Assembly: GCF_002868735.1 (NCBI RefSeq)
Contig: NZ_CP025611.1
Span: 2,994,501 to 3,058,500 of the forward strand
From: Niveispirillum cyanobacteriorum
Lineage (GTDB): Bacteria; Pseudomonadota; Alphaproteobacteria; Azospirillales; Azospirillaceae
DNA: 64,000 nucleotides
Reading direction: 5' to 3'
Made by a program: the position numbers and the translations under genes. Positions within the stretch are counted from its first letter, which is position 1, and every line of letters begins with the position of its first letter. Below the pieces are notes generated by a model. It had not been told where the DNA came from. It saw only the letters and a list, made by a program, of their open reading frames with translations, and ran no database searches. This document shows positions 1 through 64,000 of this stretch, piece by piece.

Positions 1-79
1 CTTCCCAGCTTTCCAGGAAATGCGGGCGCTTGCCCGTTGGTTTGGCCGATGCCCCGGCCAGGGCCATCTGGATCGACAT
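1..79 (-). CDS. 5' end of an unidentified gene coupled to the upstream methyltransferase (partial)
   Basis: Reading leftward, an ATG at 79 overlaps the TAA stop of the methyltransferase (TAATG), and the frame stays open to the window edge. The 26 visible residues begin MSIQMALAGASAKPTGKRP and continue to HFLESWE. A GGAG sequence eight bases upstream serves as ribosome binding site. The overlap implies translational coupling, so this protein probably works with the methyltransferase. Too little is visible to name a family. Confidence 0.55.
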   Translation of the reverse strand, partial: MSIQMALAGASAKPTGKRPHFLESWE

Positions 80-1308
80 TACACAATCTCCTTACGGGCA
101 CCCACGACATGCCAGGCCGCCTTGCGGCCATAATCCTCGCCATTGTCATCGGCGGCGTCGGGGAAGACGGATTTATCCACCACGGCGGTGACACCGCCAT
201 GGATCAGGCTTTCCTTGGCAAAGCCGGCCTGTACCATCCAGGCGTCCAGGTCTGCCTCATGCATCTTTGTCCAGAACGGCTCGGCGTTGTAAAAAGCGTC
301 CCAATCGCGCATGGCCTGTTCGAACAGGGGCATGGCCGGATTGTATTGCGGCTGCTCCACATGCAGTACGATGCCCCCCGGCGATAGCAGGCGATGGCTC
401 TCCTTGAAGATGCGCCGCATGGAGCTGTAGCTGGTTTCGTGCAGGAACATGGTGGTCTGCACCCAATCAAAGCTGCCATCGGCGAATTGCGGCAGGCTTT
501 CGACATTGGCTTGTACAAAGGTCACATTCTCCACACCCAGACTTTTGGCCCGAGCCAAGCCATAGCGCAGCATGGGCGCGCCGACATCGACGGCCACAAC
601 TTCGGCTTCTGGAAAGGCCTGGGCCAGGGGCAGGACGTTATGGCCCAGGCCGCAGCCCATATCCAATATGCGCTTGGGCTTGAAATCGGGCAGATTGCGG
701 GCGACCCAGCGGGCCACAGCCTGCCCGCCGCCATCGGAATAACGGCCCAGCATGCCCCCCGTGGTCGCGAACAGGCCGCTGTCATAATTGGCGGCATTGG
801 CCACATCGCCCGGCCCATATTCGGTGTGATAACTGCCGGGCATGCAATGATGGTCAATGGACGATACATAACGCGGCAGCACCAGTGTCGGGTCCAGCAC
901 CAGACGCGGATCGCCATCGGTAAGGGCGGCAGCGCGGGCCGCCAGCTCCTCCTGCTGGCGCAGCGTGACCCAGCGGCCTGCCTGCTGCCGCATCTCCATG
1001 GTGTTGCGGCGCAGCGCTGACCAGACCTGCCAGTACGGGTCCTGGGTCAGGGCGCGGCGCACCTGATGCCGGTCGTTGAAGCTTTTGCCCGGCGCCACAC
1101 GCGCATCAAAGGCGGCCTTCACACCCGGCATCACCCGGCCCGCCAGATGGCGGTTCATATGGGCCAGAAAGTTGAACCGCTCCACCTCATCATGCGTCAT
1201 TTCCGGGAAGATCCCGTGACGGCCAACCACCCGGTAGTCGGGCGGCCCGTCATAGGTGGCGAGAAGGGCCGCATCGCGGTCGTCAATGGGCTTGCCTGAT
1301 CCGTCCAT
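79..1308 (-). CDS. Class I SAM-dependent methyltransferase
   Basis: The protein has 409 residues. The C-terminal half is a class I methyltransferase fold: the glycine-rich SAM loop ILDMGCGLGHN lies near residue 220, followed by the acidic strand end VVAVDVG, FVQANVESLP and the LLSPGGIVLHVEQP strand typical of UbiE/Methyltransf_11 enzymes. The first ~200 residues match no domain I recognise and contain PGSYHTEYGPGDVANA just before the fold, so they may shape a substrate pocket. The start at 1308 was chosen over the longer frame because GGAGG lies seven bases upstream and the extra N-terminal residues look unconserved. It is divergent from the FAD oxidoreductase and coupled to the partial gene at the window edge. 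The substrate is unknown; a small catabolite or quinone-like compound is possible. Confidence 0.8.
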   Translation of the reverse strand: MDGSGKPIDDRDAALLATYDGPPDYRVVGRHGIFPEMTHDEVERFNFLAHMNRHLAGRVMPGVKAAFDARVAPGKSFNDRHQVRRALTQDPYWQVWSALRRNTMEMRQQAGRWVTLRQQEELAARAAALTDGDPRLVLDPTLVLPRYVSSIDHHCMPGSYHTEYGPGDVANAANYDSGLFATTGGMLGRYSDGGGQAVARWVARNLPDFKPKRILDMGCGLGHNVLPLAQAFPEAEVVAVDVGAPMLRYGLARAKSLGVENVTFVQANVESLPQFADGSFDWVQTTMFLHETSYSSMRRIFKESHRLLSPGGIVLHVEQPQYNPAMPLFEQAMRDWDAFYNAEPFWTKMHEADLDAWMVQAGFAKESLIHGGVTAVVDKSVFPDAADDNGEDYGRKAAWHVVGARKEIV

Positions 1309-1398
1309 ATCCTTGCCTCCGCTATCGCCATTAAGGCTGCCAGGGGCCAAGGGTAAGGCCGGAAGGGGCAGGGCACCCCACATCCAGTTGTCATTCCG

Positions 1399-1439
1399 CA
1401 CAACCCGCCTTTGTTGTCTACCACAACCGGCCTTTGTGC
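1399..1439. promoter_or_regulatory. Two tandem CACAA-N7-TTGT elements in the divergent promoter region
   Basis: CACAACCCGCCTTTGTTG (1399-1416) and CACAACCGGCCTTTGTGC (1422-1439) differ at three of 18 positions and repeat every 23 bp. Each has dyad symmetry (ACAA-N7-TTGT). They lie between the divergent methyltransferase (start 1308) and FAD oxidoreductase (start 1485), where an operator pair would be expected. The bound regulator is unknown. They are about 45 bases from the oxidoreductase start, so a repressor or an activator is possible. Confidence 0.45.
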
Positions 1440-1484
1440 GGATTCCCAAACCCCTGTTGGACAGGATGGATGGGGCGATGAATT

Positions 1485-3116
1485 ATGGCAGGACAAATCA
1501 AAGCGGGTGCTCGCATGCCAGACAATCTGCCGCCCCATGACCCGATCACCGGTCTGACCGCCGACATTTCCGCCGCCATCGGCGCCGACCGGGTCAGCCT
1601 GTCGCCCGAACGCCGGGCGCTTTTCAGCCAGGATATCTGGTCTAAGGCTCCACATCCGGTCGACATCGTCGTCACACCCACGGATACCCAGTCACTCGCC
1701 CACGCGGTGCGGCTGGCCGCGGCGGCGGGGCTGGCCGTCCTGCCACGCGGCGGCGGCATGAGCTATACGGGCGGCTATGTCGGGGCAGCACCGCCGGCGC
1801 TGCTGATCGATATGTCGGCCATGGACCGGGTCCTCTCTATCGACCCCGACAATATGCGGGTGACGGTGGAGGCGGGCTGCACCTGGAAAGCCCTGCATGC
1901 GGCGTTGAGCCCACTGGGTCTGCGTACACCTTTCTGGGGGCCGCTATCGGGGATCAGTTCGACTGTTGGCGGCGGCCTGTCCCAACAGAATGCCTTTTTC
2001 GGCGCCGGCCTTTATGGCACGACCTCGGAAAGCATCATCGGGCTGCGCGTGGTGCTGTCCGATGGTACCATGCTGACCACCGGCGCCCGCCGGCCCCAGG
2101 ATGGCAATCCCTTCTACCGCTTCTACGGCCCCGATCTGACGGGCCTGTTCTGTGGCGATTGCGGTGCCCTGGGCATCAAGGCGGAAATCACCCTGCGCCT
2201 GATGCCCCTGCCAGCCCATGAAGGGTATCTGTCTTTCAGCTTTGGAGAGCGGGATCAATGCCTGGCGGCGCTGGCGGATGTGGTGCGCAGCGGCATCGCG
2301 GCGGAAACCTGCGCCTTCGACCCCGCCCTGGCACGGGTAAGGATGAAGCGCGCCTCCATGTTGTCCGACGTCAAGGCCCTAGGCAATGTCATCGCCAAAC
2401 AGAAATCCATTATGGGCGGGGTGCGGGAGGCGGCGCGCATCGCGCTGGCTGGGCGCAGCTTCATTCCGGACGAATGCTGGAGCCTGCATCTGACGGTGGA
2501 GGGGCGGTCGGCGGCGGCCGTGGAGGCGGACCTGACCGCGTTACGTGCCATCGGTCGCCGCCATCAGGGGGCGGAGGTGGAGAATACCATCCCCAAGGTG
2601 CTGCGCGCCCAGCCCTTCACGCCGCTCAACAATGTGCTGGGGCCGGCGGGCGAACGCTGGGTACCCGTTCACGGCATCGTCGCCCCCGGTGACGCCATCG
2701 CGGCCCAGGCGGCGGTGGAGGAGGCGTTGGCGACGATGGCGGTTGAACTGACCGACGCCTGCGTCACCATAGGCTATATGCTGACCTCCATGTCGACCAA
2801 CAGTTTCCTGATTGAGCCGGTCTTCTTCTGGCCCGAGGCACGCGAAGCGCTGCATGAGGCGACGGTGGAGCCGGGTATCCTGTCGCGCCTGCCGCTTCAG
2901 GCACCCAACCCCACGGTCACGGCCCTGGTGGCCCGGGCGCGCAAGGCTGTGGTGACGGCGTTGCAGCCGTTCGGGGCCGCCCATTTCCAGGTCGGGCGTA
3001 CCTATCCGCTGTCGCAGGATTCCGACCCTGCGGCCTTTGCCCTTCTGCGCGCCATCAAAGCGTCCATCGACCCTGATCACCGCATCAACCCGGGGGTTCT
3101 GGGGCTGCAGGATTAA
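1485..3116 (+). CDS. FAD-binding oxidoreductase (GlcD / vanillyl-alcohol-oxidase superfamily)
   Basis: The protein has 543 residues. The PCMH-type FAD domain spans roughly residues 40-230: VVTPTDTQSLAHAVRLA, the pyrophosphate-binding loop LPRGGGMSYTGGY, then STVGGGLSQQNAFFGAG and the DCGALGIKAEITLRL strand. The C-terminal substrate-binding half resembles that of flavoproteins such as VAO, p-cresol methylhydroxylase and D-lactate dehydrogenase, and ends with the usual HRINPG-like motif DHRINPGVLGL. No signal peptide is seen, so it is cytoplasmic or membrane-associated through partners. The start is uncertain: ATG 1485 and ATG 1515 both have weak ribosome binding sites. The next two genes encode membrane proteins that could accept electrons from it; that is inference. 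The substrate is unknown. Confidence 0.8.
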   Translation: MAGQIKAGARMPDNLPPHDPITGLTADISAAIGADRVSLSPERRALFSQDIWSKAPHPVDIVVTPTDTQSLAHAVRLAAAAGLAVLPRGGGMSYTGGYVGAAPPALLIDMSAMDRVLSIDPDNMRVTVEAGCTWKALHAALSPLGLRTPFWGPLSGISSTVGGGLSQQNAFFGAGLYGTTSESIIGLRVVLSDGTMLTTGARRPQDGNPFYRFYGPDLTGLFCGDCGALGIKAEITLRLMPLPAHEGYLSFSFGERDQCLAALADVVRSGIAAETCAFDPALARVRMKRASMLSDVKALGNVIAKQKSIMGGVREAARIALAGRSFIPDECWSLHLTVEGRSAAAVEADLTALRAIGRRHQGAEVENTIPKVLRAQPFTPLNNVLGPAGERWVPVHGIVAPGDAIAAQAAVEEALATMAVELTDACVTIGYMLTSMSTNSFLIEPVFFWPEAREALHEATVEPGILSRLPLQAPNPTVTALVARARKAVVTALQPFGAAHFQVGRTYPLSQDSDPAAFALLRAIKASIDPDHRINPGVLGLQD

Positions 3117-3129
3117 TTGTCCGGACAAA

Positions 3130-3143
3130 TTGATCTGGATCAA
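3130..3143. promoter_or_regulatory. Perfect FNR/FixK/Anr-type box TTGATCTGGATCAA
   Basis: TTGATCTGGATCAA matches the family consensus TTGAT-N4-ATCAA at every fixed position and is extended to a 16-bp palindrome (3129-3144). It sits 83 bases upstream of the first CopD-like membrane gene and 14 bases after the FAD oxidoreductase stop codon. A second perfect palindrome, TTGTCCGGACAA (3117-3128), abuts it. Oxygen- or nitric-oxide-responsive control of the membrane pair is inferred. Confidence 0.6.
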
Positions 3144-3180
3144 TGAGCATTCCCATCCGTGCCGGGCACATTGGACCCTG

Positions 3181-3199
3181 GGTCCGAAAGGTTCGGACC
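3181..3199 (+). other. Stem-loop in the leader of the CopD-like pair
   Basis: GGTCCGAA-AGG-TTCGGACC forms an 8-bp perfect stem with a three-base loop, 26 bases before the ATG at 3226. An overlapping alternative palindrome, GGACCCTGGGTCC, spans 3173-3185. It could stabilise the mRNA 5' end or end read-through from the oxidoreductase gene. No T-tract follows, so a classical intrinsic terminator is unlikely. Confidence 0.4.
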
Positions 3200-3225
3200 G
3201 TAAACCAAGACACAAGGGAAGCGTC

Positions 3226-3912
3226 ATGGAAATCCTGGGAATGTACCTGGACGAGCATCTGGTGCTGCGCTGGCTGCATATCATTGCCATGGCCTATTGG
3301 CTGGGCGGGGAATGGGGGGTGTTCAACGCCTCGCGCCCGCTGACCAACAGTGCCCTGTCGCTGGCCGAACGGCGCCGGCATATGGAAACGGCCTATCGGA
3401 TCGACATCCTGCCGCGCAGCGGGATTGTGCTTCTGCTGCCGTTGGGCCTGCATCTGGGCCACAATATGGGGGTGCAACCGCTGGGCGGATACTGGCTGGT
3501 GGGCATGTGGGTGTTCGTGGCGGCCTGGCTGTCGCTGGTTCTGTTCGCCTTTTTCAAGCGCAACTCGCCCGCCTACATGACCCTGACCAAGACCGATGAG
3601 GCGATCCGTTACATCGTTATCCCGGCACTATTCTGTGTCGGTCTGTACAGCCTGGTCACCGGTGGGCCGCTGTCGGCGGGCTGGTACGCGGCCAAGGCGA
3701 CGCTGTTCTCGGGCCTGCTGATCATCGGGCTGCTTCTCCGCTACATCATGCGCGATTGGATCGTGATCTTTCGCCAGATGGAAGCGGAAGGACCTTCATC
3801 CACGCTGGAGACGAAACTGGACAGCGCCTTGGCCGTGGGGCGGCGGCTGGCCTATCTCTACTGGGCCGGCATCATCACCATGGCCTTCCTGGGGACCGTG
3901 AAACCATTTTGA
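3226..3912 (+). CDS. CopD-like multi-pass membrane protein (putative haem site), first of a paralogous pair
   Basis: The protein has 228 residues with four to five hydrophobic spans. The N-terminal motif RWLHIIAMAYWLGGEWGVF is typical of the CopD/DUF2269-like membrane superfamily, in which the LH...WLGG histidine is often a haem or metal ligand; GLHLGHNMG adds further histidines near residue 80. The start at 3226 has AAGGGA seven bases upstream, while the longer frame runs back into the oxidoreductase gene and was rejected. It lies behind a perfect FNR-type box and is followed after 14 bases by a paralogue. Likely location is the inner membrane. A haem-carrying electron acceptor for the flavoprotein is an attractive but unproven role. 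Confidence 0.65.
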   Translation: MEILGMYLDEHLVLRWLHIIAMAYWLGGEWGVFNASRPLTNSALSLAERRRHMETAYRIDILPRSGIVLLLPLGLHLGHNMGVQPLGGYWLVGMWVFVAAWLSLVLFAFFKRNSPAYMTLTKTDEAIRYIVIPALFCVGLYSLVTGGPLSAGWYAAKATLFSGLLIIGLLLRYIMRDWIVIFRQMEAEGPSSTLETKLDSALAVGRRLAYLYWAGIITMAFLGTVKPF

Positions 3913-3926
3913 AAGGATGAGGCCCG

Positions 3927-4586
3927 ATGCTGTTGGCTTGTCTGACATTGCTGCACGTCTTCGTGCTGGTCTTCTGGGTCGGGGGCGATCTTGGCGCTTA
4001 TTACGCGTCCTACGCCGTCGCCGACCCGCGCCACCCGCCGGCGGCACGGCGGCTGGCGGCCCGCATGATCAGCAATATCGACATGGCCCCCCGCACCAGC
4101 CTTGTCCTGGCCTTACCCACGGGGCTGACGCTGGCCGTGGCGAAGGTGTGGCTGGAACTGGATATGGTCTGGCTGATCCTGGCCTGGGTCATCAGCCTGA
4201 TCTGGTTGGCCGTCGTCTGGGCGGTGCATGTGACGGAACCAAAGCCCGGCACCGCGTTGCCGCGCGCCGATGTCGGGCTGCGTGTCGTGGCCATCATCGG
4301 ATTCGCGGCGGTAGGCGTCGCCGCGTTATCCGGCTTTGTTGCGGTACCCGGCTTCATCGGCCTGAAGCTGATCCTGCTGGCTGCCGCCATTGGCTTTGGC
4401 CTGACCATCCGTCGTGTGCTGCCGCCCTTTGCCATCGCCTTTGCCAAAGCTCTGAACAATCCCGACGACGGCGCCGCCCAGGCGGTGGTGGCGGACCTCT
4501 TGTCCGATGTGCGTCGCTATGTCGTCGGTATCTGGATAACCGTCAGCCTGGCCGGCCTTATCGGCATCTGGCAGCCCGTAATTTAA
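3927..4586 (+). CDS. CopD-like multi-pass membrane protein, second of the pair
   Basis: The protein has 219 residues with about five transmembrane segments. It opens with LLHVFVLVFWVGGDLGAYYAS, the counterpart of LHIIAMAYWLGGEWG in the preceding protein, so the two are diverged duplicates that probably form a heterodimer. The ATG at 3927 follows AAAGGATGAGG. The spacing of 14 bases after its neighbour implies one transcript. The conserved N-terminal histidine next to WVGG is a possible haem or metal ligand. A stem-loop follows the gene. No enzyme domain is visible; the role in the flavoprotein/methyltransferase cluster is inferred from position only. Confidence 0.65.
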   Translation: MLLACLTLLHVFVLVFWVGGDLGAYYASYAVADPRHPPAARRLAARMISNIDMAPRTSLVLALPTGLTLAVAKVWLELDMVWLILAWVISLIWLAVVWAVHVTEPKPGTALPRADVGLRVVAIIGFAAVGVAALSGFVAVPGFIGLKLILLAAAIGFGLTIRRVLPPFAIAFAKALNNPDDGAAQAVVADLLSDVRRYVVGIWITVSLAGLIGIWQPVI

Positions 4587-4593
4587 GCCGTCA

Positions 4594-4632
4594 CGGCCCG
4601 AATTGTGGTGCCCATGCCACAATGCCGGGCCG
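4594..4632 (+). terminator. Long stem-loop after the CopD-like pair
   Basis: Arms CGGCCCGAATTGTGG (4594-4608) and CCACAATGCCGGGCCG (4617-4632) pair with one bulged base around an eight-base loop. It lies eight bases after the stop codon. There is no U-run, so termination may need a factor, or the stem may protect the mRNA end. Confidence 0.5.
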
Positions 4633-4821
4633 ATACACCAGAATTCACTTTTGTATACAATTGCCCTTGATTTGCATAAAAGCATAACATTATATCAATA
4701 ACTCATCTCCATTGGCAAAAGCCAGGGGCAAGGCCAGGCGAAGACCGGCCACCAGGATGCATTGGCATTTTCCGAAAAATCACCGCCTCGATGCGGACCG
4801 GAACAGGAAGGGACTCAACAA

Positions 4822-7047
4822 ATGCAGAAGAAGCATGTCTTCTTGAAAAGCGGCGGCTGTGCGCTTCTGGCGCTGCTGTCGGCCACCCCGTCATTGGCCC
4901 AGCAAGCCCAGCCCCAGGGCCTTCTGGAAGAAATCATCGTGACGGCACAGCGCCGCGCGGAATCGGTGCAGGACGTGCCCGTCGCCATTACCGCGTTTTC
5001 CGCATCGGAGCTTGAGCGGCGGCAGATCACGGAGACCCTGGACCTGATCAATGCCGTGCCCAACCTGATCGGCGCCAATAATACCGGCCTGGGGTCGGCC
5101 AACCAATATTATCTGCGGGCGCTCGGTAACACCGAAACCATCGCCACCTTCGACCCGCCCGTCGGCACCTATGTCGATGACATCTATGTCAGCCGGCAGA
5201 ACGCCAACAACTTCGCCTTCTTCGATGTGGAGCGGATCGAAGTGCTGCGCGGGCCGCAGGGCACCCTGTTCGGGCGCAACACCACGGGCGGCGCGGTCAA
5301 TGTCATCATGGCCAAGCCCCACGATACGCTGGGTGGCTTCGCCGAAATCGGCTATGGCAAATATGATGAGAAATCGGCCCGCGCCTCCATCGACATCCCC
5401 CTGTCGGAAACGGTTTTGACCAAGTTCTCGGCCTTCAAGATCAAGAATGACGGCTGGGCCAAGAACCTGACGACGGGGGAGGATAATAATGGTGAGGATA
5501 CGACCGGCCTGCGCGGCGCCGTTCGCTGGCTGGTGTCCGACGCTGTCACCTGGGACATCTCGTCCGACTATATGGACAGCGACAGCGACAGCCTGCTGAA
5601 CACCAAGGAAGGGGGACGTCGTGTCACCCGTACCGGCCTGACCAAGCAGGGTGGGGCGCTGCGGACCTATCTGGTGGGCGAGAAGGGCGATTACGGCCTT
5701 GGTAACAATGTCCGCACCTGGACCCTGACCTCCAACATTGCGGTGGAGACGGCGGGTCCGACCATCAATGTCATTTCCGGCTATCGCGACCTGCGCCAGG
5801 AATATGCGCTGGATTTCGCGAACCTGCCCCGCGCCACGGGCGGCTTTGCCATCGCGAATACCAGCGATCATGACCAGTTCAGCCAAGAGATCAAGGCCAA
5901 CGGCTCCCTGTTCAGCGACAAGCTGGATTATGTGGTTGGTGTCTATTACCTGCATGAGGATAATGAGACCGACTTCGCCGATCTTTTGAACTTTGCGGCG
6001 CCCACGGTTCTGGCCGACCGGACCCTGACCAACACGACGGAGGCCAAGGCCGCCTATGCGCAGTTCGATTTCCATGCCACCGACCGTCTGACGGCCACCG
6101 CCGGCCTGCGCTTTACTGAAGAGAAGAAGACCATCGGCATTGTCTCGAACGGCAACCCACGGTCGGTGGCGAATTTCAGCACCGCCAACATGGTGGCTCT
6201 TGGCATTCCCGATGACCTGACGACGGCCATCTGGACCCCGCGCTTTGCGCTGGAGTTCGAAGCGGCGGACGACGTGATGCTGTTCGCGTCCGCCACGCGT
6301 GGCTTCAAGTCCGGTGGCTGGAACGCACGCGGCACCTCAGCAGAAGTCATCCGCAGCTTCTCGGCGGAAAAGGTCTGGTCATACGAAACGGGCGCGCGTT
6401 CCGAATGGCTGGATGGCAGCCTGCGGGTCAACTTGAACGCCTTCTATACCGATGTCAGCGACTTCCAGATCCCGTCCGCCTTTCAGCAGGCCAGCGGTGC
6501 CATCGCCTTCATCACCGGCAATTATGCCGACATGGAAGTGCAGGGGCTGGAGGCGGAATTCACCTGGGTGCCCGTGGAGGGCCTGAACCTCTCTGCCGCC
6601 CTGGGCGTGCAGGAAAGCAAGTATAAGCGCTACGCCGCCTCCGTCCTGACCCAGCAGGCGCAGTGCCGGGCCGGGACCACGGCCCGGTGTGGCCAGGGTA
6701 TCGTCACGCCGGCGGGCAATATCGCCGAACCGGTGCGCAGCCCCGATGTCACCCTGAACCTCTCTGGTTCCTATGACATCGCCATTGGTGAATATCTGCT
6801 GACCCCGTCGGTCAGCATGACCCATGTCGGCAAGCACTGGGTCCAGACCAGCAATGTCCTGGCCTCCTATGAAAATGGCTATACGACCTACAGCGGCGGC
6901 CTCACCTTCGGCCCCGCCGATGGTCCCTGGTCGGCCTCATTGGAATGCTCCAACTGTACCGACGTGACTTATCGCACCTCCTTCCTGATCTCCACTTACC
7001 TGAACCGTCCCGTCACCTGGACGGGCCGTCTGAAGTATAAGTTCTGA
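4822..7047 (+). CDS. TonB-dependent outer-membrane receptor 1
   Basis: The protein has 741 residues. It has a signal peptide (MQKKHVFLKSGG...LSATPSLAQQ), a TonB box region EEIIVTAQRR, a plug domain with RIEVLRGPQGTLFGRNTTGGAVNV, and a long beta-barrel ending in the aromatic C-terminus LKYKF needed for BAM assembly. The start at 4822 gives a proper signal peptide and has AGGAAGGGA nine bases upstream; the longer frame adds 20 unlikely residues. Cysteines in CRAGTTARCGQG and ECSNC probably form disulfides in outer loops. The upstream DNA contains the palindrome TTGTATACAA (4651-4660). A stem-loop separates it from the LysR gene. The ligand is unknown; this subfamily imports siderophores but also many organic nutrients. 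Confidence 0.88.
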   Translation: MQKKHVFLKSGGCALLALLSATPSLAQQAQPQGLLEEIIVTAQRRAESVQDVPVAITAFSASELERRQITETLDLINAVPNLIGANNTGLGSANQYYLRALGNTETIATFDPPVGTYVDDIYVSRQNANNFAFFDVERIEVLRGPQGTLFGRNTTGGAVNVIMAKPHDTLGGFAEIGYGKYDEKSARASIDIPLSETVLTKFSAFKIKNDGWAKNLTTGEDNNGEDTTGLRGAVRWLVSDAVTWDISSDYMDSDSDSLLNTKEGGRRVTRTGLTKQGGALRTYLVGEKGDYGLGNNVRTWTLTSNIAVETAGPTINVISGYRDLRQEYALDFANLPRATGGFAIANTSDHDQFSQEIKANGSLFSDKLDYVVGVYYLHEDNETDFADLLNFAAPTVLADRTLTNTTEAKAAYAQFDFHATDRLTATAGLRFTEEKKTIGIVSNGNPRSVANFSTANMVALGIPDDLTTAIWTPRFALEFEAADDVMLFASATRGFKSGGWNARGTSAEVIRSFSAEKVWSYETGARSEWLDGSLRVNLNAFYTDVSDFQIPSAFQQASGAIAFITGNYADMEVQGLEAEFTWVPVEGLNLSAALGVQESKYKRYAASVLTQQAQCRAGTTARCGQGIVTPAGNIAEPVRSPDVTLNLSGSYDIAIGEYLLTPSVSMTHVGKHWVQTSNVLASYENGYTTYSGGLTFGPADGPWSASLECSNCTDVTYRTSFLISTYLNRPVTWTGRLKYKF

Positions 7048-7054
7048 TCGGTGC

Positions 7055-7096
7055 CATTCCGGAACAGGCTGGCAATCGCCCGCCTGTTCCGGAATG
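7055..7096 (+). terminator. 15-bp perfect inverted repeat between receptor 1 and the LysR gene
   Basis: CATTCCGGAACAGGC (7055-7069) and GCCTGTTCCGGAATG (7082-7096) are exact reverse complements separated by 12 bases, starting seven bases after the receptor stop. It is probably a transcription terminator or a 3' stabilising stem. No T-tract follows. Because it also lies 40 bases before the LysR start, an operator function is a second possibility. Confidence 0.5.
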
Positions 7097-7135
7097 ATGA
7101 GGGCCGGATTGGCATGGTGATTGTGGGCGGGCAGC

Positions 7136-8032
7136 ATGGAACTGCGGGACCTGGAATATTTCCTGGCCGTCGTTGATACCGGCAGCCTGACCCTGGCCGC
7201 CCGGCAAAAGGGGTTGAGCCAGCAGGCCCTGTCCAAAAGCCTGGCGCGGCTGGAGGGGGAACTGGGCGTCCTGCTGCTGGAACGCACGCCGAAGGGCGTT
7301 CGCGTGACCCGCATGGGGGAGGCATTGCTGTCCCGCGCCCGGTCTGTCCTGGGGGAGATGGGGCAGTTCCGCCGGGACCTGGATTTGGCGCTGGGGCGCA
7401 GCAGCACGCAACTGGCGCTGGGCATCAGTCCCGCCGCCGCCGCCGGCATCGGCCGCCACGCCGTCCCCCGCTTGCAGCGGATGTTCCCGCGCCTGCATCT
7501 GCGGGTGGAGGCGGGGGTAGAGCCGGTCTTTGTGCGCATGCTGCTGGCCGGCGATATTGATCTGGCCATCACCACCAGTGCGGCGGCCACGGACCCGCAG
7601 ATCACGGTTAACACGCTGGAACATGAACGCTGGATCGTGGCCGGGCGGCGTGACCATCCGGTCCTGTCGCATGCACGCACCCTGGCCGATCTGGCAGGCT
7701 GCGACTGGATCTACGGCCCCATGCCCGACGGGTTGGACGGGCGCATCGACCGGTTCTTCCTGCAACAGGGAGCGGAGCCGATCCGACCGCGCATAACCTC
7801 TTCATCCATCCTGTTCGGTCTGTCGATCCTAACTAGCACCGACCTTCTGGCTATTCTGCCCCGATCAATGGTCACTGACAGCGCCGGTCTGATGGGGCGG
7901 GACATAGCCGATGGTGCCTGGACCACGCCGCTCACCATCATGCGTCGTCGCCGTGCAGCACCGTCAGCTTTTGAGACGGCGCTGATCGACATCCTGTCAG
8001 ACGAGGCCCGGCGTGCCTGCCATGCGGTGTAA
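7136..8032 (+). CDS. LysR-family transcriptional regulator
   Basis: The protein has 298 residues, the usual LysR length. The N-terminal winged helix-turn-helix reads DLEYFLAVVDTGSLTLAARQ and then SQQALSKSLARLEGELG, followed by the linker and a periplasmic-binding-protein-like effector domain from about residue 90. The ATG at 7136 was chosen because GGGCGGG lies just upstream and MELRDLEYF is the family's typical beginning; an in-frame TTG at 7121 is less likely. It follows receptor 1 in the same direction, with a strong hairpin between them, and probably controls receptor 1 or the neighbouring oxidoreductase units. Confidence 0.85.
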   Translation: MELRDLEYFLAVVDTGSLTLAARQKGLSQQALSKSLARLEGELGVLLLERTPKGVRVTRMGEALLSRARSVLGEMGQFRRDLDLALGRSSTQLALGISPAAAAGIGRHAVPRLQRMFPRLHLRVEAGVEPVFVRMLLAGDIDLAITTSAAATDPQITVNTLEHERWIVAGRRDHPVLSHARTLADLAGCDWIYGPMPDGLDGRIDRFFLQQGAEPIRPRITSSSILFGLSILTSTDLLAILPRSMVTDSAGLMGRDIADGAWTTPLTIMRRRRAAPSAFETALIDILSDEARRACHAV

Positions 8033-8158
8033 CAAGTTTTTCATGCCTTGGTCAGCGGCTGTCTGGCTTTGGTTATGATATCTGACGCCCTCGCCGCCCG
8101 GCCCGCGACCGCAGTGTGGCCGTGGTCATCTGTCGGTAGCGAGGCAAGCGGCATAGGC

Positions 8159-8551
8159 CTATCCCCTGGCTCCGCCGGTCTTCAACTGATCGACGCTGGC
8201 CCAGATGCGGCCACCGATAGCGGTGCCGATGGCCACAACTGTTGGCACAACCTCCACCCGGGCATAAAGGCCGCAGCGGAAGTAGGGGTCACCCCGCATC
8301 AGGCTATCAACATCCGCCCGGTCCTCGGCCCGCAGCAGGAACATGGAACCGATAAACCTCTTGCCGTCATCGGTGCGCATCGGTCCGGCGCAGACATAGC
8401 GTGTCCAGTGCGCCTCCATATGAGTCAGATGCCCTTCCATATGCTGGTCCCGCAAGGCCGTGGCCTGAATTCCATCGGCAATGTCATAGGCCAGGACCAG
8501 GAAGGTCGGGCTGTCGACGCGAGGGACGATGGGCGGATTGCTGTTCATCAT
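8159..8551 (-). CDS. YCII-related small protein
   Basis: The protein has 130 residues with the YciI-like dimeric alpha+beta barrel pattern: FLVLAYDIADGIQATALRDQHMEGHLTHM, then an AGPM segment, GSMFLLRAEDRADVDSLMRGDPYFRCGLYARVEVVP. In this family the strand order and the DP(Y/F) motif line a small pocket. It follows the broken MDR gene by three bases and is co-transcribed. Such proteins often accompany ring- or ketone-modifying enzymes, but no reaction can be assigned. Confidence 0.75.
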   Translation of the reverse strand: MMNSNPPIVPRVDSPTFLVLAYDIADGIQATALRDQHMEGHLTHMEAHWTRYVCAGPMRTDDGKRFIGSMFLLRAEDRADVDSLMRGDPYFRCGLYARVEVVPTVVAIGTAIGGRIWASVDQLKTGGARG

Positions 8552-8554
8552 ATC

Positions 8555-9577
8555 TCACAGATCCAGAACCATTTTGCCGAAATTGCCCCCCGCCATCAGC
8601 CGGGTCAGAGCGGCGGGAGCAGCGTCCAACCCGTTTACTCGTTCCTCTCGCACAACCACGTCGCCATCCCTGACCAGAGGTGCCATCCGCTGGCGGAATG
8701 TCGGCATTTCCGACCAGTAATCATAAACAACCAGCCCTTCCATCCGTGCGCGCGCCTTGATCAGGGGGACTAGATTGGGGCCGGGCAGGGGAGTGGCCGC
8801 CTTGTACTGCTCCATCATACCGACCAGGACGATACGCGCGCCCAGGGCCAGATGGCCCATCACCCCCTCCAGCAATCGTCCGCCAACCCCGTCATAGTAA
8901 CAATCGATTCCGGTTGGGCAGGCCTTCGCCAGGGCTGACAGCCAATCGACCTCACGATGGTCGATGCATTCATCGAACTTCAGAACGGTGCGGGCTTAGG
9001 CGCATTTTTCCGGACCGCCCGCAATGCCCACGACCCGCGCGCCCATCCGCTTGGCCAGTTGACCAGCGGTTGCGCCGACGGGGCCAGTGGCGGCAGACAC
9101 GACGAACGTATCGCCCGGCACGGGCCTTAGCGTGCGGACCGTCCCCACCCAGGCCGTCAGGCCCGGCATTCCCAGCACGCCCAACAGGGCGGTAGGGTTG
9201 ATGCCTGCCGGCACCGCCACCTTCTGGGCCAATGGGCTTAGCGGTCCTGGTGGTGCCCCTGCCGGAGCGATGCCAGTAGTCACGAATTCTTGCCACCCCG
9301 GTCGGCATAGCACCCGATCACCAGGCACAAACCCGTCACCCCGGCTTTCCACTACCGTTCCAATCGCCTCCCCCGGTACGACATCGCCCACGGCTACGCC
9401 ACCCGACATATGTCGGCCACGCAGAGCACTGGCGATGTACGGGTCAAGGGAGATGTGATCGACACGGATCAGCACTTGCCCTTCCGCCGCGACAGGTATC
9501 GCCACCTCTTCGATCTGGAAATCCTCCGGCTGGGGCGACGGACCCATCGGTCGGGCCAGGACGATGCGTCTATTCAT
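8555..9577 (-). pseudogene. NADP-dependent MDR oxidoreductase interrupted by one in-frame stop
   Basis: Both halves read in one frame. The first 193 codons (9577-8999) encode the GroES-like and early Rossmann parts: IVLARPMG, then TGPVGATAGQLAKRMGARVVGIAGGPEKCA. TAA follows at 8998-8996. The next 146 codons continue as ARTVLKFDECIDH and CYYDGVGG...LLEGVMGHLALGARIVLVG and end GGNFGKMVLDL. With one sense codon in place of the TAA the product would have 340 residues, the normal length of this zinc-free medium-chain reductase family (CurA / leukotriene B4 dehydrogenase type), where the position is usually an aromatic residue (KCxYA). A TAC/TAT to TAA change explains it. It may be a true null mutation or a base-call error. 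It shares a transcript with the YCII gene. Confidence 0.85.
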
Positions 9578-9616
9578 GAAGATGCCCCCGTCACGCTATG
9601 ACAACAAAACTCTTGA

Positions 9617-9640
9617 TAATGATATAAAGATATATCATTA
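9617..9640. promoter_or_regulatory. 24-bp AT-rich palindrome in the divergent promoter region
   Basis: TAATGATAT-AAAGAT-ATATCATTA has perfect 9-bp arms and a six-base spacer. It lies midway between the divergent starts at 9577 and 9692 and is far more AT-rich than its surroundings, as expected for an operator overlapping two promoters. The cognate regulator is unknown; the LysR protein at 7136 is the nearest candidate. Confidence 0.5.
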
Positions 9641-9691
9641 AATTTTGAGTGATGCTATCCCTTAAGACATTGTCAGGCGGAGGAAACCGGA

Positions 9692-10003
9692 ATGGTCACG
9701 CGCATCATCGCCCTGTTCAACTTGAAACCCGGTGTCGATCGCGCCGACTATGAACGATGGGCCCGCACCGTCGATCTGCCGACGGTCAAAAGCTTGGCAT
9801 CAATCCAGGATTTCTCTGTCCACCGCTCAGTTGCGTTGCTGGGCAGCGACGCCGCCCCTCCGTATCAGTATGTGGAGGTCATTGATGTCGCCGACATGGA
9901 GCAGTTCGGTCGCGATATCGCCACTGATGTGATGCAGACAGTGGCGGGGCAGTTTCAGGGTATGGCCGACGTTGCCTTTATTCTGACTGACAATCTCGGC
10001 TGA
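9692..10003 (+). CDS. REDY/HapK-like or EthD-like small ferredoxin-fold protein
   Basis: The protein has 103 residues. The opening TRIIALFNLKPGVDRADYERWA and the later YVEVIDVADMEQFGRD fit the dimeric alpha/beta-barrel (EthD/HapK-like) fold. Such proteins act as small catabolic accessory enzymes, isomerases or cyclases. GGAGGAAA lies eight bases before the ATG. Only 12 bases separate it from the SDR, so they share a transcript. Assignment to HapK rather than EthD is from remembered sequence patterns and is uncertain. Confidence 0.55.
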   Translation: MVTRIIALFNLKPGVDRADYERWARTVDLPTVKSLASIQDFSVHRSVALLGSDAAPPYQYVEVIDVADMEQFGRDIATDVMQTVAGQFQGMADVAFILTDNLG

Positions 10004-10015
10004 AGGGAACGCATA

Positions 10016-10861
10016 ATGGCACAGGCTGGACGCTTTGCCGGCAAGGTCGCGGTTGTCACCGGATCGGGCCGGCGCAAAGGACTTGGGGAGGCCGTTGCCC
10101 GGCGACTTGCCGCTGAGGGTGCGTCGGTGGTGCTCTCCGATATCGGGCGTTCCGCCGACGCCGCCACGCCAGACAGCATGATCGGTGGTATTTCGGAAAT
10201 GCAGGCTGTGGCCGCCGATTTAACCGCTGGTACCGGCGCGCGTATTGAAACCTTCCCGTGTGACGTCCGCGACCTGCCCCAGATGCGTGCTCTTGCGGCC
10301 TTTGCCGTGGAAAGGCTCGGTGGTCTTGATTTTTGGATCAACAATGCCGGCATCGGATATATCATGAAGCCGTTGCTGGAACTGGATCCCAGTGAATGGC
10401 AGGCCGTTATCGACGTCAACCTGACCGGCTGCTTCAATGGTATCAAGGCGGCGGCAGAGGTGATGGTGCCGGCTGGCCACGGCGGACGTATCATCAATAT
10501 TGCCAGTCAGGCCGCCAAATCTGGCTTTCCCTTCGCGGCCGGCTATTGCGCATCCAAGCACGGCCTCGTCGGTCTGGTTCGCTCCACGGCGATTGAACTG
10601 GGGCGGCACCAGATCACCGTCAACAATGTTTGCCCCAATCATGTCACGACAGGCCTGGGTGCTTGGCAGAATGAGTATTTCAGCCAGAAACTGGGCCTGA
10701 CACTGGAGGCATATCTGGAGGGAATGAAGAACCGAATTCCCTTGGGCCGCCCTGGCCTGCCAGAGGATACGGCGGGTGCCGTTGCCTTCCTCTGCTCTGA
10801 TGATGCCCGCTACGTCACAGCAGAAAGCATGAATGTTTCCGGCGGTGAAGAGCCGCATTGA
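10016..10861 (+). CDS. SDR-family NAD(P)-dependent oxidoreductase
   Basis: The protein has 281 residues with a classical short-chain dehydrogenase layout: cofactor loop VVTGSGRRKGLGEAVARRL, the NNAG motif FWINNAGIGY, the catalytic serine in IINIASQAAKSGF, and the active-site YCASKHG (YxxxK) followed by ITVNNVCPNHV. GAAGGGA precedes the ATG. It lies between the HapK-like gene and the deacetylase-like gene on one transcript. The substrate is unknown; conversion of an alcohol or keto group in the pathway of this cluster is expected. Confidence 0.85.
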   Translation: MAQAGRFAGKVAVVTGSGRRKGLGEAVARRLAAEGASVVLSDIGRSADAATPDSMIGGISEMQAVAADLTAGTGARIETFPCDVRDLPQMRALAAFAVERLGGLDFWINNAGIGYIMKPLLELDPSEWQAVIDVNLTGCFNGIKAAAEVMVPAGHGGRIINIASQAAKSGFPFAAGYCASKHGLVGLVRSTAIELGRHQITVNNVCPNHVTTGLGAWQNEYFSQKLGLTLEAYLEGMKNRIPLGRPGLPEDTAGAVAFLCSDDARYVTAESMNVSGGEEPH

Positions 10862-10904
10862 CGCAAGCGCCCGTTAAATTTCTTGTTTGCAGACCGAGGA
10901 CGAA

Positions 10905-11786
10905 ATGCCCGCACCCGCCGATTTCACCTGGCCCAATGGGGCTAAACTGGCCCTGTCCATCGTCGTCAATGTAGAAGAGGGTGCAGAACAGAACATCCGT
11001 GATGGCGACAAGGGGCCGGAGCCTGTGGATGAACTGTCGGTCCATGTGTCCAAGCCCATCCGGATGCATGGCAATGAAAGCAATTACCAGTATGGCATCA
11101 AGGCGGGTGCCCCTCGCATCATGCGCCTTCTGAAGGCATATGGGGTTGAAGCAACTTTCACCGCCGCCGCCCTGGCTCTGGAGCGCGCTCCCTCCCTCGC
11201 GACAGAGATTGTGGCACAGGGCCATGAGGTTTGTTGCCATGGTCACCGGTGGAGCCATCAATTCTGGATGAAGGAAGAGCGGGAGCGGACCTTCATCCGG
11301 GATGGTTGGCAGTCTATCGAGAAAATGACGGGCATACGGCCCATCGGCTGGCTGTCGCGCTACCTGCACACCGACATCACCCGTCGGCTGCTGGCGGAAG
11401 AGGGCTATACCTATCACATGGACGATTACTCGGACGATTTTCCCTTCTGGGACCATGTACCGATGGTTGACGGGTCTACCAAACCCATGGTGATCATGCC
11501 CTATGCGCTCGACAGTAACGATATGAAATTCTGGCTGTCACCATCCCTGACGGCACGCGACTGGCTGCAATATGCGACGGACAGTTTCGACTGGCTTTAC
11601 CAGGAAGCACAGACAGACGGTGCCAGGATGATGAGCCTGGGCTTGCACCTGCGCATCATTGGCAGGCCAGGACGTATCGGTGCTTTCCAAGGCTTTCTTG
11701 ATCATGTGAAGCGTCATCCGGACGTCTGGGTCACCAGCCGTGCAAACATTGCCCACGCATTCTCGGCGGCGATCCCCACCAGGTGA
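10905..11786 (+). CDS. Polysaccharide-deacetylase-family (NodB-homology) protein
   Basis: The protein has 293 residues. It begins DFTWPNGAKLALSIVVNVEEGAEQ and carries MRLLKAYGVEATFTAAALALE and the metal-site motif GHEVCCHGHRWSHQ (HxxxH type), followed by GWLSRYLHTDITRRLL. This is the PuuE/allantoinase-like branch of carbohydrate esterase 4 proteins, which hydrolyse C-N bonds in small amides rather than polysaccharides. The ATG at 10905 has GAGG seven bases upstream, whereas the longer frame starts at a TTG. Its place after an SDR in a catabolic transcript favours a small-molecule amidohydrolase role. The exact substrate is not deducible. Confidence 0.75.
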   Translation: MPAPADFTWPNGAKLALSIVVNVEEGAEQNIRDGDKGPEPVDELSVHVSKPIRMHGNESNYQYGIKAGAPRIMRLLKAYGVEATFTAAALALERAPSLATEIVAQGHEVCCHGHRWSHQFWMKEERERTFIRDGWQSIEKMTGIRPIGWLSRYLHTDITRRLLAEEGYTYHMDDYSDDFPFWDHVPMVDGSTKPMVIMPYALDSNDMKFWLSPSLTARDWLQYATDSFDWLYQEAQTDGARMMSLGLHLRIIGRPGRIGAFQGFLDHVKRHPDVWVTSRANIAHAFSAAIPTR

Positions 11787-11868
11787 TCACGCCGGACCGT
11801 GCAAAAACGCCTGTCGTAGGGCATTGCACTTGAAACCAGAATCGAATGGCTCCTTTTAGCGTCAGGAT

Positions 11869-12216
11869 GTGCCCCATCTTAATCGGAGGTGGATCACAGG
11901 TAAGGCATATTCGGACGATCTTCGCGAAAGGGTTGAAGTGCGGATAGCGGCTTGCCGATCCCGACCTGAGGCATCGCGGCATTTCAGTATGAGCGCAAGA
12001 TTAGCGGTGAAACCGGCACTGCATGTTGCGGCTACGGGCTCGGTAGCGCCCAGTCGCCAAGGCCGCCCACCCGGCCATGGCAAGCTTTCAGATTATCTGC
12101 CATGGTTGATCGCCTGGGTTCAAACGGTAACGGATATCTTGATGCCGGAGCTGGCGACGTTGTCTGGCGTCAGCCCCGATAGGGCAGCAGCGGTTGATTG
12201 CATGATGGAGGGGTAG
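11869..12216 (+). pseudogene. IS630-family transposase remnant (N-terminal part)
   Basis: The 115-codon frame contains the IS630 DNA-binding start GKAYSDDLRERVEVRIAACRS, then EASRHFSMSARLAVK, ATGSVAPSRQGRPPGHGKLSD and LPWLIAWVQTVTDI. The expected KWVQRWR segment is garbled and the DDE catalytic domain is missing, so the gene is dead. No terminal repeats could be delimited. It shows that this spot between gene clusters has taken earlier insertions. Confidence 0.7.
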
Positions 12217-12368
12217 TCGGTCCGCGTTCCTGACTTATCTTACGATTCCAGACCCGATGGCAAGGTTGTGGGCATGAGAAAGACCTTCCATTAAAGGTTA
12301 ATTAGATCAATGCAGTAAGTTTACTATAACGTCGGTCAAGGCGAGCCCCCGCATCCAACCTGAAACAG

Positions 12369-12410
12369 AAAACCCCAGCAAGAGCAACAGCTTGCTGGGG
12401 TTTTTGTTTT
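12369..12410 (+). terminator. Strong intrinsic terminator without an upstream gene
   Basis: The stem AACCCCAGCAAG (12371-12382) / CTTGCTGGGGTT (12391-12402) is perfect over 12 bp with an eight-base loop, followed by TTTGTTTT. No open reading frame ends just upstream, so it may end a small RNA of about 75 bases or the relic of a lost gene. Confidence 0.75.
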
Positions 12411-12526
12411 GCATTGACTCACCGTTTGTTGATGAATCTAAATAAAATCAATAACTTATCGCTGCCGATTGAAATCGGGTGTCCTGATACCCGCGTCCAA
12501 CCTGCGTTGTGACGCATGCGGGGCGC

Positions 12527-12534
12527 GGGTAATG
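12527..12534. repeat. Left 8-bp target-site duplication of the IS66 element
   Basis: GGGTAATG here is identical to 15062-15069 directly after the right inverted repeat. Eight base pairs is the duplication length characteristic of IS66-family elements. Confidence 0.85.
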
Positions 12535-12555
12535 GTACGCGTCCGGTGTGAGCCG
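12535..12555 (+). repeat. IS66 left terminal inverted repeat
   Basis: It starts GTACGCGTCCGG and matches the right end at 15 of 21 positions. The boundary is fixed by the adjoining 8-bp duplication. Confidence 0.75.
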
Positions 12556-12619
12556 CCTTGTGTTTGGTGGTCTGTAGCTGGGAGTCTTTGCGTAAGCGCG
12601 ATAGCGCGGACGCAAACGA

Positions 12620-13050
12620 GTGGCAAACGAGATGGCTTATCAGCGGCTGGAGGTTTTGACGGGCACGGAGCGGCGTCGGAAGTGGTCGGATGCGGAGAAG
12701 GTCCGGCTGGTTGAGGCGGCGTTCAGGCCCGGCATTGTGGTCCAGGATGTTGCCCGGCGGTTCGGGGTCCACGAGAGCCTGCTATACCGGTGGCGCCGAC
12801 AATTGGGCGTATCGGTTTCGCCGGTCGATAGCCCGGTTCCGGTGTTCGCGCCGGTTCGGCTGTCCCCTGTGGATGAGCCGATGACTATGCCGGTCGCGGA
12901 GGCGGCGATGCCGGCCCCCACCCCCCCCCCACGGCATCGGTCGCGGAGATCTCGGTGTTTCTGCCCGGCGGGGTCGAGGTGCGGCTGCGCGGGTCAGTGG
13001 ATCTGGCGCTGGCCAGGGCAGTGATCCGGGCGGCCGGAGGGGCGGGATGA
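12620..13050 (+). pseudogene. tnpA: IS66 TnpA (OrfA), frameshifted at a C10 tract
   Basis: The N-terminal part is a normal IS66 OrfA with a helix-turn-helix: RRRKWSDAEKVRLVEAAFRPG, then VQDVARRFGVHESLLYRWRRQLG. After the homopolymer C10 (12921-12930) the frame runs to a stop at 13024 with an arginine-rich tail. In another frame the same DNA encodes the expected OrfA end VFLPGGVEVRLRGSVDLALA and stops at 13048-13050, overlapping the tnpB ATG (ATGA). That coupling shows which frame is ancestral. A tract of C11 or C8 would restore it. The start could be GTG 12620 or ATG 12632. Confidence 0.8.
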
Positions 13051-13394
13051 TCCCGATCCCGCCGGGGGTGCATGTGTGGCTGGCGACGGGGCGGACGGAC
13101 ATGCGCAAGGGGTTCGACAGCCTTGCCCGGCAGGTGCAGGAGGTTCTTGGGCGCGATCCCCATGGCGGTCACCTGTTCGTCTTTCGTGGCCGCCGCGGCG
13201 ATCTGGTGAAGGTCATCTGGCATGACGGCCAAGGCGCCTGCCTGTTCACCAAGCGCCTGGAGCGCGGCCGGTTCATCTGGCCGTCGGTGGTGGACGGGGC
13301 GGTGACGCTGAGCCCGGCCCAGTTGGGCTATCTGCTGGAAGGGATCGACTGGCGGCTGCCGCAGCACACGGCCCGGCCCGAACGGGCGGGCTGA
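13047..13394 (+). CDS. tnpB: IS66 TnpB (Orf2) accessory protein
   Basis: The protein has 115 residues and matches the IS66 Orf2 family: VWLATGRTDMRKGFDSLA, then GGHLFVFRGRRGDLVKVIWHDGQG and LFTKRLERGRFIWP. This is the usual length. It is needed for transposition of IS66 elements, though its biochemical role is unclear. Its ATG overlaps the restored tnpA stop, and tnpC follows after 42 bases. Confidence 0.92.
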   Translation: MIPIPPGVHVWLATGRTDMRKGFDSLARQVQEVLGRDPHGGHLFVFRGRRGDLVKVIWHDGQGACLFTKRLERGRFIWPSVVDGAVTLSPAQLGYLLEGIDWRLPQHTARPERAG

Positions 13395-13436
13395 AAAGCT
13401 GCAGACAAGACGGCGTGGGCATGATTCAATGACCCC

Positions 13437-15038
13437 ATGTCCAGCCCCAATCCTCCCGCCCAAGCTGCCGACAACCTGCCTGCCGATCTGGCGGCGGCCC
13501 ATGCGCTGATCCTGGCATTGCAGGGGGAATTGGCGAGGGCGCGCCAACAGGCCGGTGAACGGGCGATCGAGATCGAACGGCTGCGTCTGGCTCTGGCCAA
13601 GGCCCGGCGGGAGCTTTACGGCCAATCCTCCGAGCGGGGCCGGCTGCTGGTGGAGCAGTTGGAACTGCAACTGGAAGAGTTGGAGGAGACCAGCGCCGAA
13701 AACGAGGTGGCCGGCGAACTCAGCACGCCCGCCCCCGCCCTTGCCGTCACACCGCGCAAACCGGCCCGGCGGCCGCTGCCGGAGGCGCTGCCACGGGAGC
13801 GGATCGTGCATCCGGGGCCTTGTGTCTGCGACCGCTGCGGCGGCGATACCTTGCGCAAGATCGGCGAGGATGTGCTGGAAAGCCTGGAATGCGAACCCCG
13901 CCGCTGGAAGGTGGTGCAGCATGTGCGGGAGAAATTCGCCTGCCGGTCCTGCGAGGCGGTGAGCCAGGCGCCGGCACCCTCCCATCCGATCCGGCGCGGG
14001 CGGGCCGGGCCGGACCTGCTGGCCATGGTGCTGGCCGGGAAATATGCCCAACATCTGCCGCTGCACCGGCAGAGTGCCGCCTATGCCCGGGAAGGGATCG
14101 ACCTGGACGTTTCCACTCTGGCCGACTGGGTCGGCGCGGCGGCGGCAACCCTGGCCCCGCTGGTGGCGGCGATACGCTCCCACGTTCTGGCGGCTGATCG
14201 TTTCCATGGCGATGACACGCCGGTGCAGGTTCTGGCCAAGAGCCTGCCCCGGACCCGATCCGGGGGCAAAGCCGCCACCGGCCGACTATGGGTCTATGTG
14301 CGGGATGATCGACCGTTCGGCGGTAGCGATCCGCCCGCCGCCCTCTACCATTATGCCCGCACCCGTGCCGGCGAGCATCCGCAGCGCCACCTGGCCGGCT
14401 GGGCCGGGATATTCCAGGCCGACGCCTATAGCGGCTATGCCGGCCTCTACGATCCCGCCCGCAAGCCCGGTCCCCTCCTGGAGGCCGGATGCTGGAGCCA
14501 TGTCCGCCGCCGGTTCTTTGATCTGGCCAAGGATGGAAAGTCACCCCTGGCAGCCGAGGCCGTGAAGCGCATCGACGCGTTGTTCGCCATCGAGCGGAGC
14601 ATCAACGGCCGCGCCATCGCGGAACGTGCCGAAACCCGCCAGGAGAAAAGCCGTCCCCTGATCGACGATCTGGAGCAATGGCTGCGCCACGCCTGTGCCC
14701 GCCTGTCGCCCAAGTCAGATCCGGCCAAGGCCATGGACTATGCTTTGAAACGTTGGGGCGCCATGACCCGGTTCCTGGAGGATGGGCGCATCTGCCTGTC
14801 AAACAATGCCGCCGAACGCGCCCTGCGCGGCATCGCCGTCGGACGCCGGAACTGGACCTTCTGCGGCTCCGATGCTGGCGGCGACAGGGCCGCCGCCATC
14901 TACACCCTCATCGAGACCGCAAAGCTCAACGACGTCGATCCCCAAGCCTGGCTCGCCGACACCCTCGCCCGCATCCATGATCATCCCGCAAAGGCCATCA
15001 CCGACCTCTTGCCATGGAACTGGAAGGCAAAGCCCTGA
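13437..15038 (+). CDS. tnpC: IS66 TnpC transposase
   Basis: The protein has 533 residues, full length for the family. An N-terminal leucine-rich coiled coil is followed by the zinc-finger segment CVCDRCGGDTLRKIGEDV and then CRSCEAVSQAP. The DDE catalytic core follows: first Asp in AADRFHGDDTPVQVL, second in FQADAYSGYAGLYD, CWSHVRRRFFDLAK, and the glutamate in NNAAERALRGIAVGRRNW. The C-terminal IS66 tail DVDPQAWLADTLARI is present. The gene appears intact. Confidence 0.95.
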   Translation: MSSPNPPAQAADNLPADLAAAHALILALQGELARARQQAGERAIEIERLRLALAKARRELYGQSSERGRLLVEQLELQLEELEETSAENEVAGELSTPAPALAVTPRKPARRPLPEALPRERIVHPGPCVCDRCGGDTLRKIGEDVLESLECEPRRWKVVQHVREKFACRSCEAVSQAPAPSHPIRRGRAGPDLLAMVLAGKYAQHLPLHRQSAAYAREGIDLDVSTLADWVGAAAATLAPLVAAIRSHVLAADRFHGDDTPVQVLAKSLPRTRSGGKAATGRLWVYVRDDRPFGGSDPPAALYHYARTRAGEHPQRHLAGWAGIFQADAYSGYAGLYDPARKPGPLLEAGCWSHVRRRFFDLAKDGKSPLAAEAVKRIDALFAIERSINGRAIAERAETRQEKSRPLIDDLEQWLRHACARLSPKSDPAKAMDYALKRWGAMTRFLEDGRICLSNNAAERALRGIAVGRRNWTFCGSDAGGDRAAAIYTLIETAKLNDVDPQAWLADTLARIHDHPAKAITDLLPWNWKAKP

Positions 15039-15040
15039 AT

Positions 15041-15061
15041 GGGCCTACGCCGGATGCTTAC
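15041..15061 (-). repeat. IS66 right terminal inverted repeat
   Basis: Read inward it is GTAAGCATCCGGCGTAGGCC, the GTAA start being typical of IS66 ends. It begins two bases after the tnpC stop. Confidence 0.8.
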
Positions 15062-15069
15062 GGGTAATG
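15062..15069. repeat. Right 8-bp target-site duplication of the IS66 element
   Basis: GGGTAATG is identical to 12527-12534. Joining the two flanks gives the uninterrupted upstream region of receptor 2. Confidence 0.85.
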
Positions 15070-15099
15070 CGGCTGGCATTTTTGCCAGCAGATTCCGCA

Positions 15100-15129
15100 T
15101 TGACATTAAAGTTTACATCGTAATAAATA
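15100..15129 (+). promoter_or_regulatory. Promoter of the acylglycerol operon with overlapping TetR-type operator
   Basis: TTGACA (15100-15105) is a consensus -35 box. TAAATA (15124-15129) or TAATAA (15121-15126) is the candidate -10. Between and over them lies TTTACATCGTAAT (15112-15124), with TTAC-N3-GTAA symmetry. The same motif, in the context TAAAGTTTACATTGTAAA, precedes the SDR gene at 23469. An overlap of operator and core promoter predicts repression, most simply by the TetR protein encoded at the end of this operon. Confidence 0.6.
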
Positions 15130-15172
15130 AATCTCAGGCCAAACGACAAATGGCCATTCAAGGGAGAGAACC

Positions 15173-17347
15173 ATGGGATCGCGTTTCAAGGCAGCGACGC
15201 TTCGCGTCGCCTGCGTGGCTGCCTGCACGTCTACCTCAGCCATCGCCTATGCCCAATCGACACCGACGCCGCCCGCCAGGGACGAGATGGTGTTGGAGGA
15301 AATCATCGTCACCGCCCAGAAGCGCGATGAACGGCTTCAGGAAGTTCCGGTCTCCGTGTCCGTCTTCGGCGCGCAGGGTCTGGAAATGGCCAAGATCGAC
15401 AGTGGCACCGAGATCGCGCGCCAGACGCCCAATCTGCGGGTGTCGGTGCTGGGTAACGAGAACCAGCCGAAATTCGCCCTGCGCGGCATCTCCACGTCCG
15501 AGTTCAATCTGAACGCCGTGTCGCCGACCGGTGTCTTCTATGACGAGGTCTATGTCGGTGCGCAGTATCTGGGTGGCGCCCAGGTGTTCGATATCGAGCG
15601 GATCGAGGTGCTGCGCGGACCGCAGGGCACGCTGTTCGGCAAGAACACCACGGCAGGCGCCGTCAACTATATCTCCCGTGGCCCCAGCTTCATGCAGGAA
15701 GCGGAGATGAGCATCGGGGCCGGCAGCTATGGCTATGTCGAGGCCAAGGGCGTGGCCGAGGTGCCTCTGGTCGAAGACCGGCTGTCCGCCCGCTTTGCCT
15801 TCAATGTGGCCCATTCCAAGGGCTATATCGAAAATGTGAATCCAGCCATTTCCGACCGGTCGAATATCGACCGCAAGGCCGGCCGCCTGACCCTGGGCTA
15901 TCAGGATGAGAACGACCTGAAGGCGACGCTACGCATCTTCCATAATGGGTCGGATGCCAAAGCCATCGGCGTCATCAATACCGGTACCGCACCGGGCGGG
16001 TTGAACGCCCTGGGTGTCGACCCCCGCGTCAACCCCTATACCGGCCAGCGCATGACCCGCCATCAGATGGCGACCGACCGCGACGGCGACCTGGAGGTGC
16101 GGGGCAGCGGGCTTTATCTGAATGTGCAGAAGGATCTGGGGCCTGTCTCCATCACCTCCATCACCTCCCACCTGCGCGGCCGGTTCCTGAATAATGTCGA
16201 TGCCGATGGCACGACCCGGAACCTGCTGCACATCGATTTTAGGGCAAAGAACAAGGAAACCAGCCAGGATCTGCGTATCGCCACCAACGGGTCCGGTGCC
16301 TTCAACGTCATCGCGGGTCTGTACTATTTCCGCGACGATATCGATATCGATACAACCTACACGATTTTCGGCGGTCCGCCCGTTCTGCCCATCCTGAACC
16401 AGAGCTTCGATCAGCGCCGCACCTCCTATGCGGCCTATATCGACGGCACCCTGGAACTGTCTGACATGTTCACGGCCTATGGCGGCCTGCGCTACACCGA
16501 TGACAAGGGACGGCTTTCCAACTTCCAGGTGACACCGGTCATCGCCAAACAGCCGACCCTGACCTATCACGATGCCAAGCCGACGGGCCGTGTCGGCCTG
16601 CGCGCGCAGTTGGACGATGATGTCATGCTGTTCGGGCAGTTTGCCCGTGGCTATCGCAGTTCCGCCTTCAATGGTGGCGCCCTGACCAATGCAGCCGACC
16701 TCAACGTCGCCGACCCGGAAAAGCTGGACGCCTACGAGGTCGGCCTGAAATCGCAATGGCTCGACCGCCGCCTGACGGCCAATGTGTCGACCTTTCTCTA
16801 TAATTTCAGCAATCAGCAATTCATCAATCTGGTCGGCATCAATAATCAGCAACTGGTCAATGCCGGCAAGTCAAGGACCAAGGGTGTGGAACTGGAACTG
16901 TCGGCGCGGGTGACGCCCGAACTGACGGTCAATGCCGGCCTGGGTCTGTTGGATGCCGAATATCGGCGGCTGGTGCTGAACGGCGTCAATCTCAGCGGCA
17001 ACGACATGATCGAGGCGCCGCATCATACCGCCAATATAGGCGCGGATTACCGCATCGATCTGGATAATGACGGTGCCATTCTTTTGCATGCCGATGCCAC
17101 GCATGTCGGCAAGCAATATTTCCAGGCCAACAATTCCGCCCTGTCGCGGGGCGAGGCCTTCTGGGATGTCGGTGCGCGTGTCGCCTACCGTGCGCCGGAT
17201 GATCGCTATGAATTGTCAATCTATGCCAAGAACCTGACCGACAACCGGGAGGTCACGGGCATCGTGGTCGATGCGACCAGCCAGACACGTTTTGCGACCG
17301 TCCCCTATCCACGCCGCTTCGGGGTAGAATTATCTGGCAAATTCTGA
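15173..17347 (+). CDS. TonB-dependent outer-membrane receptor 2 (acylglycerol operon)
   Basis: The protein has 724 residues. A signal peptide ends around AIAYAQ, and the TonB-box region is EEIIVTAQKRDERLQEVPVS. The plug domain contains RIEVLRGPQGTLFGKNTTAGAVN, and the barrel ends RFGVELSGKF. GGGAGAG lies eight bases before the ATG. It heads a tight operon: a lipase starts 15 bases after its stop. That context suggests the receptor takes up a glycerolipid, a lysophospholipid or a fatty-acid conjugate; nothing in the barrel itself proves the ligand. The promoter is intact despite IS66 inserting just upstream. Confidence 0.88.
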   Translation: MGSRFKAATLRVACVAACTSTSAIAYAQSTPTPPARDEMVLEEIIVTAQKRDERLQEVPVSVSVFGAQGLEMAKIDSGTEIARQTPNLRVSVLGNENQPKFALRGISTSEFNLNAVSPTGVFYDEVYVGAQYLGGAQVFDIERIEVLRGPQGTLFGKNTTAGAVNYISRGPSFMQEAEMSIGAGSYGYVEAKGVAEVPLVEDRLSARFAFNVAHSKGYIENVNPAISDRSNIDRKAGRLTLGYQDENDLKATLRIFHNGSDAKAIGVINTGTAPGGLNALGVDPRVNPYTGQRMTRHQMATDRDGDLEVRGSGLYLNVQKDLGPVSITSITSHLRGRFLNNVDADGTTRNLLHIDFRAKNKETSQDLRIATNGSGAFNVIAGLYYFRDDIDIDTTYTIFGGPPVLPILNQSFDQRRTSYAAYIDGTLELSDMFTAYGGLRYTDDKGRLSNFQVTPVIAKQPTLTYHDAKPTGRVGLRAQLDDDVMLFGQFARGYRSSAFNGGALTNAADLNVADPEKLDAYEVGLKSQWLDRRLTANVSTFLYNFSNQQFINLVGINNQQLVNAGKSRTKGVELELSARVTPELTVNAGLGLLDAEYRRLVLNGVNLSGNDMIEAPHHTANIGADYRIDLDNDGAILLHADATHVGKQYFQANNSALSRGEAFWDVGARVAYRAPDDRYELSIYAKNLTDNREVTGIVVDATSQTRFATVPYPRRFGVELSGKF

Positions 17348-17361
17348 CCGGAGGCCCGTCG

Positions 17362-18261
17362 ATGGACACGCAATTCACCCTCACGCGCCCTGATGGGCAA
17401 AGGTTGGCCTGTTATCGCTGGTCCAAGGACGGGCCTGTACGGGCTGTGATCGTGGTAGCGCACGGCATGGGCGAACATGCCCTGCGCTACCGGCCGGCCC
17501 TGGCCGCCCTGGTCGATGCCGGCTACATCCTGTATGCGCTCGACCATCGCGGCCATGGTGCCACCATCGCCCTGTCCGACCGGGAGGCCGGCGATTTCGG
17601 CCCCGGCGGCTTTGCGGCGGTGGTGGCCGATCTGGCCGCCCTGGTTGACCGGGCCAGGGCGGACCAGACGGATTTGCCCCTGTTCCTGCTGGGGCACAGC
17701 ATGGGTTCCTTCATTGGGCAGGCCTTCCTGATCGATCATGGCGACCTGATCGACGGGGCCGTTCTGGTGGGGACCACAGCGGTCGATCTGCTGGCTGCCG
17801 CCATGGCGGCGGAAAGCGATGCGTTGGCGGCACTGAACCGTCCGTTCGAACCCGCCCGCACCCCCTGTGACTGGCTCAGCCGTGACGAGGCCCAGGTCGA
17901 TGCCTATATCGCCGATCCGCTGTGCGGCTTCTCCTTGGTGCCGCATTCCATGGTGTCGCTGCTGTCGCAGGGTGCGCGGCTGGCCGATCCGGCGGCGCTG
18001 GCGCGTATCCCGTCCGGTCTGCCGCTCTATGTGCTGGTCGGCGATCAGGACAGCCTGACAACACAGTTCGGGCAGTTGCCGCCCCTGCTGGACCGCTACC
18101 GCGCAGCGGGCCTCGACCCGGTGCTGGCGTCGTATCCCGGTGGACGCCACGAGATCCTGAATGAAATCAACCGCGATGACGTGGTGAGAGACCTACATGC
18201 CTGGCTTGAGCGAACCATCGCCATCCTGCCCCCTCGCACCCGCCGGGGTGATCCCGGATGA
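17362..18261 (+). CDS. Alpha/beta hydrolase, monoacylglycerol-lipase / lysophospholipase type
   Basis: The protein has 299 residues of the serine-aminopeptidase S33 / MGL family. The oxyanion region is VVAHGMGEHALRY; the next segment is ALDHRGHG. The nucleophile is Ser113 in LLGHSMGSF, with acid VGDQDSLT and catalytic His in PGGRHEILNE near residue 265. No signal peptide is seen, so it acts in the cytoplasm or is membrane-associated. GGAGG precedes the ATG. It overlaps or abuts glpD. Position between the receptor and glpD/glpK predicts release of glycerol and a fatty acid from an imported acylglycerol. Confidence 0.8.
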   Translation: MDTQFTLTRPDGQRLACYRWSKDGPVRAVIVVAHGMGEHALRYRPALAALVDAGYILYALDHRGHGATIALSDREAGDFGPGGFAAVVADLAALVDRARADQTDLPLFLLGHSMGSFIGQAFLIDHGDLIDGAVLVGTTAVDLLAAAMAAESDALAALNRPFEPARTPCDWLSRDEAQVDAYIADPLCGFSLVPHSMVSLLSQGARLADPAALARIPSGLPLYVLVGDQDSLTTQFGQLPPLLDRYRAAGLDPVLASYPGGRHEILNEINRDDVVRDLHAWLERTIAILPPRTRRGDPG

Positions 18262-19708
18262 CCGGCCCTATGACCTGCTGATCATCGGCGGCGGCATCAA
18301 CGGCACCGCCATTGCGCGGGCCGCCGCCATGGCCGGGGAACGCGTGCTGCTGGTGGAGCGGGATGATCTGGCTCAGGCCACGTCCTCGGCTTCCACCAAG
18401 CTGATCCATGGCGGATTGCGCTATCTGGAACACCGGCAGTTCAAGCTGGTGCGCGAGGCGCTGGCGGAACGGGCCATCCTGCTGCGAACGGCCCCCCATC
18501 TGGTGCGGCCCATGGAATTCCGGCTGCCGCATGCGCCCTCCATGCGGCCCTGGTGGATGGTGCGCCTCGGCCTTTATCTGTACGACCTGTTCGCTCTGGG
18601 CGGTGGCTTGCCCCGCTCGCGGTCTGTACCGCTGGACGATGCCATCCTGGCGGCCGATCATGGTACCGGCTTCAGTTATTGGGATGCCTGGGTGGATGAC
18701 AGCCGGCTGGTCGTCCTGAATGCGCTGGCGGCGGCGGAAGCCGGCGCCGACATCCGCACCCGCACCCGGTTCGTCGGGGGCGTGCGGCAGGGGCCGGTCT
18801 GGCGGGCCGCACTGGAAACAGCGCACGGCACAGTCACCGTCGCGGCGCGGCGTGTGGTGAATGCGGCGGGTCCGTGGGTGGAACGGGTGCTGTCCGAAGG
18901 TCTGGACCGGCGGGGCCAGTATCGTATCCGTCTGGTGCGCGGTAGCCACCTGATCCTGCGCCGCCGGCTGCCGCACAATCATGCCCTGATCCTGCAGCAA
19001 CCTGACCGGCGCATCATCTTCATCATCCCCTATCAGGGGGATATGACCCTGGTCGGCACGACCGACTTCGCCGTGGACGATCCATCGGACAACCGCATCT
19101 CGGCTGAGGAAACCGCCTATCTGCTGGATGCCGCCAACCGATATCTGCGCGATCTCGTTGGTGAGACCGACATTGTCGGTGACTTCGCCGGCATCCGCCC
19201 CCTGTTCGATGATGGACGCGATGAAGCCAGCACGGTTACGCGCGATTACCGGTTGGAACTGGATGCCAACGGTCCACCCCTACTAAGTATCTTCGGGGGC
19301 AAGCTAACCACAGCCCGCCATCTGGCTGATATGGTTTTGGGCCGGTTGGGTATCGCGGGCGGTGATACCGCAGCCACGCCGCTGCCCGGAGGCGACATAG
19401 CGGATTTCGATGCGTTTCGGGACGCGACCCGGCGTCGCTGGCCCTTCCTGGAGCGTGAGACCCTGGACCGTCTGGCCGGCGCCTACGGAACGCGTCTGGA
19501 ACGATGGATGCAGGGTGTCGGCACGCTTGCCGACATGGGCATCGATTTCGGTCATGGGTTGAGCCAGCGGGAGGTCGATTACCTGGTGCGGGCCGAATGG
19601 GCGCACAGCAGTGACGATATCCTGTGGCGGCGGACACGGCTGGGCCTGCGCTTCAGTGCCAGTCAGGCTGCCCGACTGGATGCCTATCTGCGGGAGCGGG
19701 CGCCATGA
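18197..19708 (+). CDS. glpD: Aerobic glycerol-3-phosphate dehydrogenase
   Basis: The protein has up to 503 residues. The N-terminal FAD Rossmann motif YDLLIIGGGINGTAIARAAA is followed by the GlpD signature STKLIHGGLRYLEHRQFKLV. It also carries RGSHLILRRR, MTLVGTTDFAVDDPSDN, the FAD-contact segment FAGIRPLFDD, and the C-terminal DAO domain. It oxidises glycerol 3-phosphate to dihydroxyacetone phosphate at the inner membrane and reduces quinone. The start is uncertain: ATG 18197 overlaps the lipase by 65 bases, while GTG 18248 would shorten the overlap to 14 bases and lose only an unconserved leader. It ends in ATGA with glpK. Confidence 0.92.
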   Translation: MPGLSEPSPSCPLAPAGVIPDDRPYDLLIIGGGINGTAIARAAAMAGERVLLVERDDLAQATSSASTKLIHGGLRYLEHRQFKLVREALAERAILLRTAPHLVRPMEFRLPHAPSMRPWWMVRLGLYLYDLFALGGGLPRSRSVPLDDAILAADHGTGFSYWDAWVDDSRLVVLNALAAAEAGADIRTRTRFVGGVRQGPVWRAALETAHGTVTVAARRVVNAAGPWVERVLSEGLDRRGQYRIRLVRGSHLILRRRLPHNHALILQQPDRRIIFIIPYQGDMTLVGTTDFAVDDPSDNRISAEETAYLLDAANRYLRDLVGETDIVGDFAGIRPLFDDGRDEASTVTRDYRLELDANGPPLLSIFGGKLTTARHLADMVLGRLGIAGGDTAATPLPGGDIADFDAFRDATRRRWPFLERETLDRLAGAYGTRLERWMQGVGTLADMGIDFGHGLSQREVDYLVRAEWAHSSDDILWRRTRLGLRFSASQAARLDAYLRERAP

Positions 19709-21189
19709 TCAGGGACCAGATCATCGCCATCGACCAGGGCACGACATCGACCCGCGCCATCCGGTATGCCGCCGATGGCTGCGTGCTAGCGGTCGCCAGC
19801 CAGCCCATACGCCTTGCCCATCCGCAGCCCGGCTGGGTGGAGGCGGATGCCGAACAACTCTGGATCGGCGTGCAGGATTGTGTGCGTCAGGTCATGGATG
19901 AACGGGTCGCAGCCATCGGCATTGCCAATCAGCGTGAAACCGTCCTGCTATGGGACCGCGACAGTGGCCGCGCCTTGCACCCTGCCATCATCTGGCAGGA
20001 TCGGCGGACAGCGGCACAATGTGAGGCGCTGCGGGCTGATGGCGCAGAAGAACTGGTCCGGGCGCGTACTGGTCTGTTGCTCGACCCCTATTTTACCGCA
20101 ACTAAGCTCGGCTGGTTGCTGGACCATGTGCCCGGTGCCGCCGCCTTGTCGGCACAGGGAAGGCTGGCCGCCGGCACGGTCGACAGTTTCCTGCTCTGGC
20201 GGTTGACGGGGGGCCGGTCCCATCTGACCGACGCCACCAATGCCAGCCGGACCTCCCTGTTCGATATCCATCGACTGTGTTGGGATGCGGACCTGCTGAC
20301 ACTGTTCGATATACCGGGCAGTATCCTGCCCACCGTGGCCGGCAACTGTCGTGATTTCGGGCAGACCGATATCCGTGTGACGGGGCGACCGGTTCCCATC
20401 ACTTGCATGGCCGGCGATCAGCAGGCGGCTATGATCGGGTTAGGGTCCGTTCTGCCTGGACGCATGAAGGCGACCTATGGCACGGGCTGTTTCCTGCTGG
20501 CCCATACCGGTGACAAGCCGCTGCTGTCACGTCACCGGCTGCTGACGACCTTGGCCTGTCTGGTTGATGGCGAGGCAGCCTATGCCTTGGAAGGGTCGAT
20601 CTTCGTGGCAGGGGCGGCATTGAACTGGCTGCGCGATGGGCTGGGCATCGTCCACGGCTATGATGGGATCGCTTCATTGGCCGCCAGCGTGCCCGATGAC
20701 CATGGCGTGCATCTGGTGCCGGCCTTTGTGGGGCTGGGCGCCCCGCATTGGCGCAGCGACCTGCGGGCCAGCCTGACCGGCCTGACGTTGGATACCGGCC
20801 CCGCCACCATCGTGCGCGCAGCGCTGGAGGCGGCGGCCTTCCAGACCTGCGACCTGATCCAGGCTATGCAGGCCGACGGGCTGGTGCCACAGGATGTGCG
20901 CATCGATGGCGGCATGGCGTCGAACGACTGGTTCGCGGGATATCTGGCGGATATGACGGGCCTGTGCGTGGACCGGTCCCGTAATCATGAGGCCACGGCC
21001 TGGGGGGCCGCACGGCTGGCCGGGTTTGCCGCGGGCATCTGGCCCGACCCGCGCCGCGTGCCTGTTCTGTCCGGGCTGGATCGGTTCACGCCATCCATTG
21101 ATGGTGCACACCGGCAGCGGCGTCTGACCGGATGGCGTGACGCGGTTCACCATCTCCTGTCCTCCACATCACCTCCGGAAGGAACGTGA
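19705..21189 (+). CDS. glpK: Glycerol kinase
   Basis: The protein has 494 residues of the FGGY kinase family. The ATP-binding start is IIAIDQGTTSTRAI. It is followed by ANQRETVLLWDRDSGRALHPAIIWQDRR, LTDATNASRTSLFDIHRL, MAGDQQAAMIGLG, the second phosphate motif YGTGCF, and DGGMASNDWFAGYLADM. It phosphorylates glycerol to glycerol 3-phosphate, the GlpD substrate. The ATG at 19705 overlaps the glpD stop (ATGA), implying coupled translation. The order glpD-glpK within a lipase/acyl-CoA-ligase operon, with no glpF facilitator, fits an internal glycerol source. Confidence 0.94.
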   Translation: MIRDQIIAIDQGTTSTRAIRYAADGCVLAVASQPIRLAHPQPGWVEADAEQLWIGVQDCVRQVMDERVAAIGIANQRETVLLWDRDSGRALHPAIIWQDRRTAAQCEALRADGAEELVRARTGLLLDPYFTATKLGWLLDHVPGAAALSAQGRLAAGTVDSFLLWRLTGGRSHLTDATNASRTSLFDIHRLCWDADLLTLFDIPGSILPTVAGNCRDFGQTDIRVTGRPVPITCMAGDQQAAMIGLGSVLPGRMKATYGTGCFLLAHTGDKPLLSRHRLLTTLACLVDGEAAYALEGSIFVAGAALNWLRDGLGIVHGYDGIASLAASVPDDHGVHLVPAFVGLGAPHWRSDLRASLTGLTLDTGPATIVRAALEAAAFQTCDLIQAMQADGLVPQDVRIDGGMASNDWFAGYLADMTGLCVDRSRNHEATAWGAARLAGFAAGIWPDPRRVPVLSGLDRFTPSIDGAHRQRRLTGWRDAVHHLLSSTSPPEGT

Positions 21190-21191
21190 CC

Positions 21192-22727
21192 ATGCATGCA
21201 GATATCACTGGCCTCTGTGATGTGGTGGCGGCGCATGCCGTGCCGGGCGACGGCATCGCCCTGTCTGGGATCGGCGCCAGCGTCACCTATGCCCAGCTTG
21301 ACGCCCGTATCCAGGCGGCGCTGGGTGCCCTGGCCGATCTTGGGCTACGTCCGGGTGAACGGCTGCTGCTGCTGCTGCCGACATCGGTGGAGTTCGTCAC
21401 AGTCTATTTCGCGGCGCATCGGGCGGGTCTGGTGGTCATGCCGCTGAACCCGCTGCTGGGCCCTGACGAGGTGCGCCACATACTGGAAAGCATGCGTCCG
21501 GCGGCCATCATCGCGGCACCGGCAGACGGACCCTATCCGGTATTGTCGGCACTGGACGGTCTGGTTACGGACCTGCGGCTCAGCTGTCTTGTCCTGCGCA
21601 GCGGTCCGGATCAGCCGTTCGACCGCGCCATGGCCCGTGCCCGTACCGATCTGCCGCCCGTGCGCCGCGATGGCGGGGAGGAGGCGTTGATCCTGTTCAC
21701 CTCTGGAACATCGGGTCGACCGAAAGGTGCATCCCACCGTGAGGCGGCGCTGATCACCAACGCACGCCACGCCAACGCCGTTTTCTCGATCACCAGCGAT
21801 GATGTCCTGTTATGCCCTTTGCCGTTGAGCCATGTCTTCGGACAGATGGTGATGATGCTGGGCGGGTTGTCGGCGGGGGCGGAACTGTCGCTCGTTCCCC
21901 GCCCTGGCCCCGCCGCGCTGTTCGACGCGATGGTTCAGCGCCGGCCCAGCATCATCGCCGCGGTGCCCGCCAGTCTGGCGGCCGTGGCCGAACAGGCGCG
22001 CCAGACGGAGCATCGTCTGGAACCGGGCCGCCTGCGCTTTGTGCTGGCGGGGGGTGCGCCCTTGCCGGCGGCCACGGGCACCGCATTTCAGACTGCGTTC
22101 GGTGTGCCCGTCCACCAGGGCTATGGCATGACGGAAGTGGCCTGCTGCATCGCGCTGGAACGGCCCGGAACGATGCCGACGGGTGGTGTCGGGCCCCTCT
22201 GCACGCCCCTGTCCCATCGTATCGTGCCGCTGGACCCGGCGGACCCCGATCAAGGTGAATTGCAGCTGGCCGGCCCCAATCTGCTGCGCGGCTATTACAT
22301 TGACGGGACGTTCCAGCCACGCGGTGACGATGAATGGTTCGCCACCGGCGACATTGTTCGCCGCGATGCAGAGGGCACGCTGTTTCTCTGTGACCGGAAG
22401 AAGGAAATGATCATCCGCAACGGCTACAATGTCTATCCGTCAGAGGTGGAGGCGGCGCTGGCCAGCCATCCGGGCGTGTTGCATGTGGCGGTGATCGGCG
22501 TGGCGGATGAACAGGTCGGACAAGAGGTTGCGGCCTATGTTTCCCCCCGGGAAGGGCATGTGCTATCGGCGGACGAACTCGCGGCGTGGTGCCGCGCCCG
22601 CATTGCGCTCTACAAATATCCCCGGTTGATCGCTATTCTGCCTGCGCTGCCCACCAACACGACAGGCAAGATCATGAAGCGCGCCCTGGACACCGCTATT
22701 CTCCGGCGCGTCTCGTTGAGTGGTTGA
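21192..22727 (+). CDS. Fatty-acid / AMP-forming acyl-CoA ligase
   Basis: The protein has 511 residues of the ANL superfamily. It carries the A3 phosphate loop LFTSGTSGRPKGASH (~residue 167), A5 YGMTE, A7 FATGDIVRRDAEG, the hinge LCDRKKEMIIRNGYNVYPSEVE, and the catalytic lysine region TNTTGKIMKRAL. It activates a carboxylic acid, most likely a medium- or long-chain fatty acid, to its CoA ester. GGAAGGAA lies before the ATG at 21192. It follows glpK by two bases and would channel the fatty acid freed by the lipase into beta-oxidation. Chain-length preference cannot be read from the sequence. Confidence 0.88.
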   Translation: MHADITGLCDVVAAHAVPGDGIALSGIGASVTYAQLDARIQAALGALADLGLRPGERLLLLLPTSVEFVTVYFAAHRAGLVVMPLNPLLGPDEVRHILESMRPAAIIAAPADGPYPVLSALDGLVTDLRLSCLVLRSGPDQPFDRAMARARTDLPPVRRDGGEEALILFTSGTSGRPKGASHREAALITNARHANAVFSITSDDVLLCPLPLSHVFGQMVMMLGGLSAGAELSLVPRPGPAALFDAMVQRRPSIIAAVPASLAAVAEQARQTEHRLEPGRLRFVLAGGAPLPAATGTAFQTAFGVPVHQGYGMTEVACCIALERPGTMPTGGVGPLCTPLSHRIVPLDPADPDQGELQLAGPNLLRGYYIDGTFQPRGDDEWFATGDIVRRDAEGTLFLCDRKKEMIIRNGYNVYPSEVEAALASHPGVLHVAVIGVADEQVGQEVAAYVSPREGHVLSADELAAWCRARIALYKYPRLIAILPALPTNTTGKIMKRALDTAILRRVSLSG

Positions 22728-22734
22728 AGACGAC

Positions 22735-23397
22735 ATGGCAACAGACGTTCCACTTCCCCGTCGCCGGGGGCGCCCGCCAGCCGATCCAAAAATTCTGGCT
22801 GTATCGGTACAGGAAGCACGTGACAGCATCTGTGCCGCCGCCCTGACCCTGTTTCAGCAGGGCGGCGTTGACGCGATCAATATGCGGGACGTGGGGCGTC
22901 TGTTGGGTACCTCGCAGATGATGGCCTACCGCTACTTCCCCAGCAAAGATCACCTGCTGATGGAGTTGCGCATCCGGGCGTTTGCGCGCTTTACCCAGGC
23001 CTTGGCTCGCTGGCGGCGGCGGGCGCGACAGGATGCCGACGCGCTGCCCCTGGTCTGTGGTGCCTATCTGGTTTTTGCCTATGCCAACCCCCATGACTAC
23101 CGGTTGATGTTTGACATGTGGGCCTTTGAAAACCCGGAAGCCATGAAGAAGGAATTCGGCGAGAAGGTGCGGCGGCAGTCTGCGTCCTGGCTGGAGATAC
23201 AGGCCTCAGTGTCCCAGTTCCTGGGTCCCCGCGCCGAGCGCGCGGATTTGGGCCAGGCAACCGACATCGTGTGGAGCGGGCTGCACGGCCTGGCATCGCT
23301 GCATCTGGCCCGCAAGCTGGTGTTCGGTCGCAACCTCAAGCATCTGGCCAGACCGGCCATTCGGTCGATCATGGCGGGTCTGACGGCACTCGCCTAA
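22735..23397 (+). CDS. TetR-family transcriptional regulator of the acylglycerol operon
   Basis: The protein has 220 residues. The N-terminus is a TetR DNA-binding domain: RGRPPADPKILAV, AALTLFQQGGVDAINMRDVGRLLGTS, then MMAYRYFPSKDHLLMELRI. The helical ligand-binding domain spans the rest. The ATG at 22735 is preferred; an in-frame GTG at 22720 overlaps the ligase stop. Encoded last in the operon, it would control its own synthesis. The palindromes at 15112 and 23441 are its likely operators, and an acyl-CoA or fatty acid is a plausible inducer, as in FadR/PsrA-type TetR proteins. Confidence 0.82.
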   Translation: MATDVPLPRRRGRPPADPKILAVSVQEARDSICAAALTLFQQGGVDAINMRDVGRLLGTSQMMAYRYFPSKDHLLMELRIRAFARFTQALARWRRRARQDADALPLVCGAYLVFAYANPHDYRLMFDMWAFENPEAMKKEFGEKVRRQSASWLEIQASVSQFLGPRAERADLGQATDIVWSGLHGLASLHLARKLVFGRNLKHLARPAIRSIMAGLTALA

Positions 23398-23440
23398 TAG
23401 CGTGTGAGCCCGCGTTCACATTCTTGAGATGGATATAAAG

Positions 23441-23453
23441 TTTACATTGTAAA
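23441..23453. promoter_or_regulatory. TetR-type operator TTTACATTGTAAA before the HSDL2-like SDR
   Basis: This is a perfect 13-bp palindrome, 16 bases before the ATG at 23469. It lies inside the sequence ATAAAGTTTACATTGTAAAA, which matches the receptor 2 promoter region (TTAAAGTTTACATCGTAATA) almost throughout. The shared motif links this gene to the acylglycerol operon. Confidence 0.6.
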
Positions 23454-23468
23454 ATAAAAGGAGAGACC

Positions 23469-24386
23469 ATGACCCGTTCCCTCAAAGGCAAGACCCTGTT
23501 CATCAGCGGCGGATCGCGCGGCATCGGGCTGGCCATTGCGCTGCGGGCGGCCAAGGACGGTGCCAATGTTGCGATTGCGGCAAAGACAGACCAGCCTCAC
23601 CCCAAGTTGCCGGGTACCATCCATACCGCTGCGACCGCGATTGCGGCGGCTGGTGGGAACGCATTGCCGATCCTATGCGACATCCGCGATGAACATCAGG
23701 TTGCCGCCGCGGTCGCTCGCACGGTGGACAGGTTTGGTGGCATTGACATCTGTATCAACAATGCCAGCGCCATCCGTATGACCCCGATCCTGGAGACGCC
23801 GGTTCAGCGTTTCGATCTGATGCATGGTGTTAACGCGCGTGGGTCTTTCGTCGTGACGCAAGCGGCCTTGCCACACCTGTTGGCATCGGACAATCCGCAT
23901 ATTCTGTCCATTTCCCCGCCACTGCATATGGAGGAGCGTTGGTTTGCTCCCCATGTCGCCTACAGCCTTGCCAAGTTCGGGATGAGCATCATCTCCCTAG
24001 GCGTGGCTGGGGAGTACCGCGGCACGGTCGGTGTGAACTGCCTGTGGCCACGTACGGCCATCGACACCGCCGCGATGACGGAATTCGGGGCGCATGTTGG
24101 TCTGGGCGCGTTGCGCAGTCCGGAAATCATGGCAGATGCCGCCTATCTGATTATGACGTCCGATGCCCGGACCAATACCGGCAATTTTTTCATCGACGAC
24201 GAACTGCTGGCGGCCCACGGCGTTACAGATTTGTCGGCTTATGGCCCCCTCGGCGTGGCGGATGTTGATCTTACGCCTGATTTCTTTGTGCCGTCCTTGC
24301 GGGAACTGCGGTCATTGGACTTGCCCGGAGAAAGTGGAAAGCCCGGCGATCATTTCAATCAGTCTTCCCCGTTCCAGGTAAGGTGA
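23469..24386 (+). CDS. HSDL2-like SDR oxidoreductase
   Basis: The protein has 305 residues. It closely follows the hydroxysteroid-dehydrogenase-like-2 subfamily: TLFISGGSRGIGLAIALRAAK, IAAKTDQPHPKLPGTIHTAA, CDIRDEHQV, ICINNASAI, HILSISPPL, and the active-site YSLAKFGMS (YxxxK), followed by VNCLWPRTAIDTAAM. HSDL2 proteins are tied to fatty-acid and lipid metabolism, although their reaction is not settled; this bacterial form lacks the SCP2 domain of the animal protein. AAGGAGAGA precedes the ATG. Its 3' end overlaps the convergent LysR gene by 32 bases. A shared operator places it in the TetR regulon. Confidence 0.82.
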   Translation: MTRSLKGKTLFISGGSRGIGLAIALRAAKDGANVAIAAKTDQPHPKLPGTIHTAATAIAAAGGNALPILCDIRDEHQVAAAVARTVDRFGGIDICINNASAIRMTPILETPVQRFDLMHGVNARGSFVVTQAALPHLLASDNPHILSISPPLHMEERWFAPHVAYSLAKFGMSIISLGVAGEYRGTVGVNCLWPRTAIDTAAMTEFGAHVGLGALRSPEIMADAAYLIMTSDARTNTGNFFIDDELLAAHGVTDLSAYGPLGVADVDLTPDFFVPSLRELRSLDLPGESGKPGDHFNQSSPFQVR

Positions 24387-25266
24387 CGCGGTCGCGGAAA
24401 TGGAGCAGTTCAGCCACGAAGCTTTTCACCAGCCGGGCCTTCTGGGCATCGGGGCGGAACAGCAGGTAGGATTTGAACTGGACATCCGGCTTGAAGGGCC
24501 GGAAGACCAGCCCCCGTTCGGCATAGCCGTCGGCGGCCGCCGGGTTGACCAGTCCCACCCCAACCCCTTCCAGGGCCAGGGCACAGATGGTCCCCGCGCT
24601 TGGGGTTTCCACGATGATTTCGGGCCTGGACCCCGCGCTTTCCAGGATCTCGGTGATCCGGTGGCGGGCACGGTCCTCCGGTGCCAGGGCGATGAAGGGC
24701 TGCCCATGCAGGTCGGCAGGAGTGATCACCGACAGGGCAGCCAGTTCATGCCCCTGTGGGATAGCCAGGACCGCACGGAAGCTGCTGAAAATACGATGTT
24801 CGACCCCTGACAGGTCCACCTCGTCAGCGGCAATACCGATGTCGAACTGCTGGTTGGCGACCAGATCGCGCACCGTGGAGGAGGACAGAACCTGCAAGGT
24901 GATGGCGATCTGCGGGTTCTTCTGCCGGAACGTATGAACGGCCTTCGGCACGACCGTGGAACCGAAGGCGGCCATGCTGGCGACGCGCAGGCTTCCCGAT
25001 CCGAAATCGCGGATACGCGCCGCTGATGCCCTCAGCCGGTCCAGGCCCACGAAACTGCTATTCACGTCCCGGAAGAACATCTGCCCCTCCGGTGTGGGGA
25101 CAAGCCTGCCCTTCACCCGATCGAACAGCGCGAACCCCAGGCTTTCCTCCAGTTCCACCAGGGCCCGACTGACCGCGGGCTGCGTAATCCGTAGCAGCTC
25201 CGCCGCGCGGGAGGCGGACCCGCTGATCATGGTGGCGCGGTAAATTTCCAACTGCCGGAAATGCAT
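24355..25266 (-). CDS. LysR-family transcriptional regulator
   Basis: The protein has 303 residues. The winged helix-turn-helix is HFRQLEIYRATMISGSASRAAELL and then TQPAVSRALVELEESLGFALF; the effector domain starts near residue 90 (GSGSLRVASMAAFGSTVV). It is divergent from the MetC-type gene, the standard arrangement for a LysR protein and its target. The intergenic region carries two related palindromic modules. Together with the downstream amino-acid importer this suggests a sulfur-amino-acid or related effector; the effector is not proven. Confidence 0.85.
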   Translation of the reverse strand: MHFRQLEIYRATMISGSASRAAELLRITQPAVSRALVELEESLGFALFDRVKGRLVPTPEGQMFFRDVNSSFVGLDRLRASAARIRDFGSGSLRVASMAAFGSTVVPKAVHTFRQKNPQIAITLQVLSSSTVRDLVANQQFDIGIAADEVDLSGVEHRIFSSFRAVLAIPQGHELAALSVITPADLHGQPFIALAPEDRARHRITEILESAGSRPEIIVETPSAGTICALALEGVGVGLVNPAAADGYAERGLVFRPFKPDVQFKSYLLFRPDAQKARLVKSFVAELLHFRDRVTLPGTGKTD

Positions 25267-25291
25267 GCTGAGGGTCCCGCTGGTAATTCAC

Positions 25292-25342
25292 TCCATAACA
25301 TCAGTGCATGTACCGTCGCTGTACGGTCAATTGGATTTGTAT
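25292..25342 (+). repeat. Palindromic regulatory module, copy A
   Basis: It starts TCCATAACATC and ends GGTCAATTGGATTTGTAT. It contains the inverted repeat ACCGT-N6-ACGGT. It lies 26 bases from the lysR start and is 76% identical to copy B. Confidence 0.6.
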
Positions 25343-25526
25343 CCCTGTCTAAAGTAGAACCGGCTCCGCCCTCCGCCGCCCGGCTGACGCTGCAACTGGC
25401 ATCGGTCCGATGGCGGTTCCGGGCTTTCAGTAAGGTTTTGTGGCCATTTCATCTGCCCTGAACCGCTAGAAGGCGGCGCGGACGGAGGTGTTCCAGACCC
25501 GCCATTCCAGGCTTCGGGAATTATAA

Positions 25527-25577
25527 TCCATAACATCGGGTTATGGACCTGTGCTGACAGGTCAATTGAAATTGTAT
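25527..25577 (+). repeat. Palindromic regulatory module, copy B
   Basis: It contains CCATAAC-N5-GTTATGG and ACCTGT-GCTG-ACAGGT, then GGTCAATTGAAATTGTAT. Relative to copy A the arm bases at positions 24-26 and 31-33 changed together, keeping the second dyad. It lies 45 bases before the MetC-type start, where an activator would sit. Confidence 0.6.
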
Positions 25578-25622
25578 GTCAGTGCCGACATGCTGATCTC
25601 ATCAAACTTGAAGAGGAAGATC

Positions 25623-26804
25623 ATGCGCGACCTTTCCCGTTGCGTCATCCATCCCGCCGTCTCGCATGAAGGCTTTGCCAGCATCGGCGTCCCCACATAT
25701 CGGGCCTCGACCATCCTGTTCGACGATGCCAAATCCTATACCAACCGCAAATACCGGGGGCCGGACGGCTATACCTACGGGCTGCATGGCACGCCGACGA
25801 CCCGCACCCTGGAAGCGCAGCTGACGGCGCTGGAGGGAGGGGAGCGGACGGTGATCGTGCCCTCGGGTCAGGCGGCGATCACCATCGTCTTTCTGGCAAT
25901 CCTGCTGCCGGGCGACCACGTGCTGATCCCCGACACCGCCTATCCGCCCTGTCGAGGCTTCTGCGAGAACTACCTGAAGCCGCGCGGTGTGGAGTATACG
26001 GTCTATGATCCGCTGATCGGGGCGGGGATCGATGCGCTGGTGAAGCCGAACACCAAGCTGATCTGGATGGAAAGCCCCGGCTCCACGACCATGGAGTTCC
26101 AGGATGTGCCGGCCATCGTGAAGGTGGCCAAGGAACGTGGCGGCATCCTGACCGGTTGCGACAATACCTGGGCCACGCCGCTTTTGTTCAAGCCGTTGGC
26201 CCATGGCGTCGATTTCTCCAGCGAGGCGCTGTCCAAATATGTCGGCGGTCATTCCGACCTGCTGATGGGGTCGATCAGCGTCAAGGATGTGGCCCTGTTC
26301 CGTCGGCTGAAGGACACGATGCGGATGATCGGCATCGGCGTCTCCCCGGATGATTGCGGGCTGGCCCTGCGCGGGCTGGAGACGATGGGCGTTCGCATGC
26401 GCCATGCCGATGCAGTGGCGACGGCGTTCGCGCGCCGTCTGGTGGAGCTGCCGGCGGTGGAACGGGTGCTGCACCCGTCGCTGCCCACCTGTCCGGGGCA
26501 TGAGGTCTGGAAGCGGGATTTCACCGGCGCGTCCGGCGTCTTCTCCGTGGTGCTGAAGGCCCCGGCCAATGCCGTAATTGAGGAGGCGTTCGGGGTTCTG
26601 AAGACCTTTGCCATCGGTGCGTCGTGGGGCGGCACACGCAGCCTGATCGTGCCCATGGCGATCAAGGCCGACCGGGTGGCCACCGACTGGACCGATGAGG
26701 GCGTGATCCTGCGCATCTCCGTCGGCATGGAGGATCCGGACGATCTGTGGGCCGATCTGGCGGCCCTGTTCGCAGCACTGGCCGTGCCTGTTCTGGGTGG
26801 TTGA
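25623..26804 (+). CDS. metC: Cys/Met-metabolism PLP enzyme (cystathionine beta-lyase type)
   Basis: The protein has 393 residues of the gamma-family PLP enzymes. It carries YTYGLHGTPTTRTLEAQLTALEGG, the PLP phosphate region VIVPSGQAAITIVFLAILLPGD, the cofactor Asp in LTGCDNTWATPLLFKPL, and the Schiff-base lysine in SSEALSKYVGGHSDLLMG. It probably cleaves cystathionine or a related thioether or cysteine conjugate to an amine, a keto acid and a thiol. The ATG at 25623 follows AGAGGAAG. The next genes encode an amino-acid importer 27 bases away, so a scavenging role is as likely as methionine synthesis; the symbol is tentative. Confidence 0.8.
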   Translation: MRDLSRCVIHPAVSHEGFASIGVPTYRASTILFDDAKSYTNRKYRGPDGYTYGLHGTPTTRTLEAQLTALEGGERTVIVPSGQAAITIVFLAILLPGDHVLIPDTAYPPCRGFCENYLKPRGVEYTVYDPLIGAGIDALVKPNTKLIWMESPGSTTMEFQDVPAIVKVAKERGGILTGCDNTWATPLLFKPLAHGVDFSSEALSKYVGGHSDLLMGSISVKDVALFRRLKDTMRMIGIGVSPDDCGLALRGLETMGVRMRHADAVATAFARRLVELPAVERVLHPSLPTCPGHEVWKRDFTGASGVFSVVLKAPANAVIEEAFGVLKTFAIGASWGGTRSLIVPMAIKADRVATDWTDEGVILRISVGMEDPDDLWADLAALFAALAVPVLGG

Positions 26805-26831
26805 GAGCGGCCAAGCGGCGGAGGACGGGTC

Positions 26832-27902
26832 ATGCGGGGGATCAGCAAACGGCTTCTGGCGGGACTGTGCCTTCTGGCGCTGACTGCCTGTGGGCAGCCG
26901 GCGGCGGAGAAGAAGCCGGCGGCGGGTGGCCCAGTGGGCGGGAACGCCGCAGGGGGCACGCTGAAGGCCGTGCGCGACCGGGGCTATGTCTCCTGCGGGG
27001 CCAGCACGGGCACCGTGGGGTTCGGCGCACCGGACAGCCATGGTTACTGGCGCGGGCTGGATGTGGAAACCTGCCGGGCTGTCGCCGCCGCCGTTCTGGG
27101 TGACAAGGACAAGGTTCGCTTCGTCCCCCTGACGGGGCAGCAGCGTCTGACGGCCCTGCAAAGCGGGGAGATCGATATTCTGCCCCGCACCACCACCTGG
27201 ACGCTGTCGCGCGATGCCAATGGCGTAAATTTCACCCTGCCCAATTACTACGACTATGACGGGATCATGGTCCGCAAGGATCGCGGCGTGAGCAGTTCCC
27301 GTGAGTTGGATGGCGCTTCGGTGTGTGTGCAGACGGGATCGACCACGGAGGTGACCTTCACCAATCTGGTGGCATCGGTGGCCCCCAATCTGAAGGCCGT
27401 GATCTTCGACAGCACGCAGGCGACAAGGCAGGCCTTCTTCTCCGGGCGGTGCGATGCCCTGATCACCGATGCGTCGGGTCTGGCATCGGTGCGGGCCACT
27501 ATGGCCAGCAATCCCGAGGATTTCATCATCTTCCCGGCCGACGGCAAGCTGTCGCCCCTGACGCCCGCTGTCCGGCATGGCGATGACCAATGGTTCGACA
27601 TCGTGAAATGGTCGTTCCAGGCGCTGCTGATGGCGGAGGAACTGGGCATCAATCAGGCCAATATCGACGAGATGCGCAACAGCCAGGACCCGACCATCCG
27701 CCGCTTCCTGGGCGTGGAGCCGGGCAATGGTGCCGCCTTGGGCCTGGATGAGGAATGGACCTACCGCATCGTCAAGCAACTGGGCAATTATGGCGAGATG
27801 TTCGACCGTAATGTCGGGGCCGGAAGCCCGCTGAAGCTGGATCGCGGCCTCAACCGCCTGTTTCGCGACGGGGGCCTGATGGTTCCCATGGCGTTCAATT
27901 GA
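26832..27902 (+). CDS. aapJ: General L-amino-acid ABC transporter, substrate-binding lipoprotein
   Basis: The protein has 356 residues. The N-terminus is a lipoprotein signal with lipobox LLALTAC (MRGISKRLLAGLCLLALTACGQ), unlike most AapJ proteins, which are soluble. The mature part is a family-3 solute-binding protein: LKAVRDRGYVSCGASTGTVGF, GYWRGLDVETCRAVAAAVLG, QQRLTALQSGEIDILPRTTTWTLSRDA and NYYDYDGIMV. It binds amino acids in the periplasm for the AapQM permease. GAGGACGG lies before the ATG. First of a four-gene transporter set after metC. Confidence 0.88.
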   Translation: MRGISKRLLAGLCLLALTACGQPAAEKKPAAGGPVGGNAAGGTLKAVRDRGYVSCGASTGTVGFGAPDSHGYWRGLDVETCRAVAAAVLGDKDKVRFVPLTGQQRLTALQSGEIDILPRTTTWTLSRDANGVNFTLPNYYDYDGIMVRKDRGVSSSRELDGASVCVQTGSTTEVTFTNLVASVAPNLKAVIFDSTQATRQAFFSGRCDALITDASGLASVRATMASNPEDFIIFPADGKLSPLTPAVRHGDDQWFDIVKWSFQALLMAEELGINQANIDEMRNSQDPTIRRFLGVEPGNGAALGLDEEWTYRIVKQLGNYGEMFDRNVGAGSPLKLDRGLNRLFRDGGLMVPMAFN

Positions 27903-27912
27903 GGGGGCGGGG

Positions 27913-29073
27913 ATGACGAACCTCTCCACCCTTCTCCACGACACCCGTACCAGGCAGATCGCGTTGCAGGCCCTGCTGCTGGCGCTGGTGGCCGGTGGTG
28001 TCGGCTGGCTGATCCTCAATACGGTCAGCAATCTGGATGAACGCGGCATTACGGGCGGGTTCAGCTTTCTGGATCGCGCGGCCCGCTTTCCCATCGCGGA
28101 GAGCATCATTGCCTATCGTCCCACCGACAGTTTCGGCTGGGCCTTCCTGGTGGGGCTGGGCAATACGCTGTTCCTGGCCGTGACTGTGGCCCTGGCGGCG
28201 ACTTTGCTAGGCCTTGGCGTGGCGCTGGCCCGTCGGTCGGCCCATCCGCTGACCAGCGGGGCGGCGACCGTCTATGTGGAGGCGATGCGCAACACGCCGC
28301 TGGTGGTGCAATTGCTGTTCTGGTACGCGCTGGTCACGTTGGGGTTGCCCAATATCCATGCGGCCTTCACGCCCATCGACGGCGTGATCCTGGCAGACCG
28401 GGGGCTGTACCTGCCCCGGCCTGTGATGGTGGGCGACAAGGGGCCGTTCCTGGCAGCCCTGGTGCTGGGGCTTGTGGCTGTCGGTGCCGCATGGCGGTAC
28501 GGGCGGGTGCAGCGCCTGCGCACCGGCATTCCCAACCGTTATGGTCGCATCGCCATTCTTTCCACCCTGCTGCTGCTGGGGTTGGTCTGGGTCACAACAG
28601 GTCTAACATTATCGCTGGACCGGCCCGTGATCGGGCGGTTCAACGCGACCGGCGGCATGGGGCTGTCGCCGGAATTCACAGCGGTGTTCGCAGGCCTTCT
28701 GCTCTACTCGGCTGCCTTCATAGGGGAGATCATTCGCGGCGGCATCGACGCGGTGGACAGGGGGCAATGGGAGGCGGGGCGCGCCCTGGGCCTTGAAGAA
28801 GGCAATATCCTGCGCCTGATCGTCATTCCGCAGGCCCTGCGCGTGATCATCCCGCCCATGACCAGCCAATATATCAACATCACCAAGAACACGACCCTGG
28901 CGCTGGCCGTCGGTTACCCCGACATCGCCCTGGTGGCGGCCACCACCATCAACCAGACGGGCCAGGCGGTGGAAGGCATTCTGATCCTGATGCTGGTCTT
29001 CCTGACCCTGTCCATCACGGCGTCGCTGTTCATGAACTGGTACAACCGGCGGATCGCCCTGGTGACGCGATGA
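27913..29073 (+). CDS. aapQ: General L-amino-acid ABC transporter permease
   Basis: The protein has 386 residues with about eight membrane spans and a His/Glu/Gln/Arg permease domain. The long periplasmic insert between spans is typical of AapQ/BztB. The EAA loop is GQWEAGRALGLEEGNILRLIVIPQALRVIIPP, followed by QYINITKNTTLALAVGYPDI. It pairs with AapM in the inner membrane. Its stop overlaps the aapM start (ATGA). Confidence 0.9.
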   Translation: MTNLSTLLHDTRTRQIALQALLLALVAGGVGWLILNTVSNLDERGITGGFSFLDRAARFPIAESIIAYRPTDSFGWAFLVGLGNTLFLAVTVALAATLLGLGVALARRSAHPLTSGAATVYVEAMRNTPLVVQLLFWYALVTLGLPNIHAAFTPIDGVILADRGLYLPRPVMVGDKGPFLAALVLGLVAVGAAWRYGRVQRLRTGIPNRYGRIAILSTLLLLGLVWVTTGLTLSLDRPVIGRFNATGGMGLSPEFTAVFAGLLLYSAAFIGEIIRGGIDAVDRGQWEAGRALGLEEGNILRLIVIPQALRVIIPPMTSQYINITKNTTLALAVGYPDIALVAATTINQTGQAVEGILILMLVFLTLSITASLFMNWYNRRIALVTR

Positions 29074-30179
29074 CGGACATGACCCAACCCACGCCCGTCT
29101 TCGTGCGCACCGCACCGACCCCGGCCCGTGCCGCCCCCCTGGCCGAACGCCGGCCCCTGTGGCGCCTGCTGTTCGGCGACATGGTCAGCGCGGCCATGAC
29201 CCTGGTCGGGCTGCTGGGGCTGGCCTGGATGCTGCCGCATCTGCTGTCCTGGGCCGTGATCAACGGGGTATGGACGGGCGGTGGCGATGAATGCCGGCAG
29301 GCCGGTGCCTGCTGGGCCTTCCTGGGGCAGAAGTATCCCCAAATCCTGTTCGGCATCTATCCCCCGGCGGAGCAATGGCGGCCCATCGCGGTCTGTGCCC
29401 TGATCCTGGGGCTGGGATTGTGGAGCCTGCCGCCGCGCAACTGGACGAAGCTGACCCTGGGCCTGTGGGGCGGCGGCATGCTGGGCAGCCTGATCCTGAT
29501 GGGTGGCGGCGTGCTGGGGCTCAAATCGGTGCCGACATCGGCCTGGGGCGGGCTGCCCGTCACCCTGCTGCTGACCGTCTGGTCGTTGGGGCTTGGTTTT
29601 CCGCTGGCGGTGCTGCTGGCGCTGGGCCGGCGGGCCAGCCTGCCCGTGCCGCGCTACCTCTCCATTGGCATCATTGAGCTGATCCGGGGCCTGCCGCTGC
29701 TGTCGCTGCTGTTCATCGCGTCGATCCTGCTGCCCATCATGCTGCCGGACGGGGTGAGCATCGACAAGCTGGCCCGCGCCCTGGCCGCCATGACCCTGGT
29801 CTCGGCTGCTTACATCGCAGAGGTGCTGCGTGGCGGTTTGCAGGCCATTCCCAAGGGGCAAATGGAGGCGGCGGCCGCGTTGGGCCTGTCCTGGGCACAG
29901 ACGACGCGCCTGATCGTTCTGCCGCAGGCCATTGCGAAGGTCATCCCGCCGCTGACCAGCACCGTGATCGTCATGGTCAAGAATACCAGCCTGGTCCTGG
30001 TGGTTGGCCTGTTCGACCTGTTGAGCGCGGGGCGGGCAGCACTCGCCGATCCGGAGTGGCCCGCACCCTTTGCCGAGACCTACCTGCTGATCGCGATGAT
30101 CTATTTCATCCTCTGCTTTTCCATCTCCCGCTATGCGCGTTGGCTGGAAACGCGGACGTCCAAGGGGAACCGCCGATGA
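29070..30179 (+). CDS. aapM: General L-amino-acid ABC transporter permease
   Basis: The protein has 369 residues. A cytoplasmic N-terminus precedes membrane spans and a loop with cysteines DECRQAGACWAFLGQKYPQILFG, as in BztC/AapM. The EAA loop reads PKGQMEAAAALGLSWAQTTRLIVLPQAIAKVIPP. Translational coupling on both sides (ATGA overlaps with aapQ and aapP) supports equal expression of the complex. Confidence 0.9.
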   Translation: MTDMTQPTPVFVRTAPTPARAAPLAERRPLWRLLFGDMVSAAMTLVGLLGLAWMLPHLLSWAVINGVWTGGGDECRQAGACWAFLGQKYPQILFGIYPPAEQWRPIAVCALILGLGLWSLPPRNWTKLTLGLWGGGMLGSLILMGGGVLGLKSVPTSAWGGLPVTLLLTVWSLGLGFPLAVLLALGRRASLPVPRYLSIGIIELIRGLPLLSLLFIASILLPIMLPDGVSIDKLARALAAMTLVSAAYIAEVLRGGLQAIPKGQMEAAAALGLSWAQTTRLIVLPQAIAKVIPPLTSTVIVMVKNTSLVLVVGLFDLLSAGRAALADPEWPAPFAETYLLIAMIYFILCFSISRYARWLETRTSKGNRR

Positions 30180-30907
30180 ACGCCGTGGAACTGTCCCGCG
30201 TCAATAAATGGTATGGCGACTTTCATGTGCTGCGCGATGTCGACCTGACGGTGGCCAGGGGGGAGCGGATCGTGATCTGCGGCCCATCCGGGTCCGGCAA
30301 ATCCACCCTGATCCGCTGTATCAACCGGCTGGAGGAACATCAGGCCGGAAAGATCGCGGTGGAGGGCACGGAGCTGACGGGCGATGCCCGTACTGTGGAG
30401 GCGGTGCGTCGCCGGGTCGGCATGGTGTTTCAGCAGTTCAACCTGTTCCCGCACCTGACCATCCTGGAAAACTGCACTCTGGCCCTGACCCAGGTGAAGC
30501 GCATGCCCAAGGCGCAGGCGGAAGAGATCGCCATGGCCTATCTCACCCGTGTACGCATCCCCGATCAGGCGCGCAAATTCCCCGGCCAATTGTCGGGCGG
30601 GCAGCAGCAGCGGGTTGCCATCGCGCGCGCCCTGTCGCTGTCGCCGGAGATCATGCTGTTCGACGAACCCACCAGTGCGCTTGACATGGAAATGGTCAAG
30701 GAGGTGCTGGATATCATGGTCGAACTGGCGGGCGAGGGCATGACCATGCTCTGCGTCACGCATGAGATGGGTTTCGCACGACAGGTGGCCGACCGCGTCA
30801 TCTTCATGGATGCCGGCCAGATCGTGGAAGCCGCACCGCCGGCCCAGTTTTTCACCAATCCACAGCATGAAAGGACCCGGACGTTCCTGGGTCAGGTGCT
30901 GCATTGA
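30176..30907 (+). CDS. aapP: General L-amino-acid ABC transporter ATP-binding protein
   Basis: The protein has 243 residues. It has Walker A GPSGSGKSTLIRC, Q-loop VFQQFNLFPHL, signature LSGGQQQRVAIARAL, Walker B IMLFDEPTSALD and switch histidine CVTHEMGFA. It powers import through AapQM. The ATG at 30176 overlaps the aapM stop; the longer frame upstream lies inside aapM and was rejected. Confidence 0.95.
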   Translation: MNAVELSRVNKWYGDFHVLRDVDLTVARGERIVICGPSGSGKSTLIRCINRLEEHQAGKIAVEGTELTGDARTVEAVRRRVGMVFQQFNLFPHLTILENCTLALTQVKRMPKAQAEEIAMAYLTRVRIPDQARKFPGQLSGGQQQRVAIARALSLSPEIMLFDEPTSALDMEMVKEVLDIMVELAGEGMTMLCVTHEMGFARQVADRVIFMDAGQIVEAAPPAQFFTNPQHERTRTFLGQVLH

Positions 30908-30987
30908 CGGGAATGACCACGCCAACCCGGTGGGGGAGCCCATGATCTCATAGGCCTCCGTCACTCAGACCGTACCGATCCTTTTCC

Positions 30988-31027
30988 CACGGAAGCCCGT
31001 CTTCCGTGAACGGGCAGGCCTTGCCCG
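30988..31027 (+). terminator. Two adjacent stem-loops after the aap operon
   Basis: CACGGAAG-N5-CTTCCGTG (30988-31008) and CGGGCA-N5-TGCCCG (31011-31027) lie in the 201-bp gap between aapP and receptor 3. Without a T-run they may be factor-assisted termination signals or leader structures of the receptor mRNA. Confidence 0.4.
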
Positions 31028-31108
31028 AACCTCCAGGCGCGTCCCGAAGACAGCCGTAAGAGCTGTCCCCAAGCCACCAACCAACCAGCCAATCAGGGAA
31101 CCTACATC

Positions 31109-33709
31109 ATGGGTAAGGAACTGAAATATCTCACCTTCACCGGCGCGTCTGCCCTGGCATTGCTGGCCATGTCGCCGGCCCTGGCCCAGCCGGCGGACCT
31201 GGAGGAGATCATCGTTATCGGGTCGCGTTTCGAACCACGCGTGGTGACCGAAAGCCCGACACCCATCGACAGCATCTCCGCCGAGGAGCTGACGCGTGGC
31301 GGTGCGACCGATCTGCAAAGCATGCTGAAGGTGGCGGTGCCCAGCTTCAGCACGCCGCGCCCCACGGCTGCGGGTGCGCTGGACTTTCTGACCCCACCCA
31401 CCATGCGCGGCCTGTCGACGGGGCAGCTGCTGGTGCTGGTCAATGGCAAGCGCCGGCATACGGCGCCGGGCGTGAACGCCGGCAACCAGATCGGGCGCGG
31501 CGACGTCGCCTATGATTTCAACGCCATCCCGACGGCGGCCATTTCGCGGGTGGAAGTGTTGCGCGACGGTGCCGCCGCGCAGTACGGGTCCGACGCCATC
31601 GCCGGTGTCATGAATGTGCAGCTGGCCAAGGGCACGGACGGTACGGCGTCCGCCATGTATGGCATCACCGGGGAAGGGGATGGCCAGCATGTGGAGCTGT
31701 CGGCGGGCAAGGGGATCGATCTGGGCGATGATGGGTTTGCCCGCCTGACGGTGCAGTACAAGCACCATGAGGAAACCGATCGCGCCGCCCCCGACACCCG
31801 CCAGCAATATTTCGGGCGCAATGCCGCCGGCGCCCTGGTCGCACCGTCCGGCAATTACGGGTCGGGCGTTGGCCTGACCCCGTCGAACGGCACGCTGGAC
31901 CCGCGCGAGGCGACCATCGACCGCGACATGTGGAACTTTGGTGAGCCGAAATATGAACAGCTCGCGCTGTTCCTGAATGCCGAGAAGCCATTGTCCGATG
32001 ATGTCACGGCCTATGGCTTTGGCGGTTACAGCCGGCTGAAGGGCAATAGTTTCAACTTTTTCCGCCGCGCCGGCCAGGATGAGACGCTGCGCAGCCTCTA
32101 TCCCGACGGGTTCATGCCGATCCAGGAGATCGAGATCATCAATGGTTCCGGTGCCGTTGGCGTGCGCGGCGATGATCTGGCCGGCTTCGGCTGGGACCTG
32201 TCCACGCTGTATGGTGGGTCGCGGATCAATACGGGCTATTCCAACACGGCCAACGTGTCCCAGGGCACGGCCAGCAAGACCAGCTTCGACCGTGGCTTCA
32301 ACGATTTCCGGCAATGGACCACCAACCTGGATTTCACCCGCGAAATCCCGGTGGGTGGCGGGGAGCCGCTGAAATTCGCCTTCGGGTTTGAATATCGCAA
32401 GGAAATCTATGAGCTGGGTGTGGGCGAGCCTGACAGTTATGCCAATGGCGGGGTGCCCATCCTGGATGGCCCGAATGCCGGTCGCCCGGCCCCGGTCGGC
32501 GCGCAGCCCGGCGGCGGCAACACACCGGAAGATGCCACCAAACAGGACCGCAACAGCAAGGCCGCCTATGTCGAGCTGGAACGTGATTTCTTCGATGAAC
32601 GCCTGACCCTGTCCGGTGCGCTGCGGTACGAGGATTTCTCCGATTTCGGTGACACCACCAATTACAAGCTGGCCGGCCGTTTCGAGATCACGGACGAACT
32701 GGCCCTGCGCGGATCGTTCGGCAGCGGCTTCCGCGCACCGGCCCTGGCCCAGTCCTATTTCAGCTCCACCAATGTCAGCTTTGTGAACGGCCAGCCGCTG
32801 CGTACCCGCAACATCTCTGTCAACCATCCGACCGCCGCCCTGGTGGGGGCCACGGCCCTGAAGCCGGAAAAGTCGGACAATATCTCCACCGGTGTGGTGT
32901 TCAGCAGCGGCGACTTCGATGCCACGGTGGATTACTACCGGATCGAAATCACCGACCGCATCGCCATGTCGTCCAACTTCCAGTCCACCGCGCTGACCAA
33001 CCTGCTGGCGGCGCGCGGATATCCGGGGCTGGGCGCCATTTCCTACCTGACCAATGCCGTGGACACGACCACCAAGGGTGTCGATATCACCCTGCGCTAT
33101 AAGCACGACCTGGATGAATGGGGGGAGGTGACGGGCACCTTCGCCGCCAATTTCAACGAGACGAAGTTCGACCGTATCGCCGGTACCCCGGCGGCCCTGT
33201 CCGCCATCGGCATCACCACGGTGCTGTTCGACCTGTCGCAGCAGGTCCGTTTCACCGACAGCATGCCCAAGGACAAGTTCACAGCCAACCTGAACTGGCA
33301 GAAGGATGCGCTGCATCTGAACCTGACCGGCACCCGCTATGGCGAGGTGGCACAGGTGGCCCTGACCAACCGCACCCCGGCCCAGATCGCGGCCCTGACG
33401 CCCGGTTACAAGGTGAAACTGGTGCCGGTTTCCGCCACCTCGGCCAATTCCGACATCATCCAGTATTACCGCGCCGATATCGTGGTGGATATCGAAGCGG
33501 GATACGACCTGACCGACGATTTCACCCTGTCGGCCGGCGTGTCGAACCTGTTCGATCAGTACCCGGAAAAGCAGATCGCCTCGACCGCCGCGTCGGTCGC
33601 CGCCGGGACCAATGGCGCCGACAATAACGGGACCTTCCCCTACGCCTATATCGCGCCCTACGGCGTCAATGGCCGGGCCTTCCATGTGAAGGCGACCTAT
33701 CGGTTTTAA
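31109..33709 (+). CDS. TonB-dependent outer-membrane receptor 3
   Basis: The protein has 866 residues. The signal peptide ends at SPALAQ, the TonB-box region is EEIIVIGSRFEPR, and the plug has LVLVNGKRRHTAPGVN and ISRVEVLRDGAAAQYGSDAIAGVMN, the pattern of large substrate receptors. The barrel ends FHVKATYRF. GGGA precedes the ATG. It lies 201 bases after the amino-acid importer and just before a copper-resistance gene; neither context fixes the ligand. Peptides, amino-acid conjugates or a metal chelate are possible. Confidence 0.88.
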   Translation: MGKELKYLTFTGASALALLAMSPALAQPADLEEIIVIGSRFEPRVVTESPTPIDSISAEELTRGGATDLQSMLKVAVPSFSTPRPTAAGALDFLTPPTMRGLSTGQLLVLVNGKRRHTAPGVNAGNQIGRGDVAYDFNAIPTAAISRVEVLRDGAAAQYGSDAIAGVMNVQLAKGTDGTASAMYGITGEGDGQHVELSAGKGIDLGDDGFARLTVQYKHHEETDRAAPDTRQQYFGRNAAGALVAPSGNYGSGVGLTPSNGTLDPREATIDRDMWNFGEPKYEQLALFLNAEKPLSDDVTAYGFGGYSRLKGNSFNFFRRAGQDETLRSLYPDGFMPIQEIEIINGSGAVGVRGDDLAGFGWDLSTLYGGSRINTGYSNTANVSQGTASKTSFDRGFNDFRQWTTNLDFTREIPVGGGEPLKFAFGFEYRKEIYELGVGEPDSYANGGVPILDGPNAGRPAPVGAQPGGGNTPEDATKQDRNSKAAYVELERDFFDERLTLSGALRYEDFSDFGDTTNYKLAGRFEITDELALRGSFGSGFRAPALAQSYFSSTNVSFVNGQPLRTRNISVNHPTAALVGATALKPEKSDNISTGVVFSSGDFDATVDYYRIEITDRIAMSSNFQSTALTNLLAARGYPGLGAISYLTNAVDTTTKGVDITLRYKHDLDEWGEVTGTFAANFNETKFDRIAGTPAALSAIGITTVLFDLSQQVRFTDSMPKDKFTANLNWQKDALHLNLTGTRYGEVAQVALTNRTPAQIAALTPGYKVKLVPVSATSANSDIIQYYRADIVVDIEAGYDLTDDFTLSAGVSNLFDQYPEKQIASTAASVAAGTNGADNNGTFPYAYIAPYGVNGRAFHVKATYRF

Positions 33710-33748
33710 GGCTGCACCTCCCTTATCCCTCCTGAAAGGACCATCCCC

Positions 33749-33927
33749 ATGCGCATGACCCGCATCATCCCCGCCATTGCCCTGTCGCTGCTGCTGGCAG
33801 CCCCCGCCTTTGCCCATCCCAAGCTGAAGGCTGCCGATCCGGCCGTGGATAGCACGGGCCCGGCCCCATCCACCCTGTCCCTGTCCTTTTCGGAAAAGCT
33901 GACGCCGGGCACCGCCACGGTCACCCT
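33749..33927 (+). pseudogene. copC: copC truncated by prophage insertion
   Basis: The first 59 codons encode a signal peptide (MRMTRIIPAIALSLLLAAPAFA) and the CopC N-terminus HPKLKAADPAVDSTGPAPS, then LSLSFSEKLTPGTATVT, a periplasmic copper-binding domain starting with the ligand histidine. Homology then stops at the presumed prophage terminus (33928), and the frame ends at 33955 after unrelated codons. The remainder of the gene should lie beyond the prophage, outside the window, preceded by a 5-bp repeat of ACCCT. GAAAGGA precedes the ATG. Confidence 0.75.
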
Positions 33928-33985
33928 TGAAGCGCGCCGTTTGGTTTTGGAGTGAGCGACAGATGGTTTTGGAGCATTTGAAGAA
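33928..33985. other. Putative Mu-type right end with tandem transposase-binding sites
   Basis: The terminus TGAAGCGCGCCG is followed by TGGTTTTGGAG at 33942 and again at 33964, exactly 22 bp apart, matching the unit length of MuA end sites R1 and R2. A reverse copy, CTCCAAA, lies at 34031. CopC homology ends at this point. The adjacent host pentamer is ACCCT. Confidence 0.65.
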
Positions 33986-34049
33986 GCGATTAGCACCGTC
34001 TTAAGGTCCGCTCAAGAGCCCGCGAACTGGCTCCAAATCCCTCCCACGC

Positions 34050-34592
34050 TCACGCCTCGGGCCAACCGGAGTTGATGTCGATAGCGTTGAGCGCCGCCGC
34101 GTCCGCTGCCGCCAGCGCTTGGTCCTTCAGGTCGCGCGCCCGCTGTCGGGCAGCGGCATAATAGCGGGCAGCGGCGTCGGCCACGGCCAGACCGTCGGCA
34201 GGCGTAGGCAGCGGCACCCGCGTATTGTCCATGGCAATCCAGCCCAGAGCGTAATTCTCAGGCCAGGACAATGCGCCCGCCAAGGCGGCGATGGCAGTTG
34301 TTGCCATCCCTCCGAGATCGGTGCGCCCCGTGTCATGGATCGCTATACGGCGGTCGCCATAGGGCGCGCCGCGCGCCAGCACCTGCGCACAGCGCGCGTC
34401 AATGGACGCAATTTTCTCATCAGTGGTCGGCTCGCGGGCGGGCCGTTGAAACGGCTGTGCGCGGTCGGGATTGTATGTCCAACCGATGCTAACGCCATCG
34501 GGCAAAGGCACCCACCCCTGCGAGCTGGCGAAATCTGCGTCGTCGCAGACGTATACACCTACGACACAGCCTCCCGTCACAAGTCCGTACAT
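34050..34592 (-). CDS. Tail-fibre assembly chaperone-like protein
   Basis: The protein has 180 residues. A short N-terminal part (GWVPLPDGVSIGWTYNPDRAQPF) resembles the start of phage Tfa/gpU-like proteins. The middle DARCAQVLARGAPYGDRRIAIHDTGR and GALSWPENYALGWIAMDNTRVPLPTPA match DUF4376-type domains of fibre assembly proteins. The ATG at 34592 lies two bases after the fibre stop. Such chaperones help the fibre trimer fold or attach to its tip. It is the last gene before the prophage end. Confidence 0.75.
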   Translation of the reverse strand: MYGLVTGGCVVGVYVCDDADFASSQGWVPLPDGVSIGWTYNPDRAQPFQRPAREPTTDEKIASIDARCAQVLARGAPYGDRRIAIHDTGRTDLGGMATTAIAALAGALSWPENYALGWIAMDNTRVPLPTPADGLAVADAAARYYAAARQRARDLKDQALAAADAAALNAIDINSGWPEA

Positions 34593-34594
34593 AC

Positions 34595-37500
34595 TTAGGC
34601 CCCCCAATGTATGATGATTAAACCATCCTGCCCCGAACCGCTGGGATTGTTGATAGCGCCGTCACCACCGGCACCGGTGGAAGTCTCAATTCCGGGACCG
34701 AAGCCAGTATGGCCGGGGCCGCCGACGAGTGGGCTTGCCCCACCGATCCCCCTACCAAAGGGAGAAGCGGTCGTTGACAGCGAGTAACCTCGACGGCCAG
34801 TTAGGTGCAGCAGCACGCGGGGATTGCCATAGCCATCCCCAGCGGGCGCGTCACTCGTAACTGTGAACGATTCACTCCCATCTCTGTATCCGCCGCCACC
34901 TCCTTTGGCGATAAAGCCGGCAAAGGAGGTGTCTCCTCCAGGGTTGCCGTCCATACCTGTTCCAACGGTGGGTACAGACGCACCTCCGGCCCCGATCACG
35001 GCAGGCATGGCCGCGCCAGGAGTGACAAGTACGATGGCTCGCCAGTATTCGCCTGATGCACCACCGCTCGGGATACTGGTTGCGCTATCGGACGAGGCGC
35101 CACTGCCACCCGCGCCCTGCACGTCGATGACGGCGCGGTAAATGCCGGGCGGCACAGTGACATTCCCGCTGTTTGTAACTACTTGCTCGGGCGGCGCTGA
35201 GTGCCACAGCACCTGATAGTTTGTGCCGTCACTGATGATCCGAAAGGCGCTGCCAAGGGGCATGGTCCAGCTAAGCAAGCCGCCGAATAGCTCGCTGCCG
35301 GGCGGGTTGAAACCGGTGCCGGCTTGGGTCTGTACGATGTAGTCAACGTACCAGCCGTTACCGACCGTCGCAGCCGAGGGCAGTGATTGGTTCCACCCAC
35401 CCACGCCTGTCGATATAATCAGCTTACCTAGGTCAGCGGCCACCAACGCGGTGTTAGCCGAACGAACCGAAACCTGCTGCCCGGCGCCAGACGAAAGAGC
35501 ATCCAGTTTGCTTTTGTCGGCTGCTGACATCAGTCCAGCAACCGAGGCGGTGGCCACAGGTGGCAGCGCATGCACATGGTCTGCCCGCGCCGCTGTGGTG
35601 CCTGTACCGACAGCAGCAGAGGCCGCCAGCGCTGCCGGGGCCGTCGATGAAAGGGTCAGGGCATCCGTGATGCCATAACCGGCAATCGTGGTGGGTTTGC
35701 TTGTAATGCTGGCCCAGGCTGGGGTGACAGTGACATTGCCCGCCGCCGTCAGACGGCCCTGGGCATCGACGGTATAGGTCCCGACTTGCGTGGCACTGCC
35801 ATAGGAACCGGCAGTGACAGCCGTACTGGCCAGGGCGAAGGTGCGATTGCCCGTCAAGTCGCCGCCACCGGTCAGGCCGGTCCCCGCCGTCAGGGTCAGC
35901 GTCGAGGCTGCGGCCCCCAGGGCCGAAAGCGTGGGCAGCGCGTGAACGTGATCGGCCCTGGCCGCCGTGGTGCCTGTACCGACAGCAGCAGAGGCCGCCA
36001 GTGGTGCCGGGGCGGTTGACGCGAGTGCAGGCCCGCCGCCACCCGCTACCAGCCCATCAAGTGTTGCCTTATCAGCAGCGCTCATCAGTCCGGCAGTGGA
36101 CGTGGTTGCCACTGCCGGCAGCGCGTGAACGTGATCAGCCCTGGCCGCTGTGGTGCCCGTACCGACAGCAGCAGAGGCCGCCAGCGCTGCCGGGGCCGTC
36201 GATGAAAGGGTCAGGGCATCCGTGATGCCATAACCGGCAATCGTGGTGGGTTTGCCCGTAATGCTGGCCCAGGCTGGGGTGACAGTGACATTGCCCGCCG
36301 CCGTCAGACGGCCCTGGGCATCGACGGTATAGGTCCCGACTTGCGTGGCATTGCCATAGGAACCGGCAGTGACAGCCGTACTGGCCAGGGCGAAGGTGCG
36401 ATTGCCCGTCAAGTCGCCGCCGCCGGTCAGGCCGGTCCCCGCCGTAAAGGTCACCGTCGAGGCTGCGGCCCCCAGGGCCGAAAGCGTGGGCAGCGCGTGA
36501 ACGTGATCGGCCCTGGCCGCTGTGGTGCCCGTACCGACTGCCGCAGCCCCCGCCAGCGCTGCCGGGGCCGTCGATGAAAGGCCCAGGGCATCCGTGATGC
36601 CATAACCGGCTATTGTGGTGGGTTTGCTCGTAATGCTGGCCCAGGCTGGGGTGACAGTGACATTGCCCGCCGCCGTCAGACGGCCCTGGGCATCGACGGT
36701 ATAGGTCCCGACTTGCGTGGCATTGCCATAGGAACCGGCAGTGACAGCCGTACTGGCCAGGGCGAAGGTGCGATTGCCCGTCAGGTCGCCGCCGCCGGTC
36801 AGGCCGGTCCCCGCCGTCAGGGTCAGCGTCGAGGCTGCGGCCCCCAGGGCCGAAAGCGTGGGCAGCGCGTGAACGTGATCGGCCCTGGCCGCTGTGGTGC
36901 CCGTACCGACTGCCGCAGCCCCCGCCAGCGCCGCCGGGGCCGTCGATGAAAGGGTCAGGGCATCCGTGATGCCATAACCGGCAATCGTGGTGGGTTTGCC
37001 CGTAATGCTGGCCCAGGCTGGGGTGACAGTGACATTGCCCGCCGCCGTCAGACGGCCCTGGGCATCGACGGTATAGGTCCCGACTTGCGTGGCATTGCCA
37101 TAGGAACCGGCAGTGACAGCCGTACTGGCCAGGGCGAAGGTGCGATTGCCCGTCAGGTCGCCGCCACCGGTCAGGCCGGTCCCCGCCGTAAAGGTCACCG
37201 TCGAGGCTGCGGCCCCCAGGGCCGAAAGCGTGGGCAGCGCGTGAACGTGATCGGCCCTGGCCGCTGTGGTGCCCGTACCGACTGCCGCAGCCCCCGCCAG
37301 CGCTGCCGGGGCCGTCGATGAAAGGGTCAGGGCATCCGTGATGCCATAACCGGCAATCGTGGTGGGTTTGCTCGTAATGCTGGCCCAGGCTGGGGTGACA
37401 GTGACATTGCCCGCCGCCGTCAGACGGCCCTGGGCATCGACGGTATAGGTCCCGACTTGCGTGGCATTGCCATAGGACCCCGCCGCCACCGCCGTGTTGG

Positions 37501-37876
37501 TGAGCGCGAGGGTCCGGTTGCTCGACAGGTCGCCGCCACCGGTCAGGCCTGTGCCCGCGCTGATCGTCGTGGCCGCCGCCGCCGCCGCAATATCGCCGCG
37601 CACCTGTAGGGGCGAGCGCAGCTCATACGCGGTGCCGCTCGGCGTAACACGCAACATATAGGTCGCACTAGCCGCCATGTTGGGCAGGGTAGCGGCCAGG
37701 TCTGATGCAATCTCACCCGCCGCCACTGCTGCGGCACATTCCACCCCGATATCCTGCATCAGGGTCGGCCACACGGTCGCAAACTGCCAGGGGCTTAGGT
37801 AATACGGGCTGTCCGGTGCCACATCATCTGCGGTCAGGCCCCATTGACGGCCATTCAGGGTCCAGGTGTTGGTCAC
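34595..37876 (-). CDS. Repetitive tail fibre / receptor-binding protein
   Basis: The protein has 1093 residues. The N-terminus NTWTLNGRQWGLTADDVAPDS probably attaches to the tail. The shaft has near-identical 124-residue repeats with segments TGLTGGGDL, AQGRLTAAGNVTVTPAWASI, TIAGYGITDAL and AARADHVHALP; six copies of the DHVH motif occur. HxH motifs bind metal in some phage fibres. The last ~200 residues are glycine-rich (IGAGGASVPTV, KGGGGGYRDGSE, GGASPLVGGPGHTG) and end LIIIHWGA, resembling adhesin tips. GTG at 37876 has a strong GGAGG and overlaps the previous stop. Confidence 0.85.
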   Translation of the reverse strand: MTNTWTLNGRQWGLTADDVAPDSPYYLSPWQFATVWPTLMQDIGVECAAAVAAGEIASDLAATLPNMAASATYMLRVTPSGTAYELRSPLQVRGDIAAAAAATTISAGTGLTGGGDLSSNRTLALTNTAVAAGSYGNATQVGTYTVDAQGRLTAAGNVTVTPAWASITSKPTTIAGYGITDALTLSSTAPAALAGAAAVGTGTTAARADHVHALPTLSALGAAASTVTFTAGTGLTGGGDLTGNRTFALASTAVTAGSYGNATQVGTYTVDAQGRLTAAGNVTVTPAWASITGKPTTIAGYGITDALTLSSTAPAALAGAAAVGTGTTAARADHVHALPTLSALGAAASTLTLTAGTGLTGGGDLTGNRTFALASTAVTAGSYGNATQVGTYTVDAQGRLTAAGNVTVTPAWASITSKPTTIAGYGITDALGLSSTAPAALAGAAAVGTGTTAARADHVHALPTLSALGAAASTVTFTAGTGLTGGGDLTGNRTFALASTAVTAGSYGNATQVGTYTVDAQGRLTAAGNVTVTPAWASITGKPTTIAGYGITDALTLSSTAPAALAASAAVGTGTTAARADHVHALPAVATTSTAGLMSAADKATLDGLVAGGGGPALASTAPAPLAASAAVGTGTTAARADHVHALPTLSALGAAASTLTLTAGTGLTGGGDLTGNRTFALASTAVTAGSYGSATQVGTYTVDAQGRLTAAGNVTVTPAWASITSKPTTIAGYGITDALTLSSTAPAALAASAAVGTGTTAARADHVHALPPVATASVAGLMSAADKSKLDALSSGAGQQVSVRSANTALVAADLGKLIISTGVGGWNQSLPSAATVGNGWYVDYIVQTQAGTGFNPPGSELFGGLLSWTMPLGSAFRIISDGTNYQVLWHSAPPEQVVTNSGNVTVPPGIYRAVIDVQGAGGSGASSDSATSIPSGGASGEYWRAIVLVTPGAAMPAVIGAGGASVPTVGTGMDGNPGGDTSFAGFIAKGGGGGYRDGSESFTVTSDAPAGDGYGNPRVLLHLTGRRGYSLSTTASPFGRGIGGASPLVGGPGHTGFGPGIETSTGAGGDGAINNPSGSGQDGLIIIHWGA
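35620..37560. repeat. Tandem 372-bp coding repeats in the fibre gene
   Basis: The same sequence recurs at 36369, 36741 and 37113 (period 372) and at 35814 (372+183 before 36369). A more diverged unit reaches about 37560. Units differ at a few positions only, so the array is young or kept uniform by recombination. The period equals 124 codons, so unit loss or gain keeps the frame. Confidence 0.85.
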
Positions 37877-38724
37877 GTCAATTCCTCCACGGAAAGTGTC
37901 ACGTCCCAGGCATCCGCATCCGAGATCGTGATCGGCGATGTGCCCGACAGGGCGCAATAAAGGGTCAACCGGCTGCGCACACTGAAGGCGGCCTCATCGT
38001 CCCAGATGATCAGCATCGATCCGCTCTTCCCGAGCCGCATTTGCAGGTCATGGAACACGCCCAAGGCCGTTGCTTGCGTCTGATAGGACAGCTTGATTTC
38101 CCAGGTACGATAGATGCGCTGATCGCCCACGATCCGCCGGTTGCCGCGTGTCCGCTGCACGGTGGATGTATCCACCACCTGGATTGCGCTGCCGTAATCG
38201 TGTCCGTCGAAACCCGGCGGCTGCCAGCTCTGGCCGATCATCAGGCGACCGAAATCCAGATAGCCGTCATTGTTGGACGGGTCCGCGACCTCAATGAAAC
38301 CCCAACCGCCGAACTGGGTGCCGGCGCGATGAAAGATCACGGGCGCGCCGGGGAACGTGTCCTTATCCACGCCATCGAAGGGTGCCGCACCCCAGGGCAC
38401 CGACCCAAATACCACGGTTGGCTCCCAGGCTGGCAGGTCGGCCTGATAAATCGGATCGGTCAGCGCAGAGTTGCTGGCCAGCCCGACGCGCACCTGCGCC
38501 TGGGTGGAACAGGTATGGCCAATCAACGCCCAGGCATTGATGGGCCGGGGCCGGTTGAACGCCGCGACCATGCGGGCCGGACCCTCGGCAATCTCCAGGA
38601 ACCGGGCCACCGCCTGCACATCATCGGTGCGCAGGTTCGATACCGGCATACCCGCCGCCCACCCGTCATTGCCGGTCAGGCTGCCTGTGTCGGATGCGAT
38701 GTCATAGAGGATCGTCAGGGCCAT
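37873..38724 (-). CDS. Phage tail tip / minor tail protein
   Basis: The protein has 283 residues and lies between the baseplate-hub-like protein and the fibre. It has a beta-rich composition: LTILYDIASDTGSLTGNDGWAAG, RPINAWALIGHTCSTQAQVRVGL and YGSAIQVVDTSTVQRTRGNRR. I do not recognise a named family. The ATG at 38724 overlaps the preceding stop (TGATG). Its position and size suggest a distal tail or fibre-connector protein. Confidence 0.55.
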   Translation of the reverse strand: MALTILYDIASDTGSLTGNDGWAAGMPVSNLRTDDVQAVARFLEIAEGPARMVAAFNRPRPINAWALIGHTCSTQAQVRVGLASNSALTDPIYQADLPAWEPTVVFGSVPWGAAPFDGVDKDTFPGAPVIFHRAGTQFGGWGFIEVADPSNNDGYLDFGRLMIGQSWQPPGFDGHDYGSAIQVVDTSTVQRTRGNRRIVGDQRIYRTWEIKLSYQTQATALGVFHDLQMRLGKSGSMLIIWDDEAAFSVRSRLTLYCALSGTSPITISDADAWDVTLSVEELT

Positions 38725-40256
38725 CAAAGCACCGTCAGAATGGCTTCGGGGATGTCGGGCTGTGCGTCCTGCGTGGCGGCCAGAACCACGACCAAGCGGC
38801 CATTGGCGAGGCCATAGCGCTGGTCGGCGATCTCGATAGTCTGCCCCACGCGCACAGCTTCGCTGACATCATCCAGCGGCACCACAGCATCAAAGGGCCG
38901 GCGCCGCGCCGACAAGACGGCGAGCAGCCGGTTGCGTTCGGCCTCTGCGGCGGCCAACTGGTCAAAAAGAGTGTCCTTGTCCAGCGTCTCGGCCAGCAGG
39001 CTTTCGGTGGCCGTGGCGGCATCGGTGGCTGGCGCCGTCCATTCCCGATCTTGGCCCGCAAGCTCACGTACTGCCGCCGTCGCACTTTCGGCGATTTCCT
39101 GTTCCGCCAGGGCCAGACCGGGGCGATAGGACAGCCGCACCGTCTTGATGCGCCGCGCGGGCTGCTGCGGGGTCAGGCGCAGCATGTCGCGTGCGGTAAA
39201 CCGCGCCGATGGCTCCGCTGCCGGCAGATCGTAACGCCCAACCGTGAACAGGCCGGCGGCGGTAACGCCCCAGAACCCGCCGACTGTGTCCATGATTTCG
39301 TCCAGAACCGCCTCGGCGGTCAGGTCGGATGTGCCGTCATACCAATAGCCAAGGTCCGCCGGCTGTAGGCTGTTCAGGGCCGCGACGCTGGCCGCATCGA
39401 TCTCCGGTGCCGTTAACCCTGCAAATGCCGTTGCGACATGCACGGCCAGGTCCGCCGCGCGCGAGATCCAGACCCCGCCGGGTGCCACCCCGCGTGCGGA
39501 CAGGCGCAGGCGATACAGCGGCTTCTCCGACAAACGAACCAGTCCCGCCGCCTTCGCTGTCGCCACATCCAGCGACGCCATGTCCAGCGCCCGCAAGGCC
39601 GTGTACCCCGCCACATCCGGCCCCAGGGCAAAGGGGTCACCGCCATCATCGGCGGACAGCAGGGCATCAAAACCGGCGGGATCGACCAGATAGATATTGT
39701 ATTCGGCATCGATCAGGACGGGCTCAAAGCGGCGGCGAACACCCAGCAAAAAGGGCTGTGAGCGACCCTTCAGGCTCTCGCCACCGTCAATGCCGCCCGT
39801 CCCACCAAACACGCCGCGCCGCGCCTTTGCGGTAAAGCGCGCCTGGGCGGTGGTCAGCACCAGCTCCAGCTCGTCCCCTGGCACGATCTCCTCAACCGTC
39901 CGGCGGGTCACCAGCGTCCACCCGGCCAGATATTTTGGCGCGGGATCAGCGCCCAGATAACGGTAAAGCTCGATGCGCCGCCCATCCCAATCCAGATCCA
40001 GCCAGCGATCCAGCGCCCCGTCACTATTGGCGATCTTAACCGACCCCACCGATGCCGTGGATCGACCCCCAACTTGATCGCCATCAAACAGGCTGCTGAT
40101 CACGTTCAACGGCACCTCAATGCGACGGTCCCAATAGATATTGGGTTCGGCATCCGGCTCATCGGGGCGCGTACGCCATCCGCGCAGCGACGCATAGACC
40201 GGCACTTCGACCCCCAGCGACGGATCATAGGGCCAGGCGCGCATCAACCAGTTCAT
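38724..40256 (-). CDS. Phage tail protein, baseplate-hub-like
   Basis: The protein has 510 residues and follows the tape measure with an ATGA overlap. Segments such as IEVPLNVISSLFDGDQVGGRSTASVGSVKIANSDG, YLAGWTLVTRRTVEEIVPGDELELVL and VRVGQTIEIADQRYGLANGRLVVVL indicate a beta-rich tail-tip or hub component. No lysozyme or peptidase motif is visible. Function is inferred from position after the tape measure. Confidence 0.6.
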   Translation of the reverse strand: MNWLMRAWPYDPSLGVEVPVYASLRGWRTRPDEPDAEPNIYWDRRIEVPLNVISSLFDGDQVGGRSTASVGSVKIANSDGALDRWLDLDWDGRRIELYRYLGADPAPKYLAGWTLVTRRTVEEIVPGDELELVLTTAQARFTAKARRGVFGGTGGIDGGESLKGRSQPFLLGVRRRFEPVLIDAEYNIYLVDPAGFDALLSADDGGDPFALGPDVAGYTALRALDMASLDVATAKAAGLVRLSEKPLYRLRLSARGVAPGGVWISRAADLAVHVATAFAGLTAPEIDAASVAALNSLQPADLGYWYDGTSDLTAEAVLDEIMDTVGGFWGVTAAGLFTVGRYDLPAAEPSARFTARDMLRLTPQQPARRIKTVRLSYRPGLALAEQEIAESATAAVRELAGQDREWTAPATDAATATESLLAETLDKDTLFDQLAAAEAERNRLLAVLSARRRPFDAVVPLDDVSEAVRVGQTIEIADQRYGLANGRLVVVLAATQDAQPDIPEAILTVL

Positions 40257-43200
40257 TGCCGCCCCCCGGCCAGCTTGGCCACACTTCCAACCCGCACGCG
40301 GGCGGGGGTTTTCAGGGCCTTTGCCGTCTCTGCGGCTGCATCCGCCCCCGCCGCACTATTGGCCGCGATCTTCTCCAGCAAGGCGTTCTGCCGCTCGGTG
40401 GCCCGCGCCTGGCGCTCGATGGCGGCGGTCAGGGCGCGGTTATCGCTGCCGCCGCCAGACACGCCCATCAGAACGGTGCGCGGCTGCCGGGCCAGTTCCA
40501 GGGTCTGCGCCCGGCTGAAGACCTGCGCGCCACGCGGCAGATTGATGAATTCTTCGCCCTCTTCACCAACCCTTGCCCATCCGCCGGGATGATAGTCCGT
40601 CCCAGCGGCATAGGCATAACCACCACCCAGCTTCTTGGCGGTCTCGGCGGTATTGTACTTGGTCTTATCCAGCAGTTGGCTCTCGACCGCCCAGACGCTG
40701 GCCTGCCAGCTATGGAGATTGGCCAGGCGCGTATTGCCATCGGCCATGATGGTCCCCAGGCTGCCCAACTGCCGCACGATGGCATCACCGATATTCAGCC
40801 GGTCGCGATTGCCCGCATAGGTCAGGTCGCTGATCGCCTTCAAGGTACCCTGCGATCCGCCTGACAGATCACTGGTCGCCTTGGCCGTCACCTCCTGCTT
40901 GCTGATCATCCCGTCGCCGTTGCTATCCAACTCACGGAACCAGCGGTCTGCGACGGCGTCCGTAGCCAGCGGCCCGATGGCGGCCCGGAACTCTGCCGGC
41001 GTGATCAACCCATCCAGCGACTGATCCAGCGTCTGGAAATGCGGCAGCAATGCCGCCGCGATCTGGCCCCCGGTCGCCGCCGACGGCAGCGACGCGACAG
41101 CCACCGCAAAGGCTCCCCGGTTGTTGACCGTCTCGTTGCGGATGGCCGTCAGCACGTCCAGCTGCTGCGCGTCCCAGCTCTTGACCGCCGGCAGCGCCTC
41201 GACCTGGGCCAGGATGGCTTCAACCATGGCGCGCCGATCCGCCCCCGATGCGGTGCGCGTCGTCTCCGCATCAATCAGGCGCTGTGCGTACTCCCGCAGG
41301 CCCTGAACCGCGTCAACATCACCGGCCTGGGCCCGGCCCAGCTGCTGCGTGAATTGGGCACGCATGGTGGCCAAATTTTGGTCGGAAGTCCCGACCGTGG
41401 CCCGAATGCCATCAATCCAGCCACGTAACTGCCCACCCGCCTGCGACAGGGCCGTCAGGCGCTGCTGTTCTGCGTCGATAGCCTGTTGGGCGAACCGGTT
41501 GATGATGGCCTGTCGCTCTGCGGCCAGCGTCCTTTCCAAGGCCAGCATATCGGCCCCGGCGGTCTGCGCCGTCTCGATCCTGTCCCTGGCGGCCTGCCGG
41601 TCGAACGCCGCCAACGCCCCTTCCAGGGTGCTATTATCGTTCGTCGCCGCGAACAGACGATCCGCCAGATTGTCATTCACGGCCTTGGCGGCGGCCCGCG
41701 CCTGATCAGCGGCCTGACGGGTCGCGTCATTGAGCGCATTGACCGCGTCCGTCATCTCCCCGGCCAGGACCTTGCGCAGCCGCTCCAGCTGCTCTGTGGT
41801 GTACCCCGCCGCAATGGCCGCTGCGAACTCGGCGTTCTGCTTGCGCTCCAGCAGCAATATCTCGGCGTCCGGCTTGCCGGCCACCGTCCGCGCAAATTCC
41901 CTGTCCTCGATCGAACGCGTGACGTCCGCCGCCTGCTGTCCGAACCGGCGGATGATGGCAAGTCGCTCGTTGGCCAGGGTCTGGTCAAGCTGGGCGAAAT
42001 TGACCCCCGCCGCCCGCGCCATCTGCAGCCGCTCCGCCGCACTGGCCGCATCATAGGCAGCCAGATCCAGACCGGCATTGCGCGCGATCTCGGCGCGCTC
42101 CTTTCCGGCGGCCCGGTCGAACGCGGCCAGTGCACCTGCCTGCGTCGCCTCGTCGTTGGTTGACGCAAAAAGGCGGTCTGAGATGGACTGGTTGATGCCG
42201 GCCAGTTGCTCTGCCCGCCGCCGTTCTTCGGCAATCGCTGCGTCGCTGAACCGCCGGATAATCGCCAGCCGCTCCTGACCCAACGTCGTCTCCAACTCGG
42301 TCAGGACGCTGGCCGACAGCTCGCCCGCACTTACCCGCGCCTGCGTCGCCGCCCGTTCCTGCGCGGCGGCCCGGTCGAAGATGGCCAGCGCCCCGGCCTG
42401 GCTGTCACTGGCCCCCGTGGCGCGGGCCAGCCGGTCAGCCAGGCTGTCGGACAAGGCGGCGGTGGCGGCGATCCGGGCGGCGGCCTGCTCCACCGTTTCC
42501 GCGACGGTCCCAACGGCTCCGTTCAGCTTTGCAGCGGCACGGGCAGCGGCCTCATAGACAGGCGTGCCGGCGGCGAACTGTGCCTGAATATCCTGGATGG
42601 CGGCGATATCGAGCGCGGAAAGGGCATTATCCAGCCCGGCGGCAAAATTGCCATCGACAAGGCTGCGGGCCGATCCCACCGCGTCGGCGTCGCGATAGCG
42701 CAGATCGCGCTGCCGGATCAGATCATCAATCGCGTTCAGATAGCCGCGCCCGGTCAGGTCGCGGTTCTCCCGCGCCAGACCCGCCTCGAAATCGGTCTTA
42801 AGCGTACCCAGCTGGCGGGCCTGGGCCGATGCCACAGCGGCGCTGGCATCGGCGGCTGTGTAACCAACGGCCTCAAGCACCGGCGCCAGTTCGGCAAAGC
42901 TGGCGCGCAAGGCAGCAACCTTGGTCTCCAGATCTGTCATCGGCGCTGCGGCCTCGCGGATGCCGGCGAAGCGCTCGACACTGGCGCGGAGCGCCGCATT
43001 GGTCTCGTTCGCGTTGTACCCCAGGCGCTGGGCCTGGGCGCCGAAGTCCCGGACATGGTTCAGCATGTCCACGACATTCTGTCGTGCCGTCTGAACCGCG
43101 TCGGCACCGCCTTCCAGGTCGCCGTTCAAGGTCGCGATGGCCGTCTGATAGTTCAGAATGAAGGTCAGATCATTCTCGGCACGCGACAGATCGCTGTAAT

Positions 43201-46200
43201 CCACCGCTTCAAGCCGCGCCTTCAGATCATCGGCGACACCCGTCAGGCTGCGCGTCATGGCCGCCAGCACCTGGCTCAACGTGCCTTCGATATCGCCCAC
43301 CGAAGTGACCCCGGACGATACCAGCGCGCCTGATGCGTCCTGCACGCGCCAGCGATTGCCATCGCGGCTGCCGACTTCAACCGAAACCTTGTCAGCCACC
43401 CGCCCGCCGGTCGTGGTGCGCAGCAGCTCGGCAAAGCGTGCGATGCTCTGGCCCAGCTCATCGCGCGCCGACATGTTCCCGCTGTCCTGCTTGCTGGCCT
43501 TCGTGTCGAAATTCACCGCCCGGCCCGACGCCGTATAGACATCGACCCCGGCGGTGGCGTCGGACTTGCCCGGCCCGAACAACCCGCCGATGATATTGCC
43601 GACAAAGCTCGAAATACCCTGCGGCACGCCGAACATGTCGCCGATGGACGTCGCAACCGTCGACCCGATGCGCGCGTTGCGGTTCTGGGCCTCCGACCGG
43701 CCCAACACCTCGCCAAGCGCATTGCCCAGCGCATAACCAGCCTCGGCACTGTTCAGCAGCTGCTCGCCCATCTGGACGAACGCTTCCGTGGCGGACCCTG
43801 TAATGGCCGTCAGCTGTCGGAACTCGCCCAGGAACTGGCTGACCCCGTCCGCGACGCCTTCGATATTGCCCGCTTCCAGATCCAGGAAGATGCCGCCCAG
43901 GGTGCTGGCGGCCCGATAGGCCTGTTCCTGGATACGCAGCTGCTCTTCCAGCCGCGCCTGCTCTTCCAGGGCAAAGCGGTACTTCAGCGTCTCGGTCTCG
44001 ACGTTGATGCCTTGGACCTGCTTTGACAGGGCCAGCAACTCCCGCTGGCGCTGCAAAACGCGGTCATCAATCTGGGCCTGGATATCCAGGCGCGCCACGG
44101 CGGCACCGGCGGCCACCCCAGCCATCCCGCCGCGTGCCTGCTCGGCCAGAAGCTTGTTCCGCCGCTCCAGCAACGACAGCTCGTCGCGCAGATCGGAAAG
44201 ACGCTGCCCCTGCTCACCGGCTTCAGACCTGGCTGTGCGCGACTGCATCAGCGCGTCATAGGCCTTCATGGCCAGCGTCAGCTCTTCAACCGCGTCCACG
44301 CCCAGACGCCGCTGTACCCCCAGCCGGAACTCCTCGCGTGCCGCTGCTGCGGCGGCTTCCCCACCTTGCCGCATGGCGGCGGCTACGCGGTTATTGGCCT
44401 CGGTTTCGGCCTGCATCCCCTCGATCAGCTCGTTGCTGATCGACGCCACCGTCGCCGCCTTGCGCCGCTCGGCGGCCTCGACCGCCAGCGCACCCTCGGC
44501 AACCGACCGGGCGGATGCCGCTGCGATTTCATTGGCATTGGCTGCCGCGCGCTGTGCGGCTTCGCCTTGGCCGGCGGCAGCGGCCAGACGGTCCTGGGCA
44601 TCCATGGCCAGGCGCTGCTGGCGGGTCAGATCGCCCAGGGCCGTGGCATGCTGGTTCGTGACCGTGGCGACCGCCTGATCAACCCGTTCCTGCCGCTCCC
44701 GTGTGGTCAGCAGCTGGCCCGACGTCTCAATCTCGGCCCGAACCTTGGCCAGATACTTCTCCCGCGCAGCGCCCGTCATGGTGACTGCGGCGGCCTCGGC
44801 CTCGGCCAGCCGCCGCGCCTTTTCCTGCTCTGGCAGCAACGTTTTGAGCGCGTTTTCCACGCGATTAAGCTGCTGCTCGACCTGGGCGCGGTCGGCAAAG
44901 CCTGTGCCTTCAGCGAGCCCTTTCCGAAGGGCCTCCTCCTTCCTCGTTAAATCTTCCTGCCGCGCATAATAATCGTCCAATTGACGCGCCATCTCGCCCG
45001 TGGCGACGCCAATCTGCTTTGACCGCTCCGCTTGTCGCTCAGCTTCCGACAGCTTTTCAATCCGCGTCAGTTCGGCCTGATGCTTGCGCGCCAGCTCCTC
45101 AAAGGACTTGTAGTCGGCGGAAATCGCTGCGGCGCGCTGGCTATTTTCAGGGGTCCTACCACTTGCAGCCATCGCATCAAGGTCGGCTTTTGCGGATGCC
45201 GCTCGTATCTGCGCGCGCTTAAGCTGCTCTTGTAGCTTGGGCGTAGGGTCACGATCCTCGACCAGCAGGTCGTTCAGCGTCTTTCCTGCCCAATCCCAGG
45301 CGTTGGAGAAGCCGGCCCCCACCGCCGCCACAACGCGGCCCAGGGTGGTCAGCTCTTGCGCCGAACCCTTCACCCGCTGGGTCAGGGCTTCCAGGATGAT
45401 GGCCTGCGCCTCACTGCCGCGCCCCATGGCGGCCAGCGAACGGACATTGGCCAGGGACGCATCATCCAGCAGGCCCATGGACCGCGTCAGGTCCTCAGCC
45501 CCTCTGATCGGATCGGCAAAGGACTTTGCCAGTTGCGCCGTGGCCTCGGTCAAATCCTGGCCGGTGGCCACCGCGAAATCCCGGCTGATGGCGATCAGGC
45601 CGGACATAACCTGCGCCCCGATCTTGCCGGTGGCGATATAGGCCGCCTGCTGATCGCGCGCGGCCTTGACGCTGATATCGGCGGCATCGGCGGCGGCCTG
45701 CGCTTGCTGCTCCAGCGCCGCACGGGTCAGACCAATGGAAACCGGCGCCATTCGGTTGGCGCGGTCCACGGCCAGCACCGATTCCCGGTAGCTTGACCAC
45801 GCCGCATAGGCCGACCCCAACACAACGGCCAACCCAGCCGTGATGCCGGCCACCAGCAGCAGCTGCGGCGGGATCAGGGACAGAAGGCGGCTGACGCCAC
45901 CCACGGCACTGGCTGCCTGCGGTCCTTGCTGGGCCAGGATCAGGAACGGGTTCTGCCCACCCGCCAACTGCACGAACACGTCCTGCAGCTGATAGGAAAG
46001 GTTCGTCACTTCATGGGCTGCCAGCCGAGTGGATCGCGCATTGCCGTCGGCGGCTTCTGCCTGCTGGCGGTGGGCGGCCTCGGCCTGACGCAGGGCCGCC
46101 GTCGCCCGTGTCCGGGCCGCCGTCGCCTCGTCGCTGGTCAACATGCCCAGGCGCTCGGCCTCGGCAATCTCCTCCAGGGCGCGGCGATGCTCGATCAGCT

Positions 46201-46798
46201 GCTGTTCAAGCGGCACATATCGGGCGCGCACCGCATCGATCCGCCGGCCCCATTCCGCATAATCCTGGGCGCGCTGCTCCACGTCATTGGCGGGGGGCCG
46301 CACGCCCAGCATCTCGTTCAGCCGCCGCTGGGCCTCACTGGCATCGCGGGCGGCCTGCGCCTGGGCCTGCATGCGCCGGGCGGCCTCGGCGGCGGCCTCC
46401 CCTTGAGCGCGGGCCATGGCGTTGCTGGCCTCGGTCGCCTGGCGCGCGGCTTGGGCCTGCTGCAACATTGCCGATGCCGTTTCGGCCACATGGGCGGATG
46501 CCTGCTGCGCTTCGCCACCCACCTCATTCAGGGCGCGGCCCACGCCCAGGGCTTCATTGGCGGCCCGCCCCAGGCCCGCGACCAGCTCATTGGCCTCGTT
46601 GATCAGAGTCTCGGCATGGCTGGCGGCCCCGGCTGCTGCCGTGCCCACTGCGCCGACCTGCTGCGCCGCCTCTGCCGTTGCCGGCGTCAGGGATTTGGCG
46701 GCTGCATGAACGCGCTGGATACGCGCCTCGGCAGCGTTCATGGCGGCGTCGAAGCCGCCGTCACTCGCTGTCAGGGTCGTATGAAGCCGCAACGCCAT
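40253..46798 (-). CDS. Tail tape-measure protein with C-terminal EF-hand pair
   Basis: At 2181 residues this is the largest gene; its length sets tail length. Alanine/glutamine-rich coiled coil fills most of it. A hydrophobic segment near residue 310 (LLSLIPPQLLLVAGITAGLAVVLGSAYA) is typical. Residues ~1450-1750 hold three modules with LADRLFAATND-like and GALAAFDRAA-like motifs. Near residues 1926 and 1959 two complete EF-hand loops occur, DQSLDGLITPAE and DSNGDGMISKQE. The C-terminus has the usual PGGWARVGEEGEEFINLPRG motif. It starts four bases after the GT-type frame ends. Confidence 0.92.
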   Translation of the reverse strand: MALRLHTTLTASDGGFDAAMNAAEARIQRVHAAAKSLTPATAEAAQQVGAVGTAAAGAASHAETLINEANELVAGLGRAANEALGVGRALNEVGGEAQQASAHVAETASAMLQQAQAARQATEASNAMARAQGEAAAEAARRMQAQAQAARDASEAQRRLNEMLGVRPPANDVEQRAQDYAEWGRRIDAVRARYVPLEQQLIEHRRALEEIAEAERLGMLTSDEATAARTRATAALRQAEAAHRQQAEAADGNARSTRLAAHEVTNLSYQLQDVFVQLAGGQNPFLILAQQGPQAASAVGGVSRLLSLIPPQLLLVAGITAGLAVVLGSAYAAWSSYRESVLAVDRANRMAPVSIGLTRAALEQQAQAAADAADISVKAARDQQAAYIATGKIGAQVMSGLIAISRDFAVATGQDLTEATAQLAKSFADPIRGAEDLTRSMGLLDDASLANVRSLAAMGRGSEAQAIILEALTQRVKGSAQELTTLGRVVAAVGAGFSNAWDWAGKTLNDLLVEDRDPTPKLQEQLKRAQIRAASAKADLDAMAASGRTPENSQRAAAISADYKSFEELARKHQAELTRIEKLSEAERQAERSKQIGVATGEMARQLDDYYARQEDLTRKEEALRKGLAEGTGFADRAQVEQQLNRVENALKTLLPEQEKARRLAEAEAAAVTMTGAAREKYLAKVRAEIETSGQLLTTRERQERVDQAVATVTNQHATALGDLTRQQRLAMDAQDRLAAAAGQGEAAQRAAANANEIAAASARSVAEGALAVEAAERRKAATVASISNELIEGMQAETEANNRVAAAMRQGGEAAAAAAREEFRLGVQRRLGVDAVEELTLAMKAYDALMQSRTARSEAGEQGQRLSDLRDELSLLERRNKLLAEQARGGMAGVAAGAAVARLDIQAQIDDRVLQRQRELLALSKQVQGINVETETLKYRFALEEQARLEEQLRIQEQAYRAASTLGGIFLDLEAGNIEGVADGVSQFLGEFRQLTAITGSATEAFVQMGEQLLNSAEAGYALGNALGEVLGRSEAQNRNARIGSTVATSIGDMFGVPQGISSFVGNIIGGLFGPGKSDATAGVDVYTASGRAVNFDTKASKQDSGNMSARDELGQSIARFAELLRTTTGGRVADKVSVEVGSRDGNRWRVQDASGALVSSGVTSVGDIEGTLSQVLAAMTRSLTGVADDLKARLEAVDYSDLSRAENDLTFILNYQTAIATLNGDLEGGADAVQTARQNVVDMLNHVRDFGAQAQRLGYNANETNAALRASVERFAGIREAAAPMTDLETKVAALRASFAELAPVLEAVGYTAADASAAVASAQARQLGTLKTDFEAGLARENRDLTGRGYLNAIDDLIRQRDLRYRDADAVGSARSLVDGNFAAGLDNALSALDIAAIQDIQAQFAAGTPVYEAAARAAAKLNGAVGTVAETVEQAAARIAATAALSDSLADRLARATGASDSQAGALAIFDRAAAQERAATQARVSAGELSASVLTELETTLGQERLAIIRRFSDAAIAEERRRAEQLAGINQSISDRLFASTNDEATQAGALAAFDRAAGKERAEIARNAGLDLAAYDAASAAERLQMARAAGVNFAQLDQTLANERLAIIRRFGQQAADVTRSIEDREFARTVAGKPDAEILLLERKQNAEFAAAIAAGYTTEQLERLRKVLAGEMTDAVNALNDATRQAADQARAAAKAVNDNLADRLFAATNDNSTLEGALAAFDRQAARDRIETAQTAGADMLALERTLAAERQAIINRFAQQAIDAEQQRLTALSQAGGQLRGWIDGIRATVGTSDQNLATMRAQFTQQLGRAQAGDVDAVQGLREYAQRLIDAETTRTASGADRRAMVEAILAQVEALPAVKSWDAQQLDVLTAIRNETVNNRGAFAVAVASLPSAATGGQIAAALLPHFQTLDQSLDGLITPAEFRAAIGPLATDAVADRWFRELDSNGDGMISKQEVTAKATSDLSGGSQGTLKAISDLTYAGNRDRLNIGDAIVRQLGSLGTIMADGNTRLANLHSWQASVWAVESQLLDKTKYNTAETAKKLGGGYAYAAGTDYHPGGWARVGEEGEEFINLPRGAQVFSRAQTLELARQPRTVLMGVSGGGSDNRALTAAIERQARATERQNALLEKIAANSAAGADAAAETAKALKTPARVRVGSVAKLAGGRQ

Positions 46799-46801
46799 CG
46801 C

Positions 46802-47212
46802 CTAATCCTTGCCTTTGTCCCCGGTTTTGGCCTCCCGCTCGGCTTTCTCGTGCAGGATTTTGCAGGCTGCCGCCGCCATGGCTTCCAGCGTGTCCACCAC
46901 CCATTCACCAAGCGGCAGGGGATGGCCCGTGTTCCGTGCCAGGGTTTCAACTTGGACCCAGTCCAGCCCTATCGGCGGGCCACCCATGGCCGGGTACCGC
47001 ATCGCGCCGGTCGCCCGCCAAAACAGCATGGCCAGCGGCACATAAGGCTCCAGGACGGGATAATCCTCGCGCGGTGCTGGCCGCCCCTGCTGCTTTGCGG
47101 GTTGTTTGGGCGACTTCCGGCCCATCAGGACATCAAGCTGATCGTCCACCTCGGCCCGATCCAGGCGCGCGGGCCGGAAATCGCGCGCCCAGGCCTCGGC
47201 GAACCCGATCAG
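46802..47212 (-). CDS. Tail-assembly chaperone extension (GT-type, made by -1 frameshift)
   Basis: The frame continues the upstream G-type gene after slippage at GGGAAAC (47218-47212) and reads KLIGFAEAWARDFRPARLD, ending AEREAKTGDKGKD at 46802. The join gives a protein of about 278 residues. An independent start is unlikely: the candidate ATG at 47266 lies inside the G-type gene and gives an odd leader. In lambda the GT extension recruits the tail tube to the tape measure; the same role is expected here, right before the tape-measure gene. Confidence 0.7.
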   Translation of the reverse strand: MIGFAEAWARDFRPARLDRAEVDDQLDVLMGRKSPKQPAKQQGRPAPREDYPVLEPYVPLAMLFWRATGAMRYPAMGGPPIGLDWVQVETLARNTGHPLPLGEWVVDTLEAMAAAACKILHEKAEREAKTGDKGKD

Positions 47213-47640
47213 TTTCCCTTGGCACCCTGTTTGCCTTCCACCGCCTCGCGATAGGCCTTCACGCACGCCGTCACCGCATAAGGCAGCTCCAGCAGCTCTG
47301 CCAGATGATCGGCACTGAAGGGCAGCGGATTGCCGTTGCCATCTTCAATGCCGCTCTCCTTTTCCGGCCAGCCATGAATGACCTTGGTAAGCAACTGGCG
47401 GGCATAGGTGCGCTGGTTGGCCTCGTGGTCGGACAGGGCACGGCGGTAATCTTCCTCCGCAACGAAGTCGGTACGCAGCGGGGCCACGAACGTGGCGCGA
47501 TACAGCGCGTCCTCTTCGCTGTTCTTCAGGATCAGGAAGTCCAGCAGCAGGGGATGTTCCTTGAACGCGGTCCCACCTGACGGCTCTCGGACAATGACTT
47601 TGCGGCGGACGATGACTTCTGAGGCAACTTTCAGGCCCAT
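47209..47640 (-). CDS. Tail-assembly chaperone (G-type)
   Basis: The protein has 143 residues: GLKVASEVIVRRKVIVREP, HPLLLDFLILKNSEEDAL, EEDYRRALSDHEANQRTYARQLLTKVIHGW and a C-terminus ending EGKQGAKGN. It lies between tail tube and tape measure, the canonical place. Its last codons GGA AAC TGA form a slippery heptamer G-GGA-AAC directly before the stop, so a fraction of ribosomes should enter the next frame. Confidence 0.7.
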   Translation of the reverse strand: MGLKVASEVIVRRKVIVREPSGGTAFKEHPLLLDFLILKNSEEDALYRATFVAPLRTDFVAEEDYRRALSDHEANQRTYARQLLTKVIHGWPEKESGIEDGNGNPLPFSADHLAELLELPYAVTACVKAYREAVEGKQGAKGN

Positions 47641-47686
47641 CTCGGGACACTCCTAAACGGCGGTTAAAAGGCTCTTGGGTGCGGCT

Positions 47687-48946
47687 TCAGCGGAAACAGA
47701 TCCGCAACTCGTCGTCGCCATTGACCGGCAGCACATCGCCCGTCACCGACAGCATGTAATCGCCCTCATCCTCCTGCGGCGCGGGGGCGTCGATCTGCAT
47801 GCTGGCGATATCCACGAAGATGGCATTCCCAGCGGTCAGGCCATGCAGGACCTGGGCGGGGATGCGGGTTCGGGCCTGGGCCAGCGTGTAGAGGTTCAGA
47901 TCGGTCAGATCGGGGGCCTCGATCACGGTGCTGAACTTGGTCGCCCAGTCATTGATGCGGACGGCCCGGCGCCCGATGCGTTCGATCAGGCTATAGTTGT
48001 TGGCTAGGTCAATCTCGGCGCTTTTGGCGACGATCTCCTTGCCATTGACCCAGAGGAAGGTTTGATCGACCCCGATATGAACCGGATCGGTCCAATCGCT
48101 GTAATCGCCCACCGGTGTGGATACCGCTTCGGGCGCGATGAAGAATCCGGTTCCCTGGCACTCGAAATAGGGGAAATCCCCGATCCCTTCGACCAGCTTG
48201 GCCGTGCCGCGCCAGCCGATGCACTTGTGTCGTTCGCCATCAATCACGAAGTAATGGCTCACCGACCCATGATTGTTGCGGTCGCTGGTCCGCTCATAAC
48301 GCGTCTCTGCGGGCTGAAGCGCGATCATGAAGGTATCGCCGACGCTGAATGACGTGCCGACCGTGGGCGTAATGACGGCGCCACCCGGCAGGTTAACCGG
48401 CGTGGCATCGGTAAGAAGAACATTGGTGGCGCTGAACGCGGGCAAATGGCCAATAGCAGGGGCCGCCAGGTTAAAACGCGCCACACCGCTGCCGCCTGCC
48501 GTGGTGCAGGTACCCGTGACCGTGCGCGCCAGGATGCCGGCATAGGCCGTGGTGCGGGCATAGGTCAGGCGGCCATTATGGCCGGTGCCATAGGTGGCGG
48601 TGGCCGCAATGGTGGCATTGGCCGTTGCTGCGACCGTGGTGGCCGCCAGGGCGCAGGCCAGCAGGGTGTCATTGCAGGGCGGGGCCGCACCGGCGGTACC
48701 CCCACCACACGCCTCGATCTTGAAGGACAGCTCCGTCCGCTGCATGGATAGCAGGCTGGGCCGGGCGCCCAGATAGGACTGAATGAAGCTGCGTGTCTTC
48801 TTGTCGGCCTGCAACGGGCGGATCTGCACATCATAGGCGCGCATGGCATTCACGCCTGACGGCGCCGCATCATCGCCATAGGTCGTTTCCGCCTTGGTCA
48901 GCAGCACCAGTTCCTTGAAGCTTTTCGGCTGGCTGGGGATCGGCAT
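47687..48946 (-). CDS. Phage major tail tube-like protein
   Basis: The protein has 419 residues. The N-terminus FKELVLLTKAETTYGDDAAPSGVNAM followed by AYDVQIRPLQADKKTRSFIQSYLGARP is typical of long-tailed phage tube subunits. Two tube-like halves flank an Ala/Thr-rich middle (ALAATTVAATANATIAATATYG) that could be a surface-exposed insert. GWRGTAKLVEGIGDFPYFECQGTGFF belongs to the second half. ATG 48946 is preceded by an in-frame GTG. It follows the 49-residue gene closely, and the chaperone gene comes next. Confidence 0.7.
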   Translation of the reverse strand: MPIPSQPKSFKELVLLTKAETTYGDDAAPSGVNAMRAYDVQIRPLQADKKTRSFIQSYLGARPSLLSMQRTELSFKIEACGGGTAGAAPPCNDTLLACALAATTVAATANATIAATATYGTGHNGRLTYARTTAYAGILARTVTGTCTTAGGSGVARFNLAAPAIGHLPAFSATNVLLTDATPVNLPGGAVITPTVGTSFSVGDTFMIALQPAETRYERTSDRNNHGSVSHYFVIDGERHKCIGWRGTAKLVEGIGDFPYFECQGTGFFIAPEAVSTPVGDYSDWTDPVHIGVDQTFLWVNGKEIVAKSAEIDLANNYSLIERIGRRAVRINDWATKFSTVIEAPDLTDLNLYTLAQARTRIPAQVLHGLTAGNAIFVDIASMQIDAPAPQEDEGDYMLSVTGDVLPVNGDDELRICFR

Positions 48947-48949
48947 CAC

Positions 48950-49099
48950 TTACTCCTGGGGCTTGCCGCGCTTGCGCGGGGTGGTGTCGGTCGGGGCGGG
49001 TTCGGCCTGGGGGGCAGGTTCGGCCTGCGGCGGGTTCGTCACCGGCTTCGGCTGGCCGAACTCTTCCTCGATCATGGGGTGGGCAGAACGCTTGGACAT
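48950..49099 (-). CDS. Small phage protein (49 aa)
   Basis: An ATG at 49099 is preceded by GAGGAGGT, the best ribosome binding site in the region. The product starts MSKRSAHPMIEEEFGQPKP, has a Pro/Ala-rich tandem (PQAEPAP twice) and a basic end TPRKRGKPQE, with stop at 48952-48950. It lies between tail-terminator-like and tail-tube genes and fills the gap exactly. Function unknown; a disordered structural or assembly peptide is likely. Confidence 0.7.
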   Translation of the reverse strand: MSKRSAHPMIEEEFGQPKPVTNPPQAEPAPQAEPAPTDTTPRKRGKPQE

Positions 49100-49108
49100 C
49101 GGACCTCC

Positions 49109-49603
49109 TCAACGGGCGAAATGCTGGGTGGGCAGGGACAGGATGACGCGATGGGCAAGGGTGCTGCTCCCCAGACGGACGGGCACAATGCTCTCGCACT
49201 GGATGCCGGCAGGCGCGTTGGGGCCATCGCCAACGGCACAGCGGATGACGCTGTCGCCCAGGCGCGGATCGGCATCGAACGCCGCGCAGATCCGGCCCAG
49301 CAGTTCCTGCACGATCAGATCGCTGGCCTCTGCATCCTGGAACCCGACGAAGCCCACGATTTCCCAGATTGTGGTCATCCGCCGGCCCCGCCCGATCCGG
49401 TCCTGCACACCGCTGAAATCGCGGATGCGCGGGAACCAGCCGCGAATATCGGCCTTGCCTGTGGCACCGGCGGGCCAGCCATAATGCTGGCGGATGGCAC
49501 TGTCCGCCTGAATACCGCGCTCGGCTTCATGCACGCGGCCAATCTCCTCGACCCCGGACAGGGTCGATACGATGCCGGCGCGGATGGGGGCAAAGTCGGT
49601 CAT
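49109..49603 (-). CDS. Tail-terminator / head-tail completion-like protein
   Basis: The protein has 164 residues, starting DFAPIRAGIVSTLSGVEEIGRVHEAERG, with MTTIWEIVGFVGFQDAEASD and LVQ-like amphipathic segments. Size and position between the gp10-like protein and tail tube match the tail terminator (lambda gpU-like) slot. The ATG overlaps the previous stop. No decisive motif is visible. Confidence 0.5.
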   Translation of the reverse strand: MTDFAPIRAGIVSTLSGVEEIGRVHEAERGIQADSAIRQHYGWPAGATGKADIRGWFPRIRDFSGVQDRIGRGRRMTTIWEIVGFVGFQDAEASDLIVQELLGRICAAFDADPRLGDSVIRCAVGDGPNAPAGIQCESIVPVRLGSSTLAHRVILSLPTQHFAR

Positions 49604-50103
49604 GCCATCCCCGCCACGGCTTCCACGCCGCGCGCGGCGGCGGCATTCAGGATCTGCTCGACCTGCGCGGTATTCTCGGTCAGGGCGCGCTCGAACATCT
49701 TGGCGCCCTTGGTGCCATGGGCCGCGATCTTGAACTGGATGGCCCGCGCGATGTCTTCTTGCGTCTGGCCTTCTTTGCGGGGCTGCAACCCCTTGGCCTT
49801 GACCCAGGCCAGCAGCGGCGGCAGCGGTGCCCAGTGCGCGCGGCTGCCATCCTCGACCGGCTGGGCATAGGCGAGCGCGGTGCCATAACGGCCCGTGATC
49901 ACGGTCCCGCGCATCTCCAACGGTTCAGCCTGGATCGAATTGGCCAGCAGGGACTGGGCGCGCGGCGTCCGCTCGACCGTCTCCCGCTGCAACAGGAACA
50001 GGGCCTCCATCACACCAGCCGCCAGATGCTCGCGCACGACCTCGGGAGCGGCGGCATAGGCGCGGCGTAGATCATCGCTGTCAACCTGCACGCCGATCTT
50101 CAT
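49600..50103 (-). CDS. HK97 gp10-like head-tail joining protein
   Basis: The protein has 167 residues: MKIGVQVDSDDLRRAYAAAPEVVREHLAAGVMEALFLLQRETVERTPR fits the gp10/minor-tail-Z pattern, in which an amphipathic helix precedes TPxxxGxLxxS-like loops; YGTALAYAQPVEDGSRAHWAPLPPLLAWVKAKG follows as in that family. It probably joins the head-tail connector to the tail. Confidence 0.65.
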   Translation of the reverse strand: MKIGVQVDSDDLRRAYAAAPEVVREHLAAGVMEALFLLQRETVERTPRAQSLLANSIQAEPLEMRGTVITGRYGTALAYAQPVEDGSRAHWAPLPPLLAWVKAKGLQPRKEGQTQEDIARAIQFKIAAHGTKGAKMFERALTENTAQVEQILNAAAARGVEAVAGMA

Positions 50104-50762
50104 GTCGGCCTCCGGTTCCAGAAGCGGGTTTTGCCGTCTGATGCTGCGCTGGCCACCTGCACCATGGCGCTGGTCCCCTCGACCCGCTTGGTGTCGATAC
50201 CCAGCAGATCGTGATACCGCCTGCGCTGCGTGGCCGCGCGCTCTGCATAATCCCGGCCCTTGGACCCCGACCGCACGCTATCTGCGGTCAGCATCAGGTC
50301 ATTGTCCCCGCTCTTGGCGGCGGCCAGCTGATCCAGCAGGACGGCGGCGGCATAGGCGGCGACGGCTTCCAGATCCCGGACCGGGATATCATCGGCCTGG
50401 CACGGCTGGCGCCAGGTCACCCGCACCGGCTCCCCGGCGGCAAAGCTGACACCGGCCAGGATCACATGGCCCGACGGCGTCTCGTAATCCATCCACTGAT
50501 CCGCCGTCAGGCGGGACGGCGGCATCTGGCCCAGCGGATATTCGATCCCCTGCACCGAACAGGTCAGGGCATCGAAACCGGCGGGATAATCCAGCTCGTG
50601 ACCGCCATCCGCCGTCACATCGGTCACGACACTGGCGGGCCGGTCCTTGCCATACTGCTGCACGGCCAGATCCAGGGCGCGGTCCTTGGCCTCTGCTGAC
50701 AGCAGATCGGCACTGTCCCGCACCATGTCCGTGATCAGGCTTTGCAGCAGCTCCCGCGACAT
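50100..50762 (-). CDS. Phage head-tail connector-region protein (hypothetical)
   Basis: The protein has 220 residues and carries SRELLQSLITDMVRDSADLLSAEAKDRALDLAVQQYGKDRP, then mixed beta, then helical DLEAVAAYAAAVLLDQLAAAKSGDNDLMLTADSV. The helical end resembles adaptor-type (gp6-like) connectors. It overlaps the gp10-like gene by an ATGA. Assignment is from position and general shape. Confidence 0.5.
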   Translation of the reverse strand: MSRELLQSLITDMVRDSADLLSAEAKDRALDLAVQQYGKDRPASVVTDVTADGGHELDYPAGFDALTCSVQGIEYPLGQMPPSRLTADQWMDYETPSGHVILAGVSFAAGEPVRVTWRQPCQADDIPVRDLEAVAAYAAAVLLDQLAAAKSGDNDLMLTADSVRSGSKGRDYAERAATQRRRYHDLLGIDTKRVEGTSAMVQVASAASDGKTRFWNRRPT

Positions 50763-50766
50763 CGGT

Positions 50767-51141
50767 TCAGATCCGGACCAGGGTCAGCAGGATATCGACA
50801 TCCAGGAAGGTCGGCGTGCTGGTCCCGCCGATATCGAAGTCGATGGTCAGGATGGTCTCGTCCGCCACGCGCTTGGTGGCGATGGCCGCCTCGGTGACGG
50901 TCGACGTCGAAACGGACACCGGTGCTGTCAGCAAGCTGCTGACGCCCGCCTTCAGGTTGATGTCCAGCGTCGGGCTGGTGCCACTGCTGGCGCGCGCCGC
51001 GACAGAGAAGCCAGCGATATCCGCTTCGAACGGCAGCTTGATCTTAACCGCAGCCGTGGCGTCAGCGGTCACGCTGGCGAAGTGATAGGGCAGCACAATG
51101 ACAGGGCTGCCGGCGGTGGCGGGAGGAAGACGCGTTGCCAT
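50767..51141 (-). CDS. Small phage structural protein (head decoration candidate)
   Basis: The protein has 124 residues, beta-rich with many Thr/Ser/Ala: IVLPYHFASVTADATAAVKIKLPFEADIAGFSVAARASSG. It is the first gene after the capsid, behind a 239-bp gap with a long hairpin. Decoration or stabilisation proteins often occupy this slot. No family recognised. Confidence 0.45.
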   Translation of the reverse strand: MATRLPPATAGSPVIVLPYHFASVTADATAAVKIKLPFEADIAGFSVAARASSGTSPTLDINLKAGVSSLLTAPVSVSTSTVTEAAIATKRVADETILTIDFDIGGTSTPTFLDVDILLTLVRI

Positions 51142-51186
51142 CTGGCGATCCTTGGCGCGGGTTGCGGGGAGGGCTGTGCCTCTACG

Positions 51187-51225
51187 ACCTCAAGCCCCAC
51201 CCGGCGAAACGGGTAAGGGGCTTGA
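51187..51225 (-). terminator. Nested stem-loop between capsid and decoration-like genes
   Basis: CCTCAAGCCCC and GGGGCTTGAGG enclose a second stem ACCCG-GCGAAA-CGGGT. It lies in the 239-bp gap (51142-51380) after the capsid gene. A partial terminator could set high capsid and lower downstream expression. No T-run follows on the leftward strand. Confidence 0.45.
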
Positions 51226-51380
51226 GGGGTTAAGGGGCCTCTTGGCTGGGCTGGCCCGGAAAGCCTCGGTCGGCGTGATACCGCCGCCCCGCTGTTCTGG
51301 TGACCGCTTGGCGCCCTGGTCGCGGGCCTGGTCACCGGGGCATAGCGCGTTGCGCAATCCGCGCGGGGCTCCCCCTGGAA

Positions 51381-53705
51381 TTACGCGACGACGTGCTTGC
51401 GGAAGGCCCGGCGCTCATAGGCCCGACCGCCATAGATGTGGCGGATTTTCCAGGTCAGCTTGTCGTTGGAGAACATAGACCCGACCGTCAGGGCGTCCTG
51501 CACGAAGATTTCGGGTTCTTCCTGACCATCCAGGAACGCGATCTCGATACCGGGCAGGTCCATGGGGTCCATGGCCAGCATCCAGTCGTTCGCATCCGTC
51601 CAGCACCACACGGGAATGATGGTGGGCTTCAGACTGGAGATGAACTTCTTCTCGTTCTCCGTGCCCTGCACGAAGGCATCATTGAACGCTTCTTCCAGGT
51701 CGGCAGGACCCAGCAGATACTTCGGGCTGCGGCTGATCGGGTCGGTGTGACCGAACGCCGTCTGCTTGTACATGATCAGACGCGCGGCGGCGTAGGCCTC
51801 CTTGCTGAAGGCGGCGGTGCCCAGATTGCCATAATCCGTGTGGAACAACGGGTTACCATCGCTCAGGTTCGGATTGTTGTTCAGCAGACCGTTGAAGACG
51901 AAGCGCGACAGGGTCAGGACGGCAGAACGGCCCAGGGCGACAGGGATGCGGCGGATCATGCCGACATTGTCGTTCTTGATCGCTTCCAGCGTAATGCTCT
52001 CGGTACCGCCGCGCTTGGTGACCTTGTAATCGGCACCCGTATCACCGGGGCTGTCCATCTCCAGATAGGGCGCGCCTTCGGCAACATCCGGAAGGTCGCC
52101 GTACCCGCCCATGGTGGTGATGTTCATGCTGCGGAAGTCGGTCGCCGTGGCCGGCGTACCGGTCAGCAGCCGCCACGACGTGGCCTCCGGGGCCACCCGA
52201 TAGACGGCGATCATCCGCTTGTGGATGGCCTCGCTCAGCACCGTGGACAGGGCCGTGGAATTGTAGGCCTCGGTCAGGCGTACCGAATTCTCAAATTGCC
52301 CGGTAACCCGCTTGTCGCCCGTAAACTCGATGTAGCATTCCTTGAAGGACTGGGCGTGCCGATGGTCCTTGTGACCTTCATCAAAAAAGGCGGCGAACAT
52401 CTCCTTCATCTTGTCGGCGCGGTCCTTGATGACCTCGATCGACCCCAGATCGCCCAGGCCGGTCACCATCCCGCTCTCAACGAAGTTGCCCAGATAGTCC
52501 GCCTCTGCCTTGATGGCGTCATCCACGGCCTTCAAATCGAACGGCTCCGTCGCCTCCTTGAACCGGGCGATCAGTTTCTGCTTGGCCAGCGGCGGCAGCT
52601 TGCAGGAATTGATGCGACCTTCGGCGGTGATGCGGGCTTCAATCAGGCGCACGGCCTTCAGGACACTATCGTCCTGGCTGTTCTGCGGCAGGTCAGCGGG
52701 CCGCATGGCCGCTTCCATCAGGCGGGTCGCTTCGGCCTCTGTGGTGTTGCTGGCATCCTTGCCCGCGACCAGATCGGGGCGCGTCCTGCGCAGAATGTCG
52801 AGAATTTGGCTGACAGTCACGTCGCCCTCCGGGTTTGCGGCTTCGATAAAGGAAATGACCCGCCCGCCGGCCCCCGGCTCGACGATCAGATCGACTGAAT
52901 GGACCTTGGTGAAGGCCTCGGCCACACGGACGGTGCGACCGGCGGCCTTGCGGTTGGTGGCTTGTGCCTCCGCGTCGATGGACAGGCCGAACAGGCCCTG
53001 CATGCCGCGCGCAACGGCTTCACGGACCTTGACGCTGATGGCATGGGTCGGATCGATCAGCTCCAGCACGCCTTCGACGCGCCCCGGCTGGCCGCCTGTG
53101 CCCTCGATAAAGGCTGCACCCGTGACCTGCCCGATCAGGCGGTCAACATCCTTGCCGCCCCCTTGCAGATGCATGGCGTCCGGCTTGTGATAGACGGGGG
53201 CACCCTCGACCAGCCTGACCAGCGATTTCAGCGCCGCATCGGGGTAGAGGTTACCGTTCTTCGACAGGCCGCCCTGGATCACGACACAGCGAAAACGCAG
53301 GGGGGCCGCCGCATCCCCGGATGCGGCTTCGACCAGCGTTTGCAGGGCACCGGCGGCCTCTTTGACCTTGGCGCTGACAGGCCGGAAGGTTTCCACCACC
53401 TGCACCGGCTCGCCCAGTTTCACACCGGTGTCGCCCACCACCTCATAGGGGTAGGACCACAGCGTTTCTGGCTCACCCTTGGCATAGACGCTGACGATGG
53501 CCGCTTCCGGGTAAAGGGCGCGGATATAGGCACCACCCTCCGGTGCTCCCACCTGCACGCGCAGCCGGGCAATGGCCCCCTCGATCCGCCGCATCAGATC
53601 CTGATAGCTGCCGGCGAAGGCTTCCTGGATGGCCACGGTTCCGACAATGCCGTCGGGCGGCACGGGTGCGGCTTCGATGAAGCGATGGTGGAACGGCGCG
53701 CCCAT
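51381..53705 (-). CDS. Prohead protease-major capsid fusion protein
   Basis: The protein has 774 residues. An N-terminal region of ~130 residues precedes a protease-like domain: FRCVVIQGGLSKNGNLYPDAALKSLV, PVYHKPDAMHLQGG (His ~173), then GMQGLFGLSIDAEAQ (Ser ~243) as in prohead proteases. A helical, charged linker (RRTRPDLVAGKDASNTTEAEATRLMEAAM) resembles a scaffold. The C-terminal ~370 residues are a capsid protein: FAAFFDEGHKDHRHAQSFKECYIEF, MNITTMGGYGDLPDVAEGAPYLEM, VFNGLLNNNPNLSDGNPLFHTDYGN, KYLLGPADLEEAF. Protease, scaffold and capsid are thus one gene product that must cleave itself. Confidence 0.8.
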   Translation of the reverse strand: MGAPFHHRFIEAAPVPPDGIVGTVAIQEAFAGSYQDLMRRIEGAIARLRVQVGAPEGGAYIRALYPEAAIVSVYAKGEPETLWSYPYEVVGDTGVKLGEPVQVVETFRPVSAKVKEAAGALQTLVEAASGDAAAPLRFRCVVIQGGLSKNGNLYPDAALKSLVRLVEGAPVYHKPDAMHLQGGGKDVDRLIGQVTGAAFIEGTGGQPGRVEGVLELIDPTHAISVKVREAVARGMQGLFGLSIDAEAQATNRKAAGRTVRVAEAFTKVHSVDLIVEPGAGGRVISFIEAANPEGDVTVSQILDILRRTRPDLVAGKDASNTTEAEATRLMEAAMRPADLPQNSQDDSVLKAVRLIEARITAEGRINSCKLPPLAKQKLIARFKEATEPFDLKAVDDAIKAEADYLGNFVESGMVTGLGDLGSIEVIKDRADKMKEMFAAFFDEGHKDHRHAQSFKECYIEFTGDKRVTGQFENSVRLTEAYNSTALSTVLSEAIHKRMIAVYRVAPEATSWRLLTGTPATATDFRSMNITTMGGYGDLPDVAEGAPYLEMDSPGDTGADYKVTKRGGTESITLEAIKNDNVGMIRRIPVALGRSAVLTLSRFVFNGLLNNNPNLSDGNPLFHTDYGNLGTAAFSKEAYAAARLIMYKQTAFGHTDPISRSPKYLLGPADLEEAFNDAFVQGTENEKKFISSLKPTIIPVWCWTDANDWMLAMDPMDLPGIEIAFLDGQEEPEIFVQDALTVGSMFSNDKLTWKIRHIYGGRAYERRAFRKHVVA

Positions 53706-54187
53706 CAGAACGCCTTCCGGATCTTCTGGCCGGTGATCGTCACCACGACCAGCTCGCCCTCATACAGCTTGAAATTCAGCACCTCATTGACGCGAACGCC
53801 CGCGAACCGGGCGGCATCGGCGACGGAGATGGTGCTGGACAGGTCGATCTCGGGTTCGGCGGCATTGGCCAGCGCCTGCGCCTGTTCGGCATTGGTCGCG
53901 TTCAGCCGTTCAATGACCGCCAGGGCCTGTTGCTCACGCTCCTCGGCCTTCGACAGCTTGACCCTCAGCGCCGCGACATCGTCCAGCGCTTCCTGAAGCT
54001 GGATGGAAAAGTCGGTATTGGCCCTGACGATGGCCTCATAGGCCTCACGCGTCAGTTCGGGCAGGCCTTCACCGGCCAGCGGCGTTTGCGGCGGCGTCTG
54101 CGTTTGGCCCTGGGGCGGCACGGGCGCCACCCCTTGGGCGGCTTCTGCCGGCTTTGCCCCATCCTGCGGTCCCCGTTTCGTGGCCAT
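53705..54187 (-). CDS. Phage head-operon protein with coiled coil (hypothetical)
   Basis: The protein has 160 residues. A Pro/Gln-rich start (GVAPVPPQGQTQTPPQTPLAG) is followed by a coiled coil (SIQLQEALDDVAALRVKLSKAEEREQQALAVIERLNA) and a small C-terminal domain with SVADAARFAGVRVNEVLNFKLYEGELVVVTITG. It is the first gene after the putative head late promoter and overlaps the capsid fusion start (TGATG). It may serve as an assembly or scaffold helper; no family recognised. Confidence 0.6.
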   Translation of the reverse strand: MATKRGPQDGAKPAEAAQGVAPVPPQGQTQTPPQTPLAGEGLPELTREAYEAIVRANTDFSIQLQEALDDVAALRVKLSKAEEREQQALAVIERLNATNAEQAQALANAAEPEIDLSSTISVADAARFAGVRVNEVLNFKLYEGELVVVTITGQKIRKAF

Positions 54188-54200
54188 GTGGCTCCCCGTT

Positions 54201-54270
54201 CATCCCATCAGCTGGTGGGATGACCTTAAGGGGCCGGGGTGCAGCGTTTAATGCGGAACCAGTTCCGCAT
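54201..54270 (-). promoter_or_regulatory. Putative Mor/C-activated late promoter for head genes
   Basis: Read leftward: dyad ATGCGGAACTGGTTCCGCAT (54270-54251), 22 bases, then TAAGGT (54228-54223) as -10, then a leader with CATCCCA/TGGGATG inverted repeat and GGGGAGC ribosome binding site before the ATG at 54187. The same dyad and spacing occur before the lysis genes. The dyad centre would lie near -44, as for C-protein sites in Mu late promoters. No -35 box is visible. Confidence 0.65.
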
Positions 54271-54418
54271 CAGCGGGGCTTGCAGGGCGATGCAGCCGGG
54301 ACCATACTTATCAGGCGTCGCGTTCGGCGGGAAGTCGGTTCCGCTCGATGGCGTCAGTCATCGCCCCCGGTCAATTAGACCGGTGCGGCTTCGGGGATGT
54401 TGCGCACCCCCGCGACGC

Positions 54419-55777
54419 TTACTTCAATCGCACGAACCGCTTTGCATCGGCCAGGGTGGCCGGATCAATCAGCGCCGCTGTGGCCAAATAGTTATGCCGG
54501 TGGATCTGCATGCGTGTGTCGCGGTCGCGGATCTTCACGGCGAAGGTTGCCACGCGCTGTTCGCCCGGTACCGTCGCTGTGAACAGCAGCTGCGGCCCGC
54601 CCTTTCGCTGTTCCAGGAACACGTCCCGTGGTGCCGACAGGATGGTGGGCAGGCGCTGGATCATGTCGGGCGGGACCGCCGTGCCTCTGGCCTGCTTGGC
54701 CGTCCGCACCATGTGCAGCAAGGCCCGATCTCCCACGGCGATCTGTGTGGTGACCAGCGTCGCGCCGGCCTGGCGCAGGGCCGCCTGGATCTGCGGAGCA
54801 ATTACGCCCACGGTAATGGCCTTGCCCGCCGGCTTATCCTTGCCCGACAGCACGTCGCGGATCTCCGCCTCCGCCCGTGCCGCCCGCGCCTCCGTCGCCC
54901 GCCGTGCCACGGCACTGCTGGCCAGCTCCGCGTCTGTGAAGGGCTTCTCCGTCGGGTTCATAACCTCCCAGCTCTTCATGATCGGCAGGCTGGTGCAGCC
55001 GCAATTGATGGTCTGGCCGATGGGGGCGGCGGGATCGCGCGGGCACATCAGCTTGAAGCCGGCGATCAGAAAGGGCTCATCGGGCTTCACCACCTGGCCA
55101 TCGGCCATCATATGGGCCACCCGCGCTTCCCGCTTGCCCGACCGCCGCCATTGCTTGCGCAGGCCGGGCAGGATCGTCTTGGCCTGCACCATGCGTTCCT
55201 GCCCGGCCAGGCTGTAGGCGCGGCCCACCTCGTCATTAACGATGGTCGTGGCCCGGCTGGCGCTGGGGCTGTCCTTGCCCAGATGGGCGGCCACCTTGCC
55301 CGCCGCCTGGAACGGCGTCTGCGTGCCGATGATGACCTGGGCCAGCTCCCCGTTGACCTTGTTGACGATGCTGGTGCTGATATCGGCGATCCGGTCGGTA
55401 GCGAAGCTCTGCATGGCCAGAAGCACCTGGCTGTTCAGCCGGGGCAGGGCCGACGCCAGATCGACATCAACCGCCTTCAACGGCGCATCGATCAGCGCCT
55501 GACCCAGGTCCCATCCATCCCGCAGGCCGCCGATCAACGCATCGGCTGCACCGGCCTGAAAGATCGACATCTGCCGCCGCACCTCGGTCTGCAATGCCGG
55601 CAGGCGATAGGCCTCCCACTCGCTGGGCTCGCCCGCCAGACGGGCGGCGATGTTCGTCGCCGCCGCATCCAACAGGGACAACACCGTCTCCCGCGTCCGC
55701 ACCTTCAGATCCACGCCCAGCTTCCACTGGCGCGCCCGCTCCGCACGGAACAGCTTCTGGCGCTCGGCTGGCGTCAT
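54419..55777 (-). CDS. SPP1 gp7 / Mu gp30-type head morphogenesis protein
   Basis: The protein has 452 residues. The helical N-terminal half (DGWDLGQALIDAPLKAVDVDL and QSFATDRIADISTSIVNKV) precedes the gp7-family core ASRATTIVNDEVGRAYSLAGQERM, the segment HMMADGQVVKPDEPFLIAG, and the cysteine pair in INCGCTSLP, as in gp7-family minor head proteins. It connects portal and capsid or takes part in DNA ejection. It overlaps the methylase gene (ATGA). A further ~120 C-terminal residues of mixed structure include TLVTTQIAVGDRALLHMVRTAKQARGTAV. Confidence 0.8.
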   Translation of the reverse strand: MTPAERQKLFRAERARQWKLGVDLKVRTRETVLSLLDAAATNIAARLAGEPSEWEAYRLPALQTEVRRQMSIFQAGAADALIGGLRDGWDLGQALIDAPLKAVDVDLASALPRLNSQVLLAMQSFATDRIADISTSIVNKVNGELAQVIIGTQTPFQAAGKVAAHLGKDSPSASRATTIVNDEVGRAYSLAGQERMVQAKTILPGLRKQWRRSGKREARVAHMMADGQVVKPDEPFLIAGFKLMCPRDPAAPIGQTINCGCTSLPIMKSWEVMNPTEKPFTDAELASSAVARRATEARAARAEAEIRDVLSGKDKPAGKAITVGVIAPQIQAALRQAGATLVTTQIAVGDRALLHMVRTAKQARGTAVPPDMIQRLPTILSAPRDVFLEQRKGGPQLLFTATVPGEQRVATFAVKIRDRDTRMQIHRHNYLATAALIDPATLADAKRFVRLK

Positions 55778-56604
55778 GGCCCCCCATCCTTGGCCAGGGT
55801 CAGGCCGGCGACATTGCTGATGATCAGCTCCGGCATTTTCTTCGGCGGGTTCAGACCGGTCGAATAGGTGGTCTCAACCTCGATCAGCTGGAACCCGCCA
55901 AAAATCTCCCGGATCTCGGGCGTGTCATTGATGGACAGCAGGAACGCCCCTTTGATGCCGGCCAGCAGGACCGCCAGGCGCTCAAAATCTGCCGGCTCGA
56001 AGATGCGCTTGCCGTAATCATCCTCGCATCCCCAATAGGGCGGGTCACAATAGAACAGTGCCCCTGGCCGGTCGTACCGGGGGATGAACCGGTCAAACGG
56101 CAGGGCCTCGATAATGACGCCTGCCAGCCGTTCGTGGACCGCCTCCAACAGCGGTTGCAGCTTGGTCACGTCGAATCGGGCCGGCATCCCTGGCGATACG
56201 CCAAAGGTCCGCCCCGCCACTTTCCCGCCGAATGACAGCCGTTGCAGGTAAAGGAACCGGGCTGCCCGCTCCAGGTCAGTCAACGTGTCGGGATCGGTTT
56301 TGGTCAACCGCTCAAACTCGCTGCGCGTGGTCAGCTGATAGCGCAGCATGTCAAGGAAGGCGACATAGTGGCGCTGCAAGATGCGGAACAGCGTGGCCAC
56401 ATCCCTGGAGATATCGTTGACCACCTCGGCTTTCGGAACGCGGTCACGGCGGAAAAACACCCCGCCCATGCCAACAAACGGCTCGCAATAGGCGCCGTGC
56501 GGGATCTGGTCGATCAGCCGCGTGATGCGGCCTGCAAGGTTCCGCTTGCCGCCAATCCAGGCGGCAACGGGGGAAATGGGCTGTACGCGATGCATGGACT
56601 CCAT
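55774..56604 (-). CDS. D12-class DNA N6-adenine methyltransferase (Dam type)
   Basis: The protein has 276 residues from ATG 56604. It carries ISPVAAWIGGKRNLAGRI (SAM-binding start), CEPFVGMGGVFFRRD (motif I), the segment AEVVNDISRDVATLFRILQRHY, and the catalytic motif IV ALFYCDPPYWGCEDDYG. All key residues are present. It lies between portal and gp7 genes, an unusual place for a moron-like gene. It may methylate phage DNA against host restriction, as Mu Mom does by other chemistry. The start is uncertain: GTG 56640 and ATG 56595 are also possible, and none has a strong ribosome binding site. Confidence 0.85.
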   Translation of the reverse strand: MESMHRVQPISPVAAWIGGKRNLAGRITRLIDQIPHGAYCEPFVGMGGVFFRRDRVPKAEVVNDISRDVATLFRILQRHYVAFLDMLRYQLTTRSEFERLTKTDPDTLTDLERAARFLYLQRLSFGGKVAGRTFGVSPGMPARFDVTKLQPLLEAVHERLAGVIIEALPFDRFIPRYDRPGALFYCDPPYWGCEDDYGKRIFEPADFERLAVLLAGIKGAFLLSINDTPEIREIFGGFQLIEVETTYSTGLNPPKKMPELIISNVAGLTLAKDGGP

Positions 56605-56846
56605 GGTGGTTACCGCTCTATAGCTTTCCCGCCCGTGCACGGGTGGCGGGATGGCCTGGGTGGGCCGATCCGGGACATGCAGGTGCTAGCCTGCGGTTTG
56701 GGCGATTGCCGTCGCCCAACCCCCGCCGGCCAATCTTCGACCGTTGGGGGGGACACCGCCCCTTTAAGAGGCGATTAAGAGGCCTAAGAGGCCCCATTCA
56801 GCGCGATGGACGGCCCAGCGGGTACGCTGGGGGCCGCCAGCCCCTC
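56605..56846. other. Gap between portal and methylase genes with a triple TAAGAGGC repeat
   Basis: This 242-bp gap in an otherwise overlapping gene string has no gene. TAAGAGGC occurs at 56765, 56776 and 56785, i.e. about one helical turn apart. It could be a binding site controlling the methylase. Confidence 0.35.
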
Positions 56847-58328
56847 TCACGCGGCTGCGGGCGGGCTTTCCGGCTCTTGCTCATCCGCGTCATCTGCGGG
56901 GTCGAAATTGGGGTCGGGATCGCTGCTGAACGCATCGCCCCCGCGCCGCTGTGCCTTCTGCGCACGCGCCTTGGCCAGCTCCTCCGCCGGATTGATCTCC
57001 AGCCCCATTTGCGCGGCGACCAGGGCGATGAACCGCATCACCGTTTCCTCGGTCAGCAGCCCCTGATCCAGCGCCGTGACACAACTGGCAACCACGGACC
57101 CCAACGCCTGGGCGAAGCGGGCCACATCGCGGCTGGCCAGGTCGGGCATATCCGCTCGCACCTGGAAGGCCGGGTCATCTTCCCAATCGGCGGGCGCCAG
57201 TCCGACGGCCTTGATCCGACTGCGCAGGACGAAGCGGCCCAGATCGACCAGCATACCCTGGATCTCGTTCTGCTCGTCCGTCAGGACCTTGAAGGTCGGC
57301 TCCGCCATGCTCTCGCCAGACGCACGGTTCACATCGCCCTGGCCCATCCAATGTTCCGGCAGGGTGCGGGAACCCAACACATGCCCCCGGATCAGGCGGG
57401 CGGTCTCGCTGGCATCGCCGGCCTTCATATCGGGCGTGATCGTGTCCCAGACTTCCGAATCATTATGGACGCGGATCGAATGCGGCCTGGGCGATTGGAT
57501 CTCGCGCGCCCGCGCTTTGACTTCATCCTTGTTGGCCCCCTTCAGGGTCACATCCCAAAGAACCATGCGTAAGGCATCCGCCCGGTCCACCTCGCCGAAC
57601 AGCAGTTTGTTATAGGCATCGCAATGGTCGATGCTGGGCAGCAGGTCGCTGCGCCCCCGCCCGCTATTGGGAAGGGCATTGCGCCGCCAGTAAAAACACT
57701 GGCCGTCCCGCATCCCCTCACGCAGGCGTCGGGCACCAACCCCCAGCAGCTCCTCATCCGGCCCGGCCAGGATGATCTTGTACAGCCGCCGGTCCCCGCC
57801 CTGCTTGGGGCGCACGATGACGCCGATTTCCAGTGCTGGGTTTTCAGGGTCCTTCACGATCCCGTCGATGGTGACGGGGTCAATATAGCCCAAGCGGCAG
57901 CGGCCACTGACTTCGTTGACGAACACCGGCAGGCACAGTTCCCCGAACAGCTTCAGGCAGCGGACATATTCCTTCAGCTTCCGGTCCATCCGGTTGACGC
58001 CGTCTTTCCAGAACGCGTCCAGCCAGCCCTGCGCCTCCTCATCGTCGCAGGCCAGCCGCACGCCCTCGGCCAGCAGATAGGCCAGCGGCAATTCGATCAG
58101 GCGATTGGCCAGCCCATTGCTGTCCCACAGATACCAGACCAGCTCCTGCATGCGGCTCTGCGCGATGGGCGACAGATCGCGCTGCGGATGCTGTCCGGCC
58201 AGCGGGCGGTAATAGACGTCGTCGGCGTCGATACTGACCCCGGCGGCCTCGGTCAGTGCGACCACCTGCAACGCGTCGGGGGCCGCCGACAACCCCATGG
58301 CCTCGGCGATCCGGCTCCACACACTCAT
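56847..58328 (-). CDS. Phage portal protein
   Basis: The protein has 493 residues: DDVYYRPLAGQHPQRDLSPIAQSRMQELVWYLWDSNGLANRLIELPLAYLL fits the N-terminal wing of portal proteins. It also has KLFGELCLPVFVNEVSGRCRLGYIDPVTIDGIV, QCFYWRRNALPNSGRGRSDLLPSIDHCDAYNKLL and LPEHWMGQGDVNRASGES. It forms the dodecameric DNA channel at the capsid vertex. It overlaps the terminase stop and lies before the gp7-like gene. The acidic tail ends PESPPAAA. Confidence 0.85.
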   Translation of the reverse strand: MSVWSRIAEAMGLSAAPDALQVVALTEAAGVSIDADDVYYRPLAGQHPQRDLSPIAQSRMQELVWYLWDSNGLANRLIELPLAYLLAEGVRLACDDEEAQGWLDAFWKDGVNRMDRKLKEYVRCLKLFGELCLPVFVNEVSGRCRLGYIDPVTIDGIVKDPENPALEIGVIVRPKQGGDRRLYKIILAGPDEELLGVGARRLREGMRDGQCFYWRRNALPNSGRGRSDLLPSIDHCDAYNKLLFGEVDRADALRMVLWDVTLKGANKDEVKARAREIQSPRPHSIRVHNDSEVWDTITPDMKAGDASETARLIRGHVLGSRTLPEHWMGQGDVNRASGESMAEPTFKVLTDEQNEIQGMLVDLGRFVLRSRIKAVGLAPADWEDDPAFQVRADMPDLASRDVARFAQALGSVVASCVTALDQGLLTEETVMRFIALVAAQMGLEINPAEELAKARAQKAQRRGGDAFSSDPDPNFDPADDADEQEPESPPAAA

Positions 58329-60010
58329 TCTCGCCTCCGGAACATCGGTGACACATCACGCCGGAACATACCGGTGGGACGGTCCTGCTCTTCGTCTTCT
58401 GCGGTATGGTTGGCACCGGGTTCGATGGTGACGCCTGCGGCGGGTTCCATGTCGCTCAATGTTGCGGCCCATGCCAGCACGCCCGCGACTGCGGTGTCAC
58501 CGTGCCGGGGCTTGCCGTCTGAACCCTTGTCGCGCCCTGCATCCATTGTCGGCTGACCATTGGCCAAAACCACACGGCGGTGATCCAGCACTAGGTCCTC
58601 GGACATGGGCACGATGATGGCCCGGTCCTCATAGGCGTTGCGGTAAAGCGGGAAGTGGGTCGCATACCACTGCGCCGATAACGCCACCATCTCGACCTTG
58701 TTGATGCCAAGGTTGGCGTACTGGGCCGCTTCCTCGGAGAGCTGGCGGCCAATACCACGGCTGTCGAGCTTCATCTGGAAGAACAGCGGCAACCCATCGG
58801 AGATGTGGAACAGGATCGCACGCTGGCAATCAAACGGCATCGACCGCAGTTCCAGAACAAGGCAGGTGCGCCACCGTCCCGGTTCATGCTCCTGCAGAAC
58901 CCAGATGGCAGACAGATCCGCATCACGCCCGAAATCCATGCCCAGGCATGTCCGAAATCGCGTGTCGATGCCGCGCAGGACCGGCTCCAGATTGTCGCCG
59001 ATCCACCGCCGGGTAACGTCCATGCGGTCCGGCTTCAGGAAGAAATCCTTTTCCACACCAAAGCGGAGGTGCGGAATGCCGGCATCCCAGCAGCGTTCGA
59101 TATGGGCGCGGGTGAAATAGGCACCGCTGCCGCGCTTGGGTACGCAGTCCAGTTCCTCTGCCGCGTCCTCTGCCGCCGGATAATCGGCGCGGGTATCATC
59201 GCGGTACTTCGCCTCCGCCTCGGGTGAATAGGTCCAGCCCTTGATCAGGCAGACCCGCTTGAAGAACCCCTCCGCCAAGGCAGTATCGAAGGGCACATGA
59301 TGATGCGACCAGCCCGGCAACTGGCCTGCCACGCATTTGCGGACCAACTGATTGAATTCGTTCTCGTCGCCATTGTGGGTCGACACGACGTCAACCCTGC
59401 CACCCCACATCTTGAAGGCCATGGCCCCCTTGATGACCTCTTTAAGATTCTGGTGGAACGCGGCCTCGTCGATGCGGGCGTGACCCTGGCGACCGCGCCA
59501 ATTGTGGGGATTGCTGGACAATGCCTGGATGACAAACCCGGCTGCCAGACGGATCGAATATCGGACAATATCCCGACGCTCATTCTCGATGATCAGGGTG
59601 AACTTGGCCACGTCGATGGCCGTCGCCTTGTAAACATCCGACCGCAATACCTGCTGAAAGGCGCGGGCAAAGAAGGCACAGTCCCCGATATATTCGGCGG
59701 CCATGTCCTGATTATAGCCCATGTAAAACTGATCCATGCCGGACTGGTGCCCGGCCTCCATCACACTTTCCGCCGCCAGACAACCCCAGCTAAACCCGAT
59801 GCGCCGGGATTTGTCGGCGATACGCAGCGGCGACAGGTCCGCGTGCCATCGCTGCTGGTACGGCAGCAGGATATGCGGGATGCGCTCGACCTTAAGCAGT
59901 GCCCCCTCGCGTTTGGCCTGGATTTCATCAACCCGGTCCAGCAGGAGACGCCGTTCCTCCGGCTCCAGTGGTATCTGGATCAGGACCGGTTCGGGCGCCG
60001 CCGCATTCAT
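58325..60010 (-). CDS. Mu gp28-type large terminase
   Basis: The protein has 561 residues. ILLPYQQRWHADLSPLRIADKSRRIGFSWG contains the Walker-A-like ATPase motif of this family. GRQGHARIDEAAFH is the Walker B region. The nuclease half starts GMDFGRDADLSAIWVLQE with a metal-binding aspartate pair. It packages DNA into proheads; in transposable phages it cuts host DNA beyond the phage ends. ATG at 60010 overlaps the DUF3486 stop. Confidence 0.88.
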   Translation of the reverse strand: MNAAAPEPVLIQIPLEPEERRLLLDRVDEIQAKREGALLKVERIPHILLPYQQRWHADLSPLRIADKSRRIGFSWGCLAAESVMEAGHQSGMDQFYMGYNQDMAAEYIGDCAFFARAFQQVLRSDVYKATAIDVAKFTLIIENERRDIVRYSIRLAAGFVIQALSSNPHNWRGRQGHARIDEAAFHQNLKEVIKGAMAFKMWGGRVDVVSTHNGDENEFNQLVRKCVAGQLPGWSHHHVPFDTALAEGFFKRVCLIKGWTYSPEAEAKYRDDTRADYPAAEDAAEELDCVPKRGSGAYFTRAHIERCWDAGIPHLRFGVEKDFFLKPDRMDVTRRWIGDNLEPVLRGIDTRFRTCLGMDFGRDADLSAIWVLQEHEPGRWRTCLVLELRSMPFDCQRAILFHISDGLPLFFQMKLDSRGIGRQLSEEAAQYANLGINKVEMVALSAQWYATHFPLYRNAYEDRAIIVPMSEDLVLDHRRVVLANGQPTMDAGRDKGSDGKPRHGDTAVAGVLAWAATLSDMEPAAGVTIEPGANHTAEDEEQDRPTGMFRRDVSPMFRRRE

Positions 60011-60576
60011 GCTGCCCGTCCATCCATCTTGATGCCCAGGATCTGCGCACGCAGGAACGCCACGTCGTCATCCGTCATGCCGCGTTGTGCTGCGGCTTCG
60101 GCGGCGGCGTCTGCCTGGGCGCGCTTGGCCTTCTCCATTTCGGCCTCAACTTCTTTGCGGATAGCGACGCGCAGATCCATGTCCGTTTTGGCGGCAGCAC
60201 TCAGCTTGTGAAGGGCACCGGCCAGGAAGTTGGCCGCCTTTGCATCCATCTGCACCGTGTCTCCAGTTTCTGGATCGACGGTCAGCTCGAACACAGCGTT
60301 CTGCATCAGCTCGATGTTAAGCTGGGCTAGCTTGCTTCCAGCTTGATCGCCCAGCTTGCCGATCAGTCCTTCCGAGATGCTGCGCGTGCGGCGCAGACGT
60401 TCGGCGACCTGATCCAGGTTCTGGACATGCCGTCCTAATGCGGACCGAGAGACGTCCACATCCAGCTCGCGCAGCTTGTTCAGGATTTCGTCGATGGTGC
60501 GGCCATTACCCCGCAGCCGACCGATTTCCTCCTGTACCTCCTGCGGCAGCTTGTCGATGGAGCTGGGGCGTGCCAT
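60007..60576 (-). CDS. DUF3486 protein (Mu gp27-like small terminase)
   Basis: The protein has 189 residues. It starts MARPSSIDKLPQEVQEEIGRL with a helix-turn-helix-like GRTIDEILNKLRELDVDVSRSALGRHVQNLD, as in the Mu gp27 family, followed by coiled coil (DLRVAIRKEVEAEMEKAKRAQADAAAE). It is thought to recognise phage DNA for packaging. The ATG at 60576 was chosen because it opens at the conserved ARPS motif. Confidence 0.85.
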   Translation of the reverse strand: MARPSSIDKLPQEVQEEIGRLRGNGRTIDEILNKLRELDVDVSRSALGRHVQNLDQVAERLRRTRSISEGLIGKLGDQAGSKLAQLNIELMQNAVFELTVDPETGDTVQMDAKAANFLAGALHKLSAAAKTDMDLRVAIRKEVEAEMEKAKRAQADAAAEAAAQRGMTDDDVAFLRAQILGIKMDGRAA

Positions 60577-60580
60577 CGCG

Positions 60581-60886
60581 TCACCGTGCCGAAGGGCGGC
60601 TGATACCGGGGATCGACGCCAGACCCTTGGCTGCATCGCTCCCGCGTTCGGTCAACTCGGCGACGATCAGGCCGGACAGGACCTGACAGCGGATGGTCCC
60701 CTGCTGCTCCAGCCAGCCCACCTCCGTCCGCAGTTGGTCGCGCGTGGCGGAGATGCCCAGGATCTGCACGCTCTTGGTCAGGAGGCTGTCATTCAGGGTC
60801 AGGCCCGGCGCCTCGTGCAGCAACCGCAGAATCGAAAGACGCAGATCCTCGCGCCACGCATCGGCCATTGCATTGATCGTGACCAT
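60581..60886 (-). CDS. Mu gp26-region phage protein (winged-helix-like)
   Basis: The protein has 101 residues: WREDLRLSILRLLHEAPGLTLNDSLLTKSVQILGISATRDQLRTEVGWLEQQGTI looks like a small winged helix, and LIVAELTERGSDAAKG follows. Similar proteins lie at this place in Mu-like phages (annotated as VpaChn25_0724 family). GGGGAGC precedes ATG 60886. Function unknown; DNA binding is likely. Confidence 0.7.
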   Translation of the reverse strand: MVTINAMADAWREDLRLSILRLLHEAPGLTLNDSLLTKSVQILGISATRDQLRTEVGWLEQQGTIRCQVLSGLIVAELTERGSDAAKGLASIPGISRPSAR

Positions 60887-60890
60887 TGTC

Positions 60891-61253
60891 TCAGCTCCCC
60901 TGTGCGGCCCTGGCGATGATGTTTTCGTGGCGCTCAACGGTCCGTTCGACGCGCGCCATGGTTTCCTTCAATCCCGCGAACCGCTCGCCAATGGCCTTCA
61001 GCTCGCCTGCCACATCCTTCAAGGCCGTCGCCAGTGCGTGCAGGTCCTCAGTTGTCGGAAGGGCTTCGGATCGAGTTTCAAGGACCAGCAAGCCCTTCTC
61101 CAACTCGCGCATATCCTTGGAAACGCCCTCAAGGGCTGCTCCGACCTTTTGCGCGATCATGCTGCGGATAGACCAGATGATCCACGCGACGCCAAGCGTG
61201 TTGACGATCCCCAGAATGGCTGCGGCTGCCATGATCCAACCCGGATAATTCAT
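60891..61253 (-). CDS. DUF2730 phage membrane protein
   Basis: The protein has 120 residues. An N-terminal membrane helix (WIMAAAAILGIVNTLGVAWIIWSI) is followed by a long coiled coil (SKDMRELEKGLLVLETRSEALPTTEDLHALATALKDVAGELKAI). This is the DUF2730 layout found between lysis and terminase genes in Mu-like phages. Its ATG overlaps the TraR-like stop. Function unknown. Confidence 0.8.
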   Translation of the reverse strand: MNYPGWIMAAAAILGIVNTLGVAWIIWSIRSMIAQKVGAALEGVSKDMRELEKGLLVLETRSEALPTTEDLHALATALKDVAGELKAIGERFAGLKETMARVERTVERHENIIARAAQGS

Positions 61254-61462
61254 CGCCTTAGCCGCTCCTCGATCTGGTCCTGACAGAACAGGCACCGCTG
61301 CGCATGGGGGTGGACGGCCAGGCGGGCCGGCTCAATGGGTTCGCCGCAATCGCCACACTCTGTCCGGCCTTCCGGTTCCGCCCCCCGCCGGCCACGGGCC
61401 AGGATGGCGGCCTGTTCGTCCAGTTGGGCCGCCTGGGCCAGATCCACGACGTCACTGACCAC
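61250..61462 (-). CDS. TraR/DksA-type C4 zinc-finger protein
   Basis: The protein has 70 residues with a four-cysteine zinc site: GRTECGDCGEPIEPARLAVHPHAQRCLFCQDQIEERLR (CxxC-17-CxxC). Small TraR/DksA proteins bind the secondary channel of RNA polymerase, altering promoter choice. GTG 61462 has AAGGTG upstream and overlaps the spanin-like gene. It may shift host transcription during the late phase. Confidence 0.85.
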   Translation of the reverse strand: MVSDVVDLAQAAQLDEQAAILARGRRGAEPEGRTECGDCGEPIEPARLAVHPHAQRCLFCQDQIEERLRR

Positions 61463-61703
61463 GGCACACCTTCAACTGATCTCGAAGCTTGGAGAGGCGG
61501 CCCAGCCACTCCAAGGTGGCCGGCGCGTCGGCTGGCGGCAGATTGGCTTCCAACTCGGCTGCTACGGCAGGCCCAGCGACGGGCCAGGATGGGCATGTGT
61601 CCAAAGCCACCGGCGGCGGCGGGCTAAAGCTGCCCGCTGCGCATCCGTTCAAGAACAGCGGCAGGGCTGTCGCCAGGGCGAGAAGCAATGTCGGCCTGGG
61701 CAT
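61452..61703 (-). CDS. Rz1-like outer-membrane spanin lipoprotein
   Basis: The protein has 83 residues. The lipoprotein signal MPRPTLLLALATALPLFLNGC has lipobox LNGC, and the mature part is proline-rich at the start (SFSPPPPVALDTCPSWP). It overlaps the preceding small membrane protein gene out of frame by 80 bases, the typical Rz/Rz1 arrangement. It would join the inner-membrane partner to disrupt the outer membrane at lysis. Confidence 0.65.
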   Translation of the reverse strand: MPRPTLLLALATALPLFLNGCAAGSFSPPPPVALDTCPSWPVAGPAVAAELEANLPPADAPATLEWLGRLSKLRDQLKVCRGQ

Positions 61704-61839
61704 CTTTTACCTCGGCGGTTCGGGTCAGGGTGTCCTGGGCGGCTTCGGTCTGGATTTCCAGCCGGCCCGCCTCACGCGCTGCTGCCGGTGCGGCCACAAG
61801 GCCTAGAAGCCAGCGGACAAGGCGCAGCAGCAGGCTCAC
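61624..61839 (-). CDS. Small membrane protein, possible Rz-like inner-membrane spanin
   Basis: The protein has 71 residues: an N-terminal membrane helix (LLLRLVRWLLGLVAAPAAA) followed by a short charged helix (EAGRLEIQTEAAQDTLTRTAEVKDAQADIAS). GTG 61839 overlaps the previous stop. It is shorter than most Rz proteins, so the spanin role rests on topology and the overlapping lipoprotein gene. Confidence 0.5.
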   Translation of the reverse strand: MSLLLRLVRWLLGLVAAPAAAREAGRLEIQTEAAQDTLTRTAEVKDAQADIASRPGDSPAAVLERMRSGQL

Positions 61840-62321
61840 GGTTGCGGTTCCGTTTCAGGCGGGGCCAGAACAGGCCCAATCGCGGTACTGACAATGCCTT
61901 GCAGCCGAGCTGTCAGCCGCGCCCGAACCGCATCCTCATCCAGATTGAACCGCTTCAACGTGTCGGGCACGGCGGCGATGACATATCGCGCACCTTCCGC
62001 AACCAGCTGATGCCGTGTTTCGATCTTCGCCGTGTTCAGCCCATGGCGCAGCGCCTGCTCCAAGGCAGCCCGAATGCCGTTCGCAAACGCGGTTTCCAGC
62101 ACGTCGCGGGCCTGCGCATCTTCCTTCATGCCCAGATAGGTCAGAAGCCGGCGAACCAGATAGACCACACCCACAGACAGGGCCGTAACCAGTGCCTCGC
62201 CCAACGGCCCCAGGGCCGGGGCCAGATCGATGGTAAAGGGCCCCTCGGCGGCCAGCGCCGTCAGGGGGAACAGGAACAGCATGGCGAACAGGGCCAGCGC
62301 CGCACGGAACAGGCGGGGCAT
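61836..62321 (-). CDS. Phage membrane protein in the lysis cassette (holin candidate)
   Basis: The protein has 161 residues. A signal-like N-terminus (MPRLFRAALALFAMLFLFPLTALAAEG) and a second hydrophobic span (LGEALVTALSVGVVYLVRRLLTYLG) precede a helical soluble region. It starts at the lysozyme stop (TGATG). The position after the endolysin suggests a holin or a phage membrane protein controlling lysis; its length is larger than usual for a holin. Confidence 0.5.
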   Translation of the reverse strand: MPRLFRAALALFAMLFLFPLTALAAEGPFTIDLAPALGPLGEALVTALSVGVVYLVRRLLTYLGMKEDAQARDVLETAFANGIRAALEQALRHGLNTAKIETRHQLVAEGARYVIAAVPDTLKRFNLDEDAVRARLTARLQGIVSTAIGPVLAPPETEPQP

Positions 62322-62839
62322 CACAGATCCTCCGTATAGAAGGGCGCGACCAGCCGTTGCCAGTCCGCCAGGAATTTGGCTTCGGTGCCCTTGCCTGCGG
62401 GCGTGTTGTAAAACCGCTTCCACAGGCGGGCATACGCGGCGGCATCGGCCTTGACCGGCAGCACGCAATCGCGCATGCGCCAGTACCGCAGACGGCACAT
62501 CAGCGCCGCATAGGACAGGTTGGTGGCCAGCTGATGGGTGCGGCCCGGAACGGGGGCCAGAAGGTCGCGCACGCGGGCGGCCAACGCCGGGCGCAGATCC
62601 AGATATGTCGTCCAGATATCGTCCGCCGTCGCCTGCTCCATCTGGAAGAGGCCATAGGCAGGACCCCAACTGCGATCCCCCGGCCCGGTATGCTGATCCA
62701 GCGCGGCGAACCCGCTTTCCACGGCAGCGGTCCCAACGACCAGCCAGACCGCCACATCGCTGTCAAAGCCCTTCAACCCGTCGCCGACATGGGCCAGCGC
62801 GGGACGAACGACATAGCGGGCAAGATGGATGGGCAGCAC
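62321..62839 (-). CDS. Phage endolysin (lysozyme / transglycosylase-like)
   Basis: The protein has 172 residues: VGTAAVESGFAALDQHTGPGDRSWGPAYGLFQMEQATADDIW carries the catalytic Glu (VES) and the GLFQME motif of SLT-type muramidases. It lacks a signal peptide, so a holin should release it. GTG 62839 is preceded by GGGGGA. It lies directly behind the putative lysis late promoter and a Mor/C-type activator gene, the Mu order C-lys. Confidence 0.8.
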   Translation of the reverse strand: MLPIHLARYVVRPALAHVGDGLKGFDSDVAVWLVVGTAAVESGFAALDQHTGPGDRSWGPAYGLFQMEQATADDIWTTYLDLRPALAARVRDLLAPVPGRTHQLATNLSYAALMCRLRYWRMRDCVLPVKADAAAYARLWKRFYNTPAGKGTEAKFLADWQRLVAPFYTEDL

Positions 62840-62859
62840 CGGATTTCCCCCGGAAGATG

Positions 62860-62919
62860 TAACTCCGGTTGACCTTACGGTGATGCGGGGGCGGGGTTGA
62901 TGCGGAACCAGTTCCGCAT
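62860..62919 (-). promoter_or_regulatory. Putative Mor/C-activated late promoter for lysis genes
   Basis: Read leftward: dyad ATGCGGAACTGGTTCCGCAT (62919-62900), 22 bases, then TAAGGT (62877-62872). The dyad is identical to that at 54251-54270 and the spacing to TAAGGTC is the same (29 bases between edges). The predicted start near 62865 leaves a ~25-base leader with GGGGGA before the endolysin GTG. No -35 box is visible, as expected for an activator-dependent promoter. Confidence 0.65.
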
Positions 62920-62926
62920 GGGGGCC

Positions 62927-63343
62927 TTACCCGAACAGGTCGGGTTCGCTCTGATCGGCCTCACGGGCGCCGGCCTTGACGCCTCGGACATGCCGGTCCG
63001 TCACACCCAGGGCGCGGGCAATCTGCGCATGCGATCCTTTGGCGGCGGCGATCATAGCCTTACGCGACCGCTGCGCATAGAGGGACGGTAACAGCAGCTG
63101 TTCCCCCGGTCGCCACTGGCACAGCTTACGCGCCGCCTCCAACCCGATGGCCAGCGCGATGGGGTGGCGCTCATCCAGTGACCGGGGCACATAAAGCCGA
63201 ATGCCGCCCCATTCCCTTTGCAGGATCTGCGCGGCCTCGGGTCCCACCACCTCGGCCAGCTCCACCAGCCCCGCCGGCCAGCCACGCATGTCGATCTTCT
63301 CGACCGGGTTGGAGGGGGCGGTATCGATTTTCTTATGGGTCAT
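62927..63343 (-). CDS. Mor/C-family late transcription activator
   Basis: The protein has 138 residues. The N-terminal dimerisation part (WPAGLVELAEVVGPEAAQILQREWGGIRLYVPR) and the C-terminal helix-turn-helix (RSRKAMIAAAKGSHAQIARALGVTDRHVRGVKAG) match the Mu Mor/C family. In Mu, C lies before lys and activates the four late promoters; this gene has the same position, with a dyad-bearing promoter right after it. Whether it corresponds to Mor or to C is not certain, since no second copy is in the window. Confidence 0.88.
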   Translation of the reverse strand: MTHKKIDTAPSNPVEKIDMRGWPAGLVELAEVVGPEAAQILQREWGGIRLYVPRSLDERHPIALAIGLEAARKLCQWRPGEQLLLPSLYAQRSRKAMIAAAKGSHAQIARALGVTDRHVRGVKAGAREADQSEPDLFG

Positions 63344-64000
63344 AGGGCGTTCTGAACGTCATCCAACGTTCATCCCCTGGAAATGCGGGCGGCCATTCCT
63401 GGCTTTGGCCACTGTTGAAGGCTTCAATCATGATTTGTGTGAACGCATCGCAGGCGCGATCCTTCATCGGCCATTTTGCAATCCGAACCCATCCCTGTGG
63501 CAGGGTTACATCCCGCTCGCGGGCGCTAAATGCCGCTGCATTCAGGCACAATCGCAAAATACGCAACCGCTCTTCGGCCATGATGGTAGGGCGCGCGAGT
63601 TGAAATGCCTTTTCGCGTTCAACATCTTTGCTGCGGACGAGCGGTCGCAATTCATCCATGTCAGATGCCTGAAAGGCTGCGCACAGTTCCGCCCAGCGTT
63701 TGGGTGCAGGCTTCGGGTATCGTCCGCGTTGCTTCAGGTAATCTCGTTGTTCTTTGTCGCTGAGGTGCCCTATGTACCCCGCGACGGTCTCCACCGTCGG
63801 CGTGAACCGCCCAATGAATGCATTCATGTAGGTTTCGCACTGATAGGGCCAGAAGCCGCCATTCCGAAACGTAGTCATCCAGGCTTCGAACCATGGCCAC
63901 TGCCACTCAAATTCAGTCATCGTAGATTCAAGGAACTCGCCCCAACGGGTGAAATCCATTTGAAGATGGGCTGCCAAGAACTGATCTCGAAGCAGGCCTA
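63333..64000 (-). CDS. Phage hypothetical protein (possibly incomplete at the window edge)
   Basis: The reading frame is open to the right edge (GLLRDQFLAAHLQMDFTRWGEF...), so the true start may lie outside; internal starts at 63959 or 63920 are possible. Visible features are aromatic-rich segments (FEWQWPWFEAWMTTFRNGGFWPYQCETYMNAF) and a helical C-terminus (ERLRILRLCLNAAAFSARERDVTLPQG). It overlaps the Mor/C gene by 11 bases. I recognise no family; its place suggests an early/middle-phase protein. Confidence 0.55.
   Translation of the reverse strand, partial: GLLRDQFLAAHLQMDFTRWGEFLESTMTEFEWQWPWFEAWMTTFRNGGFWPYQCETYMNAFIGRFTPTVETVAGYIGHLSDKEQRDYLKQRGRYPKPAPKRWAELCAAFQASDMDELRPLVRSKDVEREKAFQLARPTIMAEERLRILRLCLNAAAFSARERDVTLPQGWVRIAKWPMKDRACDAFTQIMIEAFNSGQSQEWPPAFPGDERWMTFRTPYDP

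Follow-up and report, generated by a model that had tools for sequence, protein, structure and literature searches.

TonB-dependent receptors (TBDRs) form part of catabolic loci for polysaccharides and lignin dimers, in which the receptor lies beside the enzymes and the regulator for one substrate. To our knowledge, apart from fatty-acid uptake of the FadL type, little has been described of how acylglycerols pass the Gram-negative outer membrane, and no system combining a TBDR with an acylglycerol lipase or with glp genes is described in the literature searched, which misses most subscription titles. In the stretch of Niveispirillum cyanobacteriorum DNA analysed here (64,000 nucleotides; the window), positions 15,173-24,386 hold genes for a TBDR, a monoglyceride-lipase-like hydrolase, GlpD, GlpK, an AMP-forming acyl-CoA ligase and a TetR-family regulator packed as one unit, with a gene for an HSDL2-like short-chain dehydrogenase (SDR) after it. 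A preliminary description had read this arrangement as a six-gene operon followed by the SDR gene; we found all seven open reading frames at the coordinates and on the strand given there, which confirms the observation. We consider the cluster to be probably a TetR-controlled catabolic regulon for a glycerol ester, most likely a mono- or diacylglycerol freed from extracellular lipid.

We assigned the families with Pfam and NCBIfam models and their cut-offs. The TBDR gene (15,173-17,347, forward strand, as are all seven) encodes 724 amino acids with a signal-peptide-like N-terminus, judged by eye, and both the plug (PF07715) and the beta-barrel (PF00593) score above cut-off. After a gap of 14 nt comes the serine hydrolase gene (17,362-18,261; 299 amino acids, no signal peptide seen by eye), whose product belongs to Hydrolase_4. 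Ser113 in GHSMG, correctly singled out in the preliminary description, is invariant together with D230 and H263 in 14 aligned homologues; from the alignment and from recall we take these three residues to be the catalytic triad, and the HGMG motif presumably has the oxyanion role. The predicted structure of the hydrolase has a pLDDT of 92.4. Its first fold match is a Bacillus carboxylesterase (TM 0.84), which is also the best match by sequence; the Mycobacterium tuberculosis and human monoglyceride lipases (MGLs) are among the top fold matches (query TM 0.71-0.76; superposition rmsd of the model on the MGL structures 4.5-7 Å).

The gene for GlpD, an FAD glycerol-3-phosphate dehydrogenase (18,197-19,708), starts at ATG 18,197 or at GTG 18,248; comparison with Caulobacter perhaps favors the GTG, while the related strain AAP38 keeps the longer frame. 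GlpD scores 614.6 against the equivalog PRK12266 (cut-off 360), and its best solved relative is the aerobic glycerol-3-phosphate dehydrogenase 2qcu. The glycerol kinase gene, glpK (19,705-21,189), has a frame open from GTG 19,624, but its start is most likely ATG 19,705, where it overlaps glpD by ATGA (19,705-19,708). GlpK exceeds the cut-off of PRK00047 (550 vs. 498) and falls short of the stricter TIGR01311 (562.4 vs. 590.35); its NQRET, WQDRRT, LDPYF, and AGDQQ motifs align with the solved glycerol kinase 4e1j, and we take them to be the glycerol-contacting Arg-Glu, Trp, Tyr, and Asp of Escherichia coli GlpK. The ligase gene (21,186-22,727) overlaps glpK by GTGA (21,186-21,189) and in turn overlaps the TetR gene (22,720-23,397) if the latter starts at GTG 22,720; a start at ATG 22,735 would leave a 7-nt gap instead. 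The TetR protein has both the helix-turn-helix TetR_N domain (PF00440) and the ligand domain TetR_C_33 (PF13305) above cut-off. The SDR gene (23,469-24,386) encodes a 305-residue member of the PRK08278 subfamily (404.6 vs. a cut-off of 250), with human HSDL2 (3kvo) as its third best solved relative. Domain models detected SDR-type domains only and no C-terminal SCP2 domain, which we take to belong to animal HSDL2; in the literature on HSDL2 in bacteria we found nothing about this type of bacterial SDR.

The putative operon promoter (15,100-15,128, forward strand), read from the sequence with its hexamers picked by eye, consists of a -35 TTGACA (15,100-15,105), a 17-nt spacer, and a -10-like ATAAAT (15,123-15,128). 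The palindrome TTTAC-N3-GTAA occurs in the promoters of both the receptor operon and the SDR gene, the second transcription unit of the predicted regulon: one copy, TTTACATCGTAAT, lies at 15,112-15,124 between the -35 and -10 elements, and the other, the perfect palindrome TTTACATTGTAAA at 23,441-23,453, is the sole exact TTTACNNNGTAAA in the genome. When a 20-base version of the palindrome is searched across the 6.05 Mb genome, the only two good matches are those at this locus. The promoter motif that had been proposed as common to the operon and the SDR gene holds up: AAGTTTACATNGTAAWAWAA with up to three mismatches is found twice in the window, at these two promoters, compared to 0.01 expected from shuffles. 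Genome-wide there are three matches; the third, on another contig with three mismatches and about 270 bases before another receptor-like reading frame, lacks the palindrome, and we rejected it as a member of the regulon. We also rejected the palindrome as a general promoter element, given one exact copy in 6.05 Mb.

Two other loci, L035 and L036, have the complete seven-gene set in the same order and with both operators; one is from Caulobacter sp. AP07 (59-78% identity), the other from AAP38, of the same genus as the window (90-97%). In L035 and L036 the operator occupies the same place between the -35 and -10 elements, and the TTGACATTAAAGTTTAC arrangement at the operon promoter is repeated; both operators are present in three of three full clusters and absent elsewhere in those loci. 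Our search found no full sets beyond these, and no literature on AAP38. Judged from the sequences, conservation of the full set is real and very narrow, and its presence in Caulobacter leaves the earlier proposal unrefuted on this point; chance neighborhood is rejected, since gene order and operators are conserved. The dN/dS ratio is low for every gene (0.05-0.15 against L035). In Caulobacter sp. AP07, the operon copy of GlpD is the only strong match in a search for this protein (second E-value 5.6e-4).

In the route that we propose, the ester would cross the outer membrane through the TBDR and pass the inner membrane, perhaps by diffusion, as the cluster encodes no carrier (the weakest step). 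The MGL-like hydrolase, assigned by family, fold, and triad, would then cleave the ester in the cytoplasm. Having GlpK adjoining the hydrolase argues for free glycerol as the product, which GlpK and GlpD, going by family membership, would convert to dihydroxyacetone phosphate. The ligase, by its family's reaction class, would make the acyl-CoA; the SDR might, as a guess, work on an oxygenated intermediate of the acyl chain. The TetR protein would bind the palindrome, a site shown by its conservation, and repress both promoters until an acyl ligand or acyl-CoA released it. The cluster had been called self-contained and a complete route, which is overstated: the seven genes include no inner-membrane carrier, beta-oxidation genes, secreted lipase, or TonB genes. 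Moreover, given the glpK- and glpD-like genes elsewhere in the genome, glycerol use in itself does not seem to require those of the operon, and we rejected the operon as the genome's only glycerol route.

The conserved gene order and operators sustain the earlier idea of a dedicated regulon coupling receptor, hydrolase, glycerol use, and acyl activation, but not the fatty nature of the acyl group. The ligase belongs to the AMP-binding family, and the best 25 of the 107 matching curated models are all below cut-off; the top ones, PRK06187 (321 vs. 476) and PRK05605, are named long-chain-fatty-acid--CoA ligase. Against plasmid sequences the ligase has only matches of <60% identity, the best among the matches listed being 38%, and these gave no help with its substrate. 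Among solved structures its closest relatives form a mixed group (FadD13, feruloyl-CoA synthetase, and oxalate-, malonyl-, coumarate-, and benzoate-CoA ligases), consistent with a rather unlikely alternative in which the imported ester joins glycerol to an aromatic or a branched or oxygenated acid (e.g., hydroxycinnamoyl glycerol, or a suberin or cutin fragment), the route being unchanged and the acyl-CoA non-fatty. An oxygenated chain would suit the SDR, and the surroundings of the related Sphingopyxis locus (biotin-dependent carboxylase, acyl-CoA dehydrogenase, P450, and a ligase with only 28% identity) are not what one would expect of simple fatty-acid catabolism. The names of the top curated ligase models, though sub-cut-off, speak against this alternative, as do the MGLs, which rank behind just one carboxylesterase when the hydrolase is compared by sequence and by fold, and the Sphingopyxis gene order, TBDR-hydrolase-lipase-foldase. 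The lipase foldase (PF03280) was found in one of seven genomes (Sphingopyxis italica) and in none of 14 control genomes; the same search found no Lif-type foldase in the window's genome.

It is improbable that the cluster serves to scavenge lysophospholipids or glycolipids, with the hydrolase deacylating a lysolipid and GlpD taking glycerol 3-phosphate: the hydrolase matches the lysophospholipase L2 model PRK10749 weakly (36.1 vs. a cut-off of 362), but the seven genes include neither a phosphodiesterase nor a glycerol-3-phosphate permease, and GlpK would be redundant, yet its dN/dS is low.

Sphingopyxis and two gammaproteobacterial records have the TBDR-hydrolase pair but no glp genes with it, and the receptor adjoins the hydrolase in six other records from two classes. 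The receptor-linked hydrolases (seven of seven rows) group in the tree at a fork with support 87/81, and the five excluding Sphingopyxis at 100/99, though the label test is weak (54 of 500 shuffles were equally clustered). These pairings make it quite improbable that the receptor serves iron or another nutrient and lies by chance beside unrelated lipid genes; a siderophore-receptor model, TIGR01783, is its best curated TBDR model, but is not reached (150.1 vs. 223.5), and one gammaproteobacterium (G1392) has the receptor with no neighboring hydrolase. A recently assembled, horizontally moved cluster lacking integrated function, as its very patchy distribution and an IS66 element directly upstream might suggest, is very improbable given the low dN/dS in all seven genes, the operators common to this genus and Caulobacter, and a GC content of 0.636 vs. 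0.641 for the window.

Returning to the glycerol-ester regulon, we think it quite possible, if not quite probable, that this TBDR subfamily is dedicated to acylglycerols and drives their import across the outer membrane with energy, a non-FadL route for neutral lipid esters partnered with an intracellular lipase, and that the operon in this genus and Caulobacter extends use to both halves of the molecule under one TetR switch. In two classes of proteobacteria the receptor gene adjoins one for a lipase-like hydrolase, accompanied either by glycerol enzymes or by lipase and foldase; such a receptor is a concrete, testable candidate for an acylglycerol transporter, and the small regulon with its clear operator is suited to reporter work.

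Independent contexts of the hydrolase (lipase and foldase; GlpK-GlpD; ligase) support a glycerol-ester substrate. The Sphingopyxis loci (L173, L052) share the receptor (64-66% identity) and the hydrolase (53-54%), but no relatives of GlpD, GlpK, or TetR were detected in L052. Outside L035 and L036, GlpK/GlpD occur in two of 77 hydrolase loci, both from Actinomadura (L049, L079), with the order GlpK-GlpD-hydrolase: a related hydrolase (46-51%) directly follows GlpD, its match starting 3 bases past the GlpD stop; GlpD, however, is only 37-38% identical, receptor and TetR relatives were not found in these loci, and the one ligase match, in L049, is distant and lies some 9 kb away. Five Nocardia loci (L073, L074, L084, L092, L102) share the ligase-hydrolase pairing, with a ligase relative (36-38% identical) stopping 44-59 bases upstream of the hydrolase match, but relatives of the receptor, GlpK, GlpD, and TetR were not found in them. 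Among described systems, the monoglyceride lipases (Rv0183/mtbMGL and human MGL) share the fold, the Ser-Asp-His triad, and the HGMG motif at 26-30% identity, whereas here the hydrolase gene shares its unit with genes for a TBDR, GlpD, GlpK, and a regulator. The glp regulon of the E. coli type uses the same two enzyme families, GlpK and GlpD, but here they are in one unit with TBDR, hydrolase, ligase, and TetR, and glpF, glpT, and glpR are not among the seven genes. Like the polysaccharide and lignin-dimer loci, this one places a receptor beside enzymes and a regulator, but it has no inner-membrane carrier and its enzymes point to a glycerol ester.

All seven genes of the cluster (15173-24386) were confirmed, by ORF reading and family model matches, where the preliminary description had placed them: a TonB-dependent receptor (TBDR), an MGL-like hydrolase, GlpD, GlpK, an AMP-forming acyl-CoA ligase, TetR and an HSDL2-like SDR; its reading of Ser113 in the hydrolase agrees with the homologue alignment. 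The genes from TBDR through TetR very likely form one transcription unit, since they all run in one direction and either overlap or lie no more than 14 nt apart; the SDR gene lies 71 nt downstream of TetR, with an operator of its own. After the cluster (25551-33709) come a cystathionine beta-lyase family protein, a family 3 solute-binding protein, an ABC permease and another TonB-dependent receptor, and the region 34000-64000 is prophage-like, mainly on the minus strand, with ORFs for a tape measure protein of 2181 aa that weakly matches EF-hands close to its C-terminus, a terminase-like protein and further phage-type ORFs.

The receptor promoter has a TTGACA box at 15100 followed by TTTAC-ATC-GTAAT at 15112-15124; read by eye, this palindrome has the -35 on one side and a -10-like hexamer on the other, as would be expected of a repressor site. 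The SDR promoter contains the perfect palindrome TTTACATTGTAAA, and no clear -35 or -10 boxes could be assigned there by eye. Across the 6.05 Mb genome there is a single exact match to TTTACNNNGTAAA, and the 20-base motif, allowing up to three mismatches, has three matches genome-wide, two of them at the cluster (0 and 1 mismatch). The third, on contig 2 (L142, 1501-1520), has three mismatches and no palindrome, and precedes another TonB-receptor-like ORF. Two copies of the looser TTTACNNNGTAA lie in each of the 21 kb loci of AAP38 (L035, the window's genus) and Caulobacter sp. AP07 (L036), always at the receptor and SDR promoters. Because the motif is near-unique in the genome and kept at both promoters in these two loci, a dedicated regulon with two promoters is well supported; we infer that the TetR protein binds the palindrome as a repressor. 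An apparently complete IS66-type element (12535-15061; IS66 transposase at 13437-15038 by Pfam, and two smaller ORFs) lies roughly 30 bp ahead of the operon's -35 box, bounded by the 8-base direct repeat GGGTAATG at 12527-12534 and 15062-15069; the AAP38 locus has no IS66 match.

By the counts that follow, the full gene set is rare, with a patchy distribution. A scan of 84,980 species by short peptide patterns, which can miss divergent members, yielded 359 confirmed hydrolase relatives, and two of the best 79 loci, AAP38 and AP07, carry the full gene set. Over the seven genes, dN/dS is 0.05-0.15 against AAP38 and 0.13-0.35 against AP07, where synonymous sites are partly saturated. Among the 82 genomes of the window's family, a close hydrolase (96-100%) is present in two (own genome counted), both belonging to the window's genus (11 genomes searched), and the next by E-value is 35% identical. 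In AP07's family the cut-off of E 1e-40 is reached by a relative in 32 of 299 genomes, with more than 53% identity in AP07 alone. A class sample of 385 genomes gave 22 at the same E-value (own counted); the own genome alone has a hydrolase more than 50% identical, and it alone has the receptor at E 1e-150.

Receptor relatives at least 57% identical lie directly before the hydrolase in six loci: AAP38, AP07, a Cellvibrionales MAG (L037), Pseudomaricurvus (L038), Sphingopyxis italica (L052) and an S. macrogoltabida plasmid (L173); all six were reached via the hydrolase, so this adjacency is not an unbiased rate. Receptor searches at E 1e-180 (centre genomes counted) matched one genome among the 397 of the Sphingopyxis family and two among the 293 of the Pseudomaricurvus order, and in the sole new genome, a gammaproteobacterium, no hydrolase adjoins the receptor. 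In the 81-row hydrolase tree, the seven receptor-linked hydrolases group together (support 87/81; 100/99 for five, leaving out two identical Sphingopyxis rows); support from shuffling the label is weak, with 54 of 500 shuffles as low.

The proposed interpretation, a self-contained acylglycerol utilisation regulon, is partly supported: it gains from the conservation, the operators and the lipase, glp and ligase contexts, and is weakened as to its breadth and as to which acyl group is involved. "Self-contained" overstates the case: no signal peptide was seen by eye in the hydrolase, yet an inner-membrane carrier is absent from the seven genes, and genes outside the cluster must supply beta-oxidation, the TonB complex and any secreted lipase. 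A search of the genome for a Lif-type foldase gave none. On contigs 1 and 4 there are two further GlpK-like genes (about 45% identical) with GlpD-like neighbours, and contig 1 also has a more distant GlpK/GlpD-like pair. Literature searches, judged from titles and abstract openings, found no published description of this arrangement.

For the acyl group the evidence is mixed. The curated ligase models that score highest carry long-chain fatty-acid names, but none of the 25 models shown reaches its cut-off; among the ligase's best relatives of solved structure are feruloyl-, oxalate-, malonyl-, coumarate- and benzoate-CoA ligases beside FadD13, and a carboxylase and a P450 occur around the Sphingopyxis pair. 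On the S. macrogoltabida plasmid (L173, 1-28831), receptor, hydrolase, lipase and foldase are joined to a ligase, an acyl-CoA dehydrogenase, a biotin carboxylase and a P450; as a guess, this locus may encode a pathway for a branched-chain or terpenoid ester.

Several gene contexts suggest that the cluster probably acts on glycerol esters, with acyl activation. GlpK, GlpD and the ligase share the operon with the receptor-hydrolase pair; both Sphingopyxis loci have a lipase (record annotation and Pfam alpha/beta hydrolase match) and a lipase foldase (PF03280) after the core pair; two of the 79 loci, both Actinomadura (L049 and L079), have the order GlpK-GlpD-hydrolase; and in five of the 79, all Nocardia (L073, L074, L084, L092 and L102), a ligase 36-38% identical to the operon's ends 44-59 bases ahead of the hydrolase relative. 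The hydrolase itself matches the M. tuberculosis and human monoglyceride lipases, and its top-ranked match, by sequence and by fold, is one Bacillus carboxylesterase.
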